This document shows, piece after piece, positions 1-64,000 of a stretch of 64,000 bases of DNA. Location: positions 62,001 through 126,000 of the IMG/VR virus record IMGVR_UViG_3300022188_000006; one strand, written 5' to 3'. The stretch's first letter is position 1. The number at the start of each line of letters is the position of its first letter. The stretch is from a virus. The notes beneath the pieces were generated by a model, which was not told the DNA's origin, ran no database searches, and saw nothing but the letters and a program-made list of their open reading frames with translations. The position numbers and the translations under genes are program-made.

Positions 1-1353
1 GAAACCGAATACGTCAATATCGGCAATATACGGAGGATTGTCGCCTTCAAAGAAGTCTAGCTCAAGCTGGCCGATAATCGGCACGTTACCGGCAGCAATC
101 TCGTCGATAGCCGCCTGGACGTTTGTACCGACCAACTTCGACACAACATTGTCGTAAGGGATCTCGGAAGCATCCGGAGAATAAGACACATTCTGCGGAT
201 TGGCCCCTCCTACTAGCGAACCGGTCCCGAGATTTATCGGCAGTACTACCTTGACACTTCCGCTGCTATCCATCTTAATAGCAGCATTCGTTCCCGCATC
301 TATCTGCTCGTGCGCCAGGAGGCCTCCGGATGTATCGGAGAACACAACCTGACCCAGCGCTCGGTGATAAAACGTTCTCAACGTCGAAGCATTGCGCACT
401 CTTACAGCAACACCGGCAGCCGAAGCTGCCAAACTCTTCACGTTTGTGAAGTCAGCAGCACCAACGGCGATATCTACGGCCTCACCCGCACCGGCATTGG
501 TGAACTCAACATTTGTGCCTAGCAGTACGCTACCGCCACCGAAGTTGGCGACATGGCAGCAGGCTTGCGCACTACTGTTCCTCATCGCACTTTCGGAAAT
601 CAGCAGCCTCTGCGTATGCGGCCCTTTGAAATCCAAAGCATATCCAGCACTGCCCGCATCAACGTCGATACCACACCAGGACGCGGTGTTTTCCTCAAGC
701 GTGCCTGCAGAAGCCGCCGAGAATTCCAGCTGGCCTTGGAGTAAGGTCATACCGCGACTGCCCTGGGCGACTGCAACGACAGCAACGCCAGGTGCTAGCG
801 ATACATTCTCCGTATACGCTCCCGGCTTTACGAGCACCGTGGCAGGAGTCGTCATCGAGGCACCATCGGTCACAGCCTGGGTAATGGCTGCCTGAATACT
901 CGAATATGGATCGCCCGTATCCTTTCCGACAACGTAGGCCAGTGACCCCATGCCCGAGATCATGGCCGCGATCTTCTGCGAACTCCAGAGCTTGATGGGC
1001 GACGTTGCGCTATCGTCGATTACTCTATGCTTTTCGGGCTCGTCATCACTCAGAAGCGAGTGACGGACATCGGCAAGGTCTGACAGTGAAGAACCGGTCT
1101 TTGCAACCCACGCCCAGGCAATTTGCCCCGGCCCGAGTACCAATGTACCTCCGCTCAGGTCGATGCTGCCGCCTGTTATGCTCACGTTGTCGCTGTCTTG
1201 AACAGCCAATGTTCCGAGATCGCCACGGCTGACCTTGATAACATTGCCGTCACTGTCAATGAGCCACAGGTTTTTGTCTTTGCAGAACAAAGTGGCAACA
1301 CCCGGGGCTGGCACTGCCGGAATTGGAGATTCTCTCAGTGTCAATCGCGTCAT
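1..1353 (-). CDS. Tail fibre / tailspike-like protein, beta-helix type (partial, C-terminus outside window)
   Basis: The ATG at 1353 follows a GGAAGAAGG ribosome-binding site, and the frame stays open for 451 codons to the left edge, so the C-terminus is missing. The N-terminus resembles virion-attachment segments of tail fibres (a hydrophilic stretch with DKNLWLIDSDGNVIKV). The middle has the look of a right-handed beta-helix of pectate-lyase type: a motif AYVVGKDTGDPYSSIQAAI followed by short beta repeats rich in V, T and S with G-N-A turns. I infer a host-binding or polysaccharide-depolymerising fibre attached to the baseplate, because it directly follows the baseplate J-like gene. No catalytic residues can be assigned. 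Confidence 0.75.
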   Translation of the reverse strand, partial: MTRLTLRESPIPAVPAPGVATLFCKDKNLWLIDSDGNVIKVSRGDLGTLAVQDSDNVSITGGSIDLSGGTLVLGPGQIAWAWVAKTGSSLSDLADVRHSLLSDDEPEKHRVIDDSATSPIKLWSSQKIAAMISGMGSLAYVVGKDTGDPYSSIQAAITQAVTDGASMTTPATVLVKPGAYTENVSLAPGVAVVAVAQGSRGMTLLQGQLEFSAASAGTLEENTASWCGIDVDAGSAGYALDFKGPHTQRLLISESAMRNSSAQACCHVANFGGGSVLLGTNVEFTNAGAGEAVDIAVGAADFTNVKSLAASAAGVAVRVRNASTLRTFYHRALGQVVFSDTSGGLLAHEQIDAGTNAAIKMDSSGSVKVVLPINLGTGSLVGGANPQNVSYSPDASEIPYDNVVSKLVGTNVQAAIDEIAAGNVPIIGQLELDFFEGDNPPYIADIDVFGF

Positions 1354-1370
1354 TTGCCTTCTTCCTTCCG

Positions 1371-3176
1371 TTACACGCAGCGCAACCGCGGGCCAACCCC
1401 ACCGACGGCAAAGATCAGATCCACGAGCCCCTTGATGAAAAACTCGCCAGCTAACAGCGAAACATTGGCCAACTTTGGACTAGTCCTAAACTTTACGAAA
1501 TCACCGGCCGCATTTGGGTTTGTCCCTGGTTTCATTAGGAATTTCAGGTTGCCATTTGTGCTAGCAAAAGCCGTCCCAACTGTACCGGTTCCCTGGAAAC
1601 CGCTTATGGAACCACTCACGCTGAATGTATTCGGTCCAGTCATAGAAACAGTCCATTCCTCGTCCACAGAATCAGGACCGATCTCCCACTCGTCCTCATC
1701 AAAGGTAGCCGAATCATCCTCCCAAACCTGAAACCTTGGCGCTGGTTGCCTCGTAAAATCCGTGAGATCGACATGGTCCACGCCATCCACGCCGTCGATT
1801 ACCGAGACGATGTCGCTGAGGTAAGCATCCTTGTCAAATCCTGTGTAGGGGCTCTCACCTTCGTCAAAGTAAGCGTCGATATGAGCCAGGACAGCATCCC
1901 GCACATCCGCCGCATTGAAGTTTGAGTAAATCGTCACGCTACCTTTGACATCAATCGGCTGATAGAGCGGATCAAAGACCTCAACACAGGTGCAAGCAGC
2001 CTTTATAGGATCGAAGTATTCGACGAGGTCATTCTTCAGAACAGCGCTCGGCCGACCTCCCCCAACAGGTACAACGTAGAGACTGACCATACAACAAGCA
2101 GTATGATTGGTCTCAGCGCGTTGTCCCACGACTGCCTTCGCCTTCGCAACCCCAGGCTGAGCTTCTGCCAAGCTCTCATAGTCCTCGGCTGTGACGGCTC
2201 GGTACAAGGCACGTAAAGACCGAGGACCTTCGAGACGGGCACTTTCGATCGACTGTTCATCTTCGCCGCCAGAAGCCGGTTCGGGATTTGTAGCCTTCAC
2301 GGTGATAGGCGCGCCAGCATAGAGGATCGGCGACTCGATGATTGTTATCGTGTCGGCACCAACGTTTCCTTCTTGACCCCCGCCAACACGGTACTCGGCA
2401 GTTATTGGCGCACCCGGATCAGGAATTTTTCCTTGGCCGTTGTCACCAAAAATGACATTGATGGTTCCGTCTGCCAGGCGCTTAGCCATACAGACCTTAT
2501 CACAGGACAAAGATTCAATAAGAGTGTCGAGAATTTCCCATTCCTCTGGTCCGGCACCCTCGTCTACGAAGATTCTCGGCGTTCCCTCGATAATAGGAAC
2601 TTCGGTGATCTTGAACTTCTGGTTCGGCAGGCCATCACTTGTACCTAAAAGCACGTTGCGTGATGTCTTGCCCTGTACGGCTCCGACTGTGCCCTCAAGT
2701 GCGCCGGCAGGAATCGTTAGGTCCTGAACCGTCTCGAAGTAGATAGCATTCGACAGCTCATCTACTTGAGAACCAGCCCTGTCGCAGAGTGTCTTCAACA
2801 GAGTGCCGCTGGGTATCACGAGATCGCCAGTCAACGGCTCAGCGAGACTGAACTTGATGTCTGCAGTAGCTGCGACTTTGCCGCGGAGCTGATAGTCAAT
2901 CAACTTGAGAAGATTGACGACTGCTTCCCGCGTCACAGCTGTCGGCAGAAAAGCCTCACCAAAGACCCTATCAACGTAGAAATGCAGGACATCACCCAGC
3001 CCAGCAAACAACTCAATCAGAACGATACCGAAGTCAGATGGGTTGTAATCTGTCCATTCCGGCGTGAAGAACGGAATGGTCCGGATCATGTCGTCCCGAA
3101 TAGACTCAAAATCCCTGGATGTGTAATCCAGCGCGGGACGCTTCCAAAGATTGGGTCTCTGAGTGGTTGTTGCCAT
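1371..3176 (-). CDS. Baseplate J-like protein (baseplate wedge, gp6/gpJ family)
   Basis: This 601-residue protein has the hallmarks of baseplate J proteins. The N-terminus reads DYTSRDFESIRDDMI, followed by NPSDFGIVLIELFAG and a helix leading to LPTAVTREAVVNLLKL, which are characteristic of the family. The middle contains beta-rich gp6-like segments (SGGEDEQSIESAR, then RALYRAVTAEDYESLA). The C-terminal ~120 residues (from about 480) are an additional beta-rich domain that binds nothing I can name. It lies 10 bp downstream of the gp25-like gene, the usual wedge order. It should form the ring of the baseplate wedges around the hub. Confidence 0.9.
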   Translation of the reverse strand: MATTTQRPNLWKRPALDYTSRDFESIRDDMIRTIPFFTPEWTDYNPSDFGIVLIELFAGLGDVLHFYVDRVFGEAFLPTAVTREAVVNLLKLIDYQLRGKVAATADIKFSLAEPLTGDLVIPSGTLLKTLCDRAGSQVDELSNAIYFETVQDLTIPAGALEGTVGAVQGKTSRNVLLGTSDGLPNQKFKITEVPIIEGTPRIFVDEGAGPEEWEILDTLIESLSCDKVCMAKRLADGTINVIFGDNGQGKIPDPGAPITAEYRVGGGQEGNVGADTITIIESPILYAGAPITVKATNPEPASGGEDEQSIESARLEGPRSLRALYRAVTAEDYESLAEAQPGVAKAKAVVGQRAETNHTACCMVSLYVVPVGGGRPSAVLKNDLVEYFDPIKAACTCVEVFDPLYQPIDVKGSVTIYSNFNAADVRDAVLAHIDAYFDEGESPYTGFDKDAYLSDIVSVIDGVDGVDHVDLTDFTRQPAPRFQVWEDDSATFDEDEWEIGPDSVDEEWTVSMTGPNTFSVSGSISGFQGTGTVGTAFASTNGNLKFLMKPGTNPNAAGDFVKFRTSPKLANVSLLAGEFFIKGLVDLIFAVGGVGPRLRCV

Positions 3177-3186
3177 TCAAACCGTC

Positions 3187-3651
3187 CTAGGCAGCCGGTG
3201 TCACCCAGGCTTTTCTTTGTTCCTCGCTCAGGAAGAACGGGAACACGATTGAACCCTTCTTGTGGCTCCTGACGATCGTAAACTCCACTGTTATCTCGAT
3301 TCTCCCGCGGCCCCACTCGGCCCGATCAATCGTTATCGGGCCGACAATTACGCGGGGCTCCCAGGTCTCGATAGCTGTCCGAATCATGTAGTCTATCTGA
3401 ACATCCAGCGACGGGTCATTTGGGTCGAAGACAATGCTCTTGAGCAATGAACCGAAGTCTCGCCGCATGAACCGCGTCCCGACCATGGTCCGCAGAATCT
3501 GCATCAGACTGTGCTCGATCAGCAGAATCTCATCACTGCGCGCGACGACGGTACCTTTGAACACGCCGCCTGTGCGACGGGTGAACTTGAACGGGAAATT
3601 CCAGCCCCGACCAAGGTACTCTCGCGGATTGTACTTACGCGCCAGATCCAT
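3187..3651 (-). CDS. gp25-like baseplate wedge protein (GPW/gp25 family)
   Basis: At 154 residues this matches the GPW/gp25 family in length and in its core. The pattern is a hydrophobic helix (SDEILLIEHSLMQILRTMVGTR) followed by F-MRRDFGSLL, then IRTAIETWEPRVIV and a closing pair of beta strands (RIEITVEFTIV). In contractile tails this subunit sits in the wedge and triggers sheath polymerisation from the baseplate. The gene start overlaps the end of the 153-residue upstream gene by 17 bp, consistent with coupled translation. Confidence 0.9.
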   Translation of the reverse strand: MDLARKYNPREYLGRGWNFPFKFTRRTGGVFKGTVVARSDEILLIEHSLMQILRTMVGTRFMRRDFGSLLKSIVFDPNDPSLDVQIDYMIRTAIETWEPRVIVGPITIDRAEWGRGRIEITVEFTIVRSHKKGSIVFPFFLSEEQRKAWVTPAA

Positions 3652-4096
3652 CGCTAGCTTCCTTTGGACCGTTAACCACCTCTGACAGGAGTTTGGCTGC
3701 CAACTGTTGGCGCTCCTTCAAAAGGGTAATCTTCCTCCCGACGTCATATTTCTTGGCCAGCTTCTCCTCGGGCTTCATCGCGTTTATTTCCTCCCGAATA
3801 TCCATAGCCAAGCGCTCAAGGTGATTGCGGAAGCATAGCAATTCCAGGTCATCGCCGTGTTCCGCAATAAAAGCATCGACGCGCTGCAACAGCGATGTCA
3901 CGTTGTTCAGCGCACCTCCGAGACTTTCGCGCCGCCAGTTGACGCGGTCGATCTCCTGCTTCAGCTTCTTTTGATACTCCTCTAACTTCTCTATTCTATG
4001 CGGGGACGCGCTTCCCTGCAAGTCAGAGGCGACTGCGACAAAGAGATCCCTACTTGGCTCGCTCAAGCTTTCGTACAGTTTCCGGACACCGGACAT
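3635..4096 (-). CDS. Uncharacterised baseplate-region protein, mainly helical
   Basis: The ATG at 4096 follows GGAGGTGTGGA. The 153-residue product is charged and almost wholly helical, with heptad-like spacing (residues ~35-65, RIEKLEEYQKKLKQEIDRV). I do not recognise a family. Its position between the PAAR tip and the gp25-like wedge protein suggests a small baseplate component or a chaperone for hub assembly; this is inferred from context alone. Confidence 0.7.
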   Translation of the reverse strand: MSGVRKLYESLSEPSRDLFVAVASDLQGSASPHRIEKLEEYQKKLKQEIDRVNWRRESLGGALNNVTSLLQRVDAFIAEHGDDLELLCFRNHLERLAMDIREEINAMKPEEKLAKKYDVGRKITLLKERQQLAAKLLSEVVNGPKEASDGSGA

Positions 4097-4108
4097 TCCA
4101 CACCTCCT

Positions 4109-4384
4109 TTATCCGTTGGCAAACGTCGTGGCACTGCACGACACGTGAGGATTCGGGGGATGCGGACACGGATCCCCCGCGTGATTATCGCCACATCTCG
4201 CCACTCCGCGTCCATTGGCAAATACAGTGGCGCTGCACTCTACCTGGACTGTTGTGCCACAGTGTGCATCTGCATCCCCACACCGATGCACACCCCGACC
4301 ATCGGCGAAAACGCTGGAACTGCAACCGACGGCCACAGCCCCGCAAGCATGCACGTCTCCACATCGCGCCCAACCAGGCATCAT
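4109..4384 (-). CDS. PAAR-like spike-tip protein, cysteine-rich
   Basis: The 91-residue product carries three repeats of the PAAR turn: CSSSVFADGRGVHRCGD, CSATVFANGRGVARCGD and a final CSATTFANG. In canonical PAAR proteins these read as S-P-T-V-F-V-N-G-R-P-A-A-R-V-G-D and fold into a short metal-stabilised cone capping the spike. The start is ATG at 4384, overlapping the stop of the upstream zinc-ribbon gene (ATGA). An in-frame ATG 33 bp upstream would bury the start in that gene. Cysteine density is unusually high (ten by eye), more than a single Zn site needs. Confidence 0.85.
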   Translation of the reverse strand: MMPGWARCGDVHACGAVAVGCSSSVFADGRGVHRCGDADAHCGTTVQVECSATVFANGRGVARCGDNHAGDPCPHPPNPHVSCSATTFANG

Positions 4385-4602
4385 TTGTCCCCCGACTTTC
4401 CACAGTTCCCGCACCACGGAAAGCTATGATACTGGTCCTTACGCTTAACAGTCCGTGCCACAATTGGCGCTGAACAATCAGGACACGGCTCCCCTAATCG
4501 GAAGCTGCCCTCATCAGTCACAACCTGGATATGGGAAAAATCCAAGACAGTCTCGCCTTCCGCGTCTCGTTCTATGTAGATAGGCTCAAGTTTCGGCAAC
4601 AT
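4381..4602 (-). CDS. Small zinc-ribbon protein next to the spike
   Basis: The 73-residue protein ends in a treble-clef or ribbon-like pair, CPDCSAP and CGNCGKSG, separated by about 25 residues, so it probably binds one Zn ion. It overlaps the PAAR start by 4 bp and lies 8 bp after the central spike gene. A role in spike or PAAR assembly is inferred from this tight coupling; the family is not recognised. Confidence 0.75.
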   Translation of the reverse strand: MLPKLEPIYIERDAEGETVLDFSHIQVVTDEGSFRLGEPCPDCSAPIVARTVKRKDQYHSFPWCGNCGKSGDK

Positions 4603-4610
4603 AGGAAATC

Positions 4611-5504
4611 CTAGTTATGGTCAATTCTGGGAGCGTAATCGACAATATGCGAACCCGCTGTCCTCGATATCTCGTTCCCAACCTGCTGAGTGAAACTCGC
4701 CCCTACCGTCTCTATCTTATTCTTGTCGATCATGATGATCTCGTTCCCTTCGATGTGCCGGATGTAGTCACCCTGTACGTGCAAAGTGGCATCCCCATGC
4801 ACATGCACGTTCCATTGTCCCTTGATGTGCTCGTCGCGGTCGACTTCGATGTAGAGATACCTCCGCACCTGAACGTGCTCGGTAACCGTACCGTCAGGAT
4901 GCACCTCCAGCCAGGTGCGCTTTGGGTGCCAGATATGAATGCGCTCCTTTCCGGGGGTGTCATCATACTCAATGACAATGCCACTCTTTGTCTTCAGGAC
5001 ACGGTTCCTGGGGTACGTCGGATCAAAGGAGATTGGTGGCTCATGCAGCACACGCCCATCAGCCGTAACCATTTGGTCCGTTCCCTTCGGCGGTACCTGT
5101 GACTCATCCGGAATCTCACGCGCCAGCATGGGAACCTCACTGCCGCCAGCTGGCTCAGACCACCAGCGCCCACTCCAAACCGGCCGACATGGATCCCCGG
5201 CTTCAAACTCCACCCAGACACCATCGCCAATGTCAGGAACCAAGAAATCTCCCTTGTCCCCGTTTCTCTCGGGATTCAAGACCGGCTGATCTTCCGGTCT
5301 CTCGGGCACATCCTTGCGTTTGTTGATAGCCCCCAGCCAGCCATTTTTGGGAAACGCCCAGTCACTCACAAGATCCGTTCCGAACACCTCTGGAATCTGG
5401 AGGACAAGCCTACCCAGCTTCCGCGGATCATCATTGTCCACCACAAGGGCGCGATAGATGCCGTAGTACTTCTTTTCGGAGAATAATTCACTACGCTCGG
5501 CCAT
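4611..5504 (-). CDS. Central spike / baseplate hub protein (VgrG/gp5-like OB-fold plus beta-helix)
   Basis: The 297-residue protein begins with an OB-fold of the gp5/VgrG N-terminal type (YYGIYRALVVDNDDPRKLGRLVLQIPE, then IGDGVWVEFEAGDPCRPVWSGRW). From about residue 165 it becomes a triple-stranded beta-helix of repeated 8-residue turns, such as VHVHGDATLHVQGDYIRHI. This is the standard cell-puncturing needle of contractile tails. It should trimerise, sit on the hub protein encoded at 5722-7041 and carry the PAAR tip encoded at 4109-4384. No lysozyme domain is present, unlike T4 gp5. Confidence 0.9.
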   Translation of the reverse strand: MAERSELFSEKKYYGIYRALVVDNDDPRKLGRLVLQIPEVFGTDLVSDWAFPKNGWLGAINKRKDVPERPEDQPVLNPERNGDKGDFLVPDIGDGVWVEFEAGDPCRPVWSGRWWSEPAGGSEVPMLAREIPDESQVPPKGTDQMVTADGRVLHEPPISFDPTYPRNRVLKTKSGIVIEYDDTPGKERIHIWHPKRTWLEVHPDGTVTEHVQVRRYLYIEVDRDEHIKGQWNVHVHGDATLHVQGDYIRHIEGNEIIMIDKNKIETVGASFTQQVGNEISRTAGSHIVDYAPRIDHN

Positions 5505-5506
5505 GG

Positions 5507-5725
5507 CTACATTTCTATCTTACAAACAGGACACCACCAGGCGCGCGTCCAGCCAGACGGCGTCTTTTTGGCTTTCTCGTGCAAAACCGTATGACAACGC
5601 GGACACTCATCTCCTCTACGGTGCTGCGACAGATGCGTCTTGCGTATTTGTGGCTCACGTGGCTTAGAAAACCACGGCGGGACCTCCGAACCGCGTCTAA
5701 TCGCGCCGCTCCTGCAACAGCTCAT
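5507..5725 (-). CDS. Second small zinc-ribbon protein of the spike region
   Basis: A 72-residue basic protein with CPRCHTVLHE and a C-terminal CPVCKIEM, forming a typical CxxC/CxxC zinc ribbon. Its ATG overlaps the stop of the hub gene (ATGA), and its stop lies 2 bp before the spike start. It is organised like the ribbon protein at 4381-4602, one copy before the spike and one after, though the sequences share only the cysteine pattern. Function unknown. Confidence 0.7.
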   Translation of the reverse strand: MSCCRSGAIRRGSEVPPWFSKPREPQIRKTHLSQHRRGDECPRCHTVLHEKAKKTPSGWTRAWWCPVCKIEM

Positions 5726-7041
5726 AAGCCTACCGTTCCGGCACTGCTCAGTTCAACAGTCTTGTTTCCAAAGCGATTCCCTAATGGACCTCCGCGCCAG
5801 GTGCGTGTCACCTGAAAACTGGCTAGGAACCCTCTCTTTCCGACCTCTGTCCGAAGCCTTCGAATATAGTACTCTCCACTGTCCCTGCCGATACCGATTA
5901 GCTCCACACAATCGCGAACACGAAGGTCTTCAAGGGCAAATGTCCTGGCGTCACCCGCGACCAGCCAGCGCGTACTCTGCGAAACACCTTCGACCTGGTC
6001 CTGCAAGCTGAACCTGGTTTGTTTGTGCCCCTCCTCGAATAAGAAAGCATCGCCCTGACCAATGGTTTCGCTGATTACACTCAGTTTGTCAGAAGAAACA
6101 ACCTGCATGTTTCTGGCTGCCGCCTCTGTTTTCTCTGTCACCTCGTCCTTCTTTTCTTGGCTCTGCACCGTAAAGACCTCCCTGGAAAGCGGATCCACCT
6201 GAGAAGCGACCACGCGGGAGCCGTGGCCCAAGGGTGTCTGCCCGACAGTAGCGTTTCTCAAGGTACTTTCCTGCCCGTGACCGTAAATCAAGCGCCACAT
6301 GGGCTTTCTGTATCTGGGAGCGTGGAAGTGCAGAATCGGCCCGCCGGTCATGTGCGGACCGTGGTCCACGAACACCTGAAATCCGTAATAACGAGCACGC
6401 TTGTCAAGGAACTTCCAATCACTCTCATTCATTTGCGCAACGTGTTCATGAATTGGTTCTGTCTGGTCGACGTCGGCTTGCCAGCCGTACTCAGCAGCAA
6501 TTTGCTCGGCAATCTCAGAATCGCGCAGGTTTCTCCACACCCTACGCTTCTCTGTTAGTGTCAGTAGGACTTCCTCACCGTATCCCACAATGACAACATG
6601 TCTGGTCCCGGCCTCGCTCGCACCGTGTCGGATCCTGGCACCCTGACTGTAGAACAGATTGCCTCGCCGTTTCATGCCGGTACCGCGATATCCGAGCATT
6701 AGCTTGATCTCTTTCCCTTGTTCAAAGATGTTGCTACCGGCAAAATCCGGGACAGACTCAGAAAGCACTATCTCAATACGGGACACCATGTGCTCCGAGG
6801 TCTCGTCCACCTCGATGCGCTCTATTGGCGACCCATTCGCCTCGAACAACGTACCGCCGATATCAAGAACATAGTCTACTTCACGTCGGTCGCTTATTTG
6901 TGGTCTAGGACGTAAGTAGGACGCGGTATACGTTCCGGTCGCCGGAGAAGGCAACGTCAGCCGATCCGCTGCCCGGAGTGCTTTCACTAGGCCGCCACGA
7001 ATCACCGAAGCTGCATTGCAGGGAGTACCTCGACCCATCAT
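5722..7041 (-). CDS. Baseplate hub protein (gpD/gp27-like late control protein)
   Basis: The 439-residue protein matches hub proteins of the gpD/gp27 type. It has a first beta-barrel (RIEVDETSEHMVSRIEIVLSES, shown here in part), a segment F-EQGKEIKLMLGY, and the helical insertion SEIAEQIAAEYGW followed by QMNESDWKFLDKRARYYGF, which is the best-conserved motif of the family. It should form the trimeric torus joining the tube to the spike. It starts at ATG 7041 directly after GGGAGG; a second ATG follows at 7038. It overlaps the LysM-like gene by 4 bp. Confidence 0.9.
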   Translation of the reverse strand: MMGRGTPCNAASVIRGGLVKALRAADRLTLPSPATGTYTASYLRPRPQISDRREVDYVLDIGGTLFEANGSPIERIEVDETSEHMVSRIEIVLSESVPDFAGSNIFEQGKEIKLMLGYRGTGMKRRGNLFYSQGARIRHGASEAGTRHVVIVGYGEEVLLTLTEKRRVWRNLRDSEIAEQIAAEYGWQADVDQTEPIHEHVAQMNESDWKFLDKRARYYGFQVFVDHGPHMTGGPILHFHAPRYRKPMWRLIYGHGQESTLRNATVGQTPLGHGSRVVASQVDPLSREVFTVQSQEKKDEVTEKTEAAARNMQVVSSDKLSVISETIGQGDAFLFEEGHKQTRFSLQDQVEGVSQSTRWLVAGDARTFALEDLRVRDCVELIGIGRDSGEYYIRRLRTEVGKRGFLASFQVTRTWRGGPLGNRFGNKTVELSSAGTVGL

Positions 7042-7352
7042 CCTCCCTCACGCAACTCCCGAAGCGGAATCATAACTTCGCTGCCGGGAGGGATGTCAAG
7101 CGGCCACAAAACACCGTTTACCTCGGCTATTAGCCACCACAATTTGCACTTATCAGCGTTTTGCCCTGCGTACTCATAGGCTAACTGATCCAGTTCTTCT
7201 CCGCTGCGAACCTCGTGTATCGCCCAGTTCGGGTCGACGTCCTCGGCCGACAAGGGCTTTCTAGGGTGAACAAAATTTCTGGCCACCCCATCCCGACCTA
7301 TGATAGTCGTAAACTCGCTATTCTCGTACCTGCTACCAGAATAAACCGCCAT
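7038..7352 (-). CDS. LysM-like tail protein (tail protein X / gp53-like)
   Basis: The 104-residue protein carries a LysM-like fold in residues ~45-98. It has HEVRSGEELDQLAYEYAG, then a central W-LIAEVNG, then a closing LDIPPGSEVMIPL, which matches the consensus of short LysM proteins at tail hubs. In contractile tails this protein links hub and wedges; peptidoglycan binding is possible but not shown. It sits between the tube-initiator-like gene and the hub gene. Confidence 0.8.
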   Translation of the reverse strand: MAVYSGSRYENSEFTTIIGRDGVARNFVHPRKPLSAEDVDPNWAIHEVRSGEELDQLAYEYAGQNADKCKLWWLIAEVNGVLWPLDIPPGSEVMIPLRELREGG

Positions 7353-7362
7353 GGCTTATCCC

Positions 7363-8010
7363 TCATTTCTTTTCATAAGGCGTCAACACGTACTCAGTGA
7401 AAGTCGCATCAACGAGTGCCCTAGTTGTTTTTCTTGTAAGAGGATGAATAGCAAGCCTCTTTATGCTCATGTTGGTGAGGGCGCATTTGAAGAAACTACT
7501 GGTAAGGAAAACGAGTAATACCGCTGCCTGATCATAGCCCCAATCGCGTGTCGCCAATCTGGCATTGTTCGGTCGCATCACGTCCATGAGCCAATTGATG
7601 GAATCTTCCGTGCTTTTTGCCCCTCCACCTTTGACCTGATAATCACCTATATCATTGAACAGCAGCTGCATCTGCCATCTGCGAGGCTTCGTCACCTTGT
7701 ACTGTATGGGGACTATCGATCCATTTCTGAAAGCGACCTCCTGCCAATCAGCAACCTCTGTCTCCGTGAAGCTAGACGGAGCATAGTGACAAACTAGGCG
7801 CTCTGAAGGCTTTTTCTCAAGCGCAATAGTCATTCTCGCCGTTCGCGGATGGTAGGACCGTCCCTGACTGGCCACCAACCGAACTACTTTGTTGTCGGTA
7901 ACCGGGGCAGCTTCACGACTCTGGTCCACCTGGACGTCGTTAGTACTCGGCGTGCCACGCTCATCCTTGCGCATTCTCCTAATCGACTGATTTAGGAAGT
8001 AGCTTCCCAT
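7363..8010 (-). CDS. Contractile-injection-system tube protein-like, hub adaptor
   Basis: The 215-residue protein has a disordered N-terminus (~60 residues, rich in charged residues and proline). It is followed by the layout of contractile injection system tube-domain proteins: a hydrophobic start, then VCHYAPSSFTETEVADW, a strand KPRRWQMQLLFNDIG and SINWLMDVMRP. In other systems such a protein joins the tube to the LysM-containing hub protein. Its place between tape measure and LysM gene fits this role. Confidence 0.75.
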   Translation of the reverse strand: MGSYFLNQSIRRMRKDERGTPSTNDVQVDQSREAAPVTDNKVVRLVASQGRSYHPRTARMTIALEKKPSERLVCHYAPSSFTETEVADWQEVAFRNGSIVPIQYKVTKPRRWQMQLLFNDIGDYQVKGGGAKSTEDSINWLMDVMRPNNARLATRDWGYDQAAVLLVFLTSSFFKCALTNMSIKRLAIHPLTRKTTRALVDATFTEYVLTPYEKK

Positions 8011-8021
8011 AACTTCTCCGA

Positions 8022-11000
8022 CTACAGCGGTATACCGCGCATAGCACTCGCAGGAGCATTACCGTGTCGCAACAGTTCTTCCCTACTTACCCTAGCTATG
8101 GCTGTCCCCACCTCCTCGCCGTCCATAGTGACGGTCACCGGTATAATTATATCCCCACGGGTCTCCACCCCTGCAGGTGCAGGAGAAGGTGCAGCGGCTG
8201 GAAGGTGGCGAGTAACAATGCTAGGGATCAACGACTCAGCACGAGCAACTGCAACCTGTGGTGCTGGCAACTGACCTCCTAGAGTCCCAGTAGGCAGAAT
8301 TGGGGCAACCGGAGCTGCAACAGCAGCAGCCGTTGCCAGCGCAGCATGTTTCAGGCGCTCAAACGAGCCTGTAAGAGAAAGCATGCTCCTAGTCGCTTCT
8401 GCCGCACCTTCCGGAATATGTAGAAAGCCAGATCCGTGCATGGCTTTCTTGCTGCCTTTTGCCTCCCCGGCAATCCAGGAGAACATCTTGCCAAGAACCC
8501 CAAGATGCTTGACCGCGTCCTTAATCATGTCGCGGATACCAGCCTTGAATCTCTGACCAATGGTCAGAATCCAATCGCCGATTTTTGAAACCATGTTCCA
8601 CAAAGTGTCGACTAGGCTCCTTGCCCAGCTGTTTATGCCGTTCCAGATTGAGGTCGCCACAAGAACCATCATCTTCACCAACGCCCGCGGTATCACTGTG
8701 ACAATCCACCACACAAGCTTGAGCACACCCAAAGTAACCTGCTTGAACCACCACTTGGCCACAGACCAAATGACCCCTGCTATTTTCTTGGCCGCATTTT
8801 CGATGAAAGCACCCATGTTAAACCACTTCATAAATGATTCCCGTAATTTCTCGGCATGCTCGGTAGTCGGACTCAAAATATATGCGATAAAATCCCCAAG
8901 CATCTTTAGCGATCTGACGACAAGGGTAATTCCCCAGGCTAGGATCCTCACGGGCAAAAGAAGACCAGTGAAGAGGTACTTTGCTGCTATCCCGACAACC
9001 CGCATAATTTTGGCTAGGCCTTCGACATTGTCTCCCGCCTTTTCTGTTCCGGAAAGCAGTCTGCCAAGTACCCTGAATAGCGGCCCAAAGGCCTCACCAA
9101 GAGCCGAGCCCAGCTCGCTAAAAGCTGACCACACTCCTTCCAACGCATCAAGGAATCCAGCGACAAAAGCCATGGAAGCAAAATATAGAGTCTTAATTAC
9201 CGGGACTAAGACTCCAAGTATAGGACGAACAACTTTTCCGATCGCCTCTCCAATGGCGATCATTTTTCCACGGAATACTTCTGCTTCATTGGTTCCGAAC
9301 AGTCGGTCAAGAAACTCATCAATCATGCCGAGAATACTTGGCAGCTTTTCAAGCGGACCAAAAACACCTTCTAGTGCTTTACTGATTCCTTCTCCGACAA
9401 AGGACACGGCCTGCCACAGCCTAGAGAAGAATCCTACCAGTAATTTTACCAAAGCCACGACGGCAAGGAGTGGCGGATTAAACACCAAGAATGCCTCTGC
9501 CAGCGACCTAATTCCCCTCTCCCCGGAAGCAAGCATTTTCCACAGCTTGTACAACCCAACAACAATAGCTGCTACCCCAACGACAACCCACGTCCAAGGA
9601 TTTGCAAGTACTGCCGCAGTAAAAGCCCACATAGCACTCGTAGCGGCCCATATACCGCCGCTTAGAACCCACTGCGATGCCGCCTGAGCATAGTTGGCGA
9701 TAGTCTGCCGCGCTGATAACGCTATTTGCTTTAGGCGGATAACAATCCCTGCTTCTCCAGCAATGTTTTCGGCTATTTGGGCACCTACAAGCTTTTCCAG
9801 TGCCCCAATGGCGATCAAGACATTCTGCCTGAACCCTTGGAACATCGTAATCATGCGACCAAGAATTACAAGCCCGCCCAGTATTGTCACTCCGAGCACC
9901 GCCACCGCGCCTATGAGTCCGGTGACAGGTGCAGGAATCAACCTCAAAACAGCTACGACCCCTCGAAGCAACATAACGAAGGGCATCAGGATCGGCCCCA
10001 AAAACATCCCGATTCGCACCCCAAGCTGTTTCACCTCTTCACCAAGCAATTTTAGCTGGGTTATCAGGTTAAGCGATCCGCGCGCTGCTTCCCTTTGAAG
10101 CGCTGAGGAATCAGCAAATGTTTTTCCGAGATCCTGCACCAAACCAGGCATCTGCCCCAGATGTTTGCCGAGATTCTGGAATGCAGTCAGCTCGCGTTCC
10201 GATGCCAAGCCCAAAACCTTGACCTTTGTTGCCTCTGACTGGTCTCCGAGTGATTTCAGGCCGCGCATGATCAGATTAACACCGCTGGCCAGATCACCTG
10301 CACGGAAAGCGGCAAGCACCTGTTCCCGGGCCATGCCACGAAGCCCCAGCTCAGCAGCCTTAGTCGGATCTCGCAGACGCTCCAGTACAGTTCCGGTTAT
10401 ACGCACAGCCTCGGCGGAATCGAGTCCGGCTTTTCGCAGGCCAATAACTATGCCGGTGAACCCGGTAAGCTGCATACCGGTTTGCTTCATCGCAGCACCG
10501 TACTCACGCACACCTTGGATAAGTGCCGAAACATCGAGCTTGTAACTACGGGCGGCCGCAGCCAGCCCACCCATCTGCTTTCTGGCTTGTTCTGCCGAAG
10601 ATCCGAAACCGACCACTAGAGCTTTAGCCAGCTTGCCTGATTCTTCTCTCGACACCTTGGTCGCCAGTGAGAACTGGAAAATCTCCATGCTGAAGGCTTT
10701 TAGGTTTCTTTCGCCTTTAACCCCGACAACCGCCAACTCTGCAACCGAGTCGATGAAAGTGGCCGCGCTCCTGCCGGCAGCAGTCATTGCTGCAGCGTAA
10801 GACTCGGCACTGGCACTAGCACGCGCAAAAACGTCAGAGGTTTTTGCGATAGCTGTTTGCAGGTCGTAGGCCGACTCAACCACACCGCCCACCACCTTGC
10901 GTAGCCAGAGATACGCGCCAGTCATGAGGGTAAGGTCTGAGCCGATGCTGCTCTGGGCCTGCCTCGTGGCTCCGGCCATGCCACCCATCGCGCCAATTAC

Positions 11001-11162
11001 ACCCCTACCAGCGGTCTGCACATCCTTCCGCAGCGTGCGTAGTGAGTTGTCCATCTTGCCAATGTTCTGTTGGACGTTGTCCAACGCCTTGATCATCGGA
11101 TCGTCCTTCACGATGAACTCAATCGCGAAGATCCGTTTGTTGCCAGGAGGGACATCGGCCAT
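8022..11162 (-). CDS. Tail tape measure protein
   Basis: This 1046-residue protein is encoded directly after the tail assembly chaperone pair, the expected place for a tape measure. The N-terminal ~380 residues are helical and match the minor-tail (TP901-type) region: QTAIAKTSDVFARASASAES and AGLDSAEAVRITGTVL. Hydrophobic segments suitable for membrane insertion are at about 385-440 (GAVAVLGVTILGGLVILGRM) and 525-550 (WTWVVVGVAAIVVGLYKLW), with more tracts around 560-680. The C-terminus is Ala/Pro-rich. It sets tail length and probably helps DNA cross the inner membrane. Confidence 0.92.
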   Translation of the reverse strand: MADVPPGNKRIFAIEFIVKDDPMIKALDNVQQNIGKMDNSLRTLRKDVQTAGRGVIGAMGGMAGATRQAQSSIGSDLTLMTGAYLWLRKVVGGVVESAYDLQTAIAKTSDVFARASASAESYAAAMTAAGRSAATFIDSVAELAVVGVKGERNLKAFSMEIFQFSLATKVSREESGKLAKALVVGFGSSAEQARKQMGGLAAAARSYKLDVSALIQGVREYGAAMKQTGMQLTGFTGIVIGLRKAGLDSAEAVRITGTVLERLRDPTKAAELGLRGMAREQVLAAFRAGDLASGVNLIMRGLKSLGDQSEATKVKVLGLASERELTAFQNLGKHLGQMPGLVQDLGKTFADSSALQREAARGSLNLITQLKLLGEEVKQLGVRIGMFLGPILMPFVMLLRGVVAVLRLIPAPVTGLIGAVAVLGVTILGGLVILGRMITMFQGFRQNVLIAIGALEKLVGAQIAENIAGEAGIVIRLKQIALSARQTIANYAQAASQWVLSGGIWAATSAMWAFTAAVLANPWTWVVVGVAAIVVGLYKLWKMLASGERGIRSLAEAFLVFNPPLLAVVALVKLLVGFFSRLWQAVSFVGEGISKALEGVFGPLEKLPSILGMIDEFLDRLFGTNEAEVFRGKMIAIGEAIGKVVRPILGVLVPVIKTLYFASMAFVAGFLDALEGVWSAFSELGSALGEAFGPLFRVLGRLLSGTEKAGDNVEGLAKIMRVVGIAAKYLFTGLLLPVRILAWGITLVVRSLKMLGDFIAYILSPTTEHAEKLRESFMKWFNMGAFIENAAKKIAGVIWSVAKWWFKQVTLGVLKLVWWIVTVIPRALVKMMVLVATSIWNGINSWARSLVDTLWNMVSKIGDWILTIGQRFKAGIRDMIKDAVKHLGVLGKMFSWIAGEAKGSKKAMHGSGFLHIPEGAAEATRSMLSLTGSFERLKHAALATAAAVAAPVAPILPTGTLGGQLPAPQVAVARAESLIPSIVTRHLPAAAPSPAPAGVETRGDIIIPVTVTMDGEEVGTAIARVSREELLRHGNAPASAMRGIPL

Positions 11163-11168
11163 TAGAAG

Positions 11169-11432
11169 TCACCTACGCTTTGCTGCTTCTATCTCTTCCT
11201 GAATGCGTTCTTGATGCTCTTCACATTTCTCGGCCCACTTGCGTCGCTCCTGTTCCGGAAGGTTAATCACTTCCGTGTAGGTCCAACCCTGGAGCGTCAT
11301 GCAGATGAGCCAGATCTCGGAATCTATTTCTTCGCAAACCGCTTTGTAGAAGGACTCTAGGTCCTCTCCCTCTGCGGCCTTCGGAACAAAAAATCCGAGC
11401 TTGCGAGGGTCATTGTCATCTCTTCGCCGCAC
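11169..11432 (-). CDS. Tail assembly chaperone C-terminal extension (gpT-like, made by -1 frameshift)
   Basis: This 87-codon frame overlaps the end of the upstream 263-residue gene by 76 bp. Its only upstream start is a GTG with no ribosome-binding site. A slippery T TTT TTG (11387-11393) lies in the overlap in exactly the phase needed for a -1 shift into this frame. It is therefore best read as the extension of a longer chaperone of 326 residues (254 + 72). The sequence is helical and acidic, then basic (EEHQERIQEEIEAAKRR). The tape measure start follows 6 bp downstream. Confidence 0.8.
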   Translation of the reverse strand: MRRRDDNDPRKLGFFVPKAAEGEDLESFYKAVCEEIDSEIWLICMTLQGWTYTEVINLPEQERRKWAEKCEEHQERIQEEIEAAKRR

Positions 11433-12148
11433 TGCACGCAGTCGACGGGTACCCGCATGTCAGGCCCGGGAAGTGCCTTGGTGAACTCTTCATCCACGAA
11501 GTCAATCACCGGAAGCGGGAGATTGTCAAAAAACTGTGGAGGCATCTCGCTTGCCGGAGTTCCGTTCCACTCGATCAGGCAACGCTCGTAGAGCGTATAG
11601 CTCGCGGCAACCGGATTCTTGTCCAGAAGTGGAGCAATGTCCACTTGGTCCTCGCCTTTTGGGAGCCTGAATGTGGCTTCAAGCTGGAGGTCTTGATCCG
11701 CGATGCTGAAGAGAATGTCACCGCCTTCTGCCTTAGCCTCATAGTCAGACACCAAGTCCTCGTATGTGCGAACCTTGATATCGTTCGTGAGGTCCATGGA
11801 AACGTCTAATTGCGCCCCGCAGACCCCGCACTTAACCTGCGAGTGCACGACACTGCCCAGTGAGATTTCGCGAATCTTCAGAAGAAGGAAATCCCGGTCT
11901 GCCACAAACAGCTTTTGGGTCAGTGCTGACCGAATCCTTGTCTCGCCCCCCACTTCGGTAAGACACTGACCCAGAAGCGCGTCTATTACCTTGGCCGGAT
12001 TTCGTCTCATCTCCGGCCTTGACACCATCTTCCGCGCTTTTCCTGTCATCGGAACAATAAGCGCGTCTCTCTTCAGTTCCCCATCCACCATAAGCCCACA
12101 GGGCAGACGCACCTCCGTAGCAGGTGCAACAGCACTCTCCATAGCCAT
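11357..12148 (-). CDS. Tail assembly chaperone / T4 gp26-like protein
   Basis: The 263-residue protein begins after GGAGATGAACG. A central motif DRDFLLLKIREISLG is followed by a CxxC pair (VKCGVCGAQL) and a near-terminal second pair (VDCVQCGEEM), so a zinc-binding fold is likely. The DRDFLLL-REIS-G plus CxxC layout is typical of T4-type baseplate/chaperone proteins next to tape measure genes. The frameshift would replace the last 9 residues and add 72, giving short and long forms, as in lambda gpG/gpGT. Confidence 0.8.
   Translation of the reverse strand: MAMESAVAPATEVRLPCGLMVDGELKRDALIVPMTGKARKMVSRPEMRRNPAKVIDALLGQCLTEVGGETRIRSALTQKLFVADRDFLLLKIREISLGSVVHSQVKCGVCGAQLDVSMDLTNDIKVRTYEDLVSDYEAKAEGGDILFSIADQDLQLEATFRLPKGEDQVDIAPLLDKNPVAASYTLYERCLIEWNGTPASEMPPQFFDNLPLPVIDFVDEEFTKALPGPDMRVPVDCVQCGEEMTMTLASSDFLFRRPQRERT
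11387..11393 (-). promoter_or_regulatory. Programmed -1 ribosomal frameshift site (T TTT TTG)
   Basis: On the minus strand the zero frame of the chaperone gene reads GAT TTT TTG. The heptamer T TTT TTG fits the X XXY YYZ rule for tandem -1 slippage. After the shift, translation continues at GTT CCG in the frame of 11169-11432. A short inverted repeat (AGGAC/GTCCT) lies about 20-35 nt downstream and could act as the stimulator. The position, just before a tape measure gene, is where such sites occur in many phages. Confidence 0.82.
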
Positions 12149-12204
12149 CGTTCATCTCCTGTCACAGACAACTTACGCACTGTATTACTCATGCAGCACG
12201 CACG

Positions 12205-12720
12205 TCACAGAGTGCGCGCGGGAACAATGATATCCAGACCCTCGTGCTGTAGCACAAGAGTCTCAATCAGCACCTCGGATCCTTCGGCATTGAGATCGCT
12301 CACGCTGAGTTCCGAGGGCCAAGCAAGATGAAGCCGCCACTGACGCACCGGTTTCGTGTTCGGCTCGCCCTTGTCATAGAGGCTGATGTCAACAGTTCGA
12401 CGAAAGCCAGTACGTTCGGCGCCCGCCGGAACACCGTCGCCGATACCACCGTCAGAGCCGTACCTGGCCACCCCTTCTCTCCAGGCAAAGAGGAAGTTGT
12501 TGTTGGTGGCACCCTTCGTCAGCGTAACCGGGTCATAGTTGGTCAGCCCGGGCAGCTTCATCTTCCAGACCGGCTGATTCCCCTCACGGTATTCAACCAC
12601 GTCGGAAGACTCCTTGAGGCCCGAGACCTTTTGGAAGCCAATTTGCGCATTTCCGGCCCCGTTCACCACGACAGAGAACTTAAAACTGCGGAACGGATCG
12701 GCCATGGTAACGTCAGCCAT
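12205..12720 (-). CDS. Tail tube protein (gp19 family), copy 1
   Basis: The 171-residue product matches gp19-type tube proteins across its length. It has ADPFRSFKFSVVVNG at the start, then GFQKVSGLKESSDVVEYREG, VTLTKGATNNNFLFAW and a C-terminal beta strand VLIETLVLQHEGLDI. It should polymerise as hexamer rings inside the sheath. Start ATG 12720 follows AAAGGAG. It lies immediately downstream of the paralogue at 12734-13267; the pair and the sheath form one block. Confidence 0.92.
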   Translation of the reverse strand: MADVTMADPFRSFKFSVVVNGAGNAQIGFQKVSGLKESSDVVEYREGNQPVWKMKLPGLTNYDPVTLTKGATNNNFLFAWREGVARYGSDGGIGDGVPAGAERTGFRRTVDISLYDKGEPNTKPVRQWRLHLAWPSELSVSDLNAEGSEVLIETLVLQHEGLDIIVPARTL

Positions 12721-12733
12721 TTTCCTTCTCCTT

Positions 12734-13267
12734 TCAAGCCATTGCGGCTGTTCCCCTAGAAGGAGCCATGATCGTCTCCGGCGGCCCCGTATAAGAGAAC
12801 CTCACGCCTTCGTTTGCAACCGTCATGCTCAGTACCTGAACAGAAGACGTTTCGGCATCGAAGTCGCCAAACTTTATGTCTTTTGGCCAGGCAGCAATGA
12901 CGTTCCACTTAGCCACTGGTCCACTATTCTCCCCCTTAGCCCATGCGGTAATCTCTATAGGGGCACGCATCGGCCTGCTTGATGTCATAGCCAGCACTTC
13001 CTCAACACGCTCAAGCCAATTCCACAGTGACTGAACCTCATAGGTAACGCCGCGGCTAAAGGTGACGTCCGGGAAGTGCATACGGTCAGGCAATTTCCAA
13101 GGTGTCACAAAGTCAGTCAGCTCGCTCCATTCAAAAACGCCGACGCTCGCGCCGAGTCCAGAGACCTTCTGGAATCCTAACGCGAAATCGCCAATTCCGA
13201 GTGAGCGGCCCTGAATGCTCACATGGAATCTAAAAGAGCGAATGGGATCGGCGATATCTACAGGCAC
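12734..13267 (-). CDS. Tail tube protein (gp19 family), copy 2
   Basis: The 177-residue product is a clear paralogue of the gene at 12205-12720: ADPIRSFRFHVSIQG, then GFQKVSGLGASVGVFEW, VTFSRGVTYEVQSLWNW and SVQVLSMTVANEGVRF. One of the two is presumably the main tube, the other a tube initiator or terminator; sequence alone does not say which. The start is a GTG at 13267 with GAGG 8 nt upstream. A strong hairpin lies between it and the sheath gene. Confidence 0.9.
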   Translation of the reverse strand: MPVDIADPIRSFRFHVSIQGRSLGIGDFALGFQKVSGLGASVGVFEWSELTDFVTPWKLPDRMHFPDVTFSRGVTYEVQSLWNWLERVEEVLAMTSSRPMRAPIEITAWAKGENSGPVAKWNVIAAWPKDIKFGDFDAETSSVQVLSMTVANEGVRFSYTGPPETIMAPSRGTAAMA

Positions 13268-13285
13268 CTTCTCATCCTCGCGCCT

Positions 13286-13312
13286 GGGGTGCCGCCCTCA
13301 CAGCGGCACCCC
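13286..13312 (-). promoter_or_regulatory. Strong hairpin between sheath and tube genes
   Basis: GGGGTGCCGC and GCGGCACCCC form a perfect 10-bp stem with a 7-nt loop in the transcript. No U-tract follows on the minus strand, so it is not a standard intrinsic terminator. It may protect the 3' end of the sheath message or moderate read-through so that sheath and tube are made in different amounts. Confidence 0.6.
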
Positions 13313-13326
13313 GTCTCTTTCCGCTG

Positions 13327-16300
13327 TTAGCCCCTACGCGCGATTTCCTCTTCGATGGTCGTACCACCGCTCCAGATACCGATGCGGAAGATAACGAACT
13401 CCGCTGGGAACGGAGGATTGATCCCGATCTCGCAGATCACGCGGCCATCCCGGATGTCGGCAATCGTGTTCGTCTCGTCATCACACTTCACGAAATACGC
13501 CTTCGTGTAGTCTGTGCTCGGGAACAACATCCCGCGGGTCCATAGGCTGTGCAGGAACTCAGCATTGACCGCCTCGACCTCAGCCCACAGCCTCGGGTCG
13601 ATGGGCTGGAATACCACCCAGCGGTTGCCGGCCTTGATCGACGCCTTCACAAAGTTGAGCAAACGCCGCACAGGGACGTAGTGACGCCCGTCGCGCAGAC
13701 TCGTAAGAGTACGAGCACCCCAGACCCGAATGCCTTCGCCCGGGAACTCCCGGATGCAGTTAATGCCAACCGGGTTCAGGATGTCCTGCTCGCCGTCACT
13801 CACGTTGTACGTCAGACCAAGGACGTTCCGCATCACGATGTTGGCCGGAGCAACATGCACGCCCCGTGTCGAGGCTACCTGAGCGTAAATACCCGCCATA
13901 TGTCCCGACGGAGGACGCTCGATAGTCGCCCCACTGTTGATTGGATCTCTCTCCAGCACCCACGGGTAGTACATCGCCACGTAGCTGCTATCTGCGTTGA
14001 GGTCATACATCCGATAGTTGTACACCTCGGTAGGCAAATCCGCATAGCGAGGCGGGTCGATGATGCACATGACGACACTGCGGTTCTCGCTGTAGCTGAT
14101 CATCTCGGTATGGACGATCTCGGTCGTCACGCCAGGAATGCAGAAGTAGTTCAGCTCCCGCACATCGTCCAGGAGGTACATACCCGACCGCGGATTCACG
14201 TCGCTGCCGATGAAGTCGTTATCAGTCGGGGTGGCCCCGTCCTGACCATGCTCAAGCGGCAGGGACACGACTGCGAGCGGGATGTTTCTCCAGAGGTCCG
14301 CAGGAGACGCATAGAGATCGATGAGTTCCACGATAAGCGACTCGTTGGTGTCACCGCTCAGGCGCACACCGAAGTAGTCGGAACTCTCTTCCTCCATGGA
14401 CAAGAACTGATGCGTCTCCTTCACAACGCCCTTCTCCAGCACCTGAACCATCCACTCCTCGCTGACAGCAAGCGCACCGGAAATGATGGTGTTGCTCAGG
14501 CTCACCGGAGCGAACCGAATCACGTTGCCGTCAATCGCCGTCACCTTCACATCCACCAGGTTGACCCCATCGCTGATGACCACTCGGGCACCGATCCGCA
14601 GCTGCCCCACAGACGCCACCGTGATGCGGTCAGCGCCATCCACAAGGTCTTCCATGGTGATCGTCGACATACGGTGCTGAGAGCAGGACTGGACAGGAGC
14701 ACCGGCAGGAATGATTCCAACCAGGTCGTCAATAAGTGGCAGAACGCTGACTTCGCGCGCGTTCACGTCGATTTCGGTCACAAGGCCGACATACCTCTTG
14801 CTGGCGAAGCTTGGATCATAGGTGTACAGGATATCGCCCTTGGACACGCCGCGGATAGACGAGAGTTGCAGCTTCGTGTCCCCGTTGAACACCTCACCAC
14901 GCAGCTCATGCTGCCAAGCGATTGTCCTGATCGACACGCTATTGCCCCAGGCCCCCGGATTCTCCGCTCGAACCAGGATGGACTCCATGAAGTCAGCGTC
15001 GGAACCACGATGCAGAGTGTTGTCGAAGCCCAACCCTTCGGCCGTGGTCGATGTCGCCACCTGAATCGTAGCAGAATCGCCGGTCGCCAGGGTCTCAATC
15101 ATTACTCCGCCGTTGGTCGTAGTTGTCGCGGAACCGCCCGAGATTGTAGCGTTCACTACATCGACGACCTCCTGAGCAGTGACCTTGTCGACATTCGCCA
15201 CGTTACCTGTACCCATGGTCACACCAACAGCGTGCATGAGAGCCGCAACCGCTGTCCCGCCGAGGATGTTGACCTTTGAGCCCGAACCGTATTGGTCGGC
15301 CTTGAAACTGAAAACATTCGCCGCAGCCGACATGGACCCGCCGCGAAGTCGCGGGTTCACGTAGTCCAGAACCTCCTGAACAGGAGCCGGGTTGGTCAGA
15401 CCCGTGAAAGTGATTGTTGTGGGGTCATAGCCGGAGAACTGGATCTGCAGTGTCTGCCCGTTCAAGTTGACAGGCACATAGGCACCGGACCCGTTGCGGA
15501 CCGCTTGCGTTCCTGTGAAGGTGAACACCTGTGTTGGCTGACCAGAGATGTCGACGTCGAGGTGCTCGCCTGCCTCCAGGTTGAACGGCTCCGTCAGCGA
15601 GGTGATGACCTTCGCAGAACTTCCAGCCGAGCCCCAGCCGTAGTGGATCTGATTATCAAAGTTGAAGGCAGACGCTGTCGTGCTTGCGGCGATCTGCACG
15701 GATACACTGGCGCCCTTCTCTACGGTAATAATCTGTAGTTCACCGTTCGGACTGGCTACTGCATAGGCGCCCTGCAAAGTGCCCAGCGCTGCTGCTGCGT
15801 CACTCGCGGTCACGCTGTCGATGTTCGGCACATTGCCCGTACCATATGCCTCGGTGATATCGTGACCGATGTCAGCTAAAGCTGTGCCACCGGTGATCTT
15901 CACGAAAGACCCGCTACCGATCTGGTCGGCCTGGAAGTCGATCTCGCCGCTGTTGACGATCGCCGAGCCACCTTGCAACAACGGGTTGAGGAAGTTCGCG
16001 ACATCGGTAGCGTTGGGATTCGCCGGCAAGCCGCTGAACGTGATCGTCGCCATGTCCCAGCCGGAGAACTGAATGAACAAGGTCTTACCGTTGATGTCGT
16101 TCCCGGTGAAGCCATTTCCGGAGACCAGCGCCTGAGTGCCGGTGAAGGTGAACACCTGGGTAGCATAACCGAGCACGTCGATGTCCAGATGCTCGCCGAC
16201 ATCCAGGTTGTAAGGACCAGCCGCACCTGCTACAACCTTTGCCGGACCTCCGCTATCGCCGGAATTCCGCATATTGGCCCAGCTCACGGCCGCGCCTTCA

Positions 16301-16566
16301 CCAACCACGCGCGCAATATACGCCCGTGTTCCGCCCTCATCGAAAAACGCCTCGACTGCGGGCTGTAGGTGGCTACCGCGGAAGATTTCCCCGCATCGCT
16401 CTTTGAACTGGTCCTTGTTTGTGACCAAAATGGCCCTGTCAATGGCGCCCTTCTCGGCGACACCGACAAAACCAGCTGTGTTCACACTGACACCAATCAC
16501 GCGCGGCCGACCAGCAGTCTCGACCACGTAAACTCCGGGGTGCAGTGTCTCGATAGCAACAGACAT
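13327..16566 (-). CDS. Tail sheath protein with two inserted beta-rich domains
   Basis: The 1079-residue protein is much longer than ordinary sheaths of about 400-700. Residues ~1-105 are the sheath N-terminus (HPGVYVVETAGRP, AFFDEGGTRAYIARV). Residues ~540-1079 hold the core and C-terminus (GHMAGIYAQVASTRGVHVAPAN, shown in part; GINCIREFPGEGIRVWGARTL; RWVVFQPIDPRLWAEV). The C-terminal FVIFRIGIWSGGTTIEEEIARRG (partly quoted) is the strand handed to the next ring. Residues ~108-308 and ~317-520 are tandem copies of one domain. It encodes the contractile outer tail; ATG 16566 follows TTGGAGG. Confidence 0.94.
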   Translation of the reverse strand: MSVAIETLHPGVYVVETAGRPRVIGVSVNTAGFVGVAEKGAIDRAILVTNKDQFKERCGEIFRGSHLQPAVEAFFDEGGTRAYIARVVGEGAAVSWANMRNSGDSGGPAKVVAGAAGPYNLDVGEHLDIDVLGYATQVFTFTGTQALVSGNGFTGNDINGKTLFIQFSGWDMATITFSGLPANPNATDVANFLNPLLQGGSAIVNSGEIDFQADQIGSGSFVKITGGTALADIGHDITEAYGTGNVPNIDSVTASDAAAALGTLQGAYAVASPNGELQIITVEKGASVSVQIAASTTASAFNFDNQIHYGWGSAGSSAKVITSLTEPFNLEAGEHLDVDISGQPTQVFTFTGTQAVRNGSGAYVPVNLNGQTLQIQFSGYDPTTITFTGLTNPAPVQEVLDYVNPRLRGGSMSAAANVFSFKADQYGSGSKVNILGGTAVAALMHAVGVTMGTGNVANVDKVTAQEVVDVVNATISGGSATTTTNGGVMIETLATGDSATIQVATSTTAEGLGFDNTLHRGSDADFMESILVRAENPGAWGNSVSIRTIAWQHELRGEVFNGDTKLQLSSIRGVSKGDILYTYDPSFASKRYVGLVTEIDVNAREVSVLPLIDDLVGIIPAGAPVQSCSQHRMSTITMEDLVDGADRITVASVGQLRIGARVVISDGVNLVDVKVTAIDGNVIRFAPVSLSNTIISGALAVSEEWMVQVLEKGVVKETHQFLSMEEESSDYFGVRLSGDTNESLIVELIDLYASPADLWRNIPLAVVSLPLEHGQDGATPTDNDFIGSDVNPRSGMYLLDDVRELNYFCIPGVTTEIVHTEMISYSENRSVVMCIIDPPRYADLPTEVYNYRMYDLNADSSYVAMYYPWVLERDPINSGATIERPPSGHMAGIYAQVASTRGVHVAPANIVMRNVLGLTYNVSDGEQDILNPVGINCIREFPGEGIRVWGARTLTSLRDGRHYVPVRRLLNFVKASIKAGNRWVVFQPIDPRLWAEVEAVNAEFLHSLWTRGMLFPSTDYTKAYFVKCDDETNTIADIRDGRVICEIGINPPFPAEFVIFRIGIWSGGTTIEEEIARRG
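15007..16245 (-). repeat. Tandem duplicated decoration-type domain inside the sheath gene
   Basis: Two ~200-residue units (sheath residues ~108-308 and ~317-520) share GEHLDIDV / GEHLDVDI, TQVFTFTGTQ in both, IQFSGWDMATITFSGL / IQFSGYDPTTITFTGL, FLNPLLQGGS / YVNPRLRGGS and YGTGNVPNID / MGTGNVANVD. Similarity is visible along the full unit, so this is a diverged protein-level duplication rather than a recent DNA repeat. The units should project from the sheath surface. Confidence 0.88.
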
Positions 16567-16610
16567 TTTGTTCCTCCAAGTCTATGAGGTCGGCTTACAA
16601 TCCGGCCCGC

Positions 16611-16823
16611 CTATTTCCTCATCTTCGCAGACACATCCAGAAGCGCCCTGTGCTCAAGAGCCTTTTGAATCTCGGGACTCTCGAACTGGGCTTTTGTGAG
16701 CGGCCGACTGACCTCATTCTTGGACAGGATTAACGACTCCCGCTGCCCCTTCTCGTTCTTCGTAGCAAGATTCAGGCACAGCATCATCCTGCTGATGTTT
16801 TTCACGTAGTACTTATTGTCCAT
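16611..16823 (-). CDS. Small conserved-looking protein upstream of the sheath
   Basis: The 70-residue protein has a beta-like N-terminus (YYVKNISRMMLCLNL) and a helical C-terminus (FESPEIQKALEHRALLDV). It lies between the tail gene at 16827-18146 and the sheath. Family not recognised. Small proteins here are often tail completion or neck accessory proteins, but nothing in the sequence settles this. Confidence 0.65.
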   Translation of the reverse strand: MDNKYYVKNISRMMLCLNLATKNEKGQRESLILSKNEVSRPLTKAQFESPEIQKALEHRALLDVSAKMRK

Positions 16824-16826
16824 TGG

Positions 16827-18146
16827 TCATGCCTCCACCGTTTCGACGTATTCCAGCCCGCCAACGGGATGGAAAAGGAATCTGATTTCTCTCGCCAAAG
16901 TCCTATCAACTGTCGCATCTCTCCGAAGCCACGTCTTACCAAATAGTGTACACGTATACTCCCTGACAAACAAGCCTTGAGCCACTCTGTGCGCAGGATT
17001 AAGAGGCGTGTCGACCGGTACAGGCATTGTTTCTCCGGTAGCCAATGACCGCACAAACCGGTGGTAACTGAGTGCCTCGTTCACTGCATCAGACAACCTT
17101 GTCGCTTCTGCTTTCAGGTCTGACTGGCAGGAAATCCTGAACTGAGCATCGAACCAAACGCGAGACAAGTGAGTCTTGGCATCCATATTCGCTTTGGAGA
17201 TGTCGTCAATTAGATTTCCGATGCGCAAGTCCCTTCTTTCTTTGACGGATCCGAGCTGTACAACCACAGAGGGAATCGAAGCTAGCTGGACAAACTCTTC
17301 TGCTGCGATGTAGATCGGAGGCCGAGCCATGAAGTTCGCCTCAATGTACCCCTCTTGAGGACTCGTCATCTGAATACCGCCTGCGACAAAACCTGCAAAG
17401 AGATTCGTGCTCCTGTTTGGATCCGTCGTCAGGTTGTAGACGGAGGCGGGCTCACTCAGTTCCTCCCACTTTTTGTCTTCAAGCATGATGACATCCGACG
17501 GTCCCGATGGCGGACAAGACCCTGCGGCACCAGAAACCGGCTGTGGAATCTGGACAAAGTATTGAGCCCTTATCCAACAGTATCGCTCCAACCAGTGCTT
17601 CATGCTCCGAAGCAGGTCATCTTGGAAGTCGAATGCGAGGTCTGCATAGATCGTAACCCGTTTCAGGCTCGGAGTGGCATCGCCATCGGCACTCGGACTT
17701 AGCCGCACTTTTATCCGCACTTGCTTTTCATTGGTAAGAGGGAAATTACGGATATACATGTCGACTTCGTGCTCTGTATTCCAGTCGTTGCTGCCAGCAA
17801 AGACCCATGTGGTACCGTTGTGCCAGAGCCATGTCGCACCATCGTCGTTTGATAATTGGTAACCCACGCTTCCGCCGAACTTGTCTGAACGATCAGAGCC
17901 GCTGGTCTGGACTTCCGTACCAAAGCCGAACAAGCTCACGATACCCTCCGCCTTCCAGTTCGGCAGTACCGCCCACGATTCCTTGTATTTGCCGACTGGC
18001 CAGTAACCACTCTCATCGTCCTTGAGTCTGCGCAATTGGAGTCCAAAGGTGTTGGTAATGCAAATGCGCGAAGCCCCGCCCGCATGGATAGGCGGCTGCA
18101 GCTCAATGTCATCCACGTTCTTAAACAGGATGTTATGTGCAGGCAC
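16827..18146 (-). CDS. Uncharacterised neck/tail structural protein
   Basis: The 439-residue protein starts with GTG at 18146, one base after the stop of the virion morphogenesis-like gene. The N-terminal half is beta-rich and looks like a domain with Trp/Tyr-rich strands (YQLSNDDGATWLWHNGTTWV). The C-terminal half is mixed, with a conserved-looking stretch VQLGSVKERRDLRIGNLIDD. Its place between tail completion and sheath genes suggests a neck, tail-terminator or collar protein. I do not recognise the family. Confidence 0.7.
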   Translation of the reverse strand: MPAHNILFKNVDDIELQPPIHAGGASRICITNTFGLQLRRLKDDESGYWPVGKYKESWAVLPNWKAEGIVSLFGFGTEVQTSGSDRSDKFGGSVGYQLSNDDGATWLWHNGTTWVFAGSNDWNTEHEVDMYIRNFPLTNEKQVRIKVRLSPSADGDATPSLKRVTIYADLAFDFQDDLLRSMKHWLERYCWIRAQYFVQIPQPVSGAAGSCPPSGPSDVIMLEDKKWEELSEPASVYNLTTDPNRSTNLFAGFVAGGIQMTSPQEGYIEANFMARPPIYIAAEEFVQLASIPSVVVQLGSVKERRDLRIGNLIDDISKANMDAKTHLSRVWFDAQFRISCQSDLKAEATRLSDAVNEALSYHRFVRSLATGETMPVPVDTPLNPAHRVAQGLFVREYTCTLFGKTWLRRDATVDRTLAREIRFLFHPVGGLEYVETVEA

Positions 18147-18147
18147 G

Positions 18148-18681
18148 TTACACCTTCGCTAACATTTGGTCCAGATACTTACCAACTACCTTGTCGACCT
18201 CTGCATCAATCTCTGCTTCAGCCGCCGCAAACACGGGTCGAGGCGGAATATGGAGAAACATTGTGCTCTTTCTGAGCGGTTTTCCTTGCGCTGCGAACCA
18301 CCTCCGCATTTTGCTCGTGACTCTGATGGTCGCGCCCCCCTCCATAATCTTAGCGATCATCTCCATGTCATCGCCTTTGGAGTTGCGCGGAACCAACATG
18401 CCGACCAGCGCGTACTTGTCACGAATCTCCTGCTGAATGCCTCGCAGGAAATCCCCTGTGTCTATTCGTGTCCTTGTACTCTTGCCTTGCTTCTGCCGGA
18501 ACCACTGCGTAACCGCACTCAACGGCGGAAACGCATTCTTCTGCTGTTCTAGCGTTTCCACAATCGTCACGTAAGCCAGGTCAGCCAAGTCCTCGATCAC
18601 AAGCTGCGCGACCAGACCCAGCTCTTCATGCAGCTTCTGGGTGGCGTGTGGAACCTCGAACTTGACTTCCCAATCCGGCAT
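18148..18681 (-). CDS. Phage virion morphogenesis / tail completion protein
   Basis: The 177-residue protein carries the signature of the virion morphogenesis family (gpS-like, P2/Mu type): IRVTSKMRRWFAAQG followed by LRKSTMFLHIPPRPVF. These proteins cap or complete the tail so that it joins the head. ATG 18681 overlaps the upstream stop (TGATG), which favours it over the TTG one codon earlier. Confidence 0.82.
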   Translation of the reverse strand: MPDWEVKFEVPHATQKLHEELGLVAQLVIEDLADLAYVTIVETLEQQKNAFPPLSAVTQWFRQKQGKSTRTRIDTGDFLRGIQQEIRDKYALVGMLVPRNSKGDDMEMIAKIMEGGATIRVTSKMRRWFAAQGKPLRKSTMFLHIPPRPVFAAAEAEIDAEVDKVVGKYLDQMLAKV

Positions 18682-19094
18682 CAAATGCTTTCCAGCTGCT
18701 TCCTCTGCTGCTCGAACTCCACCGAAATGAGCAGATGCCTACCCCTGTAGGGTCCGAGCGGAGAAACCTTGATTATGTTCAGGTCACAGACCACATCGTT
18801 TATCTTGATAATCCGGTCACCTTTTTGCAGACCCTCTTCGCCGATCTTTCGAAGCTCCTCGGGGCGGAACACAGCCGCCCCGGTGCTTTGTTCCGAGTCC
18901 CCCGTCTGCGAACGCTGCAGACGGAAGAAAGTTCTGTACCCCACGAGCTGGCCGACCAAGCACACATCTTTCTTGTATATCCTGTTGGCGACCGGCTCGC
19001 GGTAATCGTCGTTCATCGGCGTCATCGAGCCCCTGTCATAGATGCGAATCACGAAGTAGCACCTATTCATCCTCAAGGGCATTCTGGGCAGCAC
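18681..19094 (-). CDS. Putative head closure / head-tail joining protein
   Basis: The 137-residue product begins at a GTG (19094) preceded by AGGAGGGCTCCTT, the best ribosome-binding site in this stretch. Late beta strands with GDRIIKINDVVCDL and GPYRGRHLLISVEFEQQ give the impression of a small beta-barrel, as in head closure proteins. Identification rests mainly on gene order (connector, small protein, this gene, tail completion). Confidence 0.6.
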   Translation of the reverse strand: MLPRMPLRMNRCYFVIRIYDRGSMTPMNDDYREPVANRIYKKDVCLVGQLVGYRTFFRLQRSQTGDSEQSTGAAVFRPEELRKIGEEGLQKGDRIIKINDVVCDLNIIKVSPLGPYRGRHLLISVEFEQQRKQLESI

Positions 19095-19123
19095 AAGGAG
19101 CCCTCCTGACTACCGATACCTGA

Positions 19124-19330
19124 CTACAGCAGCGGAGAAATCTTGTCGTTCCAGATCTTGGTGCCCACAATGCTGCGAGCCTGGGCTTGAAGCAGCTCGT
19201 AGGTGCTCACCAGACCGGCAAGCTTCTCGTTCGCCGCCGCACTACCACCAGAGGTGTTCACCACCACCATACCGCTGATGTCCACGTTCCGAGGCGCATC
19301 CTGGAACCCAACGTTCGAGAGAACAGCCAT
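19124..19330 (-). CDS. Small uncharacterised protein in head-tail connector block
   Basis: The 68-residue protein starts at ATG 19330, chosen because AAAGGAG lies 7 nt upstream; a longer reading would overlap the connector gene. The sequence (NVDISGMVVVNTSGGSAAANEKLAG) has a short strand, a Gly/Ser/Ala linker and a C-terminal helix. No family recognised. Confidence 0.6.
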   Translation of the reverse strand: MAVLSNVGFQDAPRNVDISGMVVVNTSGGSAAANEKLAGLVSTYELLQAQARSIVGTKIWNDKISPLL

Positions 19331-19350
19331 CTCTTGCTCCTTTCTAAACG

Positions 19351-20265
19351 TTACGCCGTGCTTCCCACGTAAAGCATCGGACAACCAAACATCGTCAGAA
19401 TATCGTCCACTTCCGGATTACCGGTTGTGAACGCACCGCCGCCAGGACCGTAAGCCACAGGTAGAGCTGCGAGACTGTAAGAATAGCCCTCGACGCTCTC
19501 GCTCTGTAGTCTGTCAGCAAACCAGCGAGGTGAGTCCTCATCATCTTCGCGCCCGCGGCGCCCGATAGGCATGCGTTTGTCTCGAACCAACAGTATCGTT
19601 GCCATCTGGATCGGCGCTGGAACACGTCCATAGCGCACGACAGGAGATCCGGCCGAACAGGCGCAGCCAATTTTATCAACTGCGACATCGTTTCCCCTGA
19701 CGGCGTCGACAATCACTGCATCTGACTTCGGATATTCCTCTGATCCGACAAGAAGAACATCGGCATGCCTAATCCCTTCGGTGCTCGCGAGGTGCAGAAT
19801 CTGGTCCCCAGGATGCACATCCGCCGTCAATGTCGTCCGCACCGGGGAGAAGTCATCCTCTAACCAACCAAAAACTCCGTCCAAGGTCACAAACCGAGGT
19901 GTCCTCGGCAGCCTAGACCTGAAGCTGAGCATCTGAACTGTGCGCTCTTCGACCTGGTAAGCGATACTAGGTATTTCCACGTCTATCAAGCCCTCTTTGG
20001 CAATGCGCAGCGAAAACAGTTCCAAAATCGGCACAAAATTTGGCAGATGCACGATTGGACTGTTTCTTCCATCGACCTTCGCGCGTACTCGTACCGGCAA
20101 GAACCACTGCTGAGTGAGCCAGTTGATCAGATTGCTTGCATACCTTATGAGCCAATCTGCTCTGTCCGCGGGCAGATAATCCGCATCCAGTCCTTCCGCC
20201 CGCAGCATGTCTACCGTGACATACCGAAAAGCGTGGGACATGGGGCCTACATACGTTCTTGGCAC
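19351..20265 (-). CDS. Head-tail connector (adaptor) protein
   Basis: The 304-residue protein starts with GTG at 20265 after AGGATAATCC. Residues ~15-70 have the helical layout of connector adaptors (MLRAEGLDADYLPADRADWL, then ASNLINWLTQQWFLPV). Residues ~80-220 form a beta domain, and an Arg-rich C-terminal segment follows. It should form a ring below the portal. It is longer than gp6/gp15-type adaptors, owing to the inserted beta domain at ~145-210. Confidence 0.7.
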   Translation of the reverse strand: MPRTYVGPMSHAFRYVTVDMLRAEGLDADYLPADRADWLIRYASNLINWLTQQWFLPVRVRAKVDGRNSPIVHLPNFVPILELFSLRIAKEGLIDVEIPSIAYQVEERTVQMLSFRSRLPRTPRFVTLDGVFGWLEDDFSPVRTTLTADVHPGDQILHLASTEGIRHADVLLVGSEEYPKSDAVIVDAVRGNDVAVDKIGCACSAGSPVVRYGRVPAPIQMATILLVRDKRMPIGRRGREDDEDSPRWFADRLQSESVEGYSYSLAALPVAYGPGGGAFTTGNPEVDDILTMFGCPMLYVGSTA

Positions 20266-20268
20266 GGA

Positions 20269-20685
20269 TTATCCTCTTGGCATAGAGCGCATCGGTCCAC
20301 GAATGCGCTTGCGCACGAAATGATAGTACAAGGTCGGATCAGCCATGATCTCGGTCGCCAAACGCCACTCCTGAGCCGACGGCACACCTTTGTCGCTCGG
20401 GAATTGCTTCGTGTTTACCATTGACCTGCGAAGCTCAGGATTGACCGGCGGAAACGGACCGATAGGGTTACCAGCAGCATCGGTCTCTCGATAATAGTAA
20501 ATCCCGCTCTCAGGAGACCCCATGCGCAAAAACCACTCGGCGTCCTCCTCGTTGTCTACCTCCGTCACATAGTTTTGCGAAAACCAGTAGACTTTTCCAC
20601 TTCGGCCTATCTGCTGTCTCGTTCCGCTATACCTATACTTGAAGTAGCGCATCTGCAAGCCTTTGCAACACACAAAGACAGACAC
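20269..20685 (-). CDS. Small head-tail region protein
   Basis: Up to 138 residues. The GTG at 20685 has AGAGGTG upstream, while an ATG 33 bp later also has a modest AAAGG; the true start is open. The core MRYFKYRYSGTRQQIGRSGK and VTEVDNEEDAEWFLRMG resembles small virion proteins that report substrate state next to the capsid gene, but I cannot name the family. It is the first gene after the promoter at 20712-20740. Confidence 0.65.
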   Translation of the reverse strand: MSVFVCCKGLQMRYFKYRYSGTRQQIGRSGKVYWFSQNYVTEVDNEEDAEWFLRMGSPESGIYYYRETDAAGNPIGPFPPVNPELRRSMVNTKQFPSDKGVPSAQEWRLATEIMADPTLYYHFVRKRIRGPMRSMPRG

Positions 20686-20711
20686 GAGAGAAACACCTCT
20701 CGCTTTCTTTT

Positions 20712-20740
20712 AGTTTACAGATATCACCGCTCGCTTGCAA
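20712..20740 (-). promoter_or_regulatory. Putative sigma70-type promoter before the connector-tail operon
   Basis: On the minus strand, TTGCAA and TAAACT are separated by 17 bp. The -10 is identical to that of the promoter at 38065-38093. It overlaps the 3' end of the LAGLIDADG-like gene and would restart transcription of the tail genes after the terminator at 21550-21587. Confidence 0.5.
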
Positions 20741-21539
20741 GCAAAGCCTCGCTCGCGAAGTTCGACAACCTAAAGAACAACTGCCTCTTACTCGGGTTAT
20801 ACACGCACATTGAGCCGCTGTAAATCCACGACAAAACCTTGAATGCCTTCTCTCCCGTTAAATAAAGCACCGTTGGGCTCTGCCCACTCGGGCGCGCTCC
20901 CATCACGCCTATTTCCCTCTTTAGCACCTGTCGCAGATCCTGCAACCATCTATAACTTCCTACGTCCAGTACCAAAGAGCATCTTTCCGGCGTTGTGCCG
21001 GCGATTGTAGCCGCTATATCTACAAAAGCCCGTACATAGTATCTTCTGCACTCTGGACTGATCCCGAGGATTCTAGCCGGGCGATGCTTCGCCGCAGGTA
21101 TTCGCGCTTTTCTGCTCCTCACCCAGTTGAGAAGAGAAGGCTCATTCAGAGTCAGAAACACATGCTCTCTATCCCTGTCGCCTCTTAGCTCCCCACCGAG
21201 CACCCACAACAGCTTTCGTCCCAGGTCAACCGAGCCAGGCCCGCTTATTTCTATGTGAATCTCAGACCCCATCCTTCGTCCGGAGACCGACAACAACGCC
21301 TCAAGGTAGCCCTCGGTCTCCGCGCTCCAATGTTGCTGCCACACAGTCTTAGACCTCCGCCCTAATAACTTTCTCATCGGCACAAGACCGTGTTCCTTCA
21401 TTCGTTCAAATTGCCTTCGCACGCCATGCCTGCTTCTGCCGGTCAGCTTCTCGATCTTACTCCGCTCAAGCCCAAGAAGTCCCAACGAGACCGCTAGGAC
21501 TTGCTCGTCTCTGCTCCAGCGTCTTCCGGCTTTCGACAT
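20724..21539 (-). CDS. LAGLIDADG-like protein, degenerate homing endonuclease
   Basis: The 271-residue protein has an N-terminal helix-turn-helix (residues ~8-50, RDEQVLAVSLGLLGL, then KIEKLTGRSRHGVRRQFERM). Two half-motifs follow at the spacing of a double-motif LAGLIDADG protein: GYLEALLSVSG near residue 77 and YYVRAFVDIAATIAG near 170. The C-terminal VLSWIYSGSMCVYN resembles the closing LxxLY segment of these enzymes. The first motif lacks both acidic residues and the second keeps only one, so nuclease activity is doubtful. It is free-standing between capsid and connector genes, a common place for homing elements. Confidence 0.65.
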   Translation of the reverse strand: MSKAGRRWSRDEQVLAVSLGLLGLERSKIEKLTGRSRHGVRRQFERMKEHGLVPMRKLLGRRSKTVWQQHWSAETEGYLEALLSVSGRRMGSEIHIEISGPGSVDLGRKLLWVLGGELRGDRDREHVFLTLNEPSLLNWVRSRKARIPAAKHRPARILGISPECRRYYVRAFVDIAATIAGTTPERCSLVLDVGSYRWLQDLRQVLKREIGVMGARPSGQSPTVLYLTGEKAFKVLSWIYSGSMCVYNPSKRQLFFRLSNFASEALLASER

Positions 21540-21549
21540 GTTCTGTCCT

Positions 21550-21587
21550 AAAACGAAGGGGCACCAAGCGCTGCGCTGGTGCCCCTT
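21550..21587 (-). terminator. Intrinsic terminator after the major capsid gene
   Basis: AAGGGGCACCA and TGGTGCCCCTT pair perfectly (11 bp) around a 10-nt loop, followed on the minus strand by CGTTTTAGG. It ends the capsid transcript. The AGGA after the T-run doubles as the ribosome-binding site of the LAGLIDADG-like gene. Confidence 0.88.
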
Positions 21588-21612
21588 CTCCGGCTCAGGA
21601 CGTCGAATGTCC

Positions 21613-22974
21613 TCAGATGACCAGCGTCCTCCGGCGCAGGTTCTTCACCTTCACAATCGCATCGACGTTCTCGATCTCGGCATCCACCTGGTTGTAAATG
21701 ATGGACTCGATCTGGTCGGTGTTCTTGTTGAACTCGGTGAAGATACGAGTGCCGTCCAGAATGCCCCACACGAAGTTCTTGGGGTTGGCCAGCCACATGA
21801 AGCTGCCCTCGTTGACCGTGTGCGCAGAACCAGCGTTCGAACCGTTGATCGTGACGTCGGCGCTGGGCCAGGGGTCGTTCGCTCCGGGATCACCCAAGAG
21901 GCCGAGCACGGTCCACGCCTGCTGAGCCGCAGGCACAGGACGCAGCACGATGCTGCTGGCCGCACCAGTGGTCGGCGACTCAAGGCGCAGCTGATCCATA
22001 CGGTTGTCGCTGGCGAAGTTGGCATAGGCCAGGCCGTAGGCCCCGGAAGCCACGAAGGCGTCGTTGATGGCCTTGGCGATCTGCACGGTGTTCAGGGTGC
22101 CATGGGGCAGAGTCACGGTAATGTCGCCGTTACCGTCCACATTGAACTTCAAGGTGTCATTGGTGCTGTCAATCACGAACGGACCAAACTCCTTGCCCAC
22201 GATCTGGGCGGGAGACGCACTGGTGACAGTGATCGGCGCGTCGTCCGGAATCAACGGCACGCGCAGCATCGGGGTTCCCAGAGGCGCCATCTCAGCACCC
22301 TGCAGAGCGGCATCACCAAGGATAGTGCCACGGTCCGACACCACGTCGGCCCAGTCGACCGCAATCGCATCACCCACGATCCACCGGAGGCCGGGATCAT
22401 GCTTGTACTGCTTGGGGATGGTCCGCTTGGCCTGCGAGAACACGCCCTTCTGAATGGACGCACCCTTCACGTCCAAAATGTGGGCACTCTCGGTCTGGAG
22501 AGCCCAGCCGTCCAGACGCCGCAGCAGGCGAGCCTCGGCAGTGTTGCCGGTGGTTGTAGTATCGCCGTTGATGGCCAGATGTTCCAAGTCGGTCGCGATA
22601 CGCTCCACCATGGTGTTGATCACGGTCTGCTCGAAGTCGTTCTGTTCGATGTTGCCCTGGATAACCTCGGTGGTGATGTTCCAGGCACTCCGGACCTTCT
22701 TGGCCTGGAGGGTAATGCGCTGGAACTTGGCACGGGCGAGATTACCGGTGTCAGTAGCCTCATCCACGCTCTCAGTCACCGGCTCACCCACCCAGAGCTT
22801 GTCGATGTCCATCAACGGCCGGGGCATACGCACGAAGCGCGTCTGGGGAAGCAACACGGAAAACTTCTTCACGAGGGTAATGAACTGGGTCTGCTGAAGC
22901 GGGTTTAACAGGCCACCACTCAGAAGATCGCTCGTCTGAATGGATTTTTCCACCAAAAGTTCGTTCTGATCCAT
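21613..22974 (-). CDS. Major capsid protein (HK97 fold) with an inserted domain
   Basis: The 453-residue protein follows the protease-scaffold gene and is preceded by GGAAAGAAA. An N-terminal arm leads into E-loop and P-domain segments typical of the HK97 fold (RMPRPLMDIDKLWVGEPVTE, KFQRITLQAKKVRSAWNIT, VIQGNIEQNDFEQTVINTM). The C-terminal A-domain ends with FTEFNKNTDQIESIIYNQVD. Residues ~245-380 interrupt the A-domain with a beta-rich module (TLKFNVDGNGDITVTLPHG, QIAKAINDAF) that resembles the units inserted in the sheath. A delta-type scaffold is supplied by the neighbour. Confidence 0.92.
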   Translation of the reverse strand: MDQNELLVEKSIQTSDLLSGGLLNPLQQTQFITLVKKFSVLLPQTRFVRMPRPLMDIDKLWVGEPVTESVDEATDTGNLARAKFQRITLQAKKVRSAWNITTEVIQGNIEQNDFEQTVINTMVERIATDLEHLAINGDTTTTGNTAEARLLRRLDGWALQTESAHILDVKGASIQKGVFSQAKRTIPKQYKHDPGLRWIVGDAIAVDWADVVSDRGTILGDAALQGAEMAPLGTPMLRVPLIPDDAPITVTSASPAQIVGKEFGPFVIDSTNDTLKFNVDGNGDITVTLPHGTLNTVQIAKAINDAFVASGAYGLAYANFASDNRMDQLRLESPTTGAASSIVLRPVPAAQQAWTVLGLLGDPGANDPWPSADVTINGSNAGSAHTVNEGSFMWLANPKNFVWGILDGTRIFTEFNKNTDQIESIIYNQVDAEIENVDAIVKVKNLRRRTLVI

Positions 22975-23026
22975 TTTCTTTCCTTCCTATTCGAAGACCT
23001 TCCGATCCCGTTAACCAACGAATAAA

Positions 23027-24904
23027 TTACATCTTGGACATGGCCTGCTTAGGGGCCAAACCAAGGATCCCACGCCAGACAGGCTGAGGACCATGGTCCT
23101 TCTGAATCTCGCCGTCCTGAATACCGCGCGGACCGCCCTGACGGGGAGCACCGGCGTTCTCTAGGGCTTCGAGACGCTTGCTGATCTCCTCAAACTTTTC
23201 ATTGGTCGAGGCCACCAGCTTCTCAGCGGTCTTCAGCACCATCTGACTTGTGGCTTCCAGACTCTTCTGGAGAACAGCGTCAATGCTCTTCTCCAGTGCC
23301 TTGCCGTAGTCGGCTGTCTCAGAAGCCTGCGGCAACTTGCTGCTCGCCTCCAGTGCCTGCTTCATTCCGGCAAGCTCGTCCTCGCTACCCGGCGACCCCG
23401 CAGCCTGACCCTCGCCATAGGCGGGAATCTTCCGCACGTCAGTCACCGAGGCGCGGGCCATGTCTCCCTCGCCTTCCTGCTTGTCGTCGTTAGCAGTGCC
23501 CTTCTTGGCAGCACTTTCAGTCGTCGGCGCGTAAGGCCCACCGTCGACGATCAGAGAAGCAACAGCCTCCGCGGCGTCTCCCTCGCCGTCGCCAGCCGCC
23601 TTCTCCATGACCTGCTCCGCGAGCAAGTACCGCACGTTCCAGAGCGCACCGCGCAGGGCTTCCTTCTCCACCGGACTCGCCCCACCAGTGTGCTTCACTT
23701 TTGCCAGAAGCAAAGCAATCTCCCGGACGATCTCCTCTTCGTCGGGCTCTTGCTTCTTCCGCTTCTGGATCTGGTTCCGACGACGCCGCGCCGCCATGAG
23801 AATCTTGGCAGCTTCTTCCTCCTCGGGCGTCATGTCGGTTTCTTCCTCTGTCTCGTCCTCCTCGGCCGCCTCTTCGTCCTCGGCCTTTTCCTCGGTCTCT
23901 TCCTCTTCCTCTTCTTCCTCACCGAGTTCGTCAGCAGCCTTCTCTTCTTCCTCTTCCCCTTCTTCTTCCTCTTCCCCTTCTTCCTCCTGGCCCTTCTGCT
24001 CTTCGTCTTCGTCGTCCATGGGCCAGCCCTTCTCTTCCTCTTCTTCCTCTGTCTGCTCTTCTTCCTCGCCCTCTCCAGCGGACCCGCCGGACAGAAGCTC
24101 GTCTACCTTCTTGGCTGTCTCCTCGACGGAGGACTGTTCGGAGGTTTCCTCTTCTTCACCCTCTTTCTTCTTGTCCTCCTCCTCGGACACAAGCCTGTCC
24201 TCATCGCTCTTCAACATATCTCCACCTCCGTTATTCTTTCCAAAAATTCGTCCGATACGAGCCAGGATACCAATACCCGTCTCGACATCCTCCAAAACCC
24301 CATCAGTCGCAGCCTTGTTCTCTGTCTGCTCCTGCGGTTCAACGTCTTTCCAGGCGTCCGCCTCATCGAGGGACTTCATGATGGCAGCCACAAAACCGGT
24401 CCTCGGGTTCGCCGCGTGTTTGGGCCGGGTGCAAGCGATGTGGTCGAGGTCCAAATCGTTGATCATCCTGACCAGACCCTTTTCGGTCATCTGAATTGAA
24501 ATCGCATTCGGGTTCTTGAGGTTGAGCTTGCCCCCAACGGACAGCTGCTTCTCGCACTTGCCGTCCTTTACCTCCTTAAAGAGTGCGCGTGCCTGTGGCC
24601 AGTCACCGTCCAGTTCGAGGTCAACAACAAAACGCCGACACTGTTTGCCGTCTTCCTCTTTGGTGATCACTGCCCCGTTTACTGTACGCCCGAACTCGAA
24701 GGTCGCCTTGTGGTTGTCCAGGAGCGGCACGCCACGCTTGGCGTCCTGGGCCATCTTTTCCAGCGCCTTCTCGCTCATCACGTCGCTTTGGAGATCCGCC
24801 AGGTCGTCACTCGCCACGGCCACCACGTGCATCTTGCCCTTCTCGTCCTGGTAGGCTTTCTCCACCATGACCGCGGCTTCCCAAGGGACTTCTTTGGCTG
24901 CCAT
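23027..24904 (-). CDS. Prohead protease fused to scaffold
   Basis: The 625-residue protein starts with an HK97/U35-type prohead protease (residues ~1-190), with the catalytic His in PLLDNHKATFEFG (~His65) and Ser in KQLSVGGKLNL (~Ser122). The rest is a scaffold: a very acidic Glu-rich stretch at about 240-370, then charged helices and a C-terminal coiled coil (VLKTAEKLVASTNEKFEEIS). Protease and scaffold are therefore one polypeptide. It lies between portal and capsid genes; ATG 24904 follows AAAGG. Confidence 0.9.
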   Translation of the reverse strand: MAAKEVPWEAAVMVEKAYQDEKGKMHVVAVASDDLADLQSDVMSEKALEKMAQDAKRGVPLLDNHKATFEFGRTVNGAVITKEEDGKQCRRFVVDLELDGDWPQARALFKEVKDGKCEKQLSVGGKLNLKNPNAISIQMTEKGLVRMINDLDLDHIACTRPKHAANPRTGFVAAIMKSLDEADAWKDVEPQEQTENKAATDGVLEDVETGIGILARIGRIFGKNNGGGDMLKSDEDRLVSEEEDKKKEGEEEETSEQSSVEETAKKVDELLSGGSAGEGEEEEQTEEEEEEKGWPMDDEDEEQKGQEEEGEEEEEGEEEEEKAADELGEEEEEEEETEEKAEDEEAAEEDETEEETDMTPEEEEAAKILMAARRRRNQIQKRKKQEPDEEEIVREIALLLAKVKHTGGASPVEKEALRGALWNVRYLLAEQVMEKAAGDGEGDAAEAVASLIVDGGPYAPTTESAAKKGTANDDKQEGEGDMARASVTDVRKIPAYGEGQAAGSPGSEDELAGMKQALEASSKLPQASETADYGKALEKSIDAVLQKSLEATSQMVLKTAEKLVASTNEKFEEISKRLEALENAGAPRQGGPRGIQDGEIQKDHGPQPVWRGILGLAPKQAMSKM

Positions 24905-24930
24905 AGTGTTACCTTTCAGTGCTGCGCCAG

Positions 24931-26799
24931 TTACTCGCGTTCATCTGCTTCCACTGTAAGCACCGCGCGTGTCTGGCTAAGAGCCTTCGCGTCCTCCATC
25001 AGGCTGCGTGCTAGGACAAGCGCCTGATTCAGGTCAACCTTACTTTTATTATGCACAGAACCACCCTCCAAGCCAAGGGCCTGCAAGGCAATTGCTTCAG
25101 TTCCTTCAGGTTCTTCCTCTCTCTGTTCTTCTCGGGCATCGACCGGTTTTTCCCAATCTTCGATGTTATCAGAAGCAGGCAAGGCTTCTTCCTCAGCACC
25201 ACCTGGAGCAGCCTCTCCAGCTTCGCCACCTCCCAACATTCCGCCCATACCAGAAGCAGCAGCCTCCTGTTGCGCCTGCGTCTGCTCCTTCTGGTGCTCA
25301 ATCTGGGACTTCCACTCACCAATAATAGCTTCTGCCAGTTGCATACTGAGTTCAGCCATAGCAACCTGCATAGGCTTGTCAGCGAACTTGTAATCAGACG
25401 GATATGGAGGCTTGCCAATGCTCTGCCGAAGTTCATTCGGAGTCAACGCACCAAGACTGGCATAGGTCTGATCCATCCGCGCAGTATCAAGCGGGTCCGT
25501 TAGCTTCATGCGCTCAAAGCGGAATCGAACAAGCGGAACCTCACCCAGAATCCCCGGAATAAGCTTCTGGTTGATGATGTATTCTTTTTCGAGTCGATCG
25601 GGTTCGAAGATTTGCTCGTTGGTGATTTCGCGCTGTACCTGCGCCGAAGCCTTGTTCACTGACTCTGCAGCAAAGAACGCCTGACTGATGCCGAATACCT
25701 CGCGAATCTCCTCGTCGTTGGCACTGCGGTATTGGTTGAAGCTGGCATCTTCAGTAACGCCGACCGTCAGAGGCTTCAGGTCTAGGCGAACGCGCTCCCG
25801 GTTTTGCTGAAAACCCGTACTAGTGGGTTCTGTTTGAACTACGACCAGAGCCCCCGCCTTCTCAACACCCTGGACTTTCGCTTTGAAGAACTCTTCAAGC
25901 TTTTGCACGGATTCAGGTGTGAGCCGCCCACCAGCAACGAGCAGTGCCATCCGCGGCACTGCATCGTTCTCAAAGAAGCTCACGTTCCGGATCGCCGCCA
26001 GACGGTTTCCACTGATGGCCGGCGCCGTCGAGACGTACCTAGGAGCCCCATACCACGTACTCGTGGGACTGTAGAGCTTGAAATGCAGAATTTCGCTCGC
26101 TCGGCGCTCTAGCGGAATGTTGTCTCCATATTGCCCCGTCTTGGCATCCATCTGCAGCGGGTCACCAAACTCCTTGAAGTACCGCTTCTCGCTTCCCCGA
26201 ATCTGGATGTAACCGCCTATGACAGGCGTTTTATCATTGCCTTTTTTGACTCTGATTCTCATGCTCACAGATGGAACATGGTAGATACTGACAATCTCGT
26301 TCTTCATGTTCCTGACCACTTCGAGGTAGCCATTCCCGGTCGCCTCCTCGTCGACTTTGAGTGCGAAAAACAACTGACTCGTCGGCATCTCCGGATTCGG
26401 CCTCTCAAAGAGGATACGCAATCGCTCCATCTGCGATTGGATCTTGCGCTTAATTTCCGGCTCGGTATCGGGGCCGATAGCCACAATCGGCTCGATGAAC
26501 CACCCGAGCCCGACTGTGTTCCTTGCGTAAGTTCTGATGCAGCGGCTAAGCCGAGTGCTCTGCTCCATAGCCGTCGCCCATACCTGCGGGTTGAACCTTG
26601 GCGGAACAAACTCCCCGCCAGCAAGAGCACTAAACGGGTCACCCTTGATCTGCTTGCTGGCATCCCCGCTTACTGCCTGTTGGTCAGCAGGCGCGTCAGC
26701 TTCGGCCGCTTTGCCAAATATAGACACGTTGAGTGCCCGCTCGGCACTTGTCACCGACGGCCCGGTCCTGCCTAGTACTGCCTCGTAATCAGCTTCCAT
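24931..26799 (-). CDS. Portal protein
   Basis: The 622-residue protein has the typical layout of HK97/PBSX-type portals: ATAMEQSTRLSRCIRTYARN near the N-terminus, the FFALKVDEEATGNGYLEVVRN strand-turn (quoted in part), LHFKLYSPTSTWYGAPRYVS, and the stem/clip region KVQGVEKAGALVVVQTEP. About 60 C-terminal residues are Gly/Ala/Glu-rich and probably disordered. The start is ATG 26799 with GAGG 7 nt upstream; the GTG one codon earlier is less likely. It forms the 12-mer DNA channel. Confidence 0.93.
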   Translation of the reverse strand: MEADYEAVLGRTGPSVTSAERALNVSIFGKAAEADAPADQQAVSGDASKQIKGDPFSALAGGEFVPPRFNPQVWATAMEQSTRLSRCIRTYARNTVGLGWFIEPIVAIGPDTEPEIKRKIQSQMERLRILFERPNPEMPTSQLFFALKVDEEATGNGYLEVVRNMKNEIVSIYHVPSVSMRIRVKKGNDKTPVIGGYIQIRGSEKRYFKEFGDPLQMDAKTGQYGDNIPLERRASEILHFKLYSPTSTWYGAPRYVSTAPAISGNRLAAIRNVSFFENDAVPRMALLVAGGRLTPESVQKLEEFFKAKVQGVEKAGALVVVQTEPTSTGFQQNRERVRLDLKPLTVGVTEDASFNQYRSANDEEIREVFGISQAFFAAESVNKASAQVQREITNEQIFEPDRLEKEYIINQKLIPGILGEVPLVRFRFERMKLTDPLDTARMDQTYASLGALTPNELRQSIGKPPYPSDYKFADKPMQVAMAELSMQLAEAIIGEWKSQIEHQKEQTQAQQEAAASGMGGMLGGGEAGEAAPGGAEEEALPASDNIEDWEKPVDAREEQREEEPEGTEAIALQALGLEGGSVHNKSKVDLNQALVLARSLMEDAKALSQTRAVLTVEADERE

Positions 26800-26822
26800 C
26801 ACTTTCCCTCGCGGCCACAGGC

Positions 26823-27245
26823 CTACTGCTCAAAAAGAATTGCGTCACGCTTCACAATCAGCGTTTTTGCGAAATCCCACTCGTATCGCTTGTCCGGCCA
26901 GCTAGCCTGAAAGGCTAGATCATACTCCCCCAGCAGGGCATCAGTCTCATTCGCAGTGAGTTTTACAGAAACAATCCCGACGTTCGGATCGTTGATTGTG
27001 ACTCTGCTGTCACCGGTCGTGTAGTAGACTCCGACGGCGTTGTCGATGTGCCCGAGCATCTGAAAAGCCCAGGTAGTCGCCGAAGCCAAGTCCCCAAGCA
27101 CAGAGCCCAGTACGAACAGATGCAGATGCAGAGTCACTGAGTTGCCTTGCCACATACTGACAGAAGACACAAGCTCGGGTTCACAGAACCCAGCACTTCC
27201 GCCAGCAACATCGGCGTAAAAATCGTAGATGTCGGGGCAACCCAT
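26823..27245 (-). CDS. BppU-like / immunoglobulin-like virion protein
   Basis: The 140-residue protein reads as one beta-sandwich: VTLHLHLFVLG, a W-FQMLGHID strand, ITINDPN-like turn VTINDPNVGIVSVKLTANET, then GEYDLAFQASWPDKRYEW and a closing TLIVKRDAI. This is the plan of baseplate upper protein N-domains that hold fibres or decorate virions. It starts after TTTTAGGACA, directly beneath the terminator at 27257-27294. It is upstream of the portal. Confidence 0.65.
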   Translation of the reverse strand: MGCPDIYDFYADVAGGSAGFCEPELVSSVSMWQGNSVTLHLHLFVLGSVLGDLASATTWAFQMLGHIDNAVGVYYTTGDSRVTINDPNVGIVSVKLTANETDALLGEYDLAFQASWPDKRYEWDFAKTLIVKRDAILFEQ

Positions 27246-27256
27246 GCCATTGTCCT

Positions 27257-27294
27257 AAAACAGCGGGACCGGATGCCTTCGCGTCCGGTCCCGC
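27257..27294 (-). terminator. Intrinsic terminator at end of the fibre operon
   Basis: A near-perfect 14-bp stem (GCGGGACCGGA with TCCGGTCCCGC plus three inner pairs) and a GAAG loop are followed on the minus strand by TGTTTTAGG. It separates the fibre block from the portal-capsid block. As at 21550-21587, AGGA follows the T-run and serves the next gene as its ribosome-binding site. Confidence 0.88.
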
Positions 27295-27304
27295 ACTTGG
27301 CAGA

Positions 27305-27547
27305 TCACTCACTACCGTCGGCCATGTCCGCCAGCTTGATGCTGCTACGTCCGGAAGCCAGCGCCGATTGGAAAGTAGCAAAGTCGGCCAACTGACTCGC
27401 GGCGTAGATACGGTCCAGCTCCTCCATCAGGGCAACGATGGCGTCCCGCAAATCCCACACATCGGCGCTACCGCGTGTGGCATCGGGACGGAGCTTCACG
27501 ACCTTGCCATCACCCAAACGTTTGGGGTCTCCACCACCAACAGGCAT
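27305..27547 (-). CDS. Small uncharacterised protein
   Basis: 80 residues. The ATG at 27547 has AAAGGAG at good spacing, while the ATG at 27553 directly abuts it. N-terminal Gly/Pro-rich, then one long helix (DVWDLRDAIVALMEELDRIYA). No family recognised; it is the last gene before the terminator. Confidence 0.6.
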   Translation of the reverse strand: MPVGGGDPKRLGDGKVVKLRPDATRGSADVWDLRDAIVALMEELDRIYAASQLADFATFQSALASGRSSIKLADMADGSE

Positions 27548-27561
27548 CGTCATCTCCTTTC

Positions 27562-27903
27562 CTACGTGAATTCAGCCCACTGCACGGCCACAGCGTGATC
27601 CTCATCTGCTGCAGAAACGTTCTCCGTGCGAAATCTGACCTTGAACCCATTGGACAAAGCAATCGGATTTGGCACCCTAGCATTCGGAAACACATAGTGC
27701 GTGTTGCCAGTTCCCAGAACCCGATCAATGGTAAACACCTTTCCGCCGCCAACAGCCTCGACGATGATGTTTATCGCCTCCGTCTTTTTACGCTGATACA
27801 AGATGCTGTGCACAACATACGGGGAAGCGACAACGGGACCCGCAAGAAGATCCATCTGGTTTGCACCCGTCTTCGCCTGAAAATCAGTCTGTATTTGTCC
27901 CAT
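27562..27903 (-). CDS. Small beta-rich virion-associated protein
   Basis: 113 residues, with alternating strands (VVHSILYQRKKTEAINIIVEA, quoted in part; FKVRFRTENVS) and no charged tails, like other small decoration proteins in this block. Position downstream of the promoter at 27961-27988. Function not recognised. Confidence 0.6.
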   Translation of the reverse strand: MGQIQTDFQAKTGANQMDLLAGPVVASPYVVHSILYQRKKTEAINIIVEAVGGGKVFTIDRVLGTGNTHYVFPNARVPNPIALSNGFKVRFRTENVSAADEDHAVAVQWAEFT

Positions 27904-27960
27904 ATCGCAAACCTTTTGCTGTTACGGCCACCTAAACAAGCGGCACGACTCGGTATCTTT

Positions 27961-27988
27961 AGTATATCCCTCCGAGCAGAGCATTCAA
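27961..27988 (-). promoter_or_regulatory. Putative sigma70-type promoter
   Basis: TTGAAT and TATACT are separated by 16 bp on the minus strand, in a gap of about 80 bp. The -35 overlaps the stop end of the membrane protein gene. It would drive the two small genes down to the terminator at 27257-27294 and, by read-through, portal and capsid. Confidence 0.6.
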
Positions 27989-28398
27989 GCCTTATCCGGC
28001 TTCGGCAGCTTATCGCTACGCTGCTGTCGCCAGTAAATCGCGCCAAAAGGGATACCGGCCAGAAGCGGTATCACCGGCCAACAACGAATCTGCTTGAGAA
28101 CATCTACGACCGAGCCGTGCATCGTCCAACAGACGATATCGAGCAGAATCGAAGCCCCCGCCACAGAAAAAAGTACCTTCGGCCGAGGTCCAGGGCCATC
28201 GCTCGTAATAAAAAAGTGCCCCATCAGGACACCAAATGCCAACGGGAGCGTAAATGACCGCATACCATAGAAAGCAATCACCTCGCTAATTGTGTCCCCG
28301 CGCTCGGGAACAAGAAACGGAATGACATCATAACCAATCAAGCCCGCAGCGACAAAAGCCAATAAGTATTTTGTTACCTTTCGCCATCCCCCAGCCAT
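27985..28398 (-). CDS. Membrane protein with four hydrophobic segments (holin candidate)
   Basis: 137 residues; hydrophobic stretches at about 10-32 (YLLAFVAAGLIGYDVIPFLV), 46-66 (SFTLPLAFGVLMGHFFI), 75-95 (VLFSVAGASILLDIVCWTM) and 104-122 (CWPVIPLLAGIPFGAIYW), with a basic C-terminus (YWRQQRSDKLPKP). Size and topology would suit a holin, but no endolysin is nearby and the family is not recognised. Starts after GAGGAGG. Confidence 0.6.
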   Translation of the reverse strand: MAGGWRKVTKYLLAFVAAGLIGYDVIPFLVPERGDTISEVIAFYGMRSFTLPLAFGVLMGHFFITSDGPGPRPKVLFSVAGASILLDIVCWTMHGSVVDVLKQIRCWPVIPLLAGIPFGAIYWRQQRSDKLPKPDKA

Positions 28399-28408
28399 AG
28401 CAACCTCC

Positions 28409-28516
28409 TCACATGCGCAGCCCTTTCTCGGCCAGGCGTCTAACGACTTCCTCTTTGGGAATTGGCTGCTTCACTTTCACCTTCAAGACCCTACGTTCCT
28501 GTTTTTTCTCTGCCAT
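28409..28516 (-). CDS. 35-residue small protein
   Basis: ATG 28516 follows GGAGGG at correct spacing; the frame gives a 35-residue, strongly basic peptide containing KKQERRVLKVKVKQPIPKEE and a terminal MR-rich helix, and stops 10 bp before the membrane protein. The spacing and ribosome-binding site support a real gene. Unknown function. Confidence 0.6.
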   Translation of the reverse strand: MAEKKQERRVLKVKVKQPIPKEEVVRRLAEKGLRM

Positions 28517-28527
28517 ACAGCACCCTC

Positions 28528-29496
28528 CTAAGTATTCGGAACGGTTCTTAGAATATGGTCGAATTTTACCTTCACCGGCTGCTCACCATAAGTGGAGGTA
28601 TAGGCAAGCCGGATATAAAAGTACGGTGGGATATCTTTTGCGTCTGGGTAAACCGCCTCTAGTTGCCAATTCTTGGATACGTGGACCTTCTCTGCGAACG
28701 TAACAAGCACGGCACCAGCAGGCGCTATAACCCCGTCACAGTCGACGATCGCCACATCGAAGTAGTCACCCGGGTCAATGACGAGCCTGAATTTATCGCC
28801 AACTTGCATTTCGCTAAAAGAGCCCAAGCTGATCACCAACCCATCTTCGATGGTTACCGCGCTAGCCGTCTCACTCGTAACATCGACCGAGCCGGGTTCC
28901 CCTGTATCAGAAGTCCAGTCCAGTATCAAACTGCCATCCTGAATATCCGATACAGTGAATTCATACTTCCGGTGATGCTTCGTGAAATTGCTACCCTCGG
29001 CAATCTCGATAGTTCCATTGCCACTATTTTGCTCGTCCGCCGTCGCCAAACAATTCAGACAACCCTCATTCACGTTCTCATCCAGCATAACACGAAGACC
29101 CTGCAGCTTCATGGTCCTGTCATACTTGATATCGAAATTTGTAGTCTGCTTAGGCCGGGCAACAAAACCGTAACCTCGCCTATAGGCGTTGTAGCCGGAC
29201 AAGTCAACGAAGCCAACCTGCTTCGACTCAATGATTGTATTCGACTTCTTGATCTCGACTGGAATGTCCGCCTTTGGCATGGTCTCGCCACTGTGCGCCG
29301 CAACCAGATCATCCAGAGTCACCTTATCCTCATCCGGGAGATCGGCTTTGAAATCCACACTACAAACGTCGTTGTCCACGTCAACCCCGACCAGGGCAAT
29401 CGTAATCGACGAGTCCAGAATCTCCTGTTTAAGCCTGTCAGCACAAACCGCGCCGTTGGGAAAATCAGTACTGACCGAATAATTATAGCTCGCCAT
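28528..29496 (-). CDS. Uncharacterised virion/fibre-associated protein
   Basis: The 322-residue protein is largely beta, with repeated Asp-rich turns (SVDFKADLPDEDKVTLDDLV) and a Lys-poor C-terminus. Residues ~75-110 (ADIPVEIKKSNTIIESKQVG, quoted in part) and SLILDWTSDTGEPG look like jelly-roll or carbohydrate-binding strands. It follows two collagen-like fibre genes, so a role in receptor binding or fibre attachment is likely, but no family is recognised. Confidence 0.65.
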   Translation of the reverse strand: MASYNYSVSTDFPNGAVCADRLKQEILDSSITIALVGVDVDNDVCSVDFKADLPDEDKVTLDDLVAAHSGETMPKADIPVEIKKSNTIIESKQVGFVDLSGYNAYRRGYGFVARPKQTTNFDIKYDRTMKLQGLRVMLDENVNEGCLNCLATADEQNSGNGTIEIAEGSNFTKHHRKYEFTVSDIQDGSLILDWTSDTGEPGSVDVTSETASAVTIEDGLVISLGSFSEMQVGDKFRLVIDPGDYFDVAIVDCDGVIAPAGAVLVTFAEKVHVSKNWQLEAVYPDAKDIPPYFYIRLAYTSTYGEQPVKVKFDHILRTVPNT

Positions 29497-29508
29497 GGTT
29501 TCTTCCTA

Positions 29509-30183
29509 TCAGCAGAATACGACCAATCTTGCGCGTCTGATCTTTACGGAATCCCCATTATCGCTCTTGTACTTTAGCGTGACCGTGTGGCTACCGGCAC
29601 CGACCTGAGCAAGCGCTACACCCGAACGCGGACCCCAACCTGTATCCGTTGTATATCCCTCTGCGACACAATCGCCATCAAGTTCCACACGCAGCCACAT
29701 ACCAGAACTCCAGTGCCAGCCGCCGTCTACCTCAGCACTCCAAAGAATGACGATGTCTGCCGCGTCAGGCACCGAAAATGTACCACTCAGCTTGGTCTTG
29801 TACGTCTCCTTAGTGGTGCTAGAACTTCCGTCAGATGCCCACGAGTACCGTGTGCCACCCGGCTGACCAGCCGGACCTTGCGGTCCCTGAGACCCTTCTG
29901 CTCCAGAAACTCCCTGTGGCCCTTGCGGTCCTTCTTCAACCATTCCGTGAGTTGGTTCACGGAGATCGTTGTCAACTGAGTCAACCTCTGTCCCATCTTC
30001 AAGCTTTAGCGTGATCTTCCCGTCTTGCAGAGCCTGAGATAGGTCAGTTGAGAATCTCAACTCCCACAAAGGATATGTATCCATTAAGTCAAGATCCGTT
30101 GTGGGATGAGTGATCTTTAGGCCGCCAAGGTCGTAAAATACGACCTCCTGGGCCACTCCAGTTGTGCTGAGCAGAATCTTCAC
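29509..30183 (-). CDS. Short collagen-like fibre protein
   Basis: 224 residues. GTG 30183 follows directly on the stop of the long collagen-like gene. The N-terminal ~80 residues may attach to the virion. Residues ~85-108 are a brief Gly-X-Y tract ([19 protein letters not shown]). The C-terminal ~110 residues form a beta-sandwich with DIVILWSAEVDGGWHWSSG, like adhesive C1q/jelly-roll heads. It resembles a short version of the neighbour. Confidence 0.75.
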   Translation of the reverse strand: MKILLSTTGVAQEVVFYDLGGLKITHPTTDLDLMDTYPLWELRFSTDLSQALQDGKITLKLEDGTEVDSVDNDLREPTHGMVEEGPQGPQGVSGAEGSQGPQGPAGQPGGTRYSWASDGSSSTTKETYKTKLSGTFSVPDAADIVILWSAEVDGGWHWSSGMWLRVELDGDCVAEGYTTDTGWGPRSGVALAQVGAGSHTVTLKYKSDNGDSVKIRRARLVVFC

Positions 30184-32466
30184 CTACACCTGCCTTTCAA
30201 GCCATATAGTCACTCGTGGGTCTCGGACGCTGCTGCCGTGCATATAGATCTGCAGGCTATCGTCTGCAGAGAATGTCACGGAATAGCCTGTCGCCGATTT
30301 CTGCGTCTGATTAGTCAGAGATAGGGTCGCACCGCTGACCAACGTGCCATTCCGATGAACTTCGGCAACCCAGCTCGCAATGTTGCGCGCACTCGCCGAC
30401 ATGGCAACCAGCTTGCAATTGTAAGGGATTACGAACCCATTCGAGCCGGTCGAAACACCATCAGCATAAAGGTATATGTTCGAACTGTAATTTCTCCGGG
30501 CGGCCGTCAAACAGAACAAGCCACCCGCCGACTGCGGTCCCTGGTAACCCTGGCTGCCCTGAAATCCATTGGCACCTGTCTCGCCCTGAGGACCCTGACT
30601 GCCTTGCGGCCCCGGATTCGTACCCTGTGGTCCCTGAACACCCTGAGGACCGTAATCACCAGATATTCCCTGCCAGCCCTGAGGCCCCTGGAACCCTGTC
30701 GGCCCCTGCACACCTTGACTGCCAGCAGCACCCTGTGCACCTTGTGGACCAGCGGCACCGGGGGGTCCAGCAACTCCTTGCGGTCCAGCGGAGCCAACAG
30801 GCCCTTGAAAGCCGGTATCGCCCTGAACCCCTTGTGGTCCCTGTGGACCCTGCGGGCCGGGATTGGTGCCCTGCGGGCCTTGTACGCCCTCGCCCTGCGG
30901 CCCCTGCACACCCTGCGCACCTTGCGAACCGAGATCGCCTTGATTACCCTGTTCGCCCTGCGGCCCCAAACCACCTTGTGGACCCTGAACGCCTTGCGGC
31001 CCCGAATCCCCTTGAGGCCCTTGAACACCGCTTCCCTGCCAACCCTGCGGCCCTTGGTTTCCTTGTGAACCGGAAACACCTTGACTACCCTGAACACCGG
31101 CATCACCCTTCACCCCTTGCGGACCCTGCGCGCCGTCAGCACCAACATCGCCTTGTGGGCCAATAGACCCTTGGACGCCTTGAGCCCCTTGCACCCCTTG
31201 AACACCCTGTGGACCCTGGACTCCTTGTGTGCCAATTCCTTCGGCACCCTGCACGCCCTGAAATCCCTGTGCGCCTTGGTAACCAATAGCTCCCTGGTAG
31301 CCCTGCGGACCTCCAACGCCCTGTGGACCTTCCTGACCCTGGTACCCGATTGGACCCTGGTTGCCGTCTATGCCCTGCGGACCTTGATCACCTTGAAACC
31401 CGGTTGGACCTCTTATGCCTTGGGGTCCCTGACGACCTTGGTAACCTTGCGGGCCTTGAACACCCTGAGGGCCGGTATCTCCGGTTTGCCCCAGACCCTG
31501 CGGACCTTGCACGCCTTGGGAACCGGTTGGTCCAGCATCTCCTTGTGCACCCTTTTGCCCAATTGGCCCCTGTACGCCTTGAGGACCTTGGTTTCCCTGA
31601 ATCCCCGGTGTTCCTGGATCTCCTTTGAAACCTTGCGGGCCTTGCGGCCCAATCTGCCCGTCAAGTCCTTGTGGCCCTTGCATACCCTGCGGGCCTAGAC
31701 CTTGAGGCCCCTGGGAGCCTGTTTCGCCGATATCGCCTTGCGGCCCAAGAGCGCCTTGCGGTCCTTGTGCCCCCTGCGCACCAGAAACACCCTGTGAGCC
31801 TTCCTCGCCCTGAGGTCCAGTCGCCCCTTGCGCACCTTGGTACCCGTAACCTTGTGGCCCCTGGGCACCTTGTGGCCCGAAGTCTCCCTGCGCTCCCGTA
31901 TCTCCCACAGATCCCTGAGGACCAATCGAGCCGGTATTTCCCTGGGGACCTGCAGTGCCCTGCGGGCCTTGTGGACCGGCTTCTCCTTGGTAACCCTGCG
32001 GGCCACGAAGACCAAGTGGCCCCTGCGCGCCAGTGTCCCCCTGGGCACCCTTGCTACCTTGGACACCCTGGTTTCCTATCGGCCCCTGATTCCCCGCAAC
32101 ACCTTGCCAGCCGCGAACTCCCTGTGGCCCCTGAACACCCTGGACACCTTGCGGTCCCTGAATACCCTGAGCACCATCAAGGCCATCAACACCGTCAGCT
32201 CCGGAAGGCCCTTGGACACCCTGCGGACCGGAAATCCCTTGAGGTCCTTGCGCGCCTTTCAAACCTTCAAAACCCTGTGGACCTTGAACACCCTGCGGGC
32301 CTATTTGCCCCGTATCACCTTGCGGCCCCTGAGCACCTTGAAATCCATACCCCTGCGGACCCTGTGGACCTGGGTTGGTGCCTTGAGGCCCTTGAGGTCC
32401 GAGCCCCGTGACCTTCCTCCTAACACCGAATCCGCGTTCTCCGCGGGGAACATGCGAGACCGGCAT
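30184..32466 (-). CDS. Long collagen-like tail/head fibre protein
   Basis: The 760-residue protein has an N-terminal stub of ~22 residues, an almost continuous Gly-X-Y region at residues ~23-645 (about 205 triplets), and a C-terminal beta-sandwich of ~115 residues ([20 protein letters not shown]). Gln takes most Y positions (GPQGPQG). Short breaks such as TNPGPQG recur three times. It should fold as a rigid trimeric triple helix with an adhesive head. Its repetitive DNA creates large spurious frames on the other strand. Confidence 0.92.
30532..32400 (-). repeat. Collagen-like triplet repeat region
   Basis: About 1.87 kb of 9-bp-periodic coding sequence for Gly-X-Y triplets, dominated by GGxCCxCAG-type codon strings. 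The repeats differ in third positions, so they are held at protein level rather than by recent slippage. Interruptions shift the register in a few places (TNPG, GYGFQG, GSGVQG). Confidence 0.9.
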
Positions 32467-32472
32467 CCGCGA

Positions 32473-32874
32473 CTACCTCACGCTGCAATACAGAGAAGCT
32501 GTCCCTGTAAATGGCGGTGTTCCGGCTCCCCTGCAAGAGACCCTTATTCTGTCCTCGGACTCTCCGAGCTGGACGGGTATTCTGAACGTGCCGCTCTGAG
32601 TGAATCTGAAGATAAACGTCTCCGTAGTACCATCATTGTCGCTAATGGTGTCAGCGAAAAACAGATTGCTGGGCGAAGTGTCATCAAAAACAGGGCTGTA
32701 CTCTACGAGAACCTGGAGTTCGTCCTCGTTTCCTTTTGTATAGTCGATGTAGACGAACGCTTGGATAACAGCAGGTGTCAAAGCTACCCTGGAATTATCC
32801 GAAAAGGTTGTCGTCAGGTTCGTGATGTCGAAGGTCTGGTCGTAATTCTCCCCCCAGTTGCTTTTTCCAGCCAT
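32473..32874 (-). CDS. Small beta-rich structural protein
   Basis: 133 residues; a sequence of strands with DELQVLVEYSPVFDD and TETFIFRFTQSGTFRIPV and a Cys-containing C-terminus. It lies between the propeller gene and the long collagen-like fibre. A fibre-hinge or decoration role is inferred from position; no family recognised. Confidence 0.65.
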   Translation of the reverse strand: MAGKSNWGENYDQTFDITNLTTTFSDNSRVALTPAVIQAFVYIDYTKGNEDELQVLVEYSPVFDDTSPSNLFFADTISDNDGTTETFIFRFTQSGTFRIPVQLGESEDRIRVSCRGAGTPPFTGTASLYCSVR

Positions 32875-32883
32875 GTTTGCTTC

Positions 32884-34068
32884 CTACAGTCTGCCGAGAC
32901 GATAAAGCGCCTCCGTGACATCCGCATACATCCAGGGTATCGAAAAGTATCCACAAGTATAGTTACCCGAACTATCACGACCGCTGACTAGCAGCTTGAC
33001 ATCAGCCTCGTCACCGGCACCAGAGAACCTATTTTCGAAGTCGACAACGGCCGACGGAGTATAGCACCTTTGCTCGCGCCACGTGCCGCTTACGCGACCA
33101 AACAGCGGCCCTTGAATCGTCAGCTTTGCCCAATCGAGTCCGTCATCCGAAACAGCCACTCCAATGCCCTCGTGTAGTGCGCCGGCTCCTCCGGAATAGA
33201 ACATCATCCACTTTCCGAGAGTAGTCCGGAACACACTACAAGCACCTACGTAGCTGGAATCCCACGGAACAGGATTGCCCCAGACGGTACTGCCATGGTC
33301 CAGTACCTTGTTATACAAAGAAAAGGTAACACCATCAGGGCTATAACCGAGTCCAATGGACTCAAAAGCACCGGTGGTGCCATCAAAGAACAGGACGTAG
33401 CTGTAGTCGTAGGGATTGCTACCGGAATTGCTAGCACCACTGTTGTAGATCACCGCGCAGGGACCATAGGAGCCGCGGTTCCAATCCGGATGTGTTCCTG
33501 TGACAATCGGAACAGCACCGTTTTGCAGCGGCTGATCATTACTCCAGTTAAGCAGGTCAGACGACTCAGCGGTCCTGATAGCCTGCACAGAGTATAACTG
33601 CGACGTGTCCCAGTAATAGATTCGGAAAGAAGAAGCTCCCGTTTGGACGACCTGGGAATGGTGTGCACCGGACGGCAAGCCGACAACAGGGTTACCGCCA
33701 TTCAGGCGTGTCCACGTCGTGAAGTCGTTACTACCGGAAATAATGATGCCTCCACCGGCGTCCACGTCCGAAGAATGTAGACACACGTATTTGTAAGCAG
33801 TCCCGGCGATGTCGAAGCCATCAGCGAAGTACAGAAGAGTCGGATAATATGCCCTGTCAACCGGAGGGTCGAGCACAGGATTCTGATCGTATTCTTCTGG
33901 CAAGGCTAGGACCTTCCCGCCACCAGTAACATCCCAAACGCGCTGAAACCCGCCTTGTATGCTGTCACGGAGACGCTCCATCTCGGCTACCCAGGGCGTC
34001 AAACGGCGCTGACCTCGGTTAAGCTGGATCTCCTGTGATCCTCTGTGGTAGAATTGCTGCTGCGTCAT
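32884..34068 (-). CDS. Beta-propeller protein, glycosidase-like (GH43/GH32 type)
   Basis: The 394-residue protein opens with a ~45-residue virion-attachment-like helix (VAEMERLRDSIQGGFQRVWD). A propeller follows whose blades carry recurring S-x-D-x-x-x-W turns (SNDFTTW, SSDLLNW, SPDGVTF, SDDGLDW), with YPTLLYFADGF, ASSFRIYYWDT and GKWMMFYSGGAG as blade strands. This is the pattern of five-bladed glycoside hydrolase or lectin-like propellers. Catalytic acids cannot be assigned by eye. A virion enzyme or receptor-binding lectin are both possible. Confidence 0.78.
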   Translation of the reverse strand: MTQQQFYHRGSQEIQLNRGQRRLTPWVAEMERLRDSIQGGFQRVWDVTGGGKVLALPEEYDQNPVLDPPVDRAYYPTLLYFADGFDIAGTAYKYVCLHSSDVDAGGGIIISGSNDFTTWTRLNGGNPVVGLPSGAHHSQVVQTGASSFRIYYWDTSQLYSVQAIRTAESSDLLNWSNDQPLQNGAVPIVTGTHPDWNRGSYGPCAVIYNSGASNSGSNPYDYSYVLFFDGTTGAFESIGLGYSPDGVTFSLYNKVLDHGSTVWGNPVPWDSSYVGACSVFRTTLGKWMMFYSGGAGALHEGIGVAVSDDGLDWAKLTIQGPLFGRVSGTWREQRCYTPSAVVDFENRFSGAGDEADVKLLVSGRDSSGNYTCGYFSIPWMYADVTEALYRLGRL

Positions 34069-34391
34069 CCGACCACCCCCTCAAAAATGGCAGCGTAAGC
34101 GGCATCCTCTGCGTCCAGCTTCGTCCGCAACCGATCACGCGGAGAGAAAAGGAACTGCTGCCCCCGGGCCACCTCTGCAAATAGGTATGTGTTATTTACG
34201 GACCTGTGCACCTTTTCCAGCACTTCTCCCGCTGGCGCCTTCAGGTCGATTCCATCCATCCAATCCTCGTCAGCGCGTCCTCGCAGCAATACCGCCTTTC
34301 CGTCCTTGACAGCCCATTCCTGGACGATCACACAATCCCGTGTGCGCGGGTTTTGCTCGTAGACGGTCATGACAACATTACCAGCGGCCAC
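34065..34391 (-). CDS. Small uncharacterised protein after the kinase-like gene
   Basis: 108 residues, overlapping the kinase-like gene by 14 bp and the propeller gene by 4 bp, so the three are translationally coupled. The centre (AEVARGQQFLFSPRDRLRTK) resembles phage tail-fibre neck pieces only faintly. Function not recognised. Confidence 0.65.
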   Translation of the reverse strand: MAAGNVVMTVYEQNPRTRDCVIVQEWAVKDGKAVLLRGRADEDWMDGIDLKAPAGEVLEKVHRSVNNTYLFAEVARGQQFLFSPRDRLRTKLDAEDAAYAAIFEGVVG

Positions 34392-35208
34392 CTAGTTTCC
34401 TCCATGTCCGCATTTTCTTGAGTTCCGAGTGACGCTTGAGAACCCCGTCTAGCTCACGGTCGCCCATTCGTGCCTCAGTCATTGCTTCCGCAACAGCCTC
34501 TAAGTCGGCCTTCTCCAGTATCTGCCGGACATCCTCGGTTATTTCTTTGCCGACGAGTCTCCGCCCAATCACAGAAAGCATATGCGTCCTGTCATCGCCG
34601 GAGGTAAAGGCGTAACCGTTGTCTATAGCGTAAATCCGCTTCTGCGGATCCACGAGCAGATTGCTTGCATGTCGGTCAATCTGTCCGCAGATAAAGTCGA
34701 ATGCAGCACAACGATGAAACCAGGGATTTTCTGGATGCTGCCGATAATCGTATCGCCCCGACCGGCGTAACTCACTCAACAATGGCAACCTGACCCACGC
34801 CATCATAGAACCGGAACCTTCATTGTCTAGCGTTCTGCCGACAACAGGGGGGACCAGGTCGAACCCATATATCCGGTCCAGCTTATACACCAGAAGCTCT
34901 CGCTCCGAAGGGCTCACCTTCGGATCCATTGCCGACAAGTACCGCCCGGTCTCATATCTAAACTCGTGCTTCTTAAATACAGCCTGTGTACAGTCGATAA
35001 AACCCTTGCGGAACGAAGTTTTCAATCTAACTCTCAAGGGACGATGGATCCCCTTGCCGATGGGCTCAGAGTACAGCTCTTCCGCCTGGGTTAGCACCAG
35101 ACAACATTTGGCGTGGTCCAGATCGTCCAGACCCTTATCAAGATCAGCCGGCGCGAAGCCGGCCGACCTCCGCATACCGGAGAGTAGCCCACCAGTCAGC
35201 GCGTTCAT
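34378..35208 (-). CDS. FAM20/PI3K-like kinase fold protein 1
   Basis: The 276-residue protein has kinase-type motifs: a candidate nucleotide-binding Lys (VFKKHEFRYE, ~79-80), then SERELLVYKLDRIYGFDLVP (~101-120, the pattern of HipA/FAM20/PI3K-like kinases), the catalytic loop DRHASNLLVD (Asp179, Asn183) and the metal-binding IYAIDNGYAF (Asp196). All residues needed for phosphotransfer look present. The substrate (protein, lipid or sugar) is unknown. It is encoded among fibre genes, so virion packaging is possible. Its relative is at 45822-47705. Confidence 0.72.
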   Translation of the reverse strand: MNALTGGLLSGMRRSAGFAPADLDKGLDDLDHAKCCLVLTQAEELYSEPIGKGIHRPLRVRLKTSFRKGFIDCTQAVFKKHEFRYETGRYLSAMDPKVSPSERELLVYKLDRIYGFDLVPPVVGRTLDNEGSGSMMAWVRLPLLSELRRSGRYDYRQHPENPWFHRCAAFDFICGQIDRHASNLLVDPQKRIYAIDNGYAFTSGDDRTHMLSVIGRRLVGKEITEDVRQILEKADLEAVAEAMTEARMGDRELDGVLKRHSELKKMRTWRKLGGRW

Positions 35209-35244
35209 GCGGTTTCCAGAGATGCCGCTACACAGCAGCCGGCG

Positions 35245-35700
35245 TCATTCGACTTTGAACGTGTGCGTGTGGCCGTCTGCCTCCTCAACGAGGCCGACCA
35301 CCTTCACGTCATGCGTGTGGCCGTCGACACTGTCGGTCTTACCGTAAATGACACGCATATCTTTATCCACGAGGGCTACCACCCTGTGGCAGTGTCGGAC
35401 CCCGTCTACACCGGCGTCCTGCGTAGTAATCGCCTCGATTTTTCGTTGCCCCGCTTGCTCACGAGCAAACGGCATACTGCCCGTGGTGCATGTGTTGTCC
35501 GGCGTGCCCGGACAGTCCACTTCGTTTTCGGCTGCAGCACCTATCCGCAGTCCTTCCCCGTAGGCATTATACCTCTTGAAGAAGAGAAGCCCAGAGTCGA
35601 CAGCCACCAGCTCCCAACTAGCCCGACCTAGCTTCTCCAGCGTCGCAGTCAGGTCTCCACATTCAGACAAACTGACCGTGTAGTAGTCCCATCCAGGCAT
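35245..35700 (-). CDS. DUF4177-like protein with His-rich tail
   Basis: The 151-residue protein has an N-terminal ~45 residues like DUF4177 (WDYYTVSLSECGDLTATLEK, then ASWELVAVDSG and LFFKRY). The C-terminal part carries HCHRVVALVD, DGHTHDVKVV and DGHTHTFKVE, a metal-binding-looking pattern. DGHTH repeats occur in phage structural proteins and may hold Zn or Fe. Role unknown. Confidence 0.65.
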   Translation of the reverse strand: MPGWDYYTVSLSECGDLTATLEKLGRASWELVAVDSGLLFFKRYNAYGEGLRIGAAAENEVDCPGTPDNTCTTGSMPFAREQAGQRKIEAITTQDAGVDGVRHCHRVVALVDKDMRVIYGKTDSVDGHTHDVKVVGLVEEADGHTHTFKVE

Positions 35701-35733
35701 CGCTGCAACCCCCGTTAGATGCTTGAGGTCAGG

Positions 35734-35755
35734 CTGACCGGCCGAAACCGGTCAG
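35734..35755 (-). promoter_or_regulatory. Hairpin without U-tract after 35770-36114
   Basis: CTGACCGG and CCGGTCAG form a perfect 8-bp stem with a 6-nt loop in the gap between two genes. Flanking GTCAG repeats add weaker pairing. No T-run follows on the minus strand, so a processing or stability role is more likely than termination. Confidence 0.5.
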
Positions 35756-35769
35756 CACTGACCGAATCC

Positions 35770-36114
35770 TCAGACGCGAGTCGGGCGCGCCCAAGCTCCG
35801 AATTGTCCCGGCGCAACACCGACCTGACCACCGCTCCTGGCCACGGAACTGACCACCTTCGGACCGTAGGCGGTCTCGCCACGTTCCACAGCGATCACCT
35901 TGCGAGCGTCCGCGTTGTTGCCCTGGCGAGCCAGATCGGCCATCTTGTCGGCCTCCGCAGGCGGCACACCGGCAGGGCCAGCATTCGGGATATTCGAATC
36001 CACAGGCGGCTGATCGGCGGGCTTTGTCACCATCTTGCTGATTTCCCCGCGCGCTTTACGCGCCTTCGAAACGGCGCCAGTTCCACCACGAGCAATTGTC
36101 GCCTTACCCATCAT
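35770..36114 (-). CDS. Small basic, proline-rich protein
   Basis: 114 residues; ATG after AAGGAGG. Low-complexity (Gly/Ala/Pro/Lys) and probably disordered, with GQVGVAPGQFGAWARPTRV at the end. It overlaps the YkgJ-like gene by 4 bp. No family recognised. Confidence 0.6.
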   Translation of the reverse strand: MMGKATIARGGTGAVSKARKARGEISKMVTKPADQPPVDSNIPNAGPAGVPPAEADKMADLARQGNNADARKVIAVERGETAYGPKVVSSVARSGGQVGVAPGQFGAWARPTRV

Positions 36115-36455
36115 TCATCCTCCTTGCTTGACTTGACCCCTTCAAACCTGAAACCAGGACAATTTGGGGTCGGAGAGTCTGGAAATCCTCTACAAATCTG
36201 CGGCCTGTCCTCGTAGATGGTACAAACCGCTTCTCCGTTTTCCCACTTCAGAGCGGAACACCTCGCTTCGAAAATAACTTCTGCTTCCCGCTCGTTGATC
36301 TGTTTGACCGAGACACCTTCGTGCAGGGCCGCCCAGCGTAGAAAATCTTGGGCTGCTGCCATCTCTAAGTCAGTCGTGGCACCCTCCATTCCAAACTTCA
36401 GGACCACCTTCTTGCAACAGTTGCCACACCGCAAGCACTCACCGGTTCTTTCCAT
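36111..36455 (-). CDS. YkgJ-family cysteine-cluster protein
   Basis: 114 residues. The N-terminal CLRCGNCCKK and the later CSALKWENGEAVCTIYEDRP-QICRGFP match the YkgJ family consensus (CxxCxxCC ... C ... RPxxCRxFP), which binds a metal such as zinc or iron. The C-terminal end has PNCPGF. Phage copies are occasional and of unknown role. It is translationally coupled to both neighbours. Confidence 0.85.
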   Translation of the reverse strand: MERTGECLRCGNCCKKVVLKFGMEGATTDLEMAAAQDFLRWAALHEGVSVKQINEREAEVIFEARCSALKWENGEAVCTIYEDRPQICRGFPDSPTPNCPGFRFEGVKSSKEDE

Positions 36456-37216
36456 TACACCACCATCGGAGACACATGCTCGGTCTCCCCGCCGGGCGTG
36501 GCCATCTCGGGAAACCGAATGATAATCGAGCTGTCCTTAACAATGTATGGATAAGGGGTCTCCTTGTCCTTCACCGGGTACGGACCCTTCCCATCGAGTT
36601 CAAGCGCGAGGACCCGCTCCTCTTCTGAGAACGGCTCGCTTTTCCGCACCATTACACCGTGCGGATAGCCGTTCTTTGTCACAAGGCACTTGCATGTGTA
36701 GCACTTAGTAACCTTGCCCTGCGGGAAAATGTCGACGACGGCACCATGGACTCCGAGCGGAACCCAGTTTAGCACTTGGACTCTATCGCCCACACGTAGG
36801 GTCCGCGGTCGCACAAAAGCAGGGGGCTCTTCCGGAACCTCACGCTCAACCCAGAGCTTGTTGGTCTTCCTAGAAATGATCTCCCCATCTTTGGCGAGAG
36901 CACGAGCCAAAGCTTTTCTGAATTTCTCAGATTCGAGTAGTTCAACCGGATAGCCAGCCTTTTCAAGGGCCGCCGCCATGATCTGACGCGCCTTCTCTTT
37001 CAGCGCGCCTTCGGTCACGGGCTGGTCTTGCGCCGACCCCTTTTGCTCCGACGCCTGATCGTCCTGCTGGTCTTCGTCCTGTTCCTGCACGTCCTTCAGG
37101 ATCGGGAACAACGGTTTGTTGAGCTTCGCAGAAAACGTCAGACCCTTACGAATCTCGGCGCCGTGCTCAATCTGACTGCTGGAAGTCCATGTTTCTCGGT
37201 CGTGGATCTCATTCAT
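36455..37216 (-). CDS. Uncharacterised protein with KOW-like middle
   Basis: The 253-residue protein has an acidic, Gln-rich linker (residues ~40-70), a helical segment (KEKARQIMAAALEKAGYPVE), and a C-terminal domain with GDRVQVLNWVPLGVHGAVVD, reminiscent of KOW/SH3-type small barrels, followed by CYTCKC. A nucleic-acid or metal-binding role is conceivable. It is not identified. Confidence 0.6.
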   Translation of the reverse strand: MNEIHDRETWTSSSQIEHGAEIRKGLTFSAKLNKPLFPILKDVQEQDEDQQDDQASEQKGSAQDQPVTEGALKEKARQIMAAALEKAGYPVELLESEKFRKALARALAKDGEIISRKTNKLWVEREVPEEPPAFVRPRTLRVGDRVQVLNWVPLGVHGAVVDIFPQGKVTKCYTCKCLVTKNGYPHGVMVRKSEPFSEEERVLALELDGKGPYPVKDKETPYPYIVKDSSIIIRFPEMATPGGETEHVSPMVV

Positions 37217-37225
37217 TTTATACTC

Positions 37226-37933
37226 CTACGCGAGAAGATCGTCGAGGGCTTTCTCGAAATCTTCTAGGCACTTGCCCACGAGGCACTCACCTCTGCCACC
37301 TTGCCCAAGTCCCGAACCATCCATCCGACCGCCACCCGGACCCATACCACGACGACCTTGCAGCAACCTGGGAGGCAGGTTTCCGGATGCCGCTTCGGTT
37401 TCGCTCTCGCTCGTAGTGGTAGTCTCTTCCTCTTCTTGGTTCGTCAGCCCCTGGAAAGGATGCAAGGCGCCACCAGCAGCCATATCTGCAGTGTCCATTT
37501 TCGTCACGCCGACCACCGACAGAACACCTGGCGCAGCCCAAACAATTCGCTCGCTCCCTGGCAACAGCCGCTGGACGTCTACCCGGACAGCCATGTTATC
37601 GGAGGCGTCGATACTGTCGACCTGCAACCCGCGTTCGATGCACCACTCCTTGACCTTGGATGAGTTGGCGAACCGCTTTCTGCTGAACCACAAACTGCCA
37701 AGTTCGAAATCCGGCACCGACTTCTGGTAGCGCGTCTCATTGAGCATACCAGTCCATCGGTCATCGCTCAGCTCGGCCGCCCTTATCGCCTTAAAAGGAT
37801 TGTCGCAGTACAGGCACTTGTGCTTTGCTCCCACAATCCTCGGGCGCCAAGCTAAAATAGAATCGACGCAGCAACCGCGCACATCCTGTACGGCTTCAAT
37901 GCCGATGCGGCCATCCAGATCCAAGCCAGCCAT
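37226..37933 (-). CDS. Uncharacterised protein, first gene after promoter at 38065
   Basis: 235 residues. ATG 37933 is preferred (GGGAGG 7 nt upstream); an in-frame ATG at 37948 lies inside that ribosome-binding site. The N-terminal domain includes CLYCDNPFKA and a YQKSVPDFELGSLWFSRKR segment, then a Ser/Thr/Glu linker and a Gly-rich C-terminus ending in an acidic helix. No family recognised. Confidence 0.6.
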   Translation of the reverse strand: MAGLDLDGRIGIEAVQDVRGCCVDSILAWRPRIVGAKHKCLYCDNPFKAIRAAELSDDRWTGMLNETRYQKSVPDFELGSLWFSRKRFANSSKVKEWCIERGLQVDSIDASDNMAVRVDVQRLLPGSERIVWAAPGVLSVVGVTKMDTADMAAGGALHPFQGLTNQEEEETTTTSESETEAASGNLPPRLLQGRRGMGPGGGRMDGSGLGQGGRGECLVGKCLEDFEKALDDLLA

Positions 37934-38064
37934 GGTCTTGCCTCCCATGAAGTTGCTTGCAGGACGCGGCCATTCGCTCTATGCCGGCACCCGAAGCAGA
38001 CTTGTGTATCCCGCGCACATCGCGGTAGCAAAAGAGTCACAGCAGTATATGCTGCTACAATCCT

Positions 38065-38093
38065 AGTTTATCCCCTTTTTGATAGTGAGTCAA
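38065..38093 (-). promoter_or_regulatory. Sigma70-type promoter of the second late operon
   Basis: TTGACT and TAAACT are 17 bp apart on the minus strand, 11 bp after the terminase stop. The 155-bp gap that follows has no gene and contains a small AGCAG/CTGCT palindrome (38041-38056). The promoter is oriented to serve the genes down to 27305. Confidence 0.75.
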
Positions 38094-38103
38094 GCCTTTC
38101 GCA

Positions 38104-39987
38104 CTACACAACGATGACGTTCTGAACGTACTTCGCCGAATCAAAAGGGTTCACAACGAAATCAGGAACGTCTACAGCAACCTCGTTCAGACCATCTTCA
38201 TCGAACTTCCTAGCCATCGCGCGCCGTTGTTTCTCTGCCTTTTTTGCTTCGAGCAACCGCGTTTGCACCTCAGCAGCGGACGCCTTCTCGATGTCTGGAC
38301 CAAATTCGTCCTCGAAACGGAAATTCATCATGAGACACATGAGCGCGTCTGGTCCGTGATCCTTCTTCTTTAGGATGGCACCGGTAGTCTCGGACCTACG
38401 GTAAGCCTTCAGTTGCTCGATTAGTATTTCCAGTGCCTTGTTTATGCGTATGCGCCTGAACACGAAGTACTTCGAAACATTTTCAATGCCTATCTTCTTC
38501 CATGTCCCGAAATTTATCGGCCGCACATCAAAACCAGCGCTAGAGAGTTCCGCGTTGTTGAATGGGTGAGACGAGTCTGCCAATACGGGGAACTCGCCAA
38601 ACAGTGTCTTCCAATCGCGCAACTTTGTAGCTACATCGGAGACCAGCACGTGGTCTGTAAACTCAGCCTCATGGATATAAACACATTCCCTCGTGCGTAT
38701 CCCCAGGATCATCACCATGCTTCCCTGAGACTGAATACCCCAGTCGATACCAACCGCCGCCCTATCCACCGCACTGTCGATAAGGATAGGATCAGTAAGA
38801 GAAGCCTCAATCAGCTCAGGTGCATAGACGCAAGACGAATACGACGGGCGTTCGCAGGCAAACTCGGTCTCAAAGACGGTCGTCCCGGCATTCATCTCCT
38901 TAGCTTCTGACACCATTTTGAAGGTGGCCCAGCCGTCACTGTGGCGCGCCTTTCCGTAACACCCCTTAAATACCTCTGTCTTCTTACCATCGGGACCATC
39001 CACCAAAACCCTGTCCGTCAAATAGCACCTCTTGCAGTACTCAAGAGCTTCCGGATCATCCTCCGTCGCCTCTTCGAGACCCCTCGTGCATCGTTCCATA
39101 GTATCAAACACGTTCCAGTTGTACCGCTGAAATCCCTTCTCCCTGTAACCATCCCAATACTCTTGGAACAGGCCGTGCGGTATATGGAACGTAGAAAACA
39201 AGCACACAATTGAATCCGGCTCTGACAGCGCGCCCTGCAAAGCAGCCCGCATCGCCTTTTCGACTCTGCGGTCCTCCTGGCAAACCTCGTCCACAAAAAT
39301 TGTCCCAAAGTGCTTGCCGCGTCCTTGTTTCTCCGTCGCCGGCACACACTTCAAGAGAACACCTGTCACCAACCGGGTGACATCAGAAAGCGGATCGCCG
39401 AGCAGGAGACCGTCACGCAACCCGGGCACAGCATCCCAGAACATCTTCACGTAGTCATAAACAACTTTCGACTGTTCCCCCGAACCTGCCACATCCAGTA
39501 TTTCCCGCTTCCAGTAGATGAGGAGCAACCAGATCAGCACAGCAGCCGAAAGAGATCCACCGCCACCACGCGGCTTCCAAGTGATCGTCTTTCGAACTCG
39601 ACCAAAAAACACGTCGCCGACCCATTTGATGATCGGCGGAATGAGCTTCACATAGGTCTTTTTGCCGTCCTTAATTACGTATAAGGTTTCCCCGACAAAT
39701 GATGCAAGCCTTTCGTGTTGCCGCTTTATGTATGCTTCTTCACTTTCTTCGTATCCCAAGGGCTCGCGAACCCAGCCGTCTGTCACGTGCCAGCCTTTTT
39801 CGGCAGCCGTAACGGCGCTCATCTCTGGATCATAGACACCCTGCTTGAAGCCACGGGGAAACAGCAGATCAGGCAAACCGTAAGCACCCGGATATCCCCT
39901 TGCGAGACGATCCCTGATCTCTCGCTCAAGCAGCAGAAGCTGTCGTAGCTTCTCCTCTTTGCTTTGGCTCGCCTTACGTTTTTTCAC
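38104..39987 (-). CDS. Terminase large subunit
   Basis: The 627-residue protein has a deviant Walker A-like segment (WKPRGGGGSLSAA), a Walker B (FGTIFVDEVC) and coupling motif (VCLFSTF). The C-terminal RNase H-type nuclease has Asp in VGIDWG, ADSSHPFNN and KKKDHGPDAL. It packages DNA through the portal. Starts with GTG at 39987; the hairpin at 39999-40022 lies just upstream. The lysine lies before the Gly loop, as in lambda gpA, instead of at the end. Confidence 0.92.
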   Translation of the reverse strand: MKKRKASQSKEEKLRQLLLLEREIRDRLARGYPGAYGLPDLLFPRGFKQGVYDPEMSAVTAAEKGWHVTDGWVREPLGYEESEEAYIKRQHERLASFVGETLYVIKDGKKTYVKLIPPIIKWVGDVFFGRVRKTITWKPRGGGGSLSAAVLIWLLLIYWKREILDVAGSGEQSKVVYDYVKMFWDAVPGLRDGLLLGDPLSDVTRLVTGVLLKCVPATEKQGRGKHFGTIFVDEVCQEDRRVEKAMRAALQGALSEPDSIVCLFSTFHIPHGLFQEYWDGYREKGFQRYNWNVFDTMERCTRGLEEATEDDPEALEYCKRCYLTDRVLVDGPDGKKTEVFKGCYGKARHSDGWATFKMVSEAKEMNAGTTVFETEFACERPSYSSCVYAPELIEASLTDPILIDSAVDRAAVGIDWGIQSQGSMVMILGIRTRECVYIHEAEFTDHVLVSDVATKLRDWKTLFGEFPVLADSSHPFNNAELSSAGFDVRPINFGTWKKIGIENVSKYFVFRRIRINKALEILIEQLKAYRRSETTGAILKKKDHGPDALMCLMMNFRFEDEFGPDIEKASAAEVQTRLLEAKKAEKQRRAMARKFDEDGLNEVAVDVPDFVVNPFDSAKYVQNVIVV

Positions 39988-39998
39988 TGTAACACCGT

Positions 39999-40022
39999 GG
40001 GGCCGCCGTTGCCGACGGCCCC
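39999..40022 (-). promoter_or_regulatory. GNRA-loop hairpin before the terminase start
   Basis: In the transcript GGGGCCGUCG and CGGCGGCCCC pair over 10 positions (one G-U) and close a GCAA tetraloop, only about 11 nt before the terminase GTG. No U-tract. It may limit terminase translation or stabilise the message of the upstream gene. Confidence 0.6.
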
Positions 40023-40035
40023 GATCGTCTTCTTT

Positions 40036-40980
40036 CTAGCCCTTCTTGCGGCCTCGCGCAGCCATCTGCTGGAAGCGCTTCTTCCCGTACTTGGCACGAC
40101 CGAGACTGGCAGCCAAGGCAGCAGGGTTCTTCACGTCGCCACGCCGCCGCAGCTTGTCCTCCAAAGCCTCGAACCGGGCGCCTTCACCGGGAGGAGCTTT
40201 TGCCGAAGGCTCGCTCTTTCCGCCCTTCAGCGAACCGGGCTTGACCTTCCGTCCCTTACGGGTCTTCTCGATCTCGAAACCTGGGACCGACTCGTTCTCC
40301 TCGCAGAGGCTGTGCAGGATCTCATCCAGGGACTTCCCCGCGGCCGCCATCTCTTGGAACCGCTTCTTGCCCCACTTTTTCCGGCCGATCCAAGCAGCCA
40401 CGGCCTTCGGGTTCTTCACCCCGGGCTTCCCGCGAAGCTCCTCAACAAGCTCATCGAACCGCTTGCCACTGCCAAGCTTCGGCTTTTTCTTTTCCACCTT
40501 ACCGTTCAGCGACTTGATCAGATCGTCCTCAGAAAACTCGACAGAAAAGCCGGCTTTGTTGACCCGAATATCCCGCAAACCCTGGGCAAACAGACCGATT
40601 GCCATGATCGCCTTGTGCGCAGCCTTCTCGCACTCAAGAATGAGCGAACGGACGCGATCAGCATCGCTGTCCAGCTCGTTCACGCTGTCACGGAGACGCT
40701 TGCCAACAAGCTCGGCCTGCCGACGAGTCCGGTCCATCTTCACGCCGGGAAGGGTTTCTGCCAGGTCGACGGCCTGGTCGACGAGGCCTGCACAGGCCAG
40801 CACCTTTGCTGCAGCACCGCGCCAGTCTCCCTTTCCGCGAAGCCCCTTGGCCATGTCCACGGCACTTAGAGCCTCCTCAACCATTGTCAGGAGCATCTCC
40901 TTCCTGGTCTTGTTCTTGCTCACCTTGGCGAGGCTCCCAAGAAAGCCCTTCTCAAGGTTCTCGCTCATTTCGTTTCTCAT
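40036..40980 (-). CDS. Protein with two copies of a head-associated KYGKKRF motif
   Basis: 314 residues; ATG 40980 fits AGGAG better than the ATG two codons earlier. The N-terminal ~165 residues are helical. Two 42-residue units follow: ~174-215 (VKNPKAVAAWIGRKKWGKKR) and ~269-310 (VKNPAALAASLGRAKYGKKR). The motif is widespread in phage proteins of unknown function encoded near capsid genes and may bind nucleic acid. The gene precedes the terminase. Confidence 0.75.
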   Translation of the reverse strand: MRNEMSENLEKGFLGSLAKVSKNKTRKEMLLTMVEEALSAVDMAKGLRGKGDWRGAAAKVLACAGLVDQAVDLAETLPGVKMDRTRRQAELVGKRLRDSVNELDSDADRVRSLILECEKAAHKAIMAIGLFAQGLRDIRVNKAGFSVEFSEDDLIKSLNGKVEKKKPKLGSGKRFDELVEELRGKPGVKNPKAVAAWIGRKKWGKKRFQEMAAAGKSLDEILHSLCEENESVPGFEIEKTRKGRKVKPGSLKGGKSEPSAKAPPGEGARFEALEDKLRRRGDVKNPAALAASLGRAKYGKKRFQQMAARGRKKG

Positions 40981-41013
40981 CGTCATTCTCCTAGCTCTAA
41001 TGAAACATGGACC

Positions 41014-41376
41014 TTACTCGTCCGTGCCTTCCTTGTCTGCGTCCTCTCCCTGTTCACCTTCCTGCTCGGAATCACCGGCAGTCCCTTCTGGACCTTCGTT
41101 GTCCACAGCGTCATCTGCCTTGTCAGCCCCCGCAGCAGGCTCCGTAGCAGCAGCTTTCTCGGTCTTCACCAGTTCCATGCTGATCTTGCAACCAGCACAG
41201 ACCAGCTTGCCGTCTTTCGCCTCCATAGCTTCACCACACCTCGGACATGTCGCATTCTCCATTCGATTCTCCTTTTTCTTTCCGACAGCAGCACTTATAG
41301 CCCTTGTCACGGCATTAAGACCGCCGTCGAACTGACCAATACCAACAGCACCGCTAGTATCTATTGCCTTTTTCAC
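41014..41376 (-). CDS. Zinc-ribbon protein with acidic tail
   Basis: Up to 120 residues from a GTG at 41376. An internal ATG at 41262 has a better ribosome-binding site (AAAGGAG) and would give 82 residues, so the first ~38 residues are uncertain. A zinc ribbon (CPRCGEAMEAKDGKLVCAGC) is followed by a low-complexity acidic tail (Glu/Ala/Asp). Unknown role. Confidence 0.65.
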   Translation of the reverse strand: MKKAIDTSGAVGIGQFDGGLNAVTRAISAAVGKKKENRMENATCPRCGEAMEAKDGKLVCAGCKISMELVKTEKAAATEPAAGADKADDAVDNEGPEGTAGDSEQEGEQGEDADKEGTDE

Positions 41377-41650
41377 GCAACACCTTTCTGTTGAACCTTG
41401 CCAACTCCTTTACTACCCTGACGTTTACCGCTCTCGGCTTTGGCTCCCGAACTTTTTTCGGACTAGGATCTTTTCTCGGTTCCTTTGGCTTTGGCACAGG
41501 AACCGTCAGCTTTGGCTTACGAACCGGGACGTTTTGGTCTTGTGTTGCGGGAACAGGACCCTTCGCCCAATCGTTGCCTCCGGGGCCTGAGCTTGCATTC
41601 CTAGCCGCGTCCCTCGCTGGCCGTTTACCTCTTTCCGGATGCCTTGCCAT
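41354..41650 (-). CDS. Very basic Pro/Lys/Arg-rich protein
   Basis: 98 residues from ATG 41650, preferred over a GTG at 41701 without ribosome-binding site. The composition is extreme (repeats of PKPKEPRKD type) and disordered. It overlaps the 56-residue gene upstream. Such proteins may condense DNA in the head; this is an inference. Confidence 0.6.
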   Translation of the reverse strand: MARHPERGKRPARDAARNASSGPGGNDWAKGPVPATQDQNVPVRKPKLTVPVPKPKEPRKDPSPKKVREPKPRAVNVRVVKELARFNRKVLREKGNRY

Positions 41651-41795
41651 CCCTGATTTCTTTCGCTTCCTTCTTAGAAACAACACCGGTGCTCTCGGCA
41701 CCGCTGATTACAGCGCCACGAATCTTTGCGGCATTCCCAGAACGTAGGTGCAGCGACGCCAGATCTCGAAGAACCTCAGACACAATCTTGTTCAT
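41625..41795 (-). CDS. 56-residue small protein
   Basis: ATG 41795 overlaps the stop of the upstream gene (ATGA), and the frame runs to TAA at 41625. The peptide has a helix (NKIVSEVLRDLASLHLRSGN) and a basic tail (KKEAKEIRDGKASGKR). The coupling and coherent composition support it as a real gene, one easily missed for its size. Confidence 0.65.
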   Translation of the reverse strand: MNKIVSEVLRDLASLHLRSGNAAKIRGAVISGAESTGVVSKKEAKEIRDGKASGKR

Positions 41796-42412
41796 GCCTT
41801 CGCCTTCAGCATTAAGTCGCGTCTCTTAGCCAAGGATACCGAAATGTCGCCAAAAATCAACGAAACGCCGAGCCAGAATGTCTTCTCAGCGTCAGTAATC
41901 GTGACCGACGGACTGGCTCTCAGACCCCTACGGCCATACTTCACCGCAAACTTTTCCGCCTTGCAAACACGCTTGTTCAGATTTTTTGTCTCGGCACGCA
42001 TCTCTCTCCAGACACTAGGCTTGAATCGTTTGCAGTTGGGATCCCGCTCGATCCTATCAAGCAGAGCTTTTACCTCTGCGATCAGCACATCGCGTTCCTT
42101 GGCAAAATGTGCACTCTTGAAACCTCCGGCACCGCCCCGGCTCAACTCCGTCAACTTCTGCAGTCGCCGTTGCATCACGGCAAGTCTTCGCTTGGCAGCA
42201 GCTTTTACATGGTCGCCCCTCGGGGATTCCTCCTCTCCGCCTTTCTTGGAAGCTGTGTCTTTCTTGGGTCCTCGATAGGGAACAATGTGTCCATTCGGAA
42301 GCTTAATGACCCGCTGTCCACCTTGCCGTGTCCAGATTTCTCCCACGCGCCGGCGGACCCATTTCTCCACCGCAATCTCTGCCAAATCTACAGCCCAGCT
42401 ATACTGTCTCAC
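41792..42412 (-). CDS. Basic helical protein of the head-gene block
   Basis: 206 residues; N-terminal DLAEIAVEKWVRRRVGEIW, a short NGHIVPYRGPKK strand turn (as in phage head-morphogenesis proteins) and long basic helices (KAAAKRRLAVMQRRLQKL). Coupled to both neighbours by 4-bp overlaps. Internal head or DNA-binding role is likely; family unknown. Confidence 0.65.
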   Translation of the reverse strand: MRQYSWAVDLAEIAVEKWVRRRVGEIWTRQGGQRVIKLPNGHIVPYRGPKKDTASKKGGEEESPRGDHVKAAAKRRLAVMQRRLQKLTELSRGGAGGFKSAHFAKERDVLIAEVKALLDRIERDPNCKRFKPSVWREMRAETKNLNKRVCKAEKFAVKYGRRGLRASPSVTITDAEKTFWLGVSLIFGDISVSLAKRRDLMLKAKA

Positions 42413-42954
42413 GACAGGATCCTCACCGTAACCATGAATGCCATCGGGCGCTTCCCGCGGCGCCTGAATGCTCGCCCCTGAATCACATACTTGTTACCTT
42501 GGCTAAATACTCCTTCGGCTTCCTCCTTGAAACCGTCTGACAAAAGCGCATCTCGCAGATCTGCGATTCTGCGACCAACATCCTCCTCTGCATCGCACAC
42601 GACCGTGATATGGTAGGTATCCCCTCTATGTGCAGAGGGGGAGAGCCGACAGCCGCCCCTCCAGCCGCCCATCTTCCGCGCGATTCTTGAGGCGAACCGT
42701 CTGATCCCGGCATCGCTTTCCTTCACCACACGCTCAATAGCAGCATTAAAGGCGAATAGTTCTTCGGTGGCCAAATCCTTCCCATAGTCATCGCAGTCTT
42801 CGCACTTTTTCACGACGCCCCAAGCCATTTTGTGGCACAAAGCGTCGTCTTTATGTCGCTCGTAGCAGCTGTTGAATACCTCCACCCACTGCCGCTGCTT
42901 CTTCTCGCTAAGGCCTCTTAGCTTGCTAGGTGGATTGTTCACGTCGTAAGGCAT
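42409..42954 (-). CDS. ChaB-like domain protein
   Basis: 181 residues from ATG 42954 (GGGAGG 7 nt upstream). The N-terminus (MPYDVNNPPSKLRGLSEKKQ, then WVEVFNSCYERHKDDALCHKMAW, quoted in part) has the ChaB layout: a short strand, then helices ending in a W-V-KK. The C-terminal half (DTYHITVVCDAEEDVGRRI) is a separate alpha/beta domain. ChaB was first named as a cation-transport regulator, but the function is unclear. Confidence 0.65.
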   Translation of the reverse strand: MPYDVNNPPSKLRGLSEKKQRQWVEVFNSCYERHKDDALCHKMAWGVVKKCEDCDDYGKDLATEELFAFNAAIERVVKESDAGIRRFASRIARKMGGWRGGCRLSPSAHRGDTYHITVVCDAEEDVGRRIADLRDALLSDGFKEEAEGVFSQGNKYVIQGRAFRRRGKRPMAFMVTVRILS

Positions 42955-43679
42955 GTTCCAGCCTCCCATTTCTTGAGGGTATCCTGACAAAACGCTGACA
43001 ACCCCTCTAGTGCTGATGCAATACCGTTCTCCCGCGAAATAGCGGCAACACCGTGTCCGCGAGCACGCAATTCTCCCTCCGCAGGCTTCCGCCCGATGAC
43101 ATTGCCCTTCGCATCCATAAGGTAGGTGACACCGTGTCTCGTGACCTGTGCAGCCACACGCGGCAACTTCGTCCGCGTAGGCTTTTTCTTGGGATGCTCG
43201 GGCTTTCTCTCCGGTTTCTTTTCTGGTTTCTTCTCTGACTTTGCACTCGGAGCAGGCAGATTAGCTCGCCGTTCGCGCCGCTCGAACTCCTCTTTTAGTC
43301 TCTCTGGAACTTTGATCCCGTACTTTCCGAAATCTCTCGGATATATTGGCTGCCAAGACCCACCGATCTTCATATGTGGCAATAGCCTCGCCCTCGGACC
43401 CGACCCGGTCCGATACCACTCGATTCGGCCCTCACTCGCGGGCTTCGGACGCTGGGTAGGACGGGCGCGGCCTTTCGGTTCCTCGTACACATATATCGGC
43501 TTCTTGCCGGGACGCTCGATCTTCCTCTTATATTTGTGTGGTCTCAGCCTCTGGGCAAATCCCATCACCCGGCTCACGAAACCGGCCTTCAGTAGTTCCT
43601 CGCCGACGCCGCGCGACTTCGATACGTCGAAGACGAAGTCACACAGGGCCAGCAACACATCGAATCGCGCGTCGTTCAT
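42939..43679 (-). CDS. Basic, linker-rich protein
   Basis: 246 residues. A Pro/Lys-rich central region (residues ~130-175, KKPEKKPERKPEHPKKKPTR) separates a basic N-terminal part (KYKRKIERPGKKPIYVYEEP) from a C-terminal domain (VTRHGVTYLMDAKGNVIGR). It overlaps both neighbours. Phage head proteins with the same PGKxPIYVYxEP turn exist, but I cannot name this one. Confidence 0.65.
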   Translation of the reverse strand: MNDARFDVLLALCDFVFDVSKSRGVGEELLKAGFVSRVMGFAQRLRPHKYKRKIERPGKKPIYVYEEPKGRARPTQRPKPASEGRIEWYRTGSGPRARLLPHMKIGGSWQPIYPRDFGKYGIKVPERLKEEFERRERRANLPAPSAKSEKKPEKKPERKPEHPKKKPTRTKLPRVAAQVTRHGVTYLMDAKGNVIGRKPAEGELRARGHGVAAISRENGIASALEGLSAFCQDTLKKWEAGTCLTT

Positions 43680-44518
43680 TTTCTTCTGCCGATAATCTGC
43701 GCGACACGCCGGACATCGCCCGGCGTATCAATCGAACCTGTCTCTTCAACCAGCTTCGCCAACTTCTTGAGGAAGTCTAGGTAATGATACCTTTCGAAGA
43801 GTTTGTAGCGCACGTTCTCCGGAAGAAGGTTCGGCGAGGGGTACTTTTTCAGTCCTCTCCGCGCTAGCTCTAGCTCACGCTTGAACGCTTCAAGCCTGTC
43901 GCGGTGGATGTCAGACATCTCTGCCGCCATTTCCTGCACAGCGGCATCGAGGTCCTTGATCCGCCTACGCAACTTCGCCGCAACCTCAGCACTATTCGAT
44001 ACCGAGAGAACATCCGCCAGTCGCTCAATATCGATCAGGCTGCGCCACGCCTCAGCCTTATCAGCATCAATTTGCCGAACATCACGTTTCCACTGATCAT
44101 AAACATCCAGCAGACTCACGCCGATATCGGGACTTGTCTTCAGCCACTTCTTTCGCATCAAGTCGTAAACAGCGTCGTACTTGTCGAGGTCGGCACTTTC
44201 TAGGACGAAAAAGTTGATTGGATGCTGCGTCCCGGGAGCAAGCTTACCGCTAAGCCGTGTTGCATTCTCGACAAGTGCCAGCAAGGTCTCTGGATCGACG
44301 TCCACCACAATGGACACATCAATGTCCGACTCAGGATTATATCTGAGTCCGGTAATACTCCCGACCAGGTAAGCAGCGCGAGGCTTCACACCAAGCAGGA
44401 GTTTGCGTGCCTGCTGTCGAATCGCCCCCGCGATCTCCGGTCTGAGTACGTACCTGTCCCCGCGCTTGTACCAAACAAGCGGGTCCAGTCCCGGCATCTT
44501 TTCATCTAATATGCTCAC
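43676..44518 (-). CDS. Nucleotidyltransferase-fold protein
   Basis: The 280-residue protein has the Pol beta-type signature GSITGLRYNPESDIDVSI (Gly53-Ser54, Asp65, Asp67). It is followed by strands (VVDVDPETLLALVENA) and a helical C-terminal domain. The third acidic residue is not obvious. It could be a minimal nucleotidyltransferase acting on protein, RNA or small molecules, as in MNT-type or AadA-type enzymes. Starts with GTG overlapping the upstream stop. Confidence 0.8.
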   Translation of the reverse strand: MSILDEKMPGLDPLVWYKRGDRYVLRPEIAGAIRQQARKLLLGVKPRAAYLVGSITGLRYNPESDIDVSIVVDVDPETLLALVENATRLSGKLAPGTQHPINFFVLESADLDKYDAVYDLMRKKWLKTSPDIGVSLLDVYDQWKRDVRQIDADKAEAWRSLIDIERLADVLSVSNSAEVAAKLRRRIKDLDAAVQEMAAEMSDIHRDRLEAFKRELELARRGLKKYPSPNLLPENVRYKLFERYHYLDFLKKLAKLVEETGSIDTPGDVRRVAQIIGRRK

Positions 44519-44799
44519 GTCTGGGCCTTCGCTTTCTTTTCTTCTTCGAGGACTGACTCCATGACAAGGAGCGCAGAATAGTAATCCGGATACTCAGCCA
44601 AGTGATCCAACGCAATCTGAGTGGCCACGTCTCGCCTGTCCGTGTGCTCCATCTCGATCTCGATACCGATGGCCAGCTGAACCGGGTCGACATCTTGCTC
44701 GGTAACGCCCTTCTTTGCCGCCATCCCGTTTAGCAGTGGCCTAGTGTCTCCTCTGCTCGACGCCCTCTGTTCTACCGCCTTTTGGATTTTGTCAAACAT
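44515..44799 (-). CDS. DUF5661-like small protein
   Basis: 94 residues; the core VDPVQLAIGIEIEMEHTDRR and IALDHLAEYPDYYSALLVME is a clear match to a small phage/mobile-element family (DUF5661). Function unknown. Coupled to the nucleotidyltransferase start. Confidence 0.8.
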   Translation of the reverse strand: MFDKIQKAVEQRASSRGDTRPLLNGMAAKKGVTEQDVDPVQLAIGIEIEMEHTDRRDVATQIALDHLAEYPDYYSALLVMESVLEEEKKAKAQT

Positions 44800-44811
44800 T
44801 TTGCTTTCCTG

Positions 44812-45339
44812 TCAGTTGCGCCCAAGCGGATGCTGTGCCATGTCCAGCAGATCCGGACTGTCCTCTCCTACCAAGTCGTCCAACAATCGTTTCTTCAGTG
44901 CTGTTAGTTCTTCCAAGGACGCACGCTCAAGATCTACTCCCTCTATGATGTGCCTGGTCGTCGTCTGTGTTACAGCCTTGGGAACAACGCCAGCCTCCAT
45001 AAGAAGACTGGTTCGACGATGCAGGGCCGAAAGGGCCTTGTCCAAAAACGCAGCTCGCTGATTGGCACTCGAAGCCAGCGAATACTCCGACATGGCGCAC
45101 CGGTAAATCTCATCGTATTTTTGACAGGCTTCGGCGACCTCGGCAGGTGGCTCAGCGTTCGATGTCTTCTCTGCTTCCTCTGCCTTCCACTGCTTGATCC
45201 AGTTTTCCACGGTCTGCTCTGTGCAACCTACAGCCTCGGCTATGTCGCTCTTGCGTGCACCCCTGATGTAGAGACGGATCACGCGATCCTTTAGCCGCTC
45301 CCTTTCCTGCTTTGACATAGGGCCACGTCGTCTAGCCAT
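44812..45339 (-). CDS. Small-terminase-like HTH protein
   Basis: 175 residues. A helix-turn-helix occupies residues ~14-50 (RVIRLYIRGARKSDIAEAVG, then CTEQTVENWIKQW), followed by helices (ANQRAAFLDKALSALHRRTSL, partly quoted) that could oligomerise. This is the layout of small terminase subunits, and the gene is in the same operon as the large subunit. A transcription factor is the alternative. Confidence 0.65.
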   Translation of the reverse strand: MARRRGPMSKQERERLKDRVIRLYIRGARKSDIAEAVGCTEQTVENWIKQWKAEEAEKTSNAEPPAEVAEACQKYDEIYRCAMSEYSLASSANQRAAFLDKALSALHRRTSLLMEAGVVPKAVTQTTTRHIIEGVDLERASLEELTALKKRLLDDLVGEDSPDLLDMAQHPLGRN

Positions 45340-45343
45340 ACCG

Positions 45344-45847
45344 CTATCCTGCCATTTGCAAGGTGTCGCCTACCTGCCGAATCCGGCCGGACTTAACAAG
45401 TACCTCCACCACCTCAGGAGCAACAGGATTTCTTTTACCATCAACACGCACAAGTACCGGTTGCGTCCCCATGGCCCTGTGCACCATTGTTATCCTGGCG
45501 TCATTTTGCAGAAAGAACATGAGATGGTTCGGATTCCTTATGATTCTTCCATCTGGATAGATCGGGGATCTGGCTGTCGATAGAGTCTTTGTCCTCGGCT
45601 CAAACAGCGTTTCCTTTGACTCAGGTTCTTTTCCTGCTACAGGTTCGCTTTTGCTTCCAAGAACACCGAGAACCTTGTCCAGCGCCTGCTCCACTGCACG
45701 CTCAGCCACTGCTATGTTTAGAGCAGGCGCAATTCTAGTCTTTTGCTCCGCAGGTCCTTTGTCCGCAATGACCGCGGTCCCGGCAGCACGAAGATTTTCT
45801 CCGTCCCAGACAAAATTCGTCTCATTCTGAACCCGGCGCATTGGCAT
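45344..45847 (-). CDS. Uncharacterised protein
   Basis: 167 residues if started at ATG 45847; two other in-frame starts (45880 and 45841) are possible and none has a strong ribosome-binding site. The C-terminal part (MFFLQNDARITMVHRAMGT) looks like a small alpha/beta domain. No family recognised. Confidence 0.55.
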   Translation of the reverse strand: MPMRRVQNETNFVWDGENLRAAGTAVIADKGPAEQKTRIAPALNIAVAERAVEQALDKVLGVLGSKSEPVAGKEPESKETLFEPRTKTLSTARSPIYPDGRIIRNPNHLMFFLQNDARITMVHRAMGTQPVLVRVDGKRNPVAPEVVEVLVKSGRIRQVGDTLQMAG

Positions 45848-47705
45848 TCGTCCGAGGAACAATTCTGACCATCGAACCACAAAAACTCAAGGGCAGATCC
45901 TGCACAAACTTCTCTGGGGTGTTCGTCGTAATTCGCTCGCCCAGGGGTCCCAGGTAACCGCCCATTACGTACTCCACAAGCGGATTTTCCTCGCCGCTGA
46001 GCACCACAACCTTGTCACCCTTTAGGGCGATCTCCCCGACAAGCTTTTGGTCTTTTCCAGCACCGGTGTAGACCTGCATAATCTCAGCGTTCTCAGACTT
46101 CAATATGAAGTCCTCTAGTTGGCGCAGAGCCATCGCAACAGTAGCCATCTCTGCCGCGTGTGGTTTCGGTTTAGGTGGCTTAGGTGTCTGGAGAGACCTT
46201 GCTCCCATGGCAAGCTCTACCATGTTCAACGTGCGAGGTAACCTGCCTTTCTCCTTTATTCGCCTAAGACGCGCAATGACACCGTTGGCTTCCTTACCTA
46301 GGCCCCATTTTTCCAAGGTTTTCTTTAGTTGTCCCTCGTCTACTTTTTGCAGCTGCGAGACGATCCGCTTGTCTATCTTCCCGCCGTTGTACTCATGGGA
46401 AAGCCAGTGAGGCACAGACGTAAAACCGTGAAAATCGCCTCGTTCATCACTGATCGGGAAGTTGAACCCATTGTCGATCGCGAATGCTTGCTTTCGGTCA
46501 GCACTGACCAAGTAATTCCCGAAGTGCCTGTCTGTGGCCCCTGTAAGGTAGTCAAAGACGGCCATTTTTTCCACGGAAAACCTGAAATCAGGATCGTTTT
46601 CGAAGTGCATCTGCGTCTTCGCCCGTGAAAAGTCACTCCCGCTCATAGCCCCTTCGACAAAATGCTGCCTAGAAGCAGAAGCCTCCGGATTCAGTGCAGC
46701 CTCTTGCAGTTCCTTCAAGGCTTCTTTTGAGAGCTTATTTTCCTTGTAAGCAGCCTGGAGTTCTGGGTGCATCAGAACCTGCTTGACAACCCTTGCTCTA
46801 TCCTCGGCCGCTACCTGCGTCTTTGTCTTTACTGTTGGCGGGACAATGCCGAAACCCAGCAACCTGTCCACCTCAAAAGCCGCCGCTTCGCGCGCCCCCA
46901 CCGACACTTTTTCGTTGAGAATACCACGCCGCATGAAACTAATCGGTGGACCAAGTCCATCCGGCTTTGTTACGCTCTTGCTGCCATCAGGTGCCTGATC
47001 GAAGTAAACCAGTGTTCGGCTGTCAATGCCTGCTTGCTCCCGTTTCACCGGGTCAGAGCGCAGAGCTTTTTCTACTTGCTCTAGGTGTCCTTCCCAAGGA
47101 GCTGACGAGAGTGCACCCTTCTTGTAAACAAAATCTCCCCATCCCGTCTCTTCGTCGTGCTTGGCCGGACCGGCCTCCCTCTCATCCAGCTTGTCGAGTT
47201 TTTCTGCTATCTCCCGCAATATGCCGTAAGCTTTCTGGATCTGCTCGGCATCCCCTTTCTTGAATCCATCACGCAAAAGCTGAGCAAACTCCTTCGCCCG
47301 TGTGCTAATCTGTTCCAGGACCTTCTTCTGATGCTCAGTAGTAGCCTTGGTTTTCATTTCGCGGAACCGCTCACCGAACTTCTTCATTAGTTCGGCAGAC
47401 TTCCGCTTCAGGTCCGGTGTTGCCTGCCTCGACGATCTCAACTGTCGGACAACGCTCTCGACCTCCTGGGCCAGCTTCGATGTCTTCGGGGACGGCCCTG
47501 CCACGGTCTCAGTCTTTGCGCCCTTGGGCGGCGTGTCCGAATACTCATAGGTACCATCGGGCAATTTACGCCGCCAGAGATGGCGCTTCCTGCCCGTGCG
47601 TCCCTCTGGGTCTGGGGGCTCCCAATCACCGACCTTCGCTTTCAATAGCAGGCTAAACTGCGTCAGCGATTCAACGATGGCTTCCCTGGAAAGATCCGCG
47701 ATCAC
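45822..47705 (-). CDS. FAM20/PI3K-like kinase fold protein 2, with basic N-terminal region
   Basis: The 627-residue protein starts with GTG at 47705. Residues ~1-75 include KLPDGTYEYSDTPP, a motif I have seen associated with phage head proteins. A coiled region follows to ~180. The kinase part has AREAAAFEVDRLLGFGIVPP (271-290), the catalytic loop DRHFGNYLV (Asp392, Asn397) and AIDNGFNFP (Asp411). These match the protein at 34378-35208. Catalytic residues are kept. Likely a virion or head-associated kinase; substrate unknown. Confidence 0.72.
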   Translation of the reverse strand: MIADLSREAIVESLTQFSLLLKAKVGDWEPPDPEGRTGRKRHLWRRKLPDGTYEYSDTPPKGAKTETVAGPSPKTSKLAQEVESVVRQLRSSRQATPDLKRKSAELMKKFGERFREMKTKATTEHQKKVLEQISTRAKEFAQLLRDGFKKGDAEQIQKAYGILREIAEKLDKLDEREAGPAKHDEETGWGDFVYKKGALSSAPWEGHLEQVEKALRSDPVKREQAGIDSRTLVYFDQAPDGSKSVTKPDGLGPPISFMRRGILNEKVSVGAREAAAFEVDRLLGFGIVPPTVKTKTQVAAEDRARVVKQVLMHPELQAAYKENKLSKEALKELQEAALNPEASASRQHFVEGAMSGSDFSRAKTQMHFENDPDFRFSVEKMAVFDYLTGATDRHFGNYLVSADRKQAFAIDNGFNFPISDERGDFHGFTSVPHWLSHEYNGGKIDKRIVSQLQKVDEGQLKKTLEKWGLGKEANGVIARLRRIKEKGRLPRTLNMVELAMGARSLQTPKPPKPKPHAAEMATVAMALRQLEDFILKSENAEIMQVYTGAGKDQKLVGEIALKGDKVVVLSGEENPLVEYVMGGYLGPLGERITTNTPEKFVQDLPLSFCGSMVRIVPRTNANAPGSE

Positions 47706-47920
47706 TAGGCGCTAACCTCCCTAACAGCCCCGTCTTCAACAGGAACGACAGGGAAACCAAGAAACTCCTCCGGCATAATAAGAGGTTCGCGCTCAAGAAT
47801 CGGAACGAGTACCGTCCGGCCGTCCGCGCCTTTCCCTACACCAACAGACCGGGCTACCTTTACCTCTCTGTTTATGCGCTGGAGCAGTTTCTGTGCGGCA
47901 ACACGTTCTTCGTTGGTCAT
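47705..47920 (-). CDS. Small uncharacterised protein
   Basis: 71 residues; a helical N-terminus (NEERVAAQKLLQRINREV) and a C-terminal strand region with EREPLIMPEEFLGFPVVPV. The TAG stop overlaps the GTG of the next gene. Unrecognised. Confidence 0.6.
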   Translation of the reverse strand: MTNEERVAAQKLLQRINREVKVARSVGVGKGADGRTVLVPILEREPLIMPEEFLGFPVVPVEDGAVREVSA

Positions 47921-47921
47921 T

Positions 47922-49115
47922 TTACGGAATCACTTTCATCAATTGCTTCTCGAAATCAACCAGAGTCTTTTGAACTGCTTTCTCGATCAACCCCCTCGGA
48001 TCCTCGAAAGATTTCCCAGCAGACAAACGGGCGTGCAAACCAGCTGTCATCCGCTCGATGTTAAACTCTTCGCGAAGGTCGTCTTCGTCATCCTTGAACA
48101 TAATGATTTTCAGTAGATTTTCGAATTGTTCAGGCGAAAGCTTTTCCATCTGCCGCTTTACCCTATTGAACTCCCGCATGTTCCTGTAATTTTGGGGATC
48201 CATACCATCCAGGAAATCGCGCTTCAACTGCTCTTTTGTCCTCCCCCTTCCACGCCTGCCCAGACTAAGTTTGAAGTACCCCATTTCGCTCATTAGGCTG
48301 TTCAGCAGCTCTTGTTCCTTTTCTGTCAATTTCACCCCAGCAGCCTTCAGAGCTTCTAAGTATCTCCGCTTTGATTCTTTTGTCATGTGATCCGCCAAAC
48401 CAGTGGCCTGTCGCAGCTGCATCACAAGCTTCGTGCCTCGTTTCCGCCCAGTCGGCTCCCAATCCTGCTTTTCCTTCGCGCCCTTCTTACCTACCTTCTT
48501 CATGTACTCGTCGTAAGCCTTCGAGCCACGTCGCACACGAACGATGGTGCCGTCCTTCCTCTTCGTCCATAGAGCCATGCCGCGTCCCTCAAAGCCAGAC
48601 TTGGCCCACCAGAATTCCCCGACCTCGCGACGCTTCCGCGGCCCCGTCCGCCCGGCCTGGCCTGTTCCCTTCCCGCTTGTACCGAGCTTCAAGGCTCTTT
48701 TGCGCTGTTGCTTCGTAGTATAGCGTGGCTTCTTCGACTTGACTTTTTTGGGCTTTGCCTTTGCTTTTGCCTGCGCCCGCTTTTGCTGCATCAGCTTTGC
48801 CTTCGTCTTCCCGGACAGCTTGCGTTCTCTCTTTCCGGGTATCTTCCGCGGACGACCCTTGATGCCAACATCGCCGCCTCGCATGCTAGGCCCAACCGGC
48901 GCCTTCCCAAGCTTGATGAGTTCCTCTTCCTCATTCGCAATGAACTCATCTCCTACCCCGGCCATCTGGGCGACCGACGGGAGCGAGAAAGCGGAAGCCA
49001 AATCCCCAGCTTCTTTGCCAAGGACAATGTCCACAGCTCGCTTCTCAGGCAAGTCCTTTTCCTTTCGCCGACGCACTGCCTGCTCCAGAATCTCCAACGT
49101 TTCGAAAAGCGCCAT
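47922..49115 (-). CDS. Large basic protein, probable internal head protein
   Basis: 397 residues from ATG 49115 (AAAGGAG six nt upstream; the longer frame overlaps another gene). Residues ~85-170 are strongly basic (KAKLMQQKRAQAKAKAKPKK), and further motifs include GEFWWAKSGFEGRGMALWTK. The C-terminal half is helical. Likely a DNA-associated or ejected head protein; family not recognised. Confidence 0.65.
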   Translation of the reverse strand: MALFETLEILEQAVRRRKEKDLPEKRAVDIVLGKEAGDLASAFSLPSVAQMAGVGDEFIANEEEELIKLGKAPVGPSMRGGDVGIKGRPRKIPGKRERKLSGKTKAKLMQQKRAQAKAKAKPKKVKSKKPRYTTKQQRKRALKLGTSGKGTGQAGRTGPRKRREVGEFWWAKSGFEGRGMALWTKRKDGTIVRVRRGSKAYDEYMKKVGKKGAKEKQDWEPTGRKRGTKLVMQLRQATGLADHMTKESKRRYLEALKAAGVKLTEKEQELLNSLMSEMGYFKLSLGRRGRGRTKEQLKRDFLDGMDPQNYRNMREFNRVKRQMEKLSPEQFENLLKIIMFKDDEDDLREEFNIERMTAGLHARLSAGKSFEDPRGLIEKAVQKTLVDFEKQLMKVIP

Positions 49116-49126
49116 CTGCCGCTCCT

Positions 49127-49339
49127 TTACGAACAAAGAGAATGAATGATCTCCTCCGTTCTTATCCTGCGTATCACAATCTGCTTTCCAGCCCAGAGAC
49201 TGGGTAAAGCTTCTCCGACAGGCTCCAACGCACCCGTGACCCACACGTACCACTTATTTGGGCGTTCTTCAACGAATACTACGCCCGTCGTGGCACTGAG
49301 GGCCAGTTTATACAGATCCGTAGCGACCTTACTGTTCAT
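49127..49339 (-). CDS. Small beta-rich protein after superoxide dismutase
   Basis: 70 residues. ATG 49339 fits AGGA upstream; the TTG 18 bp earlier does not. The sequence (TGVVFVEERPNKWYVWVTG, then IVIRRIRTEEIIHSLCS) suggests a small beta-hairpin protein. Overlaps the dismutase stop by 11 bp, so expression is coupled. Unknown role. Confidence 0.6.
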   Translation of the reverse strand: MNSKVATDLYKLALSATTGVVFVEERPNKWYVWVTGALEPVGEALPSLWAGKQIVIRRIRTEEIIHSLCS

Positions 49340-50048
49340 GCCAGTTCCTGTCAGCAAAGCCCCAGTTGACGAGCTGTCTTACAGCCTTATTCAGGTACGA
49401 CCGCCTATCGCTCTGATAGTCGAGATAGTAGGCATGCTCCCACAGGTCTATCGCGAGCAGCGGAGTCATACTCTCATCCAGCAGTGGTCCCGCGGCATTT
49501 TCCCCGTAAACGACTTCTGGCTCTTCGTTTCTCTTGACCAGCCACAACCAACCGGAGCCAAAGAGTTTATCCCCCATGTCTACCATGACACGCCGGCATT
49601 CTTCGGTCGAACCATATTTCCTTCGCACCGCAGACAGCAGATCACCTGTTGGCGCTGTGTCCTGACCAGGAGGGGATATAGACATCCAATAGAATGCGTG
49701 ATTCCAGGCTTCCCCCGCACGTCTGGCAAGCACCTTGTTCCCATCTGCTCCAGAAGAAATGAGACTTCTCAGATCTTCTTGCTCGAATCGAGTCCCGCGA
49801 ACCATTTCCCTCACAAGATCCACGTACCTCTTGTGTATGCGAACGTGCGCCTCGATTGTATCCCTTGAGAGAGCGGGCGACAGCTCACCCATCTTGAAAG
49901 GTAATGCTGGCATCACTAGGCGGCCAGCAATGTCTGTAGCCGGCTGTTCGTTACCTTTTTGCTGCTTCACCTTTGTCACAAAGGCTGCATTGCTCCCCAC
50001 AGATTTCAGGAGAGCCCCAAAACCTCCTAGACCAATGCCTGTCTGCAT
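49329..50048 (-). CDS. Fe/Mn superoxide dismutase homologue
   Basis: 239 residues from ATG 50048 (GGGAGGAG upstream). After a ~40-residue phage-specific N-terminus, the SOD family is clear: MPALPFKMGELSPALSRDTI, WNHAFYW, GSGWLWLV and IDLWEHAYYLDYQSDRRSYL. The four metal ligands are present (His68, His117, Asp201, His205), as is the Tyr gateway. The residue aligning with the second-sphere Gln of Fe-SOD (Gln69 in E. coli SodB) is Glu here (AGEAWNH). Activity is thus not certain. It leads the late operon. Confidence 0.9.
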   Translation of the reverse strand: MQTGIGLGGFGALLKSVGSNAAFVTKVKQQKGNEQPATDIAGRLVMPALPFKMGELSPALSRDTIEAHVRIHKRYVDLVREMVRGTRFEQEDLRSLISSGADGNKVLARRAGEAWNHAFYWMSISPPGQDTAPTGDLLSAVRRKYGSTEECRRVMVDMGDKLFGSGWLWLVKRNEEPEVVYGENAAGPLLDESMTPLLAIDLWEHAYYLDYQSDRRSYLNKAVRQLVNWGFADRNWHEQ

Positions 50049-50119
50049 GCTCTCCTCCCATACACCGCCGGCAGACACCGCCTAGCAGTATCAACCGAAG
50101 CAAACGCACTGTTATTTTA

Positions 50120-50148
50120 ATCTTATCTATGCCCGGCAAGGGAGTCAA
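50120..50148 (-). promoter_or_regulatory. Sigma70-type promoter of the first late operon
   Basis: On the minus strand TTGACT and TAAGAT are 17 bp apart, followed by an AT-rich discriminator (TAAAATAAC). It stands between the hairpin at 50160-50187 and the dismutase gene, the only long gap (about 280 bp) in this half of the window. Confidence 0.8.
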
Positions 50149-50159
50149 GCAGAAGCAAG

Positions 50160-50187
50160 AGGGGCGCATGGCTGATCATGCGCCCCT
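50160..50187 (-). terminator. Second hairpin in the gap downstream of the reductase gene
   Basis: AGGGGCGCATG and CATGCGCCCCT form an 11-bp stem with a 6-nt loop, followed on the minus strand by the moderately U-rich CTCTTGCTTCT. It may be a back-up terminator shielding the late promoter, which starts 11 bp further on. Confidence 0.55.
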
Positions 50188-50271
50188 TCTCGTGCCTCAA
50201 TCTGGCAGAACCGTCGTCACAGGAGAGGACTATTTACTCCGTTTGTCAAACTTCTACTGCGTTCTTTCTGG

Positions 50272-50306
50272 AAAAACGAGAGTCACGCCGGGCGAGCGTG
50301 ACTCTC
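50272..50306 (-). terminator. Intrinsic terminator after the ribonucleotide reductase gene
   Basis: GAGAGTCACGC and GCGTGACTCTC form an 11-bp stem around TCGCCCG, followed on the minus strand by GTTTTTCC. It separates the early/metabolic genes from the late operon. Confidence 0.88.
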
Positions 50307-50360
50307 TGGGCAACACAGGACACAAGGAAGCGCCTGTTAGTCACCAATATGGATACAACA

Positions 50361-52376
50361 TCAATCGTCCTGGAGAACAATCCTGCAAGAGTTATTCTTG
50401 CATTCAAGTTCTCCTGCAGCACTGAACTTCATTTCTGCTGCGTCGTAATCTTCTTTTTCGATGCGTTCATACGGCATCTGCGGTCGGTTTGAAACAGTGG
50501 GCATGACTGTCGTACCCTTCAGGTGCGGCCCGAAAGCAATGAGAGCGCGTTCAACATCCTCCACAGTCACCTTTTCGGGATCCACGTTGACAGTGAAGGA
50601 AATCGAGTTGTCCACATAGCTGTCCTGAACTGTCTTCTGTACGTCAAGGTATTCCTCCAGGGTCAGGTCTGTCGACTCCTCGACAAGCCCCGGATCAATT
50701 TCGGGATCGTCCAGTATCTTAGCCCGACAGATGTAAGAAACTACCTTCGTATTGGGACTATAAAGCGAATCCTCTACATCGAGTCCGTTCTTTTCTGCCT
50801 CTTCGACGATTTTCCGTTGGTTTTCGTCGCTCATCAAATAGGCCACGCGACGCCGAAAATACCGGAACATCACCGGCTGCATACCCTCCGAACACCCCGC
50901 CAGCTTAGATGTCGAGCCCGTGGGAGCACACGTGCTCACCTTCACAGGTTCAGGTATCCTCAGTTCGAAAGCATACTCGCGCGCTGCATTCCTTACCATC
51001 TTTGCCGCCTTCTGCAGGGCGGTCTTCTGCCTTTCGGCCGACGGAAACTCACTGAACCGCACGCCTTCCCTTACCAACCAATCGGCAAATCCCGTAAATC
51101 CGACGCCAATTCTCCTATCGCGTAGCACAACCTCACGTGCAGGCCCCTCCGGATAGTCGGCATACGTAGCACGGATGAGGAATCGCGTCATCAGCCTAAA
51201 CGCTTCCAACATTCCAGCCAAATCATGTGCAAATTTGCCCAAATTCACACTCCCGAGGATGCAGCTCCCCCACTCCGGCAGCGTTATCTCCCCACAAGGA
51301 TTTGTGCAAACAATCTTGTTTGGCTCTCCCTCATTCGCTTTCGTTATGTTGAATATCCCAGGCTCACCATTTGACAGGGCTCCTTCGGCAATCATCCGCA
51401 TAATCTTTTGAGCGTGTGCATCCTTTCGTCGAAGTGCCAGCCAAAAGTAACTGTCAAGCACAATCGAGATATTCGTGGTCCAGTGCGCTGAGCCATCAGC
51501 TTTCAGGTCAAGAAACCTCTCGATGTCCTCGTCCTTCCAATGCTTCATTGACATCCTGGCACTACGCCGGGAGCTTCCAGCAACTACGCAGCGGGCAATC
51601 TCATGGTCTATATCCAGACAGAGAAATGAATCCGGTTTCGTGCCGACAGCGGCATTCATTCTGTCCGCGACCGACAAAAGCATCTCTACAAGTGCGGCAG
51701 GTCCACTGGCAACCCCACCAAACCTCTTCAGTCGACTGCCGCTCGGCCGCACATGCGAGACATCGAACACCACCTCCTTTGCCCGTTCACCCTTTTCATA
51801 ATATAGGTCTAACATGAGCCCGAGAGCGTCCACCCAGCCCTCGCGGCTATCTTCCACCTGGATCGCACCGGCCCAAGAGGCAGCATATTTCTTCGATAGG
51901 AATCCGCGTATCTGCTCATAGTCTTTGTGTGCTTCATCGCAAACAACATGGACATCCACCGGGTGATGGATTCTGCCGTACCGGCACACGAAGGGATTGC
52001 TGTAGTTTGCGCCGACACCACCTCCTTCCATCAGGCGCGCAAAGGTAAATCGGAAGTGCTCAGAAAATTTTTCACCCCACCCGGACACCCAGCAGTTTGC
52101 CACCGTTTGTACACCTATCGCGCCCGTCGACCAAAGGTGTCGTCCGCCGGGCAGAAGCTTAAAATGGTAGATAAGGTTGAACAGCTTCTCAGGCTCTCCG
52201 CGCTCTATGAACCTCTTCGGCACAAACCTGCAGTTTCCTTCTACGACCCGTTTGACTGTTTCTGCCCACTCTTCCTTGCTACCATCCGGCTTGGTTCGAC
52301 TGTATGTTCGCCGGAAAATATCCTCTCCAAGAGAACCCCACGAAGGCGCATCGAGCCGTTCAGGAAGCCGCAGCAT
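50361..52376 (-). CDS. nrdJ: Class II (adenosylcobalamin-dependent) ribonucleotide reductase
   Basis: 671 residues from ATG 52376 (AAAGGAGG six nt upstream). It is of the monomeric triphosphate-reductase type: LLPGGRHLWSTG, the loop cysteine in ANCWVSG, the radical cysteine in TNPCGEI with its partner 11 residues later in SCILGSVNL (the spacing of L. leichmannii RTPR C408/C419), the APTGSTSKLAGCSEGMQP segment and redox cysteines at the C-terminus (CKNNSC). It makes dNTPs and needs B12 from the host or medium. No NrdB-type subunit is present in the window. Confidence 0.92.
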   Translation of the reverse strand: MLRLPERLDAPSWGSLGEDIFRRTYSRTKPDGSKEEWAETVKRVVEGNCRFVPKRFIERGEPEKLFNLIYHFKLLPGGRHLWSTGAIGVQTVANCWVSGWGEKFSEHFRFTFARLMEGGGVGANYSNPFVCRYGRIHHPVDVHVVCDEAHKDYEQIRGFLSKKYAASWAGAIQVEDSREGWVDALGLMLDLYYEKGERAKEVVFDVSHVRPSGSRLKRFGGVASGPAALVEMLLSVADRMNAAVGTKPDSFLCLDIDHEIARCVVAGSSRRSARMSMKHWKDEDIERFLDLKADGSAHWTTNISIVLDSYFWLALRRKDAHAQKIMRMIAEGALSNGEPGIFNITKANEGEPNKIVCTNPCGEITLPEWGSCILGSVNLGKFAHDLAGMLEAFRLMTRFLIRATYADYPEGPAREVVLRDRRIGVGFTGFADWLVREGVRFSEFPSAERQKTALQKAAKMVRNAAREYAFELRIPEPVKVSTCAPTGSTSKLAGCSEGMQPVMFRYFRRRVAYLMSDENQRKIVEEAEKNGLDVEDSLYSPNTKVVSYICRAKILDDPEIDPGLVEESTDLTLEEYLDVQKTVQDSYVDNSISFTVNVDPEKVTVEDVERALIAFGPHLKGTTVMPTVSNRPQMPYERIEKEDYDAAEMKFSAAGELECKNNSCRIVLQDD

Positions 52377-52420
52377 CCCTCTCCTCCTTTCCACTCTGTT
52401 CAACCAAAACCGGATAGGCT

Positions 52421-52609
52421 CTAAAGACTGTCCCAGGTAGCGACTTCCGCCGGGTCGAGAAGCTCTATCGGTAACGCCAGGCGATACCGTCGATAGCTTC
52501 TTCCCTCTTCGTTAAGTCGCTCCTGGCATCTTTTACAGAACCTATTGAAGTTGCCTTCCGACCAGAACTTTTTTCCGCACCCCAGGCATGCTCTTTTTCG
52601 CCTACTCAT
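52421..52609 (-). CDS. Small zinc-finger protein
   Basis: 62 residues from ATG 52609. The CLGC ... CKRC quartet (CLGCGKKFWSEGNFNRFCKR) is a treble-clef or ribbon finger. The C-terminal DPAEVATWDSL is separate. An upstream in-frame GTG lacks a ribosome-binding site. Possible transcriptional or reductase-associated partner; unknown. Confidence 0.65.
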   Translation of the reverse strand: MSRRKRACLGCGKKFWSEGNFNRFCKRCQERLNEEGRSYRRYRLALPIELLDPAEVATWDSL

Positions 52610-52626
52610 TGGCAAGCCCTGTTGCG

Positions 52627-52664
52627 GGTGCCAACATTTGTATCGGGTCCGCCCTGTTGGCACC
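52627..52664 (-). promoter_or_regulatory. Inverted repeat in the leader of the zinc-finger gene
   Basis: GGTGCCAAC and GTTGGCACC (9 bp, perfect) flank a 20-nt loop upstream of the start, just before the AGGG ribosome-binding site. It could form a leader hairpin or bind a dimeric regulator upstream of the reductase gene. Confidence 0.45.
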
Positions 52665-52701
52665 ACTAGCCCATGAACAAGCACGCCCGGACAGCGTCCG
52701 T

Positions 52702-53337
52702 TTAGTTCTTTCCTGCTTTCTTTGCCGCTTCTTCTTTGTCCTCCTCTTCAGCAGCCATACTAAATGCCATCAGCAAATCCACCAAGAAGTCGTCGTCAGG
52801 ATCCCCGTGAAAGGGCTCCGCCCAAATGACAAAGTTGCTCACCTTCGGAGACTTGACGATGAGTTCCTGTTCCTCGTCCTGGCCAAGCCGAACATCCACA
52901 CCCCACTTCGCCAGCTTGGCGAGGTTCAACAGCTCACCTTCACCAGCGGCAGAGAGCAGCACGACTGAATCCGTACCAAGCTTCCTGCCATCGTAGAAAC
53001 CCTCCTGCACCAACTCGGCGGCGACTTCCTTCAGCATCTCGCCTGGCAATACATGCTCGAAGTACATTTCCAGACCACTTTGCTTCAGGAAAGCGTCCAG
53101 AAAGTTCGTCTGATGTTTGGATGTGAGCGTAACCTGCTTGAAGAACCGCCGCGCTTCAGTCAGAAATGTCTCGACATGAGGCCGCAAAACGAGGGTACTT
53201 GTGTCCTGCATCCCGGCCACGTCATCGAAATACTTGAAAGCCACGGGCTTGAGTTTGCTGCTTAGCCGGGCCTCAGTCAGGTCTGTCGCAACCAGCACAT
53301 CTTCCAGGTCCACCAAGAGGGTTTCGATCTTCTTCAT
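52702..53337 (-). CDS. HAD-like (FCP1/NIF-type) protein
   Basis: 211 residues. The N-terminus LLVDLEDVLVATDL mirrors HAD motif I but carries Glu where the second Asp of DxD is expected. Residues ~50-95 (LRPHVETFLTEARRFFKQVTL, TSKHQTNFLDAF) match the FCP1/NIF-type core. The C-terminus is acidic then basic. Phosphatase activity is therefore uncertain. It may act on nucleotides or regulate the downstream reductase. Confidence 0.7.
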   Translation of the reverse strand: MKKIETLLVDLEDVLVATDLTEARLSSKLKPVAFKYFDDVAGMQDTSTLVLRPHVETFLTEARRFFKQVTLTSKHQTNFLDAFLKQSGLEMYFEHVLPGEMLKEVAAELVQEGFYDGRKLGTDSVVLLSAAGEGELLNLAKLAKWGVDVRLGQDEEQELIVKSPKVSNFVIWAEPFHGDPDDDFLVDLLMAFSMAAEEEDKEEAAKKAGKN

Positions 53338-53348
53338 TGTTGCGTCCT

Positions 53349-53391
53349 CCGGCTGTCTATCATACTATACGACATGACAGCCGGAAATCAA
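53349..53391 (-). promoter_or_regulatory. Promoter with an overlapping operator-like palindrome
   Basis: TTGATT and TATAGT are 16 bp apart on the minus strand (53386-53391 and 53364-53369). A 9-bp inverted repeat, CCGGCTGTC ... GACAGCCGG (18-bp spacer), has one arm in the spacer of the promoter and the other just after the -10. Repressor control of the HAD-zinc-finger-reductase genes is likely. The spacing does not fit LexA. Confidence 0.6.
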
Positions 53392-53398
53392 CCTACCA

Positions 53399-55222
53399 CT
53401 ACTTGGCTTCAGCCCAGTTATCGCCAATACCGACCTTTGCTATCAGTGGGACAAGCAAATTTGTAACCGCCTCCATAACCTCCTTCAGCCTCTGGGCTGC
53501 CTGCTCGGCGATTTCCTCCGGAGCCTCGACAACCAGCTCGTCATGGACCTGTAGGAGCATGTGCACACCCTCCCAGCGGGGATCCTGCATCATCATTCGT
53601 CTTCTCTCTCTGGAGAAGTTGCGCATCGCGATATTCATTATGTCTGCGGCACTACCCTGAATGCTGGCATTCGTTCCGACCCTGACCGCGCTCTCGAAGT
53701 CCTTTTTCACCAGCGCCGCAAGATTCCTTTTTCTCCCCGCTATGGTCGTCACATAGCCGCGTGTCCTCAACATTTCTCTGATCTGGAGGTGATACCGAGG
53801 TATCGCTGAATATCGCTCGAAGAACCTCGTGCTGTACTTCTTGCACTCAGCCACTGTCTTCACCAGGCGCGCATTTTTCCACAGCATCCGCTGTAGGCCC
53901 TGCGGACTCAGCCCGTAGATCAGCCCGAAATTGCACGCCTTTGCAATCACCCGGTTGTCCTCGGACCCGCCCAATCCTAACGCTTCCTGCGTTCGACTGT
54001 GTATATCGCCATCCTCGCGGTAAATCTCGATCATCGTCTTATCTTGAGACCGATGCGCCATCAATCTCAGTTCTATCTGGGAGTAATCTGCGACACACAG
54101 CTTGTTGCCGGGAGTAGCCACAAAAGCTTTCCTGAGTGCGTATTTTTCCCCTTTCTTTGGCCGCGGAATGTTCTGCAAATTGGGGTCAGAACTAGATAAC
54201 CGCATCGTCTTCGTGCCGGTTGAGTGGAACGAGCAGTGTATCCGGCTCTCAGGATCTGAAGAAACCAGCTTGAGGAACGGGTCTACGTATGTGCCACGTA
54301 TCTTCGTCAACTTACGGAAGTACAATAGGTCCCGCACGAAGTCATTCTCGACGTAGCGGGTCAGAATGTCCTCGCCAGTCCCGTAAAAACCCTTCTTCCC
54401 TCGCTTCATGAATGGCAACGGCTTGAGCCTGAGCCCCTCCGGGTCGTCGAATAGGTATTTGCTGATGCGCTCCGGACTGGTCAACATGACCTTTCCATTT
54501 GACATAGCAATAGCCCTATCTTCTACCTCTTTGATTTCCTGCATAAGGTACTTACGGTACTCCCTCAGGTAGTCTCCGTCTATGCGGATACCTCGATACT
54601 CCATCTCTGCAAGAATGCGCACCAGGGGCATCGCCATGTCCCAGAATACCTTCTTCACCTTTGGTCGGCGATTGACCTGCCTCGTCAGCTCCTTGTAGCA
54701 CGCCATCGTCCAGAGCGCATCATCCTTTCCGTATTGCTCCTCGTCTTTCCCGAACAGACCGCCACTCAGAGCGCTCTCCTTCCATGTCTCCAAAATGACG
54801 CCAAACAGCTCGTGCGTCAAGCTACCACGGCCCTTCAGAGCAAGTCTGCCGGTTCCAGACCTGTTTTCGTCCAGACAGTAGGCCAGTATCATTGTGTCTG
54901 CAACACGACAGTTCACGTCCCAGGAAGCTGCCCACATGAATTTCAAATCGAACTTACCACCATGAAACACTGCCGTCTTCTCGCTGTCTGAAAGCGCAGG
55001 CTTCAGTCTCTCTTTCAGAACGTGCAGAGGGATACTTCTAGATTGCCTCTGAACTCTGAAATACCATCCATCCTTCTCTGAAACAGCAAACGAAACGCCG
55101 ATAATCCGGTCCTCACGTGGATTCAGACCCGTGGTCTCCAAGTCCATCGAGAAGACCTTGGCCTTCTTCAAGGACTTCACACAAGAGTCGAGTTGAGCCA
55201 ACAGAAGATCCGTCTCGTTCAT
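53399..55222 (-). CDS. polA: DNA polymerase, family A, with 3'-5' exonuclease
   Basis: 607 residues. The exonuclease motifs are DLETTGLN (Asp27, Glu29), HGGKFDLKF (Asp92) and YGKDD (Tyr164, Asp168). The polymerase motifs are A, VADYSQIELRL (Asp379); B, RVIAKACNFGLIYG (Arg424, Lys428, Tyr436); and C, QVHDELV (His560, Asp561). It lacks a 5'-3' nuclease domain, as in other phage replicases such as T7. Phe is kept at the position of E. coli Phe762. The stop precedes the promoter at 53391. Confidence 0.95.
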   Translation of the reverse strand: MNETDLLLAQLDSCVKSLKKAKVFSMDLETTGLNPREDRIIGVSFAVSEKDGWYFRVQRQSRSIPLHVLKERLKPALSDSEKTAVFHGGKFDLKFMWAASWDVNCRVADTMILAYCLDENRSGTGRLALKGRGSLTHELFGVILETWKESALSGGLFGKDEEQYGKDDALWTMACYKELTRQVNRRPKVKKVFWDMAMPLVRILAEMEYRGIRIDGDYLREYRKYLMQEIKEVEDRAIAMSNGKVMLTSPERISKYLFDDPEGLRLKPLPFMKRGKKGFYGTGEDILTRYVENDFVRDLLYFRKLTKIRGTYVDPFLKLVSSDPESRIHCSFHSTGTKTMRLSSSDPNLQNIPRPKKGEKYALRKAFVATPGNKLCVADYSQIELRLMAHRSQDKTMIEIYREDGDIHSRTQEALGLGGSEDNRVIAKACNFGLIYGLSPQGLQRMLWKNARLVKTVAECKKYSTRFFERYSAIPRYHLQIREMLRTRGYVTTIAGRKRNLAALVKKDFESAVRVGTNASIQGSAADIMNIAMRNFSRERRRMMMQDPRWEGVHMLLQVHDELVVEAPEEIAEQAAQRLKEVMEAVTNLLVPLIAKVGIGDNWAEAK

Positions 55223-55245
55223 ATCGACCTGTCAACCGCTCAATG

Positions 55246-55271
55246 AAAAAAGGGCGGGCCGAAGCCCGCCC
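55246..55271 (-). terminator. Intrinsic terminator after the SSB-like gene
   Basis: GGGCGGGC-TTCG-GCCCGCCC-TTTTTT on the minus strand: an 8-bp GC stem with a UUCG tetraloop and six U residues, just before the polymerase start. It should limit read-through from the abundant SSB gene into polymerase. Confidence 0.92.
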
Positions 55272-55278
55272 CGGGACG

Positions 55279-56082
55279 TCAGAACGGTATGTCATCAGCA
55301 GCAGAAATCGGATTCCCCGCCTCCGGCTTTGGCGCCGATGCTCCACTACTACTTCCCCCGGACTTCCGCCTCCCGTTGCCGTCCGTGATCTGGTACTGGC
55401 TGAAGAGCCGCTGCTGCTCATCAATCGGCATCGGAGCGAACAAGTCCCGATAGAATTTCTCGGCTTCCTCGGCCGTGAATCCATACGGATCCAGATTCAT
55501 ATTCTCCGCGCCGTACTGCTTCAGGTATGCCTTCAGGTCGTCGATCTTCTCCATTGGTTCATAATCGTCGCCGACCCTAGGACTGCGCTTCTCGTGCCGA
55601 GCGACGGTGTACAGCCAACCCTTCAGGTTTCCCTTGCGTTCCTTCTTGGTCTCGATAATCGACAACGCTGAAGGAACGGCCATAAGCAGCTTCTTTCGGG
55701 GTGTCACCCTCATCTCTCCGGTATCGCGGTCCTTCCAGGGCGTAACATCGAGAATAGTCATCGCACCGACGAACATCCTGCGGAACCCGAGATCTGCCGG
55801 CTTACACGGAATCCCGGCCGTCTTCGTACAGGTCACGTAGACACAATTTGCCCAGTCGCCGTCCAAGTCGAGCTTGTACTCGTACCGACAGAACGGAACC
55901 AGTGGCATTGTGTGACCACCACGCTCAACTGTCCAGTCGAAATCGTCCAAGAAAATAATCCGGGCTTCCGAACCGACCTTCAGCCAGAAGCGGCTCTGCC
56001 GGTTGTTCCCGAACTCGCCGCCAGACCCATCGTTCGTAACTCGCCCCTGCTCAAAACCTCCCATAAACCAGTCACCAGCCAT
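55279..56082 (-). CDS. Single-stranded DNA-binding protein-like
   Basis: 267 residues, starting after AAAGGAG. An OB-type middle (RIIFLDDFDWTVERGGHTMP, and TCTKTAGIPCKP, which recalls a Zn-stabilised loop), a helical segment, a Ser/Gly-rich linker and an acidic SSB tip ending DDIPF, the hallmark of bacterial SSB tails. It is longer than bacterial SSB, like T7 gp2.5/T4 gp32 types. It sits between primase and polymerase. Confidence 0.78.
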   Translation of the reverse strand: MAGDWFMGGFEQGRVTNDGSGGEFGNNRQSRFWLKVGSEARIIFLDDFDWTVERGGHTMPLVPFCRYEYKLDLDGDWANCVYVTCTKTAGIPCKPADLGFRRMFVGAMTILDVTPWKDRDTGEMRVTPRKKLLMAVPSALSIIETKKERKGNLKGWLYTVARHEKRSPRVGDDYEPMEKIDDLKAYLKQYGAENMNLDPYGFTAEEAEKFYRDLFAPMPIDEQQRLFSQYQITDGNGRRKSGGSSSGASAPKPEAGNPISAADDIPF

Positions 56083-56165
56083 TGCTCTACTCCTTTCCTC
56101 TCCTCTGTTGCCAATTTGGCACCATGACTTTACCGGCCACGCACCGGCCCATGAATTTGAGTGTG

Positions 56166-57233
56166 CTAAATAAAGCGAAGCGTCTCCGCTCTTTCAATGC
56201 ACTTTCTGACAGAATCTTCATCCATGCCACAAAAATCCTTTTGCTTATATGATCCACTGTCGGCATCTCGTGCTGCACCGCACTTTCTGCATAGTATCTC
56301 CCTTCCAGAGGAAGACAATTTCAACCTAAAATCACCACATGCACAGGTCTCTGCAGGCCAGGCAACCTTCAGAAGGCATCTGTTCTTCAGTCGGTGAACA
56401 GCTTTCGCCATTCCACGTAAACCGGCGACATCCCAGTCGAGCGCGAGAACAATTGGCTTCTTCATAGATAACAGCTTTTCGGCCTGAATCGCTGAGACCT
56501 CGGCACCCATTACGGCCACCGCGTCAAAACCGCACTGCCTCAGCCAGATCGCGTCGAAAAAACCCTCCACAACCAGCATCTGGTCGGCGACACTCGCTAG
56601 GTGTTCACCATAAAGATATCGGCTCTTCTTAAAAGGAATCATCGGCAGATACTTGGGCCGCTGGTTCTCAAAAATAGTCCTCGTCATTACACCCACAAGA
56701 GCCTTGTCGGCACTCCTCCTAACGGGAATCACGACCTTGCCCTCTTCCTTGTGATAACCCAGATCCCACAGCTTGCAGCTCTCCAGGGTTATCCCGCGGT
56801 CGAGGACGTAACGCGGAACCCTCCCAGAGAACGGCGCCAATTCTTCCTCTGAAAGTACCTCGTCAGGTTCTACAGCCACGGGAGCAAACTGATCCAACGT
56901 CCTATATTTTGTCTCCAAACTGGAGACACGTAGTGCCTCGCCCTCATGCTGCTCTACCAGCCTCAAAATCTCCGGAGGGATCAACATGCCAAGGCTCTGC
57001 AACCTACGGCAGAGCTTCTTCACCGAGCCGCCGGATTCTCCGCAAGCAAAGCAGTGATAGCGACTGCCCTGTCCTGGCTCAGAGATCTCTATACTGAATG
57101 ATGGGTGGCGGTCCCTAAAATCCTTGTGCGTGAACCTGGCAAACGGACAGTTTGCAGAGATGTTTTTTTCTCTCTCTGATATCTTGCCGCAGCCCAGGCC
57201 CGAGAGGACCTGCCTTAGATGTGCTCTATCCAT
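56166..57233 (-). CDS. DNA primase (CHC2 zinc finger and TOPRIM), with extra C-terminal ribbon
   Basis: 355 residues. The zinc domain has CPFARFTHKD and YHCFACGESGG, with the usual CPFH His replaced by Ala. TOPRIM has VVEGFFDAIW (Glu223) and LALDWDVAG (Asp266, Asp268). A second zinc-binding site near the C-terminus (CACG at ~297-300, CRKCG at 315-319) is uncommon. It has no helicase domain, so a helicase must come from elsewhere. Confidence 0.88.
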   Translation of the reverse strand: MDRAHLRQVLSGLGCGKISEREKNISANCPFARFTHKDFRDRHPSFSIEISEPGQGSRYHCFACGESGGSVKKLCRRLQSLGMLIPPEILRLVEQHEGEALRVSSLETKYRTLDQFAPVAVEPDEVLSEEELAPFSGRVPRYVLDRGITLESCKLWDLGYHKEEGKVVIPVRRSADKALVGVMTRTIFENQRPKYLPMIPFKKSRYLYGEHLASVADQMLVVEGFFDAIWLRQCGFDAVAVMGAEVSAIQAEKLLSMKKPIVLALDWDVAGLRGMAKAVHRLKNRCLLKVAWPAETCACGDFRLKLSSSGREILCRKCGAARDADSGSYKQKDFCGMDEDSVRKCIERAETLRFI

Positions 57234-57288
57234 TCCCCTTGCTAACCAAACGTCGCCGCAGATGCGGCCCCCGTCTCTCCGTCACCGG

Positions 57289-57564
57289 TCAGAGCCGGCC
57301 CCATTTTTCCGTCACGTGTAGCACTTGCGTGCCCTCTGGTAGAAATACGAATACCTTCTTCTCTCTCCTCGCCGCTTCCGCCACTGACTCTTTCAAAGCC
57401 TTCATGGCCTCCTCGGAGACTTCCTTCGGAAGCGTAAGAAACACAAGATTCTCCAGCTCGGTCCGCCAACAGCGTATCTCGTCCAGCTCGATACCTTCTC
57501 CGTCCAACGCCTTCAATCTGAGTGTCAGACCCTCTGGAGCATGCTTTTTGTCGAACTCGTCCAT
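57289..57564 (-). CDS. Small uncharacterised protein
   Basis: 91 residues from ATG 57564 (GAGGGCGG upstream); a TTG 33 bp earlier overlaps the upstream stop and is the alternative. Helical (EVSEEAMKALKESVAEAARR) with terminal strands. No family recognised; it precedes the primase. Confidence 0.6.
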   Translation of the reverse strand: MDEFDKKHAPEGLTLRLKALDGEGIELDEIRCWRTELENLVFLTLPKEVSEEAMKALKESVAEAARREKKVFVFLPEGTQVLHVTEKWGRL

Positions 57565-57593
57565 ACTAGACTTACCGCCCTCGTTTACAGCTT

Positions 57594-58067
57594 TCAAGTA
57601 ACTTTCCTGGCACGCGCTTCGATTTCCTCAAACATCGCAATAGCAATCATGCTGGCAAGCTTGTCACGGATTTCCCGTGTGTGCGTCCGATAAAATTCTT
57701 CCTGTTGTTCTGGCGTAGTGTAATCAGGGTTAATGTATCCAGAATCTAGCATCTCCTCCCGGTCTGCCTCTGCGGCTACCCGCCGCGCCACTTCCCAAAG
57801 CCACTTCGGAATTACATCGGAAACAAAACAAAGCTTGAACACGTCTTTCGTAACAAGCTGCCCCAGTCCATTCTCCTCTGCATCGCCATTACCGGCATAG
57901 ATCGCATAGACCTCACCATCCGGGACATTAAGCCTGCGCCACTTCTTTGCCTCGCGAAACGAACGCCACACACGAGTTCCCCGAGACACGCTTGCCTCGG
58001 GGTCGTTCTTTATCCGCCGGTACTCCTGCCGGCTCAGCACCACATACATCGCGTCAGGCATCTTCAT
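57594..58067 (-). CDS. Uncharacterised protein between AAA+ and primase genes
   Basis: 157 residues from ATG 58067 (GAGG 9 nt upstream), overlapping the AAA+ stop by 14 bp. N-terminal domain (YVVLSRQEYRRIKNDPEASV, then FREAKKWRRLN) resembles small DNA- or nucleotide-linked domains, and the C-terminal half is helical. Unknown. Confidence 0.65.
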   Translation of the reverse strand: MKMPDAMYVVLSRQEYRRIKNDPEASVSRGTRVWRSFREAKKWRRLNVPDGEVYAIYAGNGDAEENGLGQLVTKDVFKLCFVSDVIPKWLWEVARRVAAEADREEMLDSGYINPDYTTPEQQEEFYRTHTREIRDKLASMIAIAMFEEIEARARKVT

Positions 58068-59079
58068 ACGTGGGCGCCTCGGCCGCAACGACAACTTTCC
58101 TGTCATCGGTCACCGGGCCATCACCCTTGTACTCCTTGCTGTTGGGGAGCGTAAAGAGTCCTTTGACCTGCTTTAACGCCTGGTCGTAACTGTTGCCCAT
58201 CACAATGACCGAGATGAACAGCTCTTTCAGGTGAGCGAAGGAAAGCCCCTCGGTATCGTCGACCCACCGGTCGATATCAGCGACCGCGACATCATCGTAG
58301 TTCTCGGCACCCTGCGAAAACAGGAACTTGAAGAATGCTTTCCGGCAGATCGGAGAAGGCGGTCCGAAGTAGTATCTCCGGTCGAACCTGCTCGGTCTAT
58401 TGATGATCCGCTCCCCCAGCCTCTCAGGGTAGTTCGTCGTCGCGATGTACACTACCTTCGAAACCCCAGAAACACCGTCCAATAGGTTCAGCACCGTGCT
58501 CTCGCAAAACCGCTGTACTAGGGAGTCGATGTCTTCCAGGAGAACGATCAGAGGCACATCAGGCTGCACGTTCCTGACAGTCCGGAGCGCACTCACGAGC
58601 GTCTCCGGAGGGCAATCCCCAAGCAGCACGATGCCTCCACGGGAGACCAGCTGCGTGGTTAGTAGTTTTACAGCCGATGTCTTTCCTCCACCGGGAGGCC
58701 CGTGAAAGAGAATCCCACGCTTGTAGACCAGCCCGTAGTCGTGGAAAATCTGCTCCCTCTTCCAGAAATCCTCAATGTGCTCTAGGACATCCGCAGCAAA
58801 GCTGTCAGGAAGAGCTGCGAGCTTTCCGCCACTATCCGGCATCCGAACAAAAATCAGGCCACGCTCCATGGTCACCACAGGTTTGTACATGCCAGGCGGC
58901 AACTCGTTCTGCGTATGGCCGACCGCGGCAAACTCTACACCGTCATTAGACGCCCACTGCGTTGCTGTCAGTAGGCCGCCCCTCTTGGCAGTTCTGAGTA
59001 CACGTAGCGCATCTTCCGGCGCCAGATGTATCCCAAACTCCTGCCGAAAGAAATCACTTACTTTTTGTTCGGCAGCCAT
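58054..59079 (-). CDS. AAA+ ATPase (BCS1/FtsH-like)
   Basis: 341 residues. Walker A GPPGGGKTS (127-135), Walker B LIVLLEDID (177-185), sensor 1 TTNYPE (Asn216) and the arginine-finger segment RPSRFDRR (~228-235) all conform to classical AAA proteins. Residues 1-110 are an adaptor domain of unknown type. It may remodel replication or virion complexes. It lies between a cold-shock gene and primase. Confidence 0.9.
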   Translation of the reverse strand: MAAEQKVSDFFRQEFGIHLAPEDALRVLRTAKRGGLLTATQWASNDGVEFAAVGHTQNELPPGMYKPVVTMERGLIFVRMPDSGGKLAALPDSFAADVLEHIEDFWKREQIFHDYGLVYKRGILFHGPPGGGKTSAVKLLTTQLVSRGGIVLLGDCPPETLVSALRTVRNVQPDVPLIVLLEDIDSLVQRFCESTVLNLLDGVSGVSKVVYIATTNYPERLGERIINRPSRFDRRYYFGPPSPICRKAFFKFLFSQGAENYDDVAVADIDRWVDDTEGLSFAHLKELFISVIVMGNSYDQALKQVKGLFTLPNSKEYKGDGPVTDDRKVVVAAEAPTYEDA

Positions 59080-59087
59080 CTTGACCC

Positions 59088-59294
59088 CTAATCTGCGATC
59101 TTGACCTTTGTCGCGATCTTGCCCCTACGGCCATCTGTGAGTTCATATTCTACAGTCTGATTTTCCTGCAAGATACGAAATCCCTCGCCGTCGATGCCGG
59201 TATAATGCACGAACACGTCGCTCCCGCCGTCATCAGGGATGATAAACCCGTAGCCCTTCTTTTTGTCAAACCACTTTACTCTTCCGCTCGGCAT
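59088..59294 (-). CDS. Cold-shock domain protein (CspA family)
   Basis: 68 residues, the usual Csp size. RNP motifs are KGYGFI and DVFVHYTGI, with VKWFDKKKGYGFI leading and EYELTDGRRG closing. Binds single-stranded RNA or DNA. A phage-borne copy may favour translation of phage messages or replace SSB functions. Coupled 8 bp before the AAA+ gene. Confidence 0.93.
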   Translation of the reverse strand: MPSGRVKWFDKKKGYGFIIPDDGGSDVFVHYTGIDGEGFRILQENQTVEYELTDGRRGKIATKVKIAD

Positions 59295-59316
59295 TTGTGT
59301 TCCTTTCGAAGCTGCG

Positions 59317-59622
59317 CTATTCGATGTCGTTCAGGCCGCCCACAAGACCGTCGGGCTTCCTATCTAATAGTTTATTCAGTTGTATCTCCTTGTACAAGTC
59401 TCCGACCTGTCCATCCTCTCTGAAGTCGAACCAGACAACCGTCTGACACTTCGCACAGGCGAAGAACATTCGGCTAACAAGCAACGGCCTCCCGTTGTCA
59501 TCGAGCTCCGGGCCGGTCATATCGGCGTTGGGCCTGTGCTGATGCGCTTTGGTCCGAACGTACCGCATTTTTCGCTCGCACATTGGGCAGTAGACAACAC
59601 GCTCAAATCTTAATCCGGACAT
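59317..59622 (-). CDS. Zinc-ribbon protein
   Basis: 101 residues with a CPMC (residue ~12) and a CAKC (~56) pair, forming a ribbon, plus VVWFDFREDGQVGDL. Unknown role; one of several small metal-binding proteins in this region. Confidence 0.68.
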   Translation of the reverse strand: MSGLRFERVVYCPMCERKMRYVRTKAHQHRPNADMTGPELDDNGRPLLVSRMFFACAKCQTVVWFDFREDGQVGDLYKEIQLNKLLDRKPDGLVGGLNDIE

Positions 59623-59644
59623 GGTTCTTTCCTATAATGAGCTG

Positions 59645-60427
59645 TCACGGCAGCCTGTTCTGCAAATACTCACCAACCAATATACACGTCGGCGTATAAC
59701 CAACGGTCTTCTTGACTCCGGCCTTGACGTACCGCTTGTAAGGCCAATTCTTGAAGGGCCAGGAACCCGGTTTTCTCTCTGCGAACGGCACCACCTGGTT
59801 GGTCTCCTCCTCGTGTCCCTCCGACCACCTATAGACATCTGGATACTCGACTCGACATTTCCGGCGAGCGATGTAAGAATAGAACGGGTTCTCCTCGCAA
59901 AGCCAGATGAGGCTTTTAGATGGCGTCTTACCGGTAACCAGGTAAGCCAGGAATACAGAGTTCACGTGCTGTCTCAGCCATGGAATCCAGCGTACCAGCC
60001 ACCCAAAAGCGGGTCCACATCGCACCAACCATCTGGCCTTGTGCTTCACAAGAAACGGGTCCTGCAGCTTGGCGCCGCAGTCAATGGCAAACCGCAATCC
60101 GGCGGGTCCAGCGAAAGACTGCGCTTTCTTCTTGTACCAGAATTCCGGCATCTTCTCTGACCGAATCCAGTCAGCACTGACCGGCATAGGAGCAAAATTC
60201 CGCGCGTCAGGACCAACCTCCAGCAAAACGCGCAGATACCTCTCCGCTTTCTCGGCTACCTCTTTGTCGCCCTCCAAGAGAGAAGCGCCGCAAAGCAACC
60301 CAACCCAAGCCATACCGTCTATCCAGTTGGTATACCCGAAAGGCACGACCTGGGAGAAATACCCATTCTCCTCCGAGAATGCTGACAACACAAGCTCCCT
60401 AGCCTCTTCCAGCTTGTTCTTGTCCAT
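59645..60427 (-). CDS. Uncharacterised helical protein
   Basis: 260 residues with a repeating helix-turn-helix impression (WIDGMAWVGLLCGASLLEGD, AERYLRVLLEVGPDARNFAP). The pattern recalls alpha/alpha-barrel glycosidase-type folds or toroids. No catalytic motif is evident, so the resemblance may be structural only. It stands among replication genes. Confidence 0.6.
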   Translation of the reverse strand: MDKNKLEEARELVLSAFSEENGYFSQVVPFGYTNWIDGMAWVGLLCGASLLEGDKEVAEKAERYLRVLLEVGPDARNFAPMPVSADWIRSEKMPEFWYKKKAQSFAGPAGLRFAIDCGAKLQDPFLVKHKARWLVRCGPAFGWLVRWIPWLRQHVNSVFLAYLVTGKTPSKSLIWLCEENPFYSYIARRKCRVEYPDVYRWSEGHEEETNQVVPFAERKPGSWPFKNWPYKRYVKAGVKKTVGYTPTCILVGEYLQNRLP

Positions 60428-60439
60428 GGGATGACCTTT

Positions 60440-60694
60440 TTATTCCGGCCGGTATCTCTCAATCACAGCCAGCGCGTCCCTGGCGGCCTGTCGAAATCGC
60501 TCGTCCCCTTCCTGCTCTGCAATGTCTTGCAGGATCTTGGCCGCCACGAAGAAACTTCCAGTCCCAAACTGCCAGCCACTTGGTGTCTGCTCGACTCGGC
60601 AGTTACCTGCTTTTTCGTCGATAACGGCTACTAGCCCAAAATCTCCCTCATACCTACGCTTCGTTCTTCCGTCCTCAATGCTCACAGAGACCAT
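60440..60694 (-). CDS. Small uncharacterised protein
   Basis: 84 residues; ribosome-binding site AGGAAAGG. A beta N-terminus (YEGDFGLVAVIDEKAGNC) and a helix (FVAAKILQDIAEQEGDERFR). Not recognised; lies directly downstream of the actin-like gene. Confidence 0.6.
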   Translation of the reverse strand: MVSVSIEDGRTKRRYEGDFGLVAVIDEKAGNCRVEQTPSGWQFGTGSFFVAAKILQDIAEQEGDERFRQAARDALAVIERYRPE

Positions 60695-60709
60695 CGTTCT
60701 TTTCCTTTC

Positions 60710-61699
60710 CTAAATAGAACCGGCTACAAGCGCACCGCGCGTGACCGTATACAGTGGGTCATCAGCGACCCTGATGTCTTTCACCGGAATTGGAAACTGC
60801 AGACGCTCGAACACATCGGTGAACACCTTCACAAAACCATTCGGAGCCGAGGTTCCTCCGGCACTCACAATCGTGACTGGCTCGCTAAAGTTCGGCATGT
60901 CCTTGCCTGCTTCGAACCTCCGCTTGATGTTCTCCAGTGAATACTGGATGGCAGCCTCATAGTAAGACCTAATAGCCGCCTGTTCTCTGCTCAGCTTTTC
61001 CCCGGTCAGGCTGAACGCCGGATCTTCCTTAATCGCCGTCATCCGCGGCTTCACCTCCCCACAGACCTGCGCCGCTTTTTCGTCGATGTAGTCTCCTGCC
61101 CGGGCGGAAGAAAAAGTTATCACAGGAACACTCTTAAACGCGACACAGACGTTGACCATGCCGCCACCCCAAGAAATTCCAATCCCGGTAAACTGCTCGT
61201 CTGCCAGTTCTGCGAGGACCACCGCATGGCCCTCGGTCACGGGCACAGACTCGATCTGTCTTTTTTGTAGAATCCCTTCGATCACGGACTTGTGGAAAGT
61301 GCCGTCGAAGTTTGCGTCCACAGGATCCGCAGGCATCGAATAGCAGCACTTGTCTCCAGCTTCTGCGCCAGCGTCTGAAAGGAGCCTACCTATCATCCTG
61401 TCCATCATTGGTATGGCATCAGCCTCCCCAGAACTGATAACTCCAGACTGCATGGGCCGACGCACTTCCTTCCCAAATGTCTTCGCCAGCTCGAAAGCTT
61501 CGTCACCGGCGATATACAGCTTCCCGTCCAACTCAAACTCAGGGACGTTCATGGTGCCCAACATCCTCTTGCTGAACGCATCGTTCGGAACCTCAAAGAA
61601 TACGTTCCGCAGACTTGACACCTTCACATCTCCGTCCGAATCTTCCCACGCACAGACCAGCGTCGCTGTTCCTGGATCCAAGGCCACAACCTTAGGCAT
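60710..61699 (-). CDS. Actin-like ATPase (ParM/ALP type)
   Basis: 329 residues. Phosphate-1 motif ALDPGTATLVCAWED at the N-terminus, phosphate-2 GISWGGGMVNVCV (~167), adenosine motif VSAGGTSAPNGF (~282) and PADPVDANFDGTFH between. The fold is that of actin/Hsp70, and filament formation is plausible, as with ParM or phage ALPs that position DNA or phage nuclei. The start is ATG 61699 after GAGGGAAG. It overlaps its upstream neighbour by 8 bp. Confidence 0.88.
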   Translation of the reverse strand: MPKVVALDPGTATLVCAWEDSDGDVKVSSLRNVFFEVPNDAFSKRMLGTMNVPEFELDGKLYIAGDEAFELAKTFGKEVRRPMQSGVISSGEADAIPMMDRMIGRLLSDAGAEAGDKCCYSMPADPVDANFDGTFHKSVIEGILQKRQIESVPVTEGHAVVLAELADEQFTGIGISWGGGMVNVCVAFKSVPVITFSSARAGDYIDEKAAQVCGEVKPRMTAIKEDPAFSLTGEKLSREQAAIRSYYEAAIQYSLENIKRRFEAGKDMPNFSEPVTIVSAGGTSAPNGFVKVFTDVFERLQFPIPVKDIRVADDPLYTVTRGALVAGSI

Positions 61700-62138
61700 C
61701 GTTCTTCCCTCCGCGCAATTTTCTCAACAATTCCTTATTTCGGGCCACACCGGCCGTCTTGTCACCGCGAAGTTCTACCTCGTCGATATTTGTAGTCATC
61801 TCGGAACTGAACACCTCGGAAGCTAGAGCCTCCTTGATATTGGGAACGCCAGCATCACCGGAAACTGGGCTAGCCGTAGCCGGCACCGCAAGTCCCGAAA
61901 GTTTTTCCTCAAGCACTTCGGCCAGCATCTCCCGCAAAGCATTTGGATCCTGCTGTACACTGATACTTACCTCCTGCGGCGTTTTTTGTGCTGCGGATCC
62001 AACGGCTGCCAAAAACACCATTCGCATGACCTCTTTTAGTTCCGCCTTGTCCTTTTCGTTGAGGCTACGGAGCCGCGCCTTCTGTCGATCAAGGCGTGCC
62101 CACAATCTCTCAAAGGCTTCGACAGCTTCGTTATTCAA
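61692..62138 (-). CDS. Coupled upstream partner of the actin-like gene
   Basis: 148 residues if started at TTG 62138 (overlapping the previous stop, TTGA); a longer reading begins upstream. Helical (FERLWARLDRQKARLRSLNE) with a linker and a C-terminal RNKELLRKLRGGKNDA tail. The overlap with the actin-like ATPase suggests an adaptor (ParR-like in position, not recognisable in sequence). Confidence 0.6.
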   Translation of the reverse strand: MNNEAVEAFERLWARLDRQKARLRSLNEKDKAELKEVMRMVFLAAVGSAAQKTPQEVSISVQQDPNALREMLAEVLEEKLSGLAVPATASPVSGDAGVPNIKEALASEVFSSEMTTNIDEVELRGDKTAGVARNKELLRKLRGGKNDA

Positions 62139-62482
62139 CGCAGTTTCAGTTCCAGTGTCACAGCATTGCAGTGCCGGCAAATAGCTACCTCGTCGATCTC
62201 AAGCCGCCGGCCACACCTCCCGCAGTGTCTGTTCGCCTTGGCTCTCTTTCTTTCTATCTCGTCCTTTGTCAGGGCTATGATCGCTGAGATGCTGTACTTT
62301 GTTTTGCGCTTCACCCAGTTGTCAAAGCCGCCAAGCTCCAACAGGGCATACTCTGAAGCTGGTAAAACCTCCTTAAGTACGTCCAACGAGCGCATCAGAA
62401 ATTTCTTCTGTGCGTCCGTAACGGCACTCTCTATCGCAAAACCTCCCTCCCACCAATCAGATGGAGGCTTCTGTTTTTCCAT
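62135..62482 (-). CDS. Zinc-ribbon protein
   Basis: 115 residues from ATG 62482. The C-terminal HCGRCGRRLEIDEVAICRHC is a strong zinc ribbon; the N-terminal half is helical (SDWWEGGFAIESAVTDAQKK). Coupled to the gene downstream. No family recognised. Confidence 0.65.
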   Translation of the reverse strand: MEKQKPPSDWWEGGFAIESAVTDAQKKFLMRSLDVLKEVLPASEYALLELGGFDNWVKRKTKYSISAIIALTKDEIERKRAKANRHCGRCGRRLEIDEVAICRHCNAVTLELKLR

Positions 62483-62504
62483 TTTACGTGACCTTTGGTT
62501 TTGT

Positions 62505-62948
62505 TCAACCGTTCGCACTGTCGCGGACATGCAATCTTACCAAAGCGCCTGTTTCCTGATCCGCTGCTTGCCATACTCCGTCCGTCAGTACATCCGTGCC
62601 ACGGAGACCTATGACTTCTACGTTTATCCGTGTAACCAGCCCCTCCTCGTTCCTCTCGTAGCCGTCGGCGGTTAGTCTTACACGCCTCGCGTGCTCCGAA
62701 AATCTGTCAACGACTCTCTGCACGACGCGGCGCGCGTCCGACAGGGGTATCGCTTTCCCGTTCTCCGTTTGTGTCAGCATCTCGATATGTTTGCAGGTCC
62801 GTCCGAATTTCCCGGCCCTGCACGTGCAGGTACCCGCCTCTCGGTCTATCTCGTACTTAGCCGCCAGGATCCATCGTTCGTCATCCTGCGCGTACTTGAA
62901 GACAGTGGCCGTTTTCTCATCACTCTTCACTATGTACCGATAGTTCAT
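62505..62948 (-). CDS. SWIM-type zinc-finger protein
   Basis: 147 residues from ATG 62948. CTCRAGKFGRTCKHIEML is a SWIM finger (CxCx8CxH), usually bound to DNA or protein. The rest is a mixed domain with GLRGTDVLTDGVWQAADQ. Its role in recombination or regulation is open. Confidence 0.75.
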   Translation of the reverse strand: MNYRYIVKSDEKTATVFKYAQDDERWILAAKYEIDREAGTCTCRAGKFGRTCKHIEMLTQTENGKAIPLSDARRVVQRVVDRFSEHARRVRLTADGYERNEEGLVTRINVEVIGLRGTDVLTDGVWQAADQETGALVRLHVRDSANG

Positions 62949-63741
62949 CGACCACATCCTTTCCGAACACAGGCCCTTCCTCATCGAAGGCCACGAGCTT
63001 CACTCGGAATACCCGCTCGACCCTGCGGCACACCTCGTCAAGCCCCTCCTTTCTCGTATCAAATCCTTCCGAGTTGAAAGCCATCGCAATACAGTCAATC
63101 AACCACGGCAGTTTATCACTGCCAGTTATTTTTCGCGCTTTGTCTAGGGCTATATTCCAATTCTCCCATTGATCGTCGTAGAGAGGAATCCGGATGACAT
63201 GAATCGACTCTGGTACCTCCTCTCGGCTGGGAATCTCAAGACCTTCTTGTTTCGCTTTTTTCTTCTCGGCCTTCTCCCGTGCTTTCTTGGCGATCTCCGT
63301 CAGGTCCGCAAAGCTGCTCTTTTCTACTCGCTCCATCCACGGCTTAACGTTCCCTTCCGTGATAATTCCCTTCGCAGCCAAAGGGGCCAAGAGCGACATC
63401 TTGGACCATCCCACCTGTTCTGCCCATTTCTTCGGAAAGGGTCCTTCCTCTGTTTGGGCATAGATAAGTGCTAGGTGGTTCGCTTTTCTCTCTTTGAAAC
63501 CCAGTTCTTGCTCGCAGTAGGCTGCGAAGGTCTGAAAACCCCAGCTTCGATAGACCGGGATACCTTCCTGGGTAACTGCCTTAGCGATGAGCTTGAGAAA
63601 CTTCCCAAGCTCCAGATAACTCTTCTCGACTATCTCCTTCAGCTCAAGGGCTCGCTTGCGCGCCTCTTTTGCTTCCTTCTCACCTAAAACTATCTCCCCG
63701 ACCTTGTGGGCATCTACCTTGACCACTTTGTTCTGTGTCAT
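62920..63741 (-). CDS. Uncharacterised protein with helical N-terminal domain
   Basis: 273 residues; a helical N-terminal region (AKEARKRALELKEIVEKSYL), a segment resembling phage antirepressor/DUF3102-like modules (YRSWGFQTFAAYCEQELGFK, WAEQVGWSKMSLLAPLA), a basic linker and an acidic tail. Could bind DNA. It is coupled to both neighbours. Confidence 0.65.
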   Translation of the reverse strand: MTQNKVVKVDAHKVGEIVLGEKEAKEARKRALELKEIVEKSYLELGKFLKLIAKAVTQEGIPVYRSWGFQTFAAYCEQELGFKERKANHLALIYAQTEEGPFPKKWAEQVGWSKMSLLAPLAAKGIITEGNVKPWMERVEKSSFADLTEIAKKAREKAEKKKAKQEGLEIPSREEVPESIHVIRIPLYDDQWENWNIALDKARKITGSDKLPWLIDCIAMAFNSEGFDTRKEGLDEVCRRVERVFRVKLVAFDEEGPVFGKDVVDELSVHSEE

Positions 63742-63998
63742 TTCCAGCCCCTTTCCTTCATTACACGCACAACGCGCTCGTCCTTTAACAAGTCAGCGCA
63801 CGATTTGCCAAACCGCCGGCATAGGCACATCTCAGGCAACGTGCCGCTCTTTCTTGCTATCTGCACGCACTTGGTCTTTGATTTTGCTTCTGAGACGACA
63901 GCCTCGTCATACTCCACCACCATGTCTTTGACGAAATCCTCCCCGCCGTCCTTGTTCAGATACACCACACGGCCTTTTCGTATTCCGGACAGCCACAT
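63738..63998 (-). CDS. Small cysteine-containing protein (may extend past the edge)
   Basis: 86 residues if ATG 63998 is the start; only two bases lie upstream in the window, so a longer protein is possible. Contains LPEMCLCRRFGKSCADLL. Overlaps the next gene by 4 bp. Unrecognised. Confidence 0.55.
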   Translation of the reverse strand: MWLSGIRKGRVVYLNKDGGEDFVKDMVVEYDEAVVSEAKSKTKCVQIARKSGTLPEMCLCRRFGKSCADLLKDERVVRVMKERGWK

Positions 63999-64000
63999 GT

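Follow-up and report, generated by a model that had tools for sequence, protein, structure and literature searches.

A six-copy family of PI4K-II/FAM20-like kinases in a phage genome and its possible role as virion-linked effectors

Our analyses point to a phage family of six catalytically competent-looking kinases (K1 to K6), similar to PI4K-II and FAM20 enzymes, that may act as virion-linked effectors, a reading to which we assign a probability of about one half. It draws on features read from sequence or from structural models: a predicted kinase fold in K5 and K6, a full set of catalytic residues, the presence of six copies and a small kinase-specific partner domain, together with the placing of K5 and K6 within the packaging and head gene block and the fusion of relatives to head proteins. 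The stretch of DNA analysed (hereafter the window, 64,000 nucleotides) corresponds to positions 62001-126000 of a 156,275-base virus record (G000). Coordinates are those of the window unless the record is named, all genes of this phage located below lie on the minus strand, and viral loci and virus records are designated L0xx and G0xx, respectively.

The open reading frame of K5 (34378-35208) encodes 276 amino acids, and that of K6 (45822-47705) encodes 627 amino acids, comprising an N-terminal extension, a kinase domain (about amino acids 225-490) and a C-terminal partner domain. Both had been singled out in the initial annotation by their shared motifs, and they proved to be homologous (BLASTP E=5e-12, 25% identity, 224 aligned positions). 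K5 displays the beta3 Lys79 (34972-34974), an alphaC E-x3-Y...VPP stretch (34846-34908) reading S-E-R-E-L-L-V-Y-K-L-D-R-I-Y-G-F-D-L-V-P-P with E104 as the alphaC Glu, the catalytic loop D178-R-H-x2-N183 (34660-34677; D-R-H-A-S-N) and the metal motif A-I-D196-N-G (34615-34629). The corresponding elements of K6 are Lys247, Glu273 in the stretch A-R-E-A-A-A-F-E-V-D-R-L-L-G-F-G-I-V-P-P, the loop D392-R-H-x2-N397 (46515-46532; D-R-H-F-G-N) and the motif A-I-D411-N-G (46467-46481). Lys, Glu, D-x-H-x2-N and metal Asp are all there, in agreement with the proposal that both proteins retain their catalytic residues; the loop reads D-R-H-x2-N in each rather than D-R-H-x3-N as first described, and, of the two residues suggested for mutagenesis, Asp392 of K6 is correct whereas in K5 the catalytic residue is Asp178 and not Asp179.

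K6 matched the Pfam model PF00454 (PI3_PI4_kinase) at 5e-11 and 43.4 bits, above the cut-off of 27.1, while K5, at 25.9 bits, fell 1.2 bits short of it. A profile built from ten kinase cores matched FAM20 chains at 1.4e-13 and PI4K-II chains at 1.7e-13. The AlphaFold2 model of K5, for which ten sequences from the window and from other viruses served as input, reached a pLDDT of 86.8 and a pTM of 0.85, and that of K6 (amino acids 181-627) was weaker (pLDDT 68.6, pTM 0.64). In Foldseek searches against the PDB, the K5 model retrieved PI4K-II alpha/beta at the top (2.2e-7) and FAM20C at 4.7e-6, with query-normalised TM-scores of only 0.46-0.57, which indicates a shared fold and not close kinship; for the K6 model PI4KIIalpha was best (7e-8), PI4K-II and FAM20 ranking first. 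Sequence profiles, predicted structures and fold searches consequently all support the FAM20/PI3K-like fold anticipated for K5 and K6; a predicted structure without a kinase fold, named beforehand as a refutation, was obtained for neither, and both proteins combine that fold with the Lys, Glu, catalytic Asp and metal Asp expected of PF00454-type kinases.

Instead of the two copies initially reported, the whole virus record contains six, and searches of it with K6 and with the family profiles revealed no further ones. The remaining four lie outside the window, at G000:26747-28258 (K1), 28239-29798 (K2), 30235-31728 (K3) and 32314-33777 (K4), in a tandem array preceded by tail-fibre-like genes and by two small genes, which look holin-like by eye and gave no informative match in a Pfam search. 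K5 and K6 are thus found in the head block, whereas the neighbours of the other four, K1-K4, are tail-fibre- and holin-like. K1-K3 share 39-45% identity over their length and K4 about 28%, and BLAST alignments of K5 and K6 with K1-K4 are confined to the kinase core. Lys79, Glu104, Asp178, His180, Asn183 and Asp196 (K5 numbering) are invariant in the six-copy alignment. In a tree with many long branches, K5 grouped with its orthologues (100/100), K1-K3 formed one group (100/98) adjoined by K4 (92/81), and K6 was unplaced, indicating two or more lineages among the six copies, with tandem expansion in one of them. A recent duplication giving rise to K5 and K6 was rejected on the basis of these positions.

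Viral contig scans identified relatives of the kinases in some 20 further contigs, a number that may include near-copies of one virus; among them were K5-type proteins at eleven loci with 40-44% identity aligned over most of their length; scans with K6 alone or TerL alone found nothing. When 25 kinase cores were compared, all had the Lys, the catalytic Asp, the His, the Asn and the metal Asp, and 24 had the Glu, although the conservation of the D-H-N-D part is partly circular because these residues, and not Lys and Glu, served to choose the cores. The loss of the D-H-N and D-N motifs in related phages, which had been named as evidence against a kinase, was therefore not observed. Matches in isolated viruses were few, namely haloarchaeal viruses (HCTV-6 gp16, HSTV-2 and others) and Myxococcus phage Mx1, and further ones came from one faecal contig and, weakly, from a mycobacterial prophage. 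A tblastn search of 50,697 phage records with K5, K6, K3, the L011 and L013 kinases and TerL gave no match, and a genome scan recovered only Actinomycetota proteins (of SCO1664 type in those scanned) and one Thorarchaeota-binned contig resembling the viral locus L013.

Most kinase genes are directly followed on their 3' side by a gene for a small protein of 75-120 amino acids, with tight or overlapping junctions. The K5 partner (34065-34391, 108 amino acids), the first 14 bases of which overlap the end of K5, sits where K5 orthologues have their partner. It matched the partner profiles at 4e-14 and 2.6e-13 when itself in training and only at E=0.021 when held out. The partner domain of K6 (amino acids 538-614; 45864-46094) was recovered by a leave-one-out profile at E=1.1e-4, and at E=1.5e-21 in the whole-record search with itself in training. 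Other leave-one-out profiles recovered the partners of L010 (2e-8), L012 (5.9e-8) and K3 (1.8e-6) and the HAD tails described below (8e-8); those of L014 (0.011), L011 (0.056) and L046 (0.24) were weak when held out, and HCTV-6 gp17 was not recovered. When the partner alignment was run against ten complete virus records, it matched at 16 places, all adjoining or fused with a kinase and several of them (in G001, G002, G008 and G011) outside the search alignment; the possibility of a generic small protein of the head region was rejected, as the domain was found only beside kinases in these records. In the array the order is K4 - partner - partner - K3 - partner - K2 - K1; K1 and K2 have no adjacent partner. 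In K5 orthologues the domain forms the C-terminal part of a HAD-type hydrolase with N-terminal D-x-D-x-T and D-D motifs, at HAD scores below the Pfam cut-offs; the K5 partner in the window is free-standing, with no HAD fusion, and a search for a HAD gene elsewhere in the phage record gave one sub-threshold match only.

K6 is followed, after one intervening gene, by a TerS-like HTH protein close to its 3' side (44812-45339; HTH_23 2.9e-10, Terminase_5 2e-4), a homologue of which directly precedes TerL in L042, and by a DUF5661 protein (44515-44799; PF18905 1.2e-14) homologous to the C-terminal tail of a MuF-like head protein of L013 (11917-13293; BLASTP 1.6e-9). A Pol-beta-type nucleotidyltransferase-like protein encoded in this same block (43676-44518) matched PF18765 at E=1e-3 and PF01909 at E=2e-3, both below cut-off; nucleotidyltransferase domains and kinases are both listed among injected phage effectors (PMC5512222). 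TerL (38104-39987; phrog_9 3.1e-9) lies later, between K6 and K5, and K5 stands between TerL and the portal gene downstream of it (24931-26802; phrog_12 4.9e-49), an order TerL - K5 - portal that is also seen in L008, L038, L040 and L042. Similarly, L013 has two kinases between the portal and a MuF-like protein, and in HCTV-6 the kinase gene gp16 is flanked by head-completion and tail-completion genes. A search by regular expression for a common N-terminal packaging motif gave no support for one (50 genes vs 40.8 in shuffled sequences).

In some relatives the kinase is joined to a head protein. The L012 gene, which overlaps the end of the portal gene, encodes a minor-head (MuF) region and a kinase (phrog_115 2.2e-11; Pfam MuF 26.9 bits, just below cut-off), and L046 combines a kinase with a MuF region above the Pfam cut-off, its N-terminal part matching proteins of isolated phages that are annotated as minor head proteins. 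L014 may represent a third such fusion by eye, although Pfam gave no MuF there. A single protein of the Mycobacterium prophage prophiFSQJ01-1 contains a VG15 minor-capsid region (2.6e-36), a kinase-like stretch that matches the family profile at 6.6e-8 and whose catalytic loop is altered, and an ADP-ribosyltransferase (8e-16). A fold search of viral models (BFVD) also retrieved proteins with portal, Nudix and ADP-ribosyltransferase annotations. No head-protein fusion involves K1-K6 themselves; the fusions in relatives suggest that the phage builds its kinases into particles and delivers them into the host. The earlier view of the kinases as virion-carried enzymes or assembly regulators would fit both these fusions and the gene neighbourhood.

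Several known systems bear partial resemblance to the family. FAM20 kinases are secretory-pathway proteins of animals; they have in common with the phage kinases the D-R-H loop, an E-x3-F-x-L-D-R-x-L-x-F...P-P stretch and the fold, but the Fam20C Pfam model was not significant (K6 E=0.26, 11.4 bits vs a cut-off of 26.8). PI4K type II, the top PDB fold match, has the similar motifs N-T-D-R...N and A-I-D-N-G-L-A-F-P, and differs in context and in its D-R-G-N-D-N in the place of D-R-H-x2-N. The actinobacterial SCO1664 family (TIGR03843) was the best NCBIfam model for all six (1e-10 to 1e-15; 1.6e-12 for K5, 3.3e-10 for K6) and shares the A-I-D-N motif; nevertheless, K1-K6 reached only 39.8-54.4 bits against a cut-off of 172, which places them outside it, and SCO1664-type loci are chromosomal, lack the partner gene and have D-R-K-x-G-H in place of D-R-H-x2-N. 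The HSTV-2/HCTV-6 gp16 'phosphatidylinositol kinase' and the Mx1 'kinase' share the core and the head-tail gene block context, in isolated viruses, but their N-terminal regions are unlike those of the phage, and a partner is only possibly present (HCTV-6 gp17). Kinase domains have been described in the phage polyvalent proteins, effectors thought to be injected (Iyer et al. 2017, PMC5512222), where the whole C-terminal lobe is lost and an insert separates the phosphotransfer His and Asp; both features are absent from K5, whose model keeps a helical C-lobe and whose Asp and His lie two residues apart (D-x-H). MuF polymorphic toxins also occur in phages (PMC5576092, a paper in which the word kinase is absent), and relatives of the kinases carry MuF (L012, L046), whereas Pfam detected no MuF domain in K5 or K6.

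If the kinases are virion-linked effectors, they would be late products that become part of the particle or travel with it and that pass into the host along with the DNA, where they would phosphorylate host proteins (lipids or small molecules being less likely substrates). Each small partner would bind its own kinase: a free partner might keep that kinase switched off or accompany it through assembly, and the HAD-fused partner of K5 orthologues might serve as the docking part by which a phosphatase reaches the kinase or its product. The paralogues would differ in their targets. Of the six, K1-K4 have the weakest case for packaging, because their neighbours are not head genes. We propose only tentatively the full version of this model, a phage-specific, virion-delivered kinase module with a docking partner, alone or fused to the kinase or to a HAD phosphatase, whose six copies would let one phage reprogram several host targets through reversible phosphorylation as infection begins.

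Alternatively, the kinases might regulate assembly by phosphorylating the head, tail or fibre proteins of the phage, a mark that the HAD-partner fusion would reverse, much as FAM20C phosphorylates secreted matrix proteins and CotH spore coat proteins. The late structural gene context agrees with such a role, as do the positions of K5 and its L034 and L035 orthologues, all a short distance upstream of genes for long collagen-like fibres, and that of K1-K4 after tail-fibre-like genes. We nonetheless consider it rather doubtful, since the same kinase domain occurs in viruses with unrelated neighbouring structural genes, the collagen-like repeats of the phage are mostly G-P-Q and Ser/Thr-poor, and a kinase-like version inside a minor capsid protein with an ADP-ribosyltransferase points to delivery rather than assembly.

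It is unlikely that the genes represent toxin-immunity or HipA-like growth-control pairs, in which the kinase would be the toxin, the small 3' gene its immunity protein or antitoxin, and the copies a polymorphic repertoire for conflict between phages or between phage and host. The succession of a kinase and a small gene with tight junctions, the tandem and diverging copies, the weak HipA-family matches in relatives and in K4, and the existence of MuF polymorphic toxins in phages (PMC5576092) would suit this interpretation. Against it, K6 carries the partner within the kinase protein itself, K5 orthologues have it joined to a HAD hydrolase, and the tested partners had no significant PHROG or Pfam match. 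The order of kinase and small gene is also the opposite of that of HipBA, where it is reversed, and a Pfam search of K5 and K6 gave no match to HipA_C and none of any kind for the K5 partner and the K6 C-terminus, which separates them from HipA toxin-antitoxin systems. Least probable is that they are lipid or small-molecule kinases that modify a metabolite or the membrane of the host, as the PI4K-II folds and profiles among their closest matches and the annotation of the haloarchaeal virus homologues as phosphatidylinositol kinases might suggest, because FAM20 enzymes, which are protein and sugar kinases, match equally well (1.4e-13 vs 1.7e-13) and the diversity of paralogues better suits protein targets.

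The host-protein modifiers known to be injected by phages are mainly ADP-ribosyltransferases, acetyltransferases and a T7-type kinase. Phage-delivered effector domains, kinases among them, are already known (PMC5512222), and the kinase group without a C-lobe described there is different from K1-K6; a literature search, in which subscription journals were sparsely covered, found no paper on the K1-K6 family, its partner or MuF-kinase fusions. If virion-linked effectors they are, head-attached, partner-coupled kinases of PI4K-II/FAM20 type would constitute a new class of chemistry in the early takeover of the host by phages, and it would become possible to test what phage head operons carry under the labels 'kinase' and 'phosphatidylinositol kinase'.

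Four further kinase genes are arranged in tandem, together with three genes for the small partner domain, at positions 26747-33777 of the same virus record (6747-13777 of the stretch L007), outside the window. A few kilobases from this array, an RlaP-type RNA-repair nucleotidyltransferase is encoded at 379-1536 of L007 (PF10127, 5e-23).

The locus L045, which carries a relative of these kinases, encodes at 5856-8570 a protein of 904 amino acids in which, judged by eye, a nucleotidyltransferase-like and a ligase-like part appear to be fused to the kinase, the kinase being the only one of the three reported by Pfam. In Myxococcus phage Mx1, the C-terminal part of the protein annotated as 'prohead protease' (L033, 3-656) has a weak kinase-like match (PF00454, E=0.003).

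Within the window, the packaging block also codes for a CxxCxxCC zinc/iron-chelating domain protein (36111-36455; PF03692, 2.2e-10) and a ChaB-like domain (42409-42990; PF06150, 1.7e-5, slightly below the cut-off). Near the kinase gene K5, the proteins encoded at 30184-32466 and 29509-30183 contain collagen-like G-P-Q repeats, and the K5 orthologues of the viral loci L034 and L035 are likewise followed by similar collagen-like genes.

Follow-up and report, generated by a model that had tools for sequence, protein, structure and literature searches.

The window, a stretch of 64,000 nt (positions 62,001 to 126,000 of IMG/VR record IMGVR_UViG_3300022188_000006, whose full length is 156,275 bases), encodes a superoxide dismutase (SOD) that probably derives from bacterial SodB (SodFM2). 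The enzyme family is a known one, but the protein is confirmed as a very unusual member of it, and the SODs of other phages add interest to its setting. We favour, tentatively and with somewhat less than even confidence, the reading that it is a late-made, metal-binding, redox-altered SOD whose N-terminal extension probably targets it to the particle.

Almost every gene of the window is read from the minus strand. The SOD gene and the signals around it are as follows.

49329..50048, minus strand: SOD-fold protein, 239 aa, ATG at 50048, stop codon at 49331-49329 (ORF, Pfam and PDB matches, model, Foldseek/VIA)
50052..50059, minus strand: strong ribosome-binding site GGGAGGAG, 3 nt ahead of the ATG (read from the sequence)
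50120..50148, minus strand: sigma-70-like promoter match TTGACT-17-TAAGAT (regional count not above chance)
50160..50187, minus strand: hairpin resembling a terminator, ahead of the SOD unit (sequence)
50278..50306, minus strand: second hairpin of this type, following the RNR gene (sequence)
49127..49339, minus strand: next ORF (ATG at 49339), overlapping the SOD stop codon (ORF list)

A start at Met46 rather than Met1 is less likely, because the strong ribosome-binding site sits before Met1. The overlap of the SOD stop codon with the next ORF suggests that the two are probably co-transcribed. Upstream, SOD is separated from the RNR gene by the two terminator-like hairpins and the promoter-like match. 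The region holds 5 promoter-like matches, and 5.0 were expected from shuffles; since the two counts are equal, a SOD promoter is plausible, not demonstrated. The RNR gene itself (50361-52403, directly upstream of SOD) encodes a class II (B12-dependent) ribonucleotide reductase scoring above the TIGR02505 cut-off.

Downstream of SOD, the same strand carries genes for packaging and virion structure, those for a tail sheath protein and a baseplate J protein among them.

38104..39987, minus strand: TerL-like gene, downstream of SOD in the same-strand block (profile match)
24931..26802, minus strand: portal protein gene (profile match)
23027..24904, minus strand: 625-aa protein after the portal, a possible prohead protease (weak Peptidase_S78_2 match at 24620-24847, below cut-off)

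This gene content points to a myovirus-type phage, and the position of the TerL, portal, sheath and tail genes makes SOD the first gene of a packaging and structural block. The initial annotation had placed SOD at the head of a late operon behind its own promoter. The first part stands, in that SOD leads the TerL/portal/tail block after two terminators; the second is plausible but not demonstrated, the promoter match being no better than chance. We call SOD late from gene content alone, and it would be produced together with the packaging and structural proteins. The same block also encodes two PI3/PI4-kinase-like proteins (45822-47705 and 34378-35208, the second below the Pfam cut-off). The tail sheath protein (13327-16566) is very long (1079 aa), with a large insertion inside the stretch that matches the profile.

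We asked whether the protein is a complete Fe/Mn SOD with all four metal ligands, as had been claimed, and found that it is. Both Pfam domains scored above their cut-offs (Sod_Fe_C, PF02777: 1.6e-27, 95.9 bits versus 20.9; Sod_Fe_N, PF00081: 7.4e-12, 46.0 bits versus 27), the ligands are H68, H117, D201 and H205, and 162 PDB sequences matched the protein (best 1.2e-44), the best solved structures being Fe-SODs. An AlphaFold model built from a 40-sequence alignment reached a mean pLDDT of 86 and a pTM of 0.81; the modelled domain covers residues 43-239, with pLDDT >90 over most of this stretch. The model has the two-domain SOD fold: Foldseek returned 3tqj, 1isa and 2nyb (TM (target) 0.92), VIA gave a Z of 28 (rmsd 1.3), and with both programs the matches were Fe-SODs, among them SodB of E. 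coli and the Q69E mutant of that enzyme. A fold unrelated to SOD, which the initial annotation had named as grounds for abandoning its claim, is ruled out by these matches. The NCBIfam superoxide dismutase [Fe] equivalog (NF007832) scored 143 bits, below its threshold of 348, yet it was the best-scoring family.

The active site was examined in an alignment of 208 SODs that comprised cellular and viral proteins, SodB, human MnSOD and the window protein. It placed the relevant residues as follows.

49845..49847, minus strand: ligand His68 (alignment)
49698..49700, minus strand: ligand His117 (alignment)
49446..49448, minus strand: ligand Asp201 (alignment)
49434..49436, minus strand: ligand His205 (alignment)
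49710..49712, minus strand: Glu113, at the SodB Gln69 column (alignment)
49722..49724, minus strand: Arg109, at SodB Asn65, which is N/D/H/Q in nearly all others (alignment)
49824..49847, minus strand: shortened first-helix segment His68-Val-Arg-Ile-His72-Lys-Arg-Tyr75, 8 residues not 9 (alignment)
49914..50048, minus strand: stretch encoding residues 1-45, the N-terminal extension, not in cellular SodB (alignment; low pLDDT)

The proposed replacement of the Fe-SOD Gln69 by Glu was thus borne out. Retention of the Gln at another site, a possibility that had been raised against it, is ruled out because the C-terminal Gln/His position holds Ala. In the other 207 proteins the water-coordinating residue is an N-terminal Gln (128), a C-terminal Gln (72) or a C-terminal His (7). 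All 207 therefore carry the Gln or C-terminal His expected of a functional SOD; the window protein, with Glu at the N-terminal place and Ala at the C-terminal one, is the only one of the 208 to carry neither. Parts of Sendra et al. 2023 (PMC10172142) define SOD subfamilies by these Gln/His residues, Glu not being listed there, and give SodFM2s an N-terminal Gln, where the window protein has Glu113. The SOD of phage PA5oct, considered as a second protein without a water ligand, was rejected: its C-terminal His is present ('NH' motif). Two DNA-motif scans of IMG/VR yielded no other Glu-type protein among the real SODs that they recovered. Of 120 Pseudomonadota genomes, 50 had the motif in its Gln version, while a search of 398 for the Glu version found none, although Gln and Glu codons are one base apart.

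A missing residue between the first His ligand and the gateway Tyr had also been reported, and the count agrees: His68 to Tyr75 spans 8 residues, versus 9 in 206 of the 207 other SODs, the last row being a fragment without that stretch. Where the gap falls in helix 1 is ambiguous, so that His72 may correspond to SodB His30 or His31. Compared with SodB, the window protein shares the fold, the four ligands, the gateway Tyr and an N-terminal-type active site with Ala at the C-terminal Gln place. It differs by Gln69 to Glu, Asn65 to Arg, a first helix one residue shorter, Ala instead of Thr at the X(D-2) residue and a 45-residue extension.

The nearest cellular relatives are gammaproteobacterial SodB proteins (42-43% identity). 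In the tree, the window protein groups with alphaproteobacterial and viral SodFM2 proteins (96/98), a placement that is lost once the other viral rows are removed, and its branch is the longest of all, at 2.1-3.3 changes per column. GC and codon use of the gene match those of the phage's own genes, which argues against a recent import; a bacterial Fe-SOD (SodB, SodFM2 type) may have been acquired long ago by the myovirus lineage of the window. We found no close relative of the window SOD. The phage lineage itself is nearly an orphan: searches of IMG/VR with TerL, RNR, PolA and a kinase-like protein found no close relatives, tblastn with TerL had no match among 50,697 phage records, and the portal alone found IMG/VR relatives, namely three short contigs (61-73% identity) without SOD.

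Divergence has reached the most conserved positions. Among 35 columns conserved at ≥95%, 7 are changed in the window protein versus 3-5 in other viral SodFM2-type proteins, as might be seen if an acquired SOD were drifting out of function. Such decay is very unlikely, however: the frame is intact, the ribosome-binding site is strong, the composition is phage-like, the gene overlaps the next one translationally and every ligand is kept. Loss of the Gln, the shortened helix and the Asn65Arg change would also suit a non-catalytic structural or scaffolding protein derived from the SOD fold. FeSOD-like PAP4 and PAP9, subunits of the plastid RNA polymerase, are of this kind, and precedent chains such as 8qma and 8r6s are among the structural matches. 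We consider this origin distinctly unlikely, since at such divergence some ligand loss would be expected and none has occurred. On the longest branch of the tree, the protein still has its ligands, gateway Tyr75, the Trp residues around them and the EH-x-x-Y motif, which implies selection on the metal site. That so divergent a protein retains every ligand and the gateway residue speaks, as far as sequence can tell, for a functional metal site rather than for a solely structural part.

What might the altered site do? Glu113 is the same substitution as in the engineered E. coli FeSOD Q69E (2BKB and 2NYB, sequence and title checked). The E. coli protein has its Glu at the matching position of this fold, but it is a laboratory mutant that is wild type in all else, whereas the phage SOD has further second-sphere changes. 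Yikilmaz, Miller and colleagues are said to have found in 2006-2007 that Q69E lifts the FeSOD midpoint potential by >660 mV; the mutant reportedly retains its fold, the potential rising because Glu prefers coordinated water over hydroxide. To our knowledge, work on the Gln/Glu switch at position 69 has dealt with an engineered mutation, which moves the Fe redox potential by hundreds of millivolts. If a natural protein carries Glu at this place, it would allow the use of the change to be tested directly.

We infer that the window SOD binds metal and that Glu113 affects its redox behaviour. A mononuclear Fe or Mn would be held in the standard three-His/one-Asp site, and Glu113 in place of the water-coordinating Gln, together with Arg109, would retune it so that the reduced, water-bound M(II) state is favoured. 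Arg109 lies one helical turn before Glu113 on the same helix face, and from this helix spacing we infer that the two may be in contact; the neighbouring Arg would then help Glu113 to stay ionised. If M(II) is favoured, we would expect little classic dismutation; the protein may instead react with superoxide in one direction, possibly reducing it, or serve as a metal-binding virion component.

About 40 extra residues had been noted ahead of the domain; we count about 43-45, with the domain starting near residue 43-46. The extension is modelled with low confidence (pLDDT <50 for residues 1-33) and has no similarity above shuffles to other proteins of the same phage. By analogy with the CTS-like propeptides that phage SODs appear to carry, it would direct SOD to the particle or hold it there; such targeting is probable, and virion delivery possible. 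The (L/I)xE cleavage motif is not in the extension, whose sole Glu belongs to GNE at 32-34. The phage record has no match to an S77 (gp21-type) prohead protease, which would not exclude the gene if the record is a fragment. With these two results and the weak S78_2 match, packaging stands as an analogy rather than a demonstrated feature.

The initial annotation called SOD in a virion operon unusual. This needs correction: SOD genes are common among phages, with relatives of the window SOD in at least 598 stretches of IMG/VR, and two contigs carry SOD near gp23. Most of the best 80 relatives are SodFM1-type and belong to phages that have T4-like genes. The N-terminal extensions of these SODs close with a conserved (L/I)xE (for example FLNE, LITE or LISE) immediately ahead of the domain, and the shorter ones resemble T4 capsid-targeting sequences (MSFEKYADLILEA, MEELKRYITIIEA and, in PA5oct, MNDSIKKYISIAEA). 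When viral SODs with an extension are grouped into 12 clusters, 10 of these have (L/I)xE within the last 14 residues before the domain (shuffle mean 4.1; 1 of 5000 shuffles reaches 10). In T4, propeptides of this sort, about 10 residues long, target the internal proteins, and gp21 then cuts behind the Glu (PMC9026906, PMC3012670). An S77 protease was present in 7 of 13 records with an extended SOD versus 1 of 15 without extension (one-sided Fisher p about 0.009, with records that are non-independent and possibly fragments).

In the two contigs, L017 and L020, an Fe-type (SodFM2) SOD precedes gp23 by about 2 kb; an acidic scaffold-like protein is encoded between the two and an S77 protease nearby. 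These SODs resemble that of the window in being SodFM2-type, in having an N-terminal extension and in lying within a virion-assembly gene block. Unlike it, they keep Gln69 and the 9-residue helix spacing, their extension is T4-like (MKLK..L..E), and the genome has an S77 protease and gp23, both of which L017 encodes. Several small genes of these head modules (L017:2523-5591, L020:1487-5636), SOD included, begin alike with M(I)KLK.L..E, and these starts probably belong to one family of capsid-targeting sequences. Next to SOD is a volactin-like actin homologue. An N-terminal extension is also present on the SodFM1-type SODs that freshwater T4-like phages encode and on the phage-encoded PA5oct-type SOD; they differ from the window SOD in their C-terminal Gln or His water ligand and in an extension ending (L/I)xE. 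GenBank has an ESI-MS/MS note on the PA5oct SOD; this is no proof of packaging because several PA5oct metabolic enzymes bear the same note.

These comparisons bear on whether the window SOD is an ordinary auxiliary enzyme, an active, unpackaged SOD that limits superoxide damage in the infected cell, with a neutral or regulatory extension and with Glu113 tolerated through Arg109-like compensation. All ligands and the gateway Tyr are kept, SOD genes are common in phages, and many phage SODs have neither an extension nor a prohead-type motif. Yet the change falls on the very position that determines the redox potential, where the 207 others without exception have Gln or Gln/His, and the gene heads the structural block rather than lying among metabolic genes. 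We therefore see this as a possible but less than likely account. The redox-altered, particle-targeted SOD that we prefer can be taken further: SODs may be recurrent phage head cargo, delivered with the DNA by means of capsid-targeting propeptides, and here the Glu-tuned site would reduce superoxide or do another metal-based job on arrival, without normal dismutation. In this general form the idea is unlikely. None of the papers searched treats phage SOD and capsid targeting together; the CTS-like propeptides on phage SODs and the two gp23/prohead-protease cases make SOD in the head, acting against oxidative stress at entry, a testable proposal.

Some of the freshwater T4-like phage SodFM1/PA5oct-type SODs carry further fused domains, unlike the window SOD. 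In L032:4905-6440, L024:4884-6443, L031:4899-6437 and L058, a SodFM1-type SOD is fused to a C-terminal region of roughly 280 residues, and an additional (L/I)xE lies between SOD and this region; the region has no Pfam match and a GG(I/V)D...QIKP pattern resembling a PD-(D/E)xK nuclease core. In L007:4530-5615, L070:1573-3702 and L002, a domain with a LAHEW(V/S)H zinc-peptidase-like motif lies ahead of SOD.
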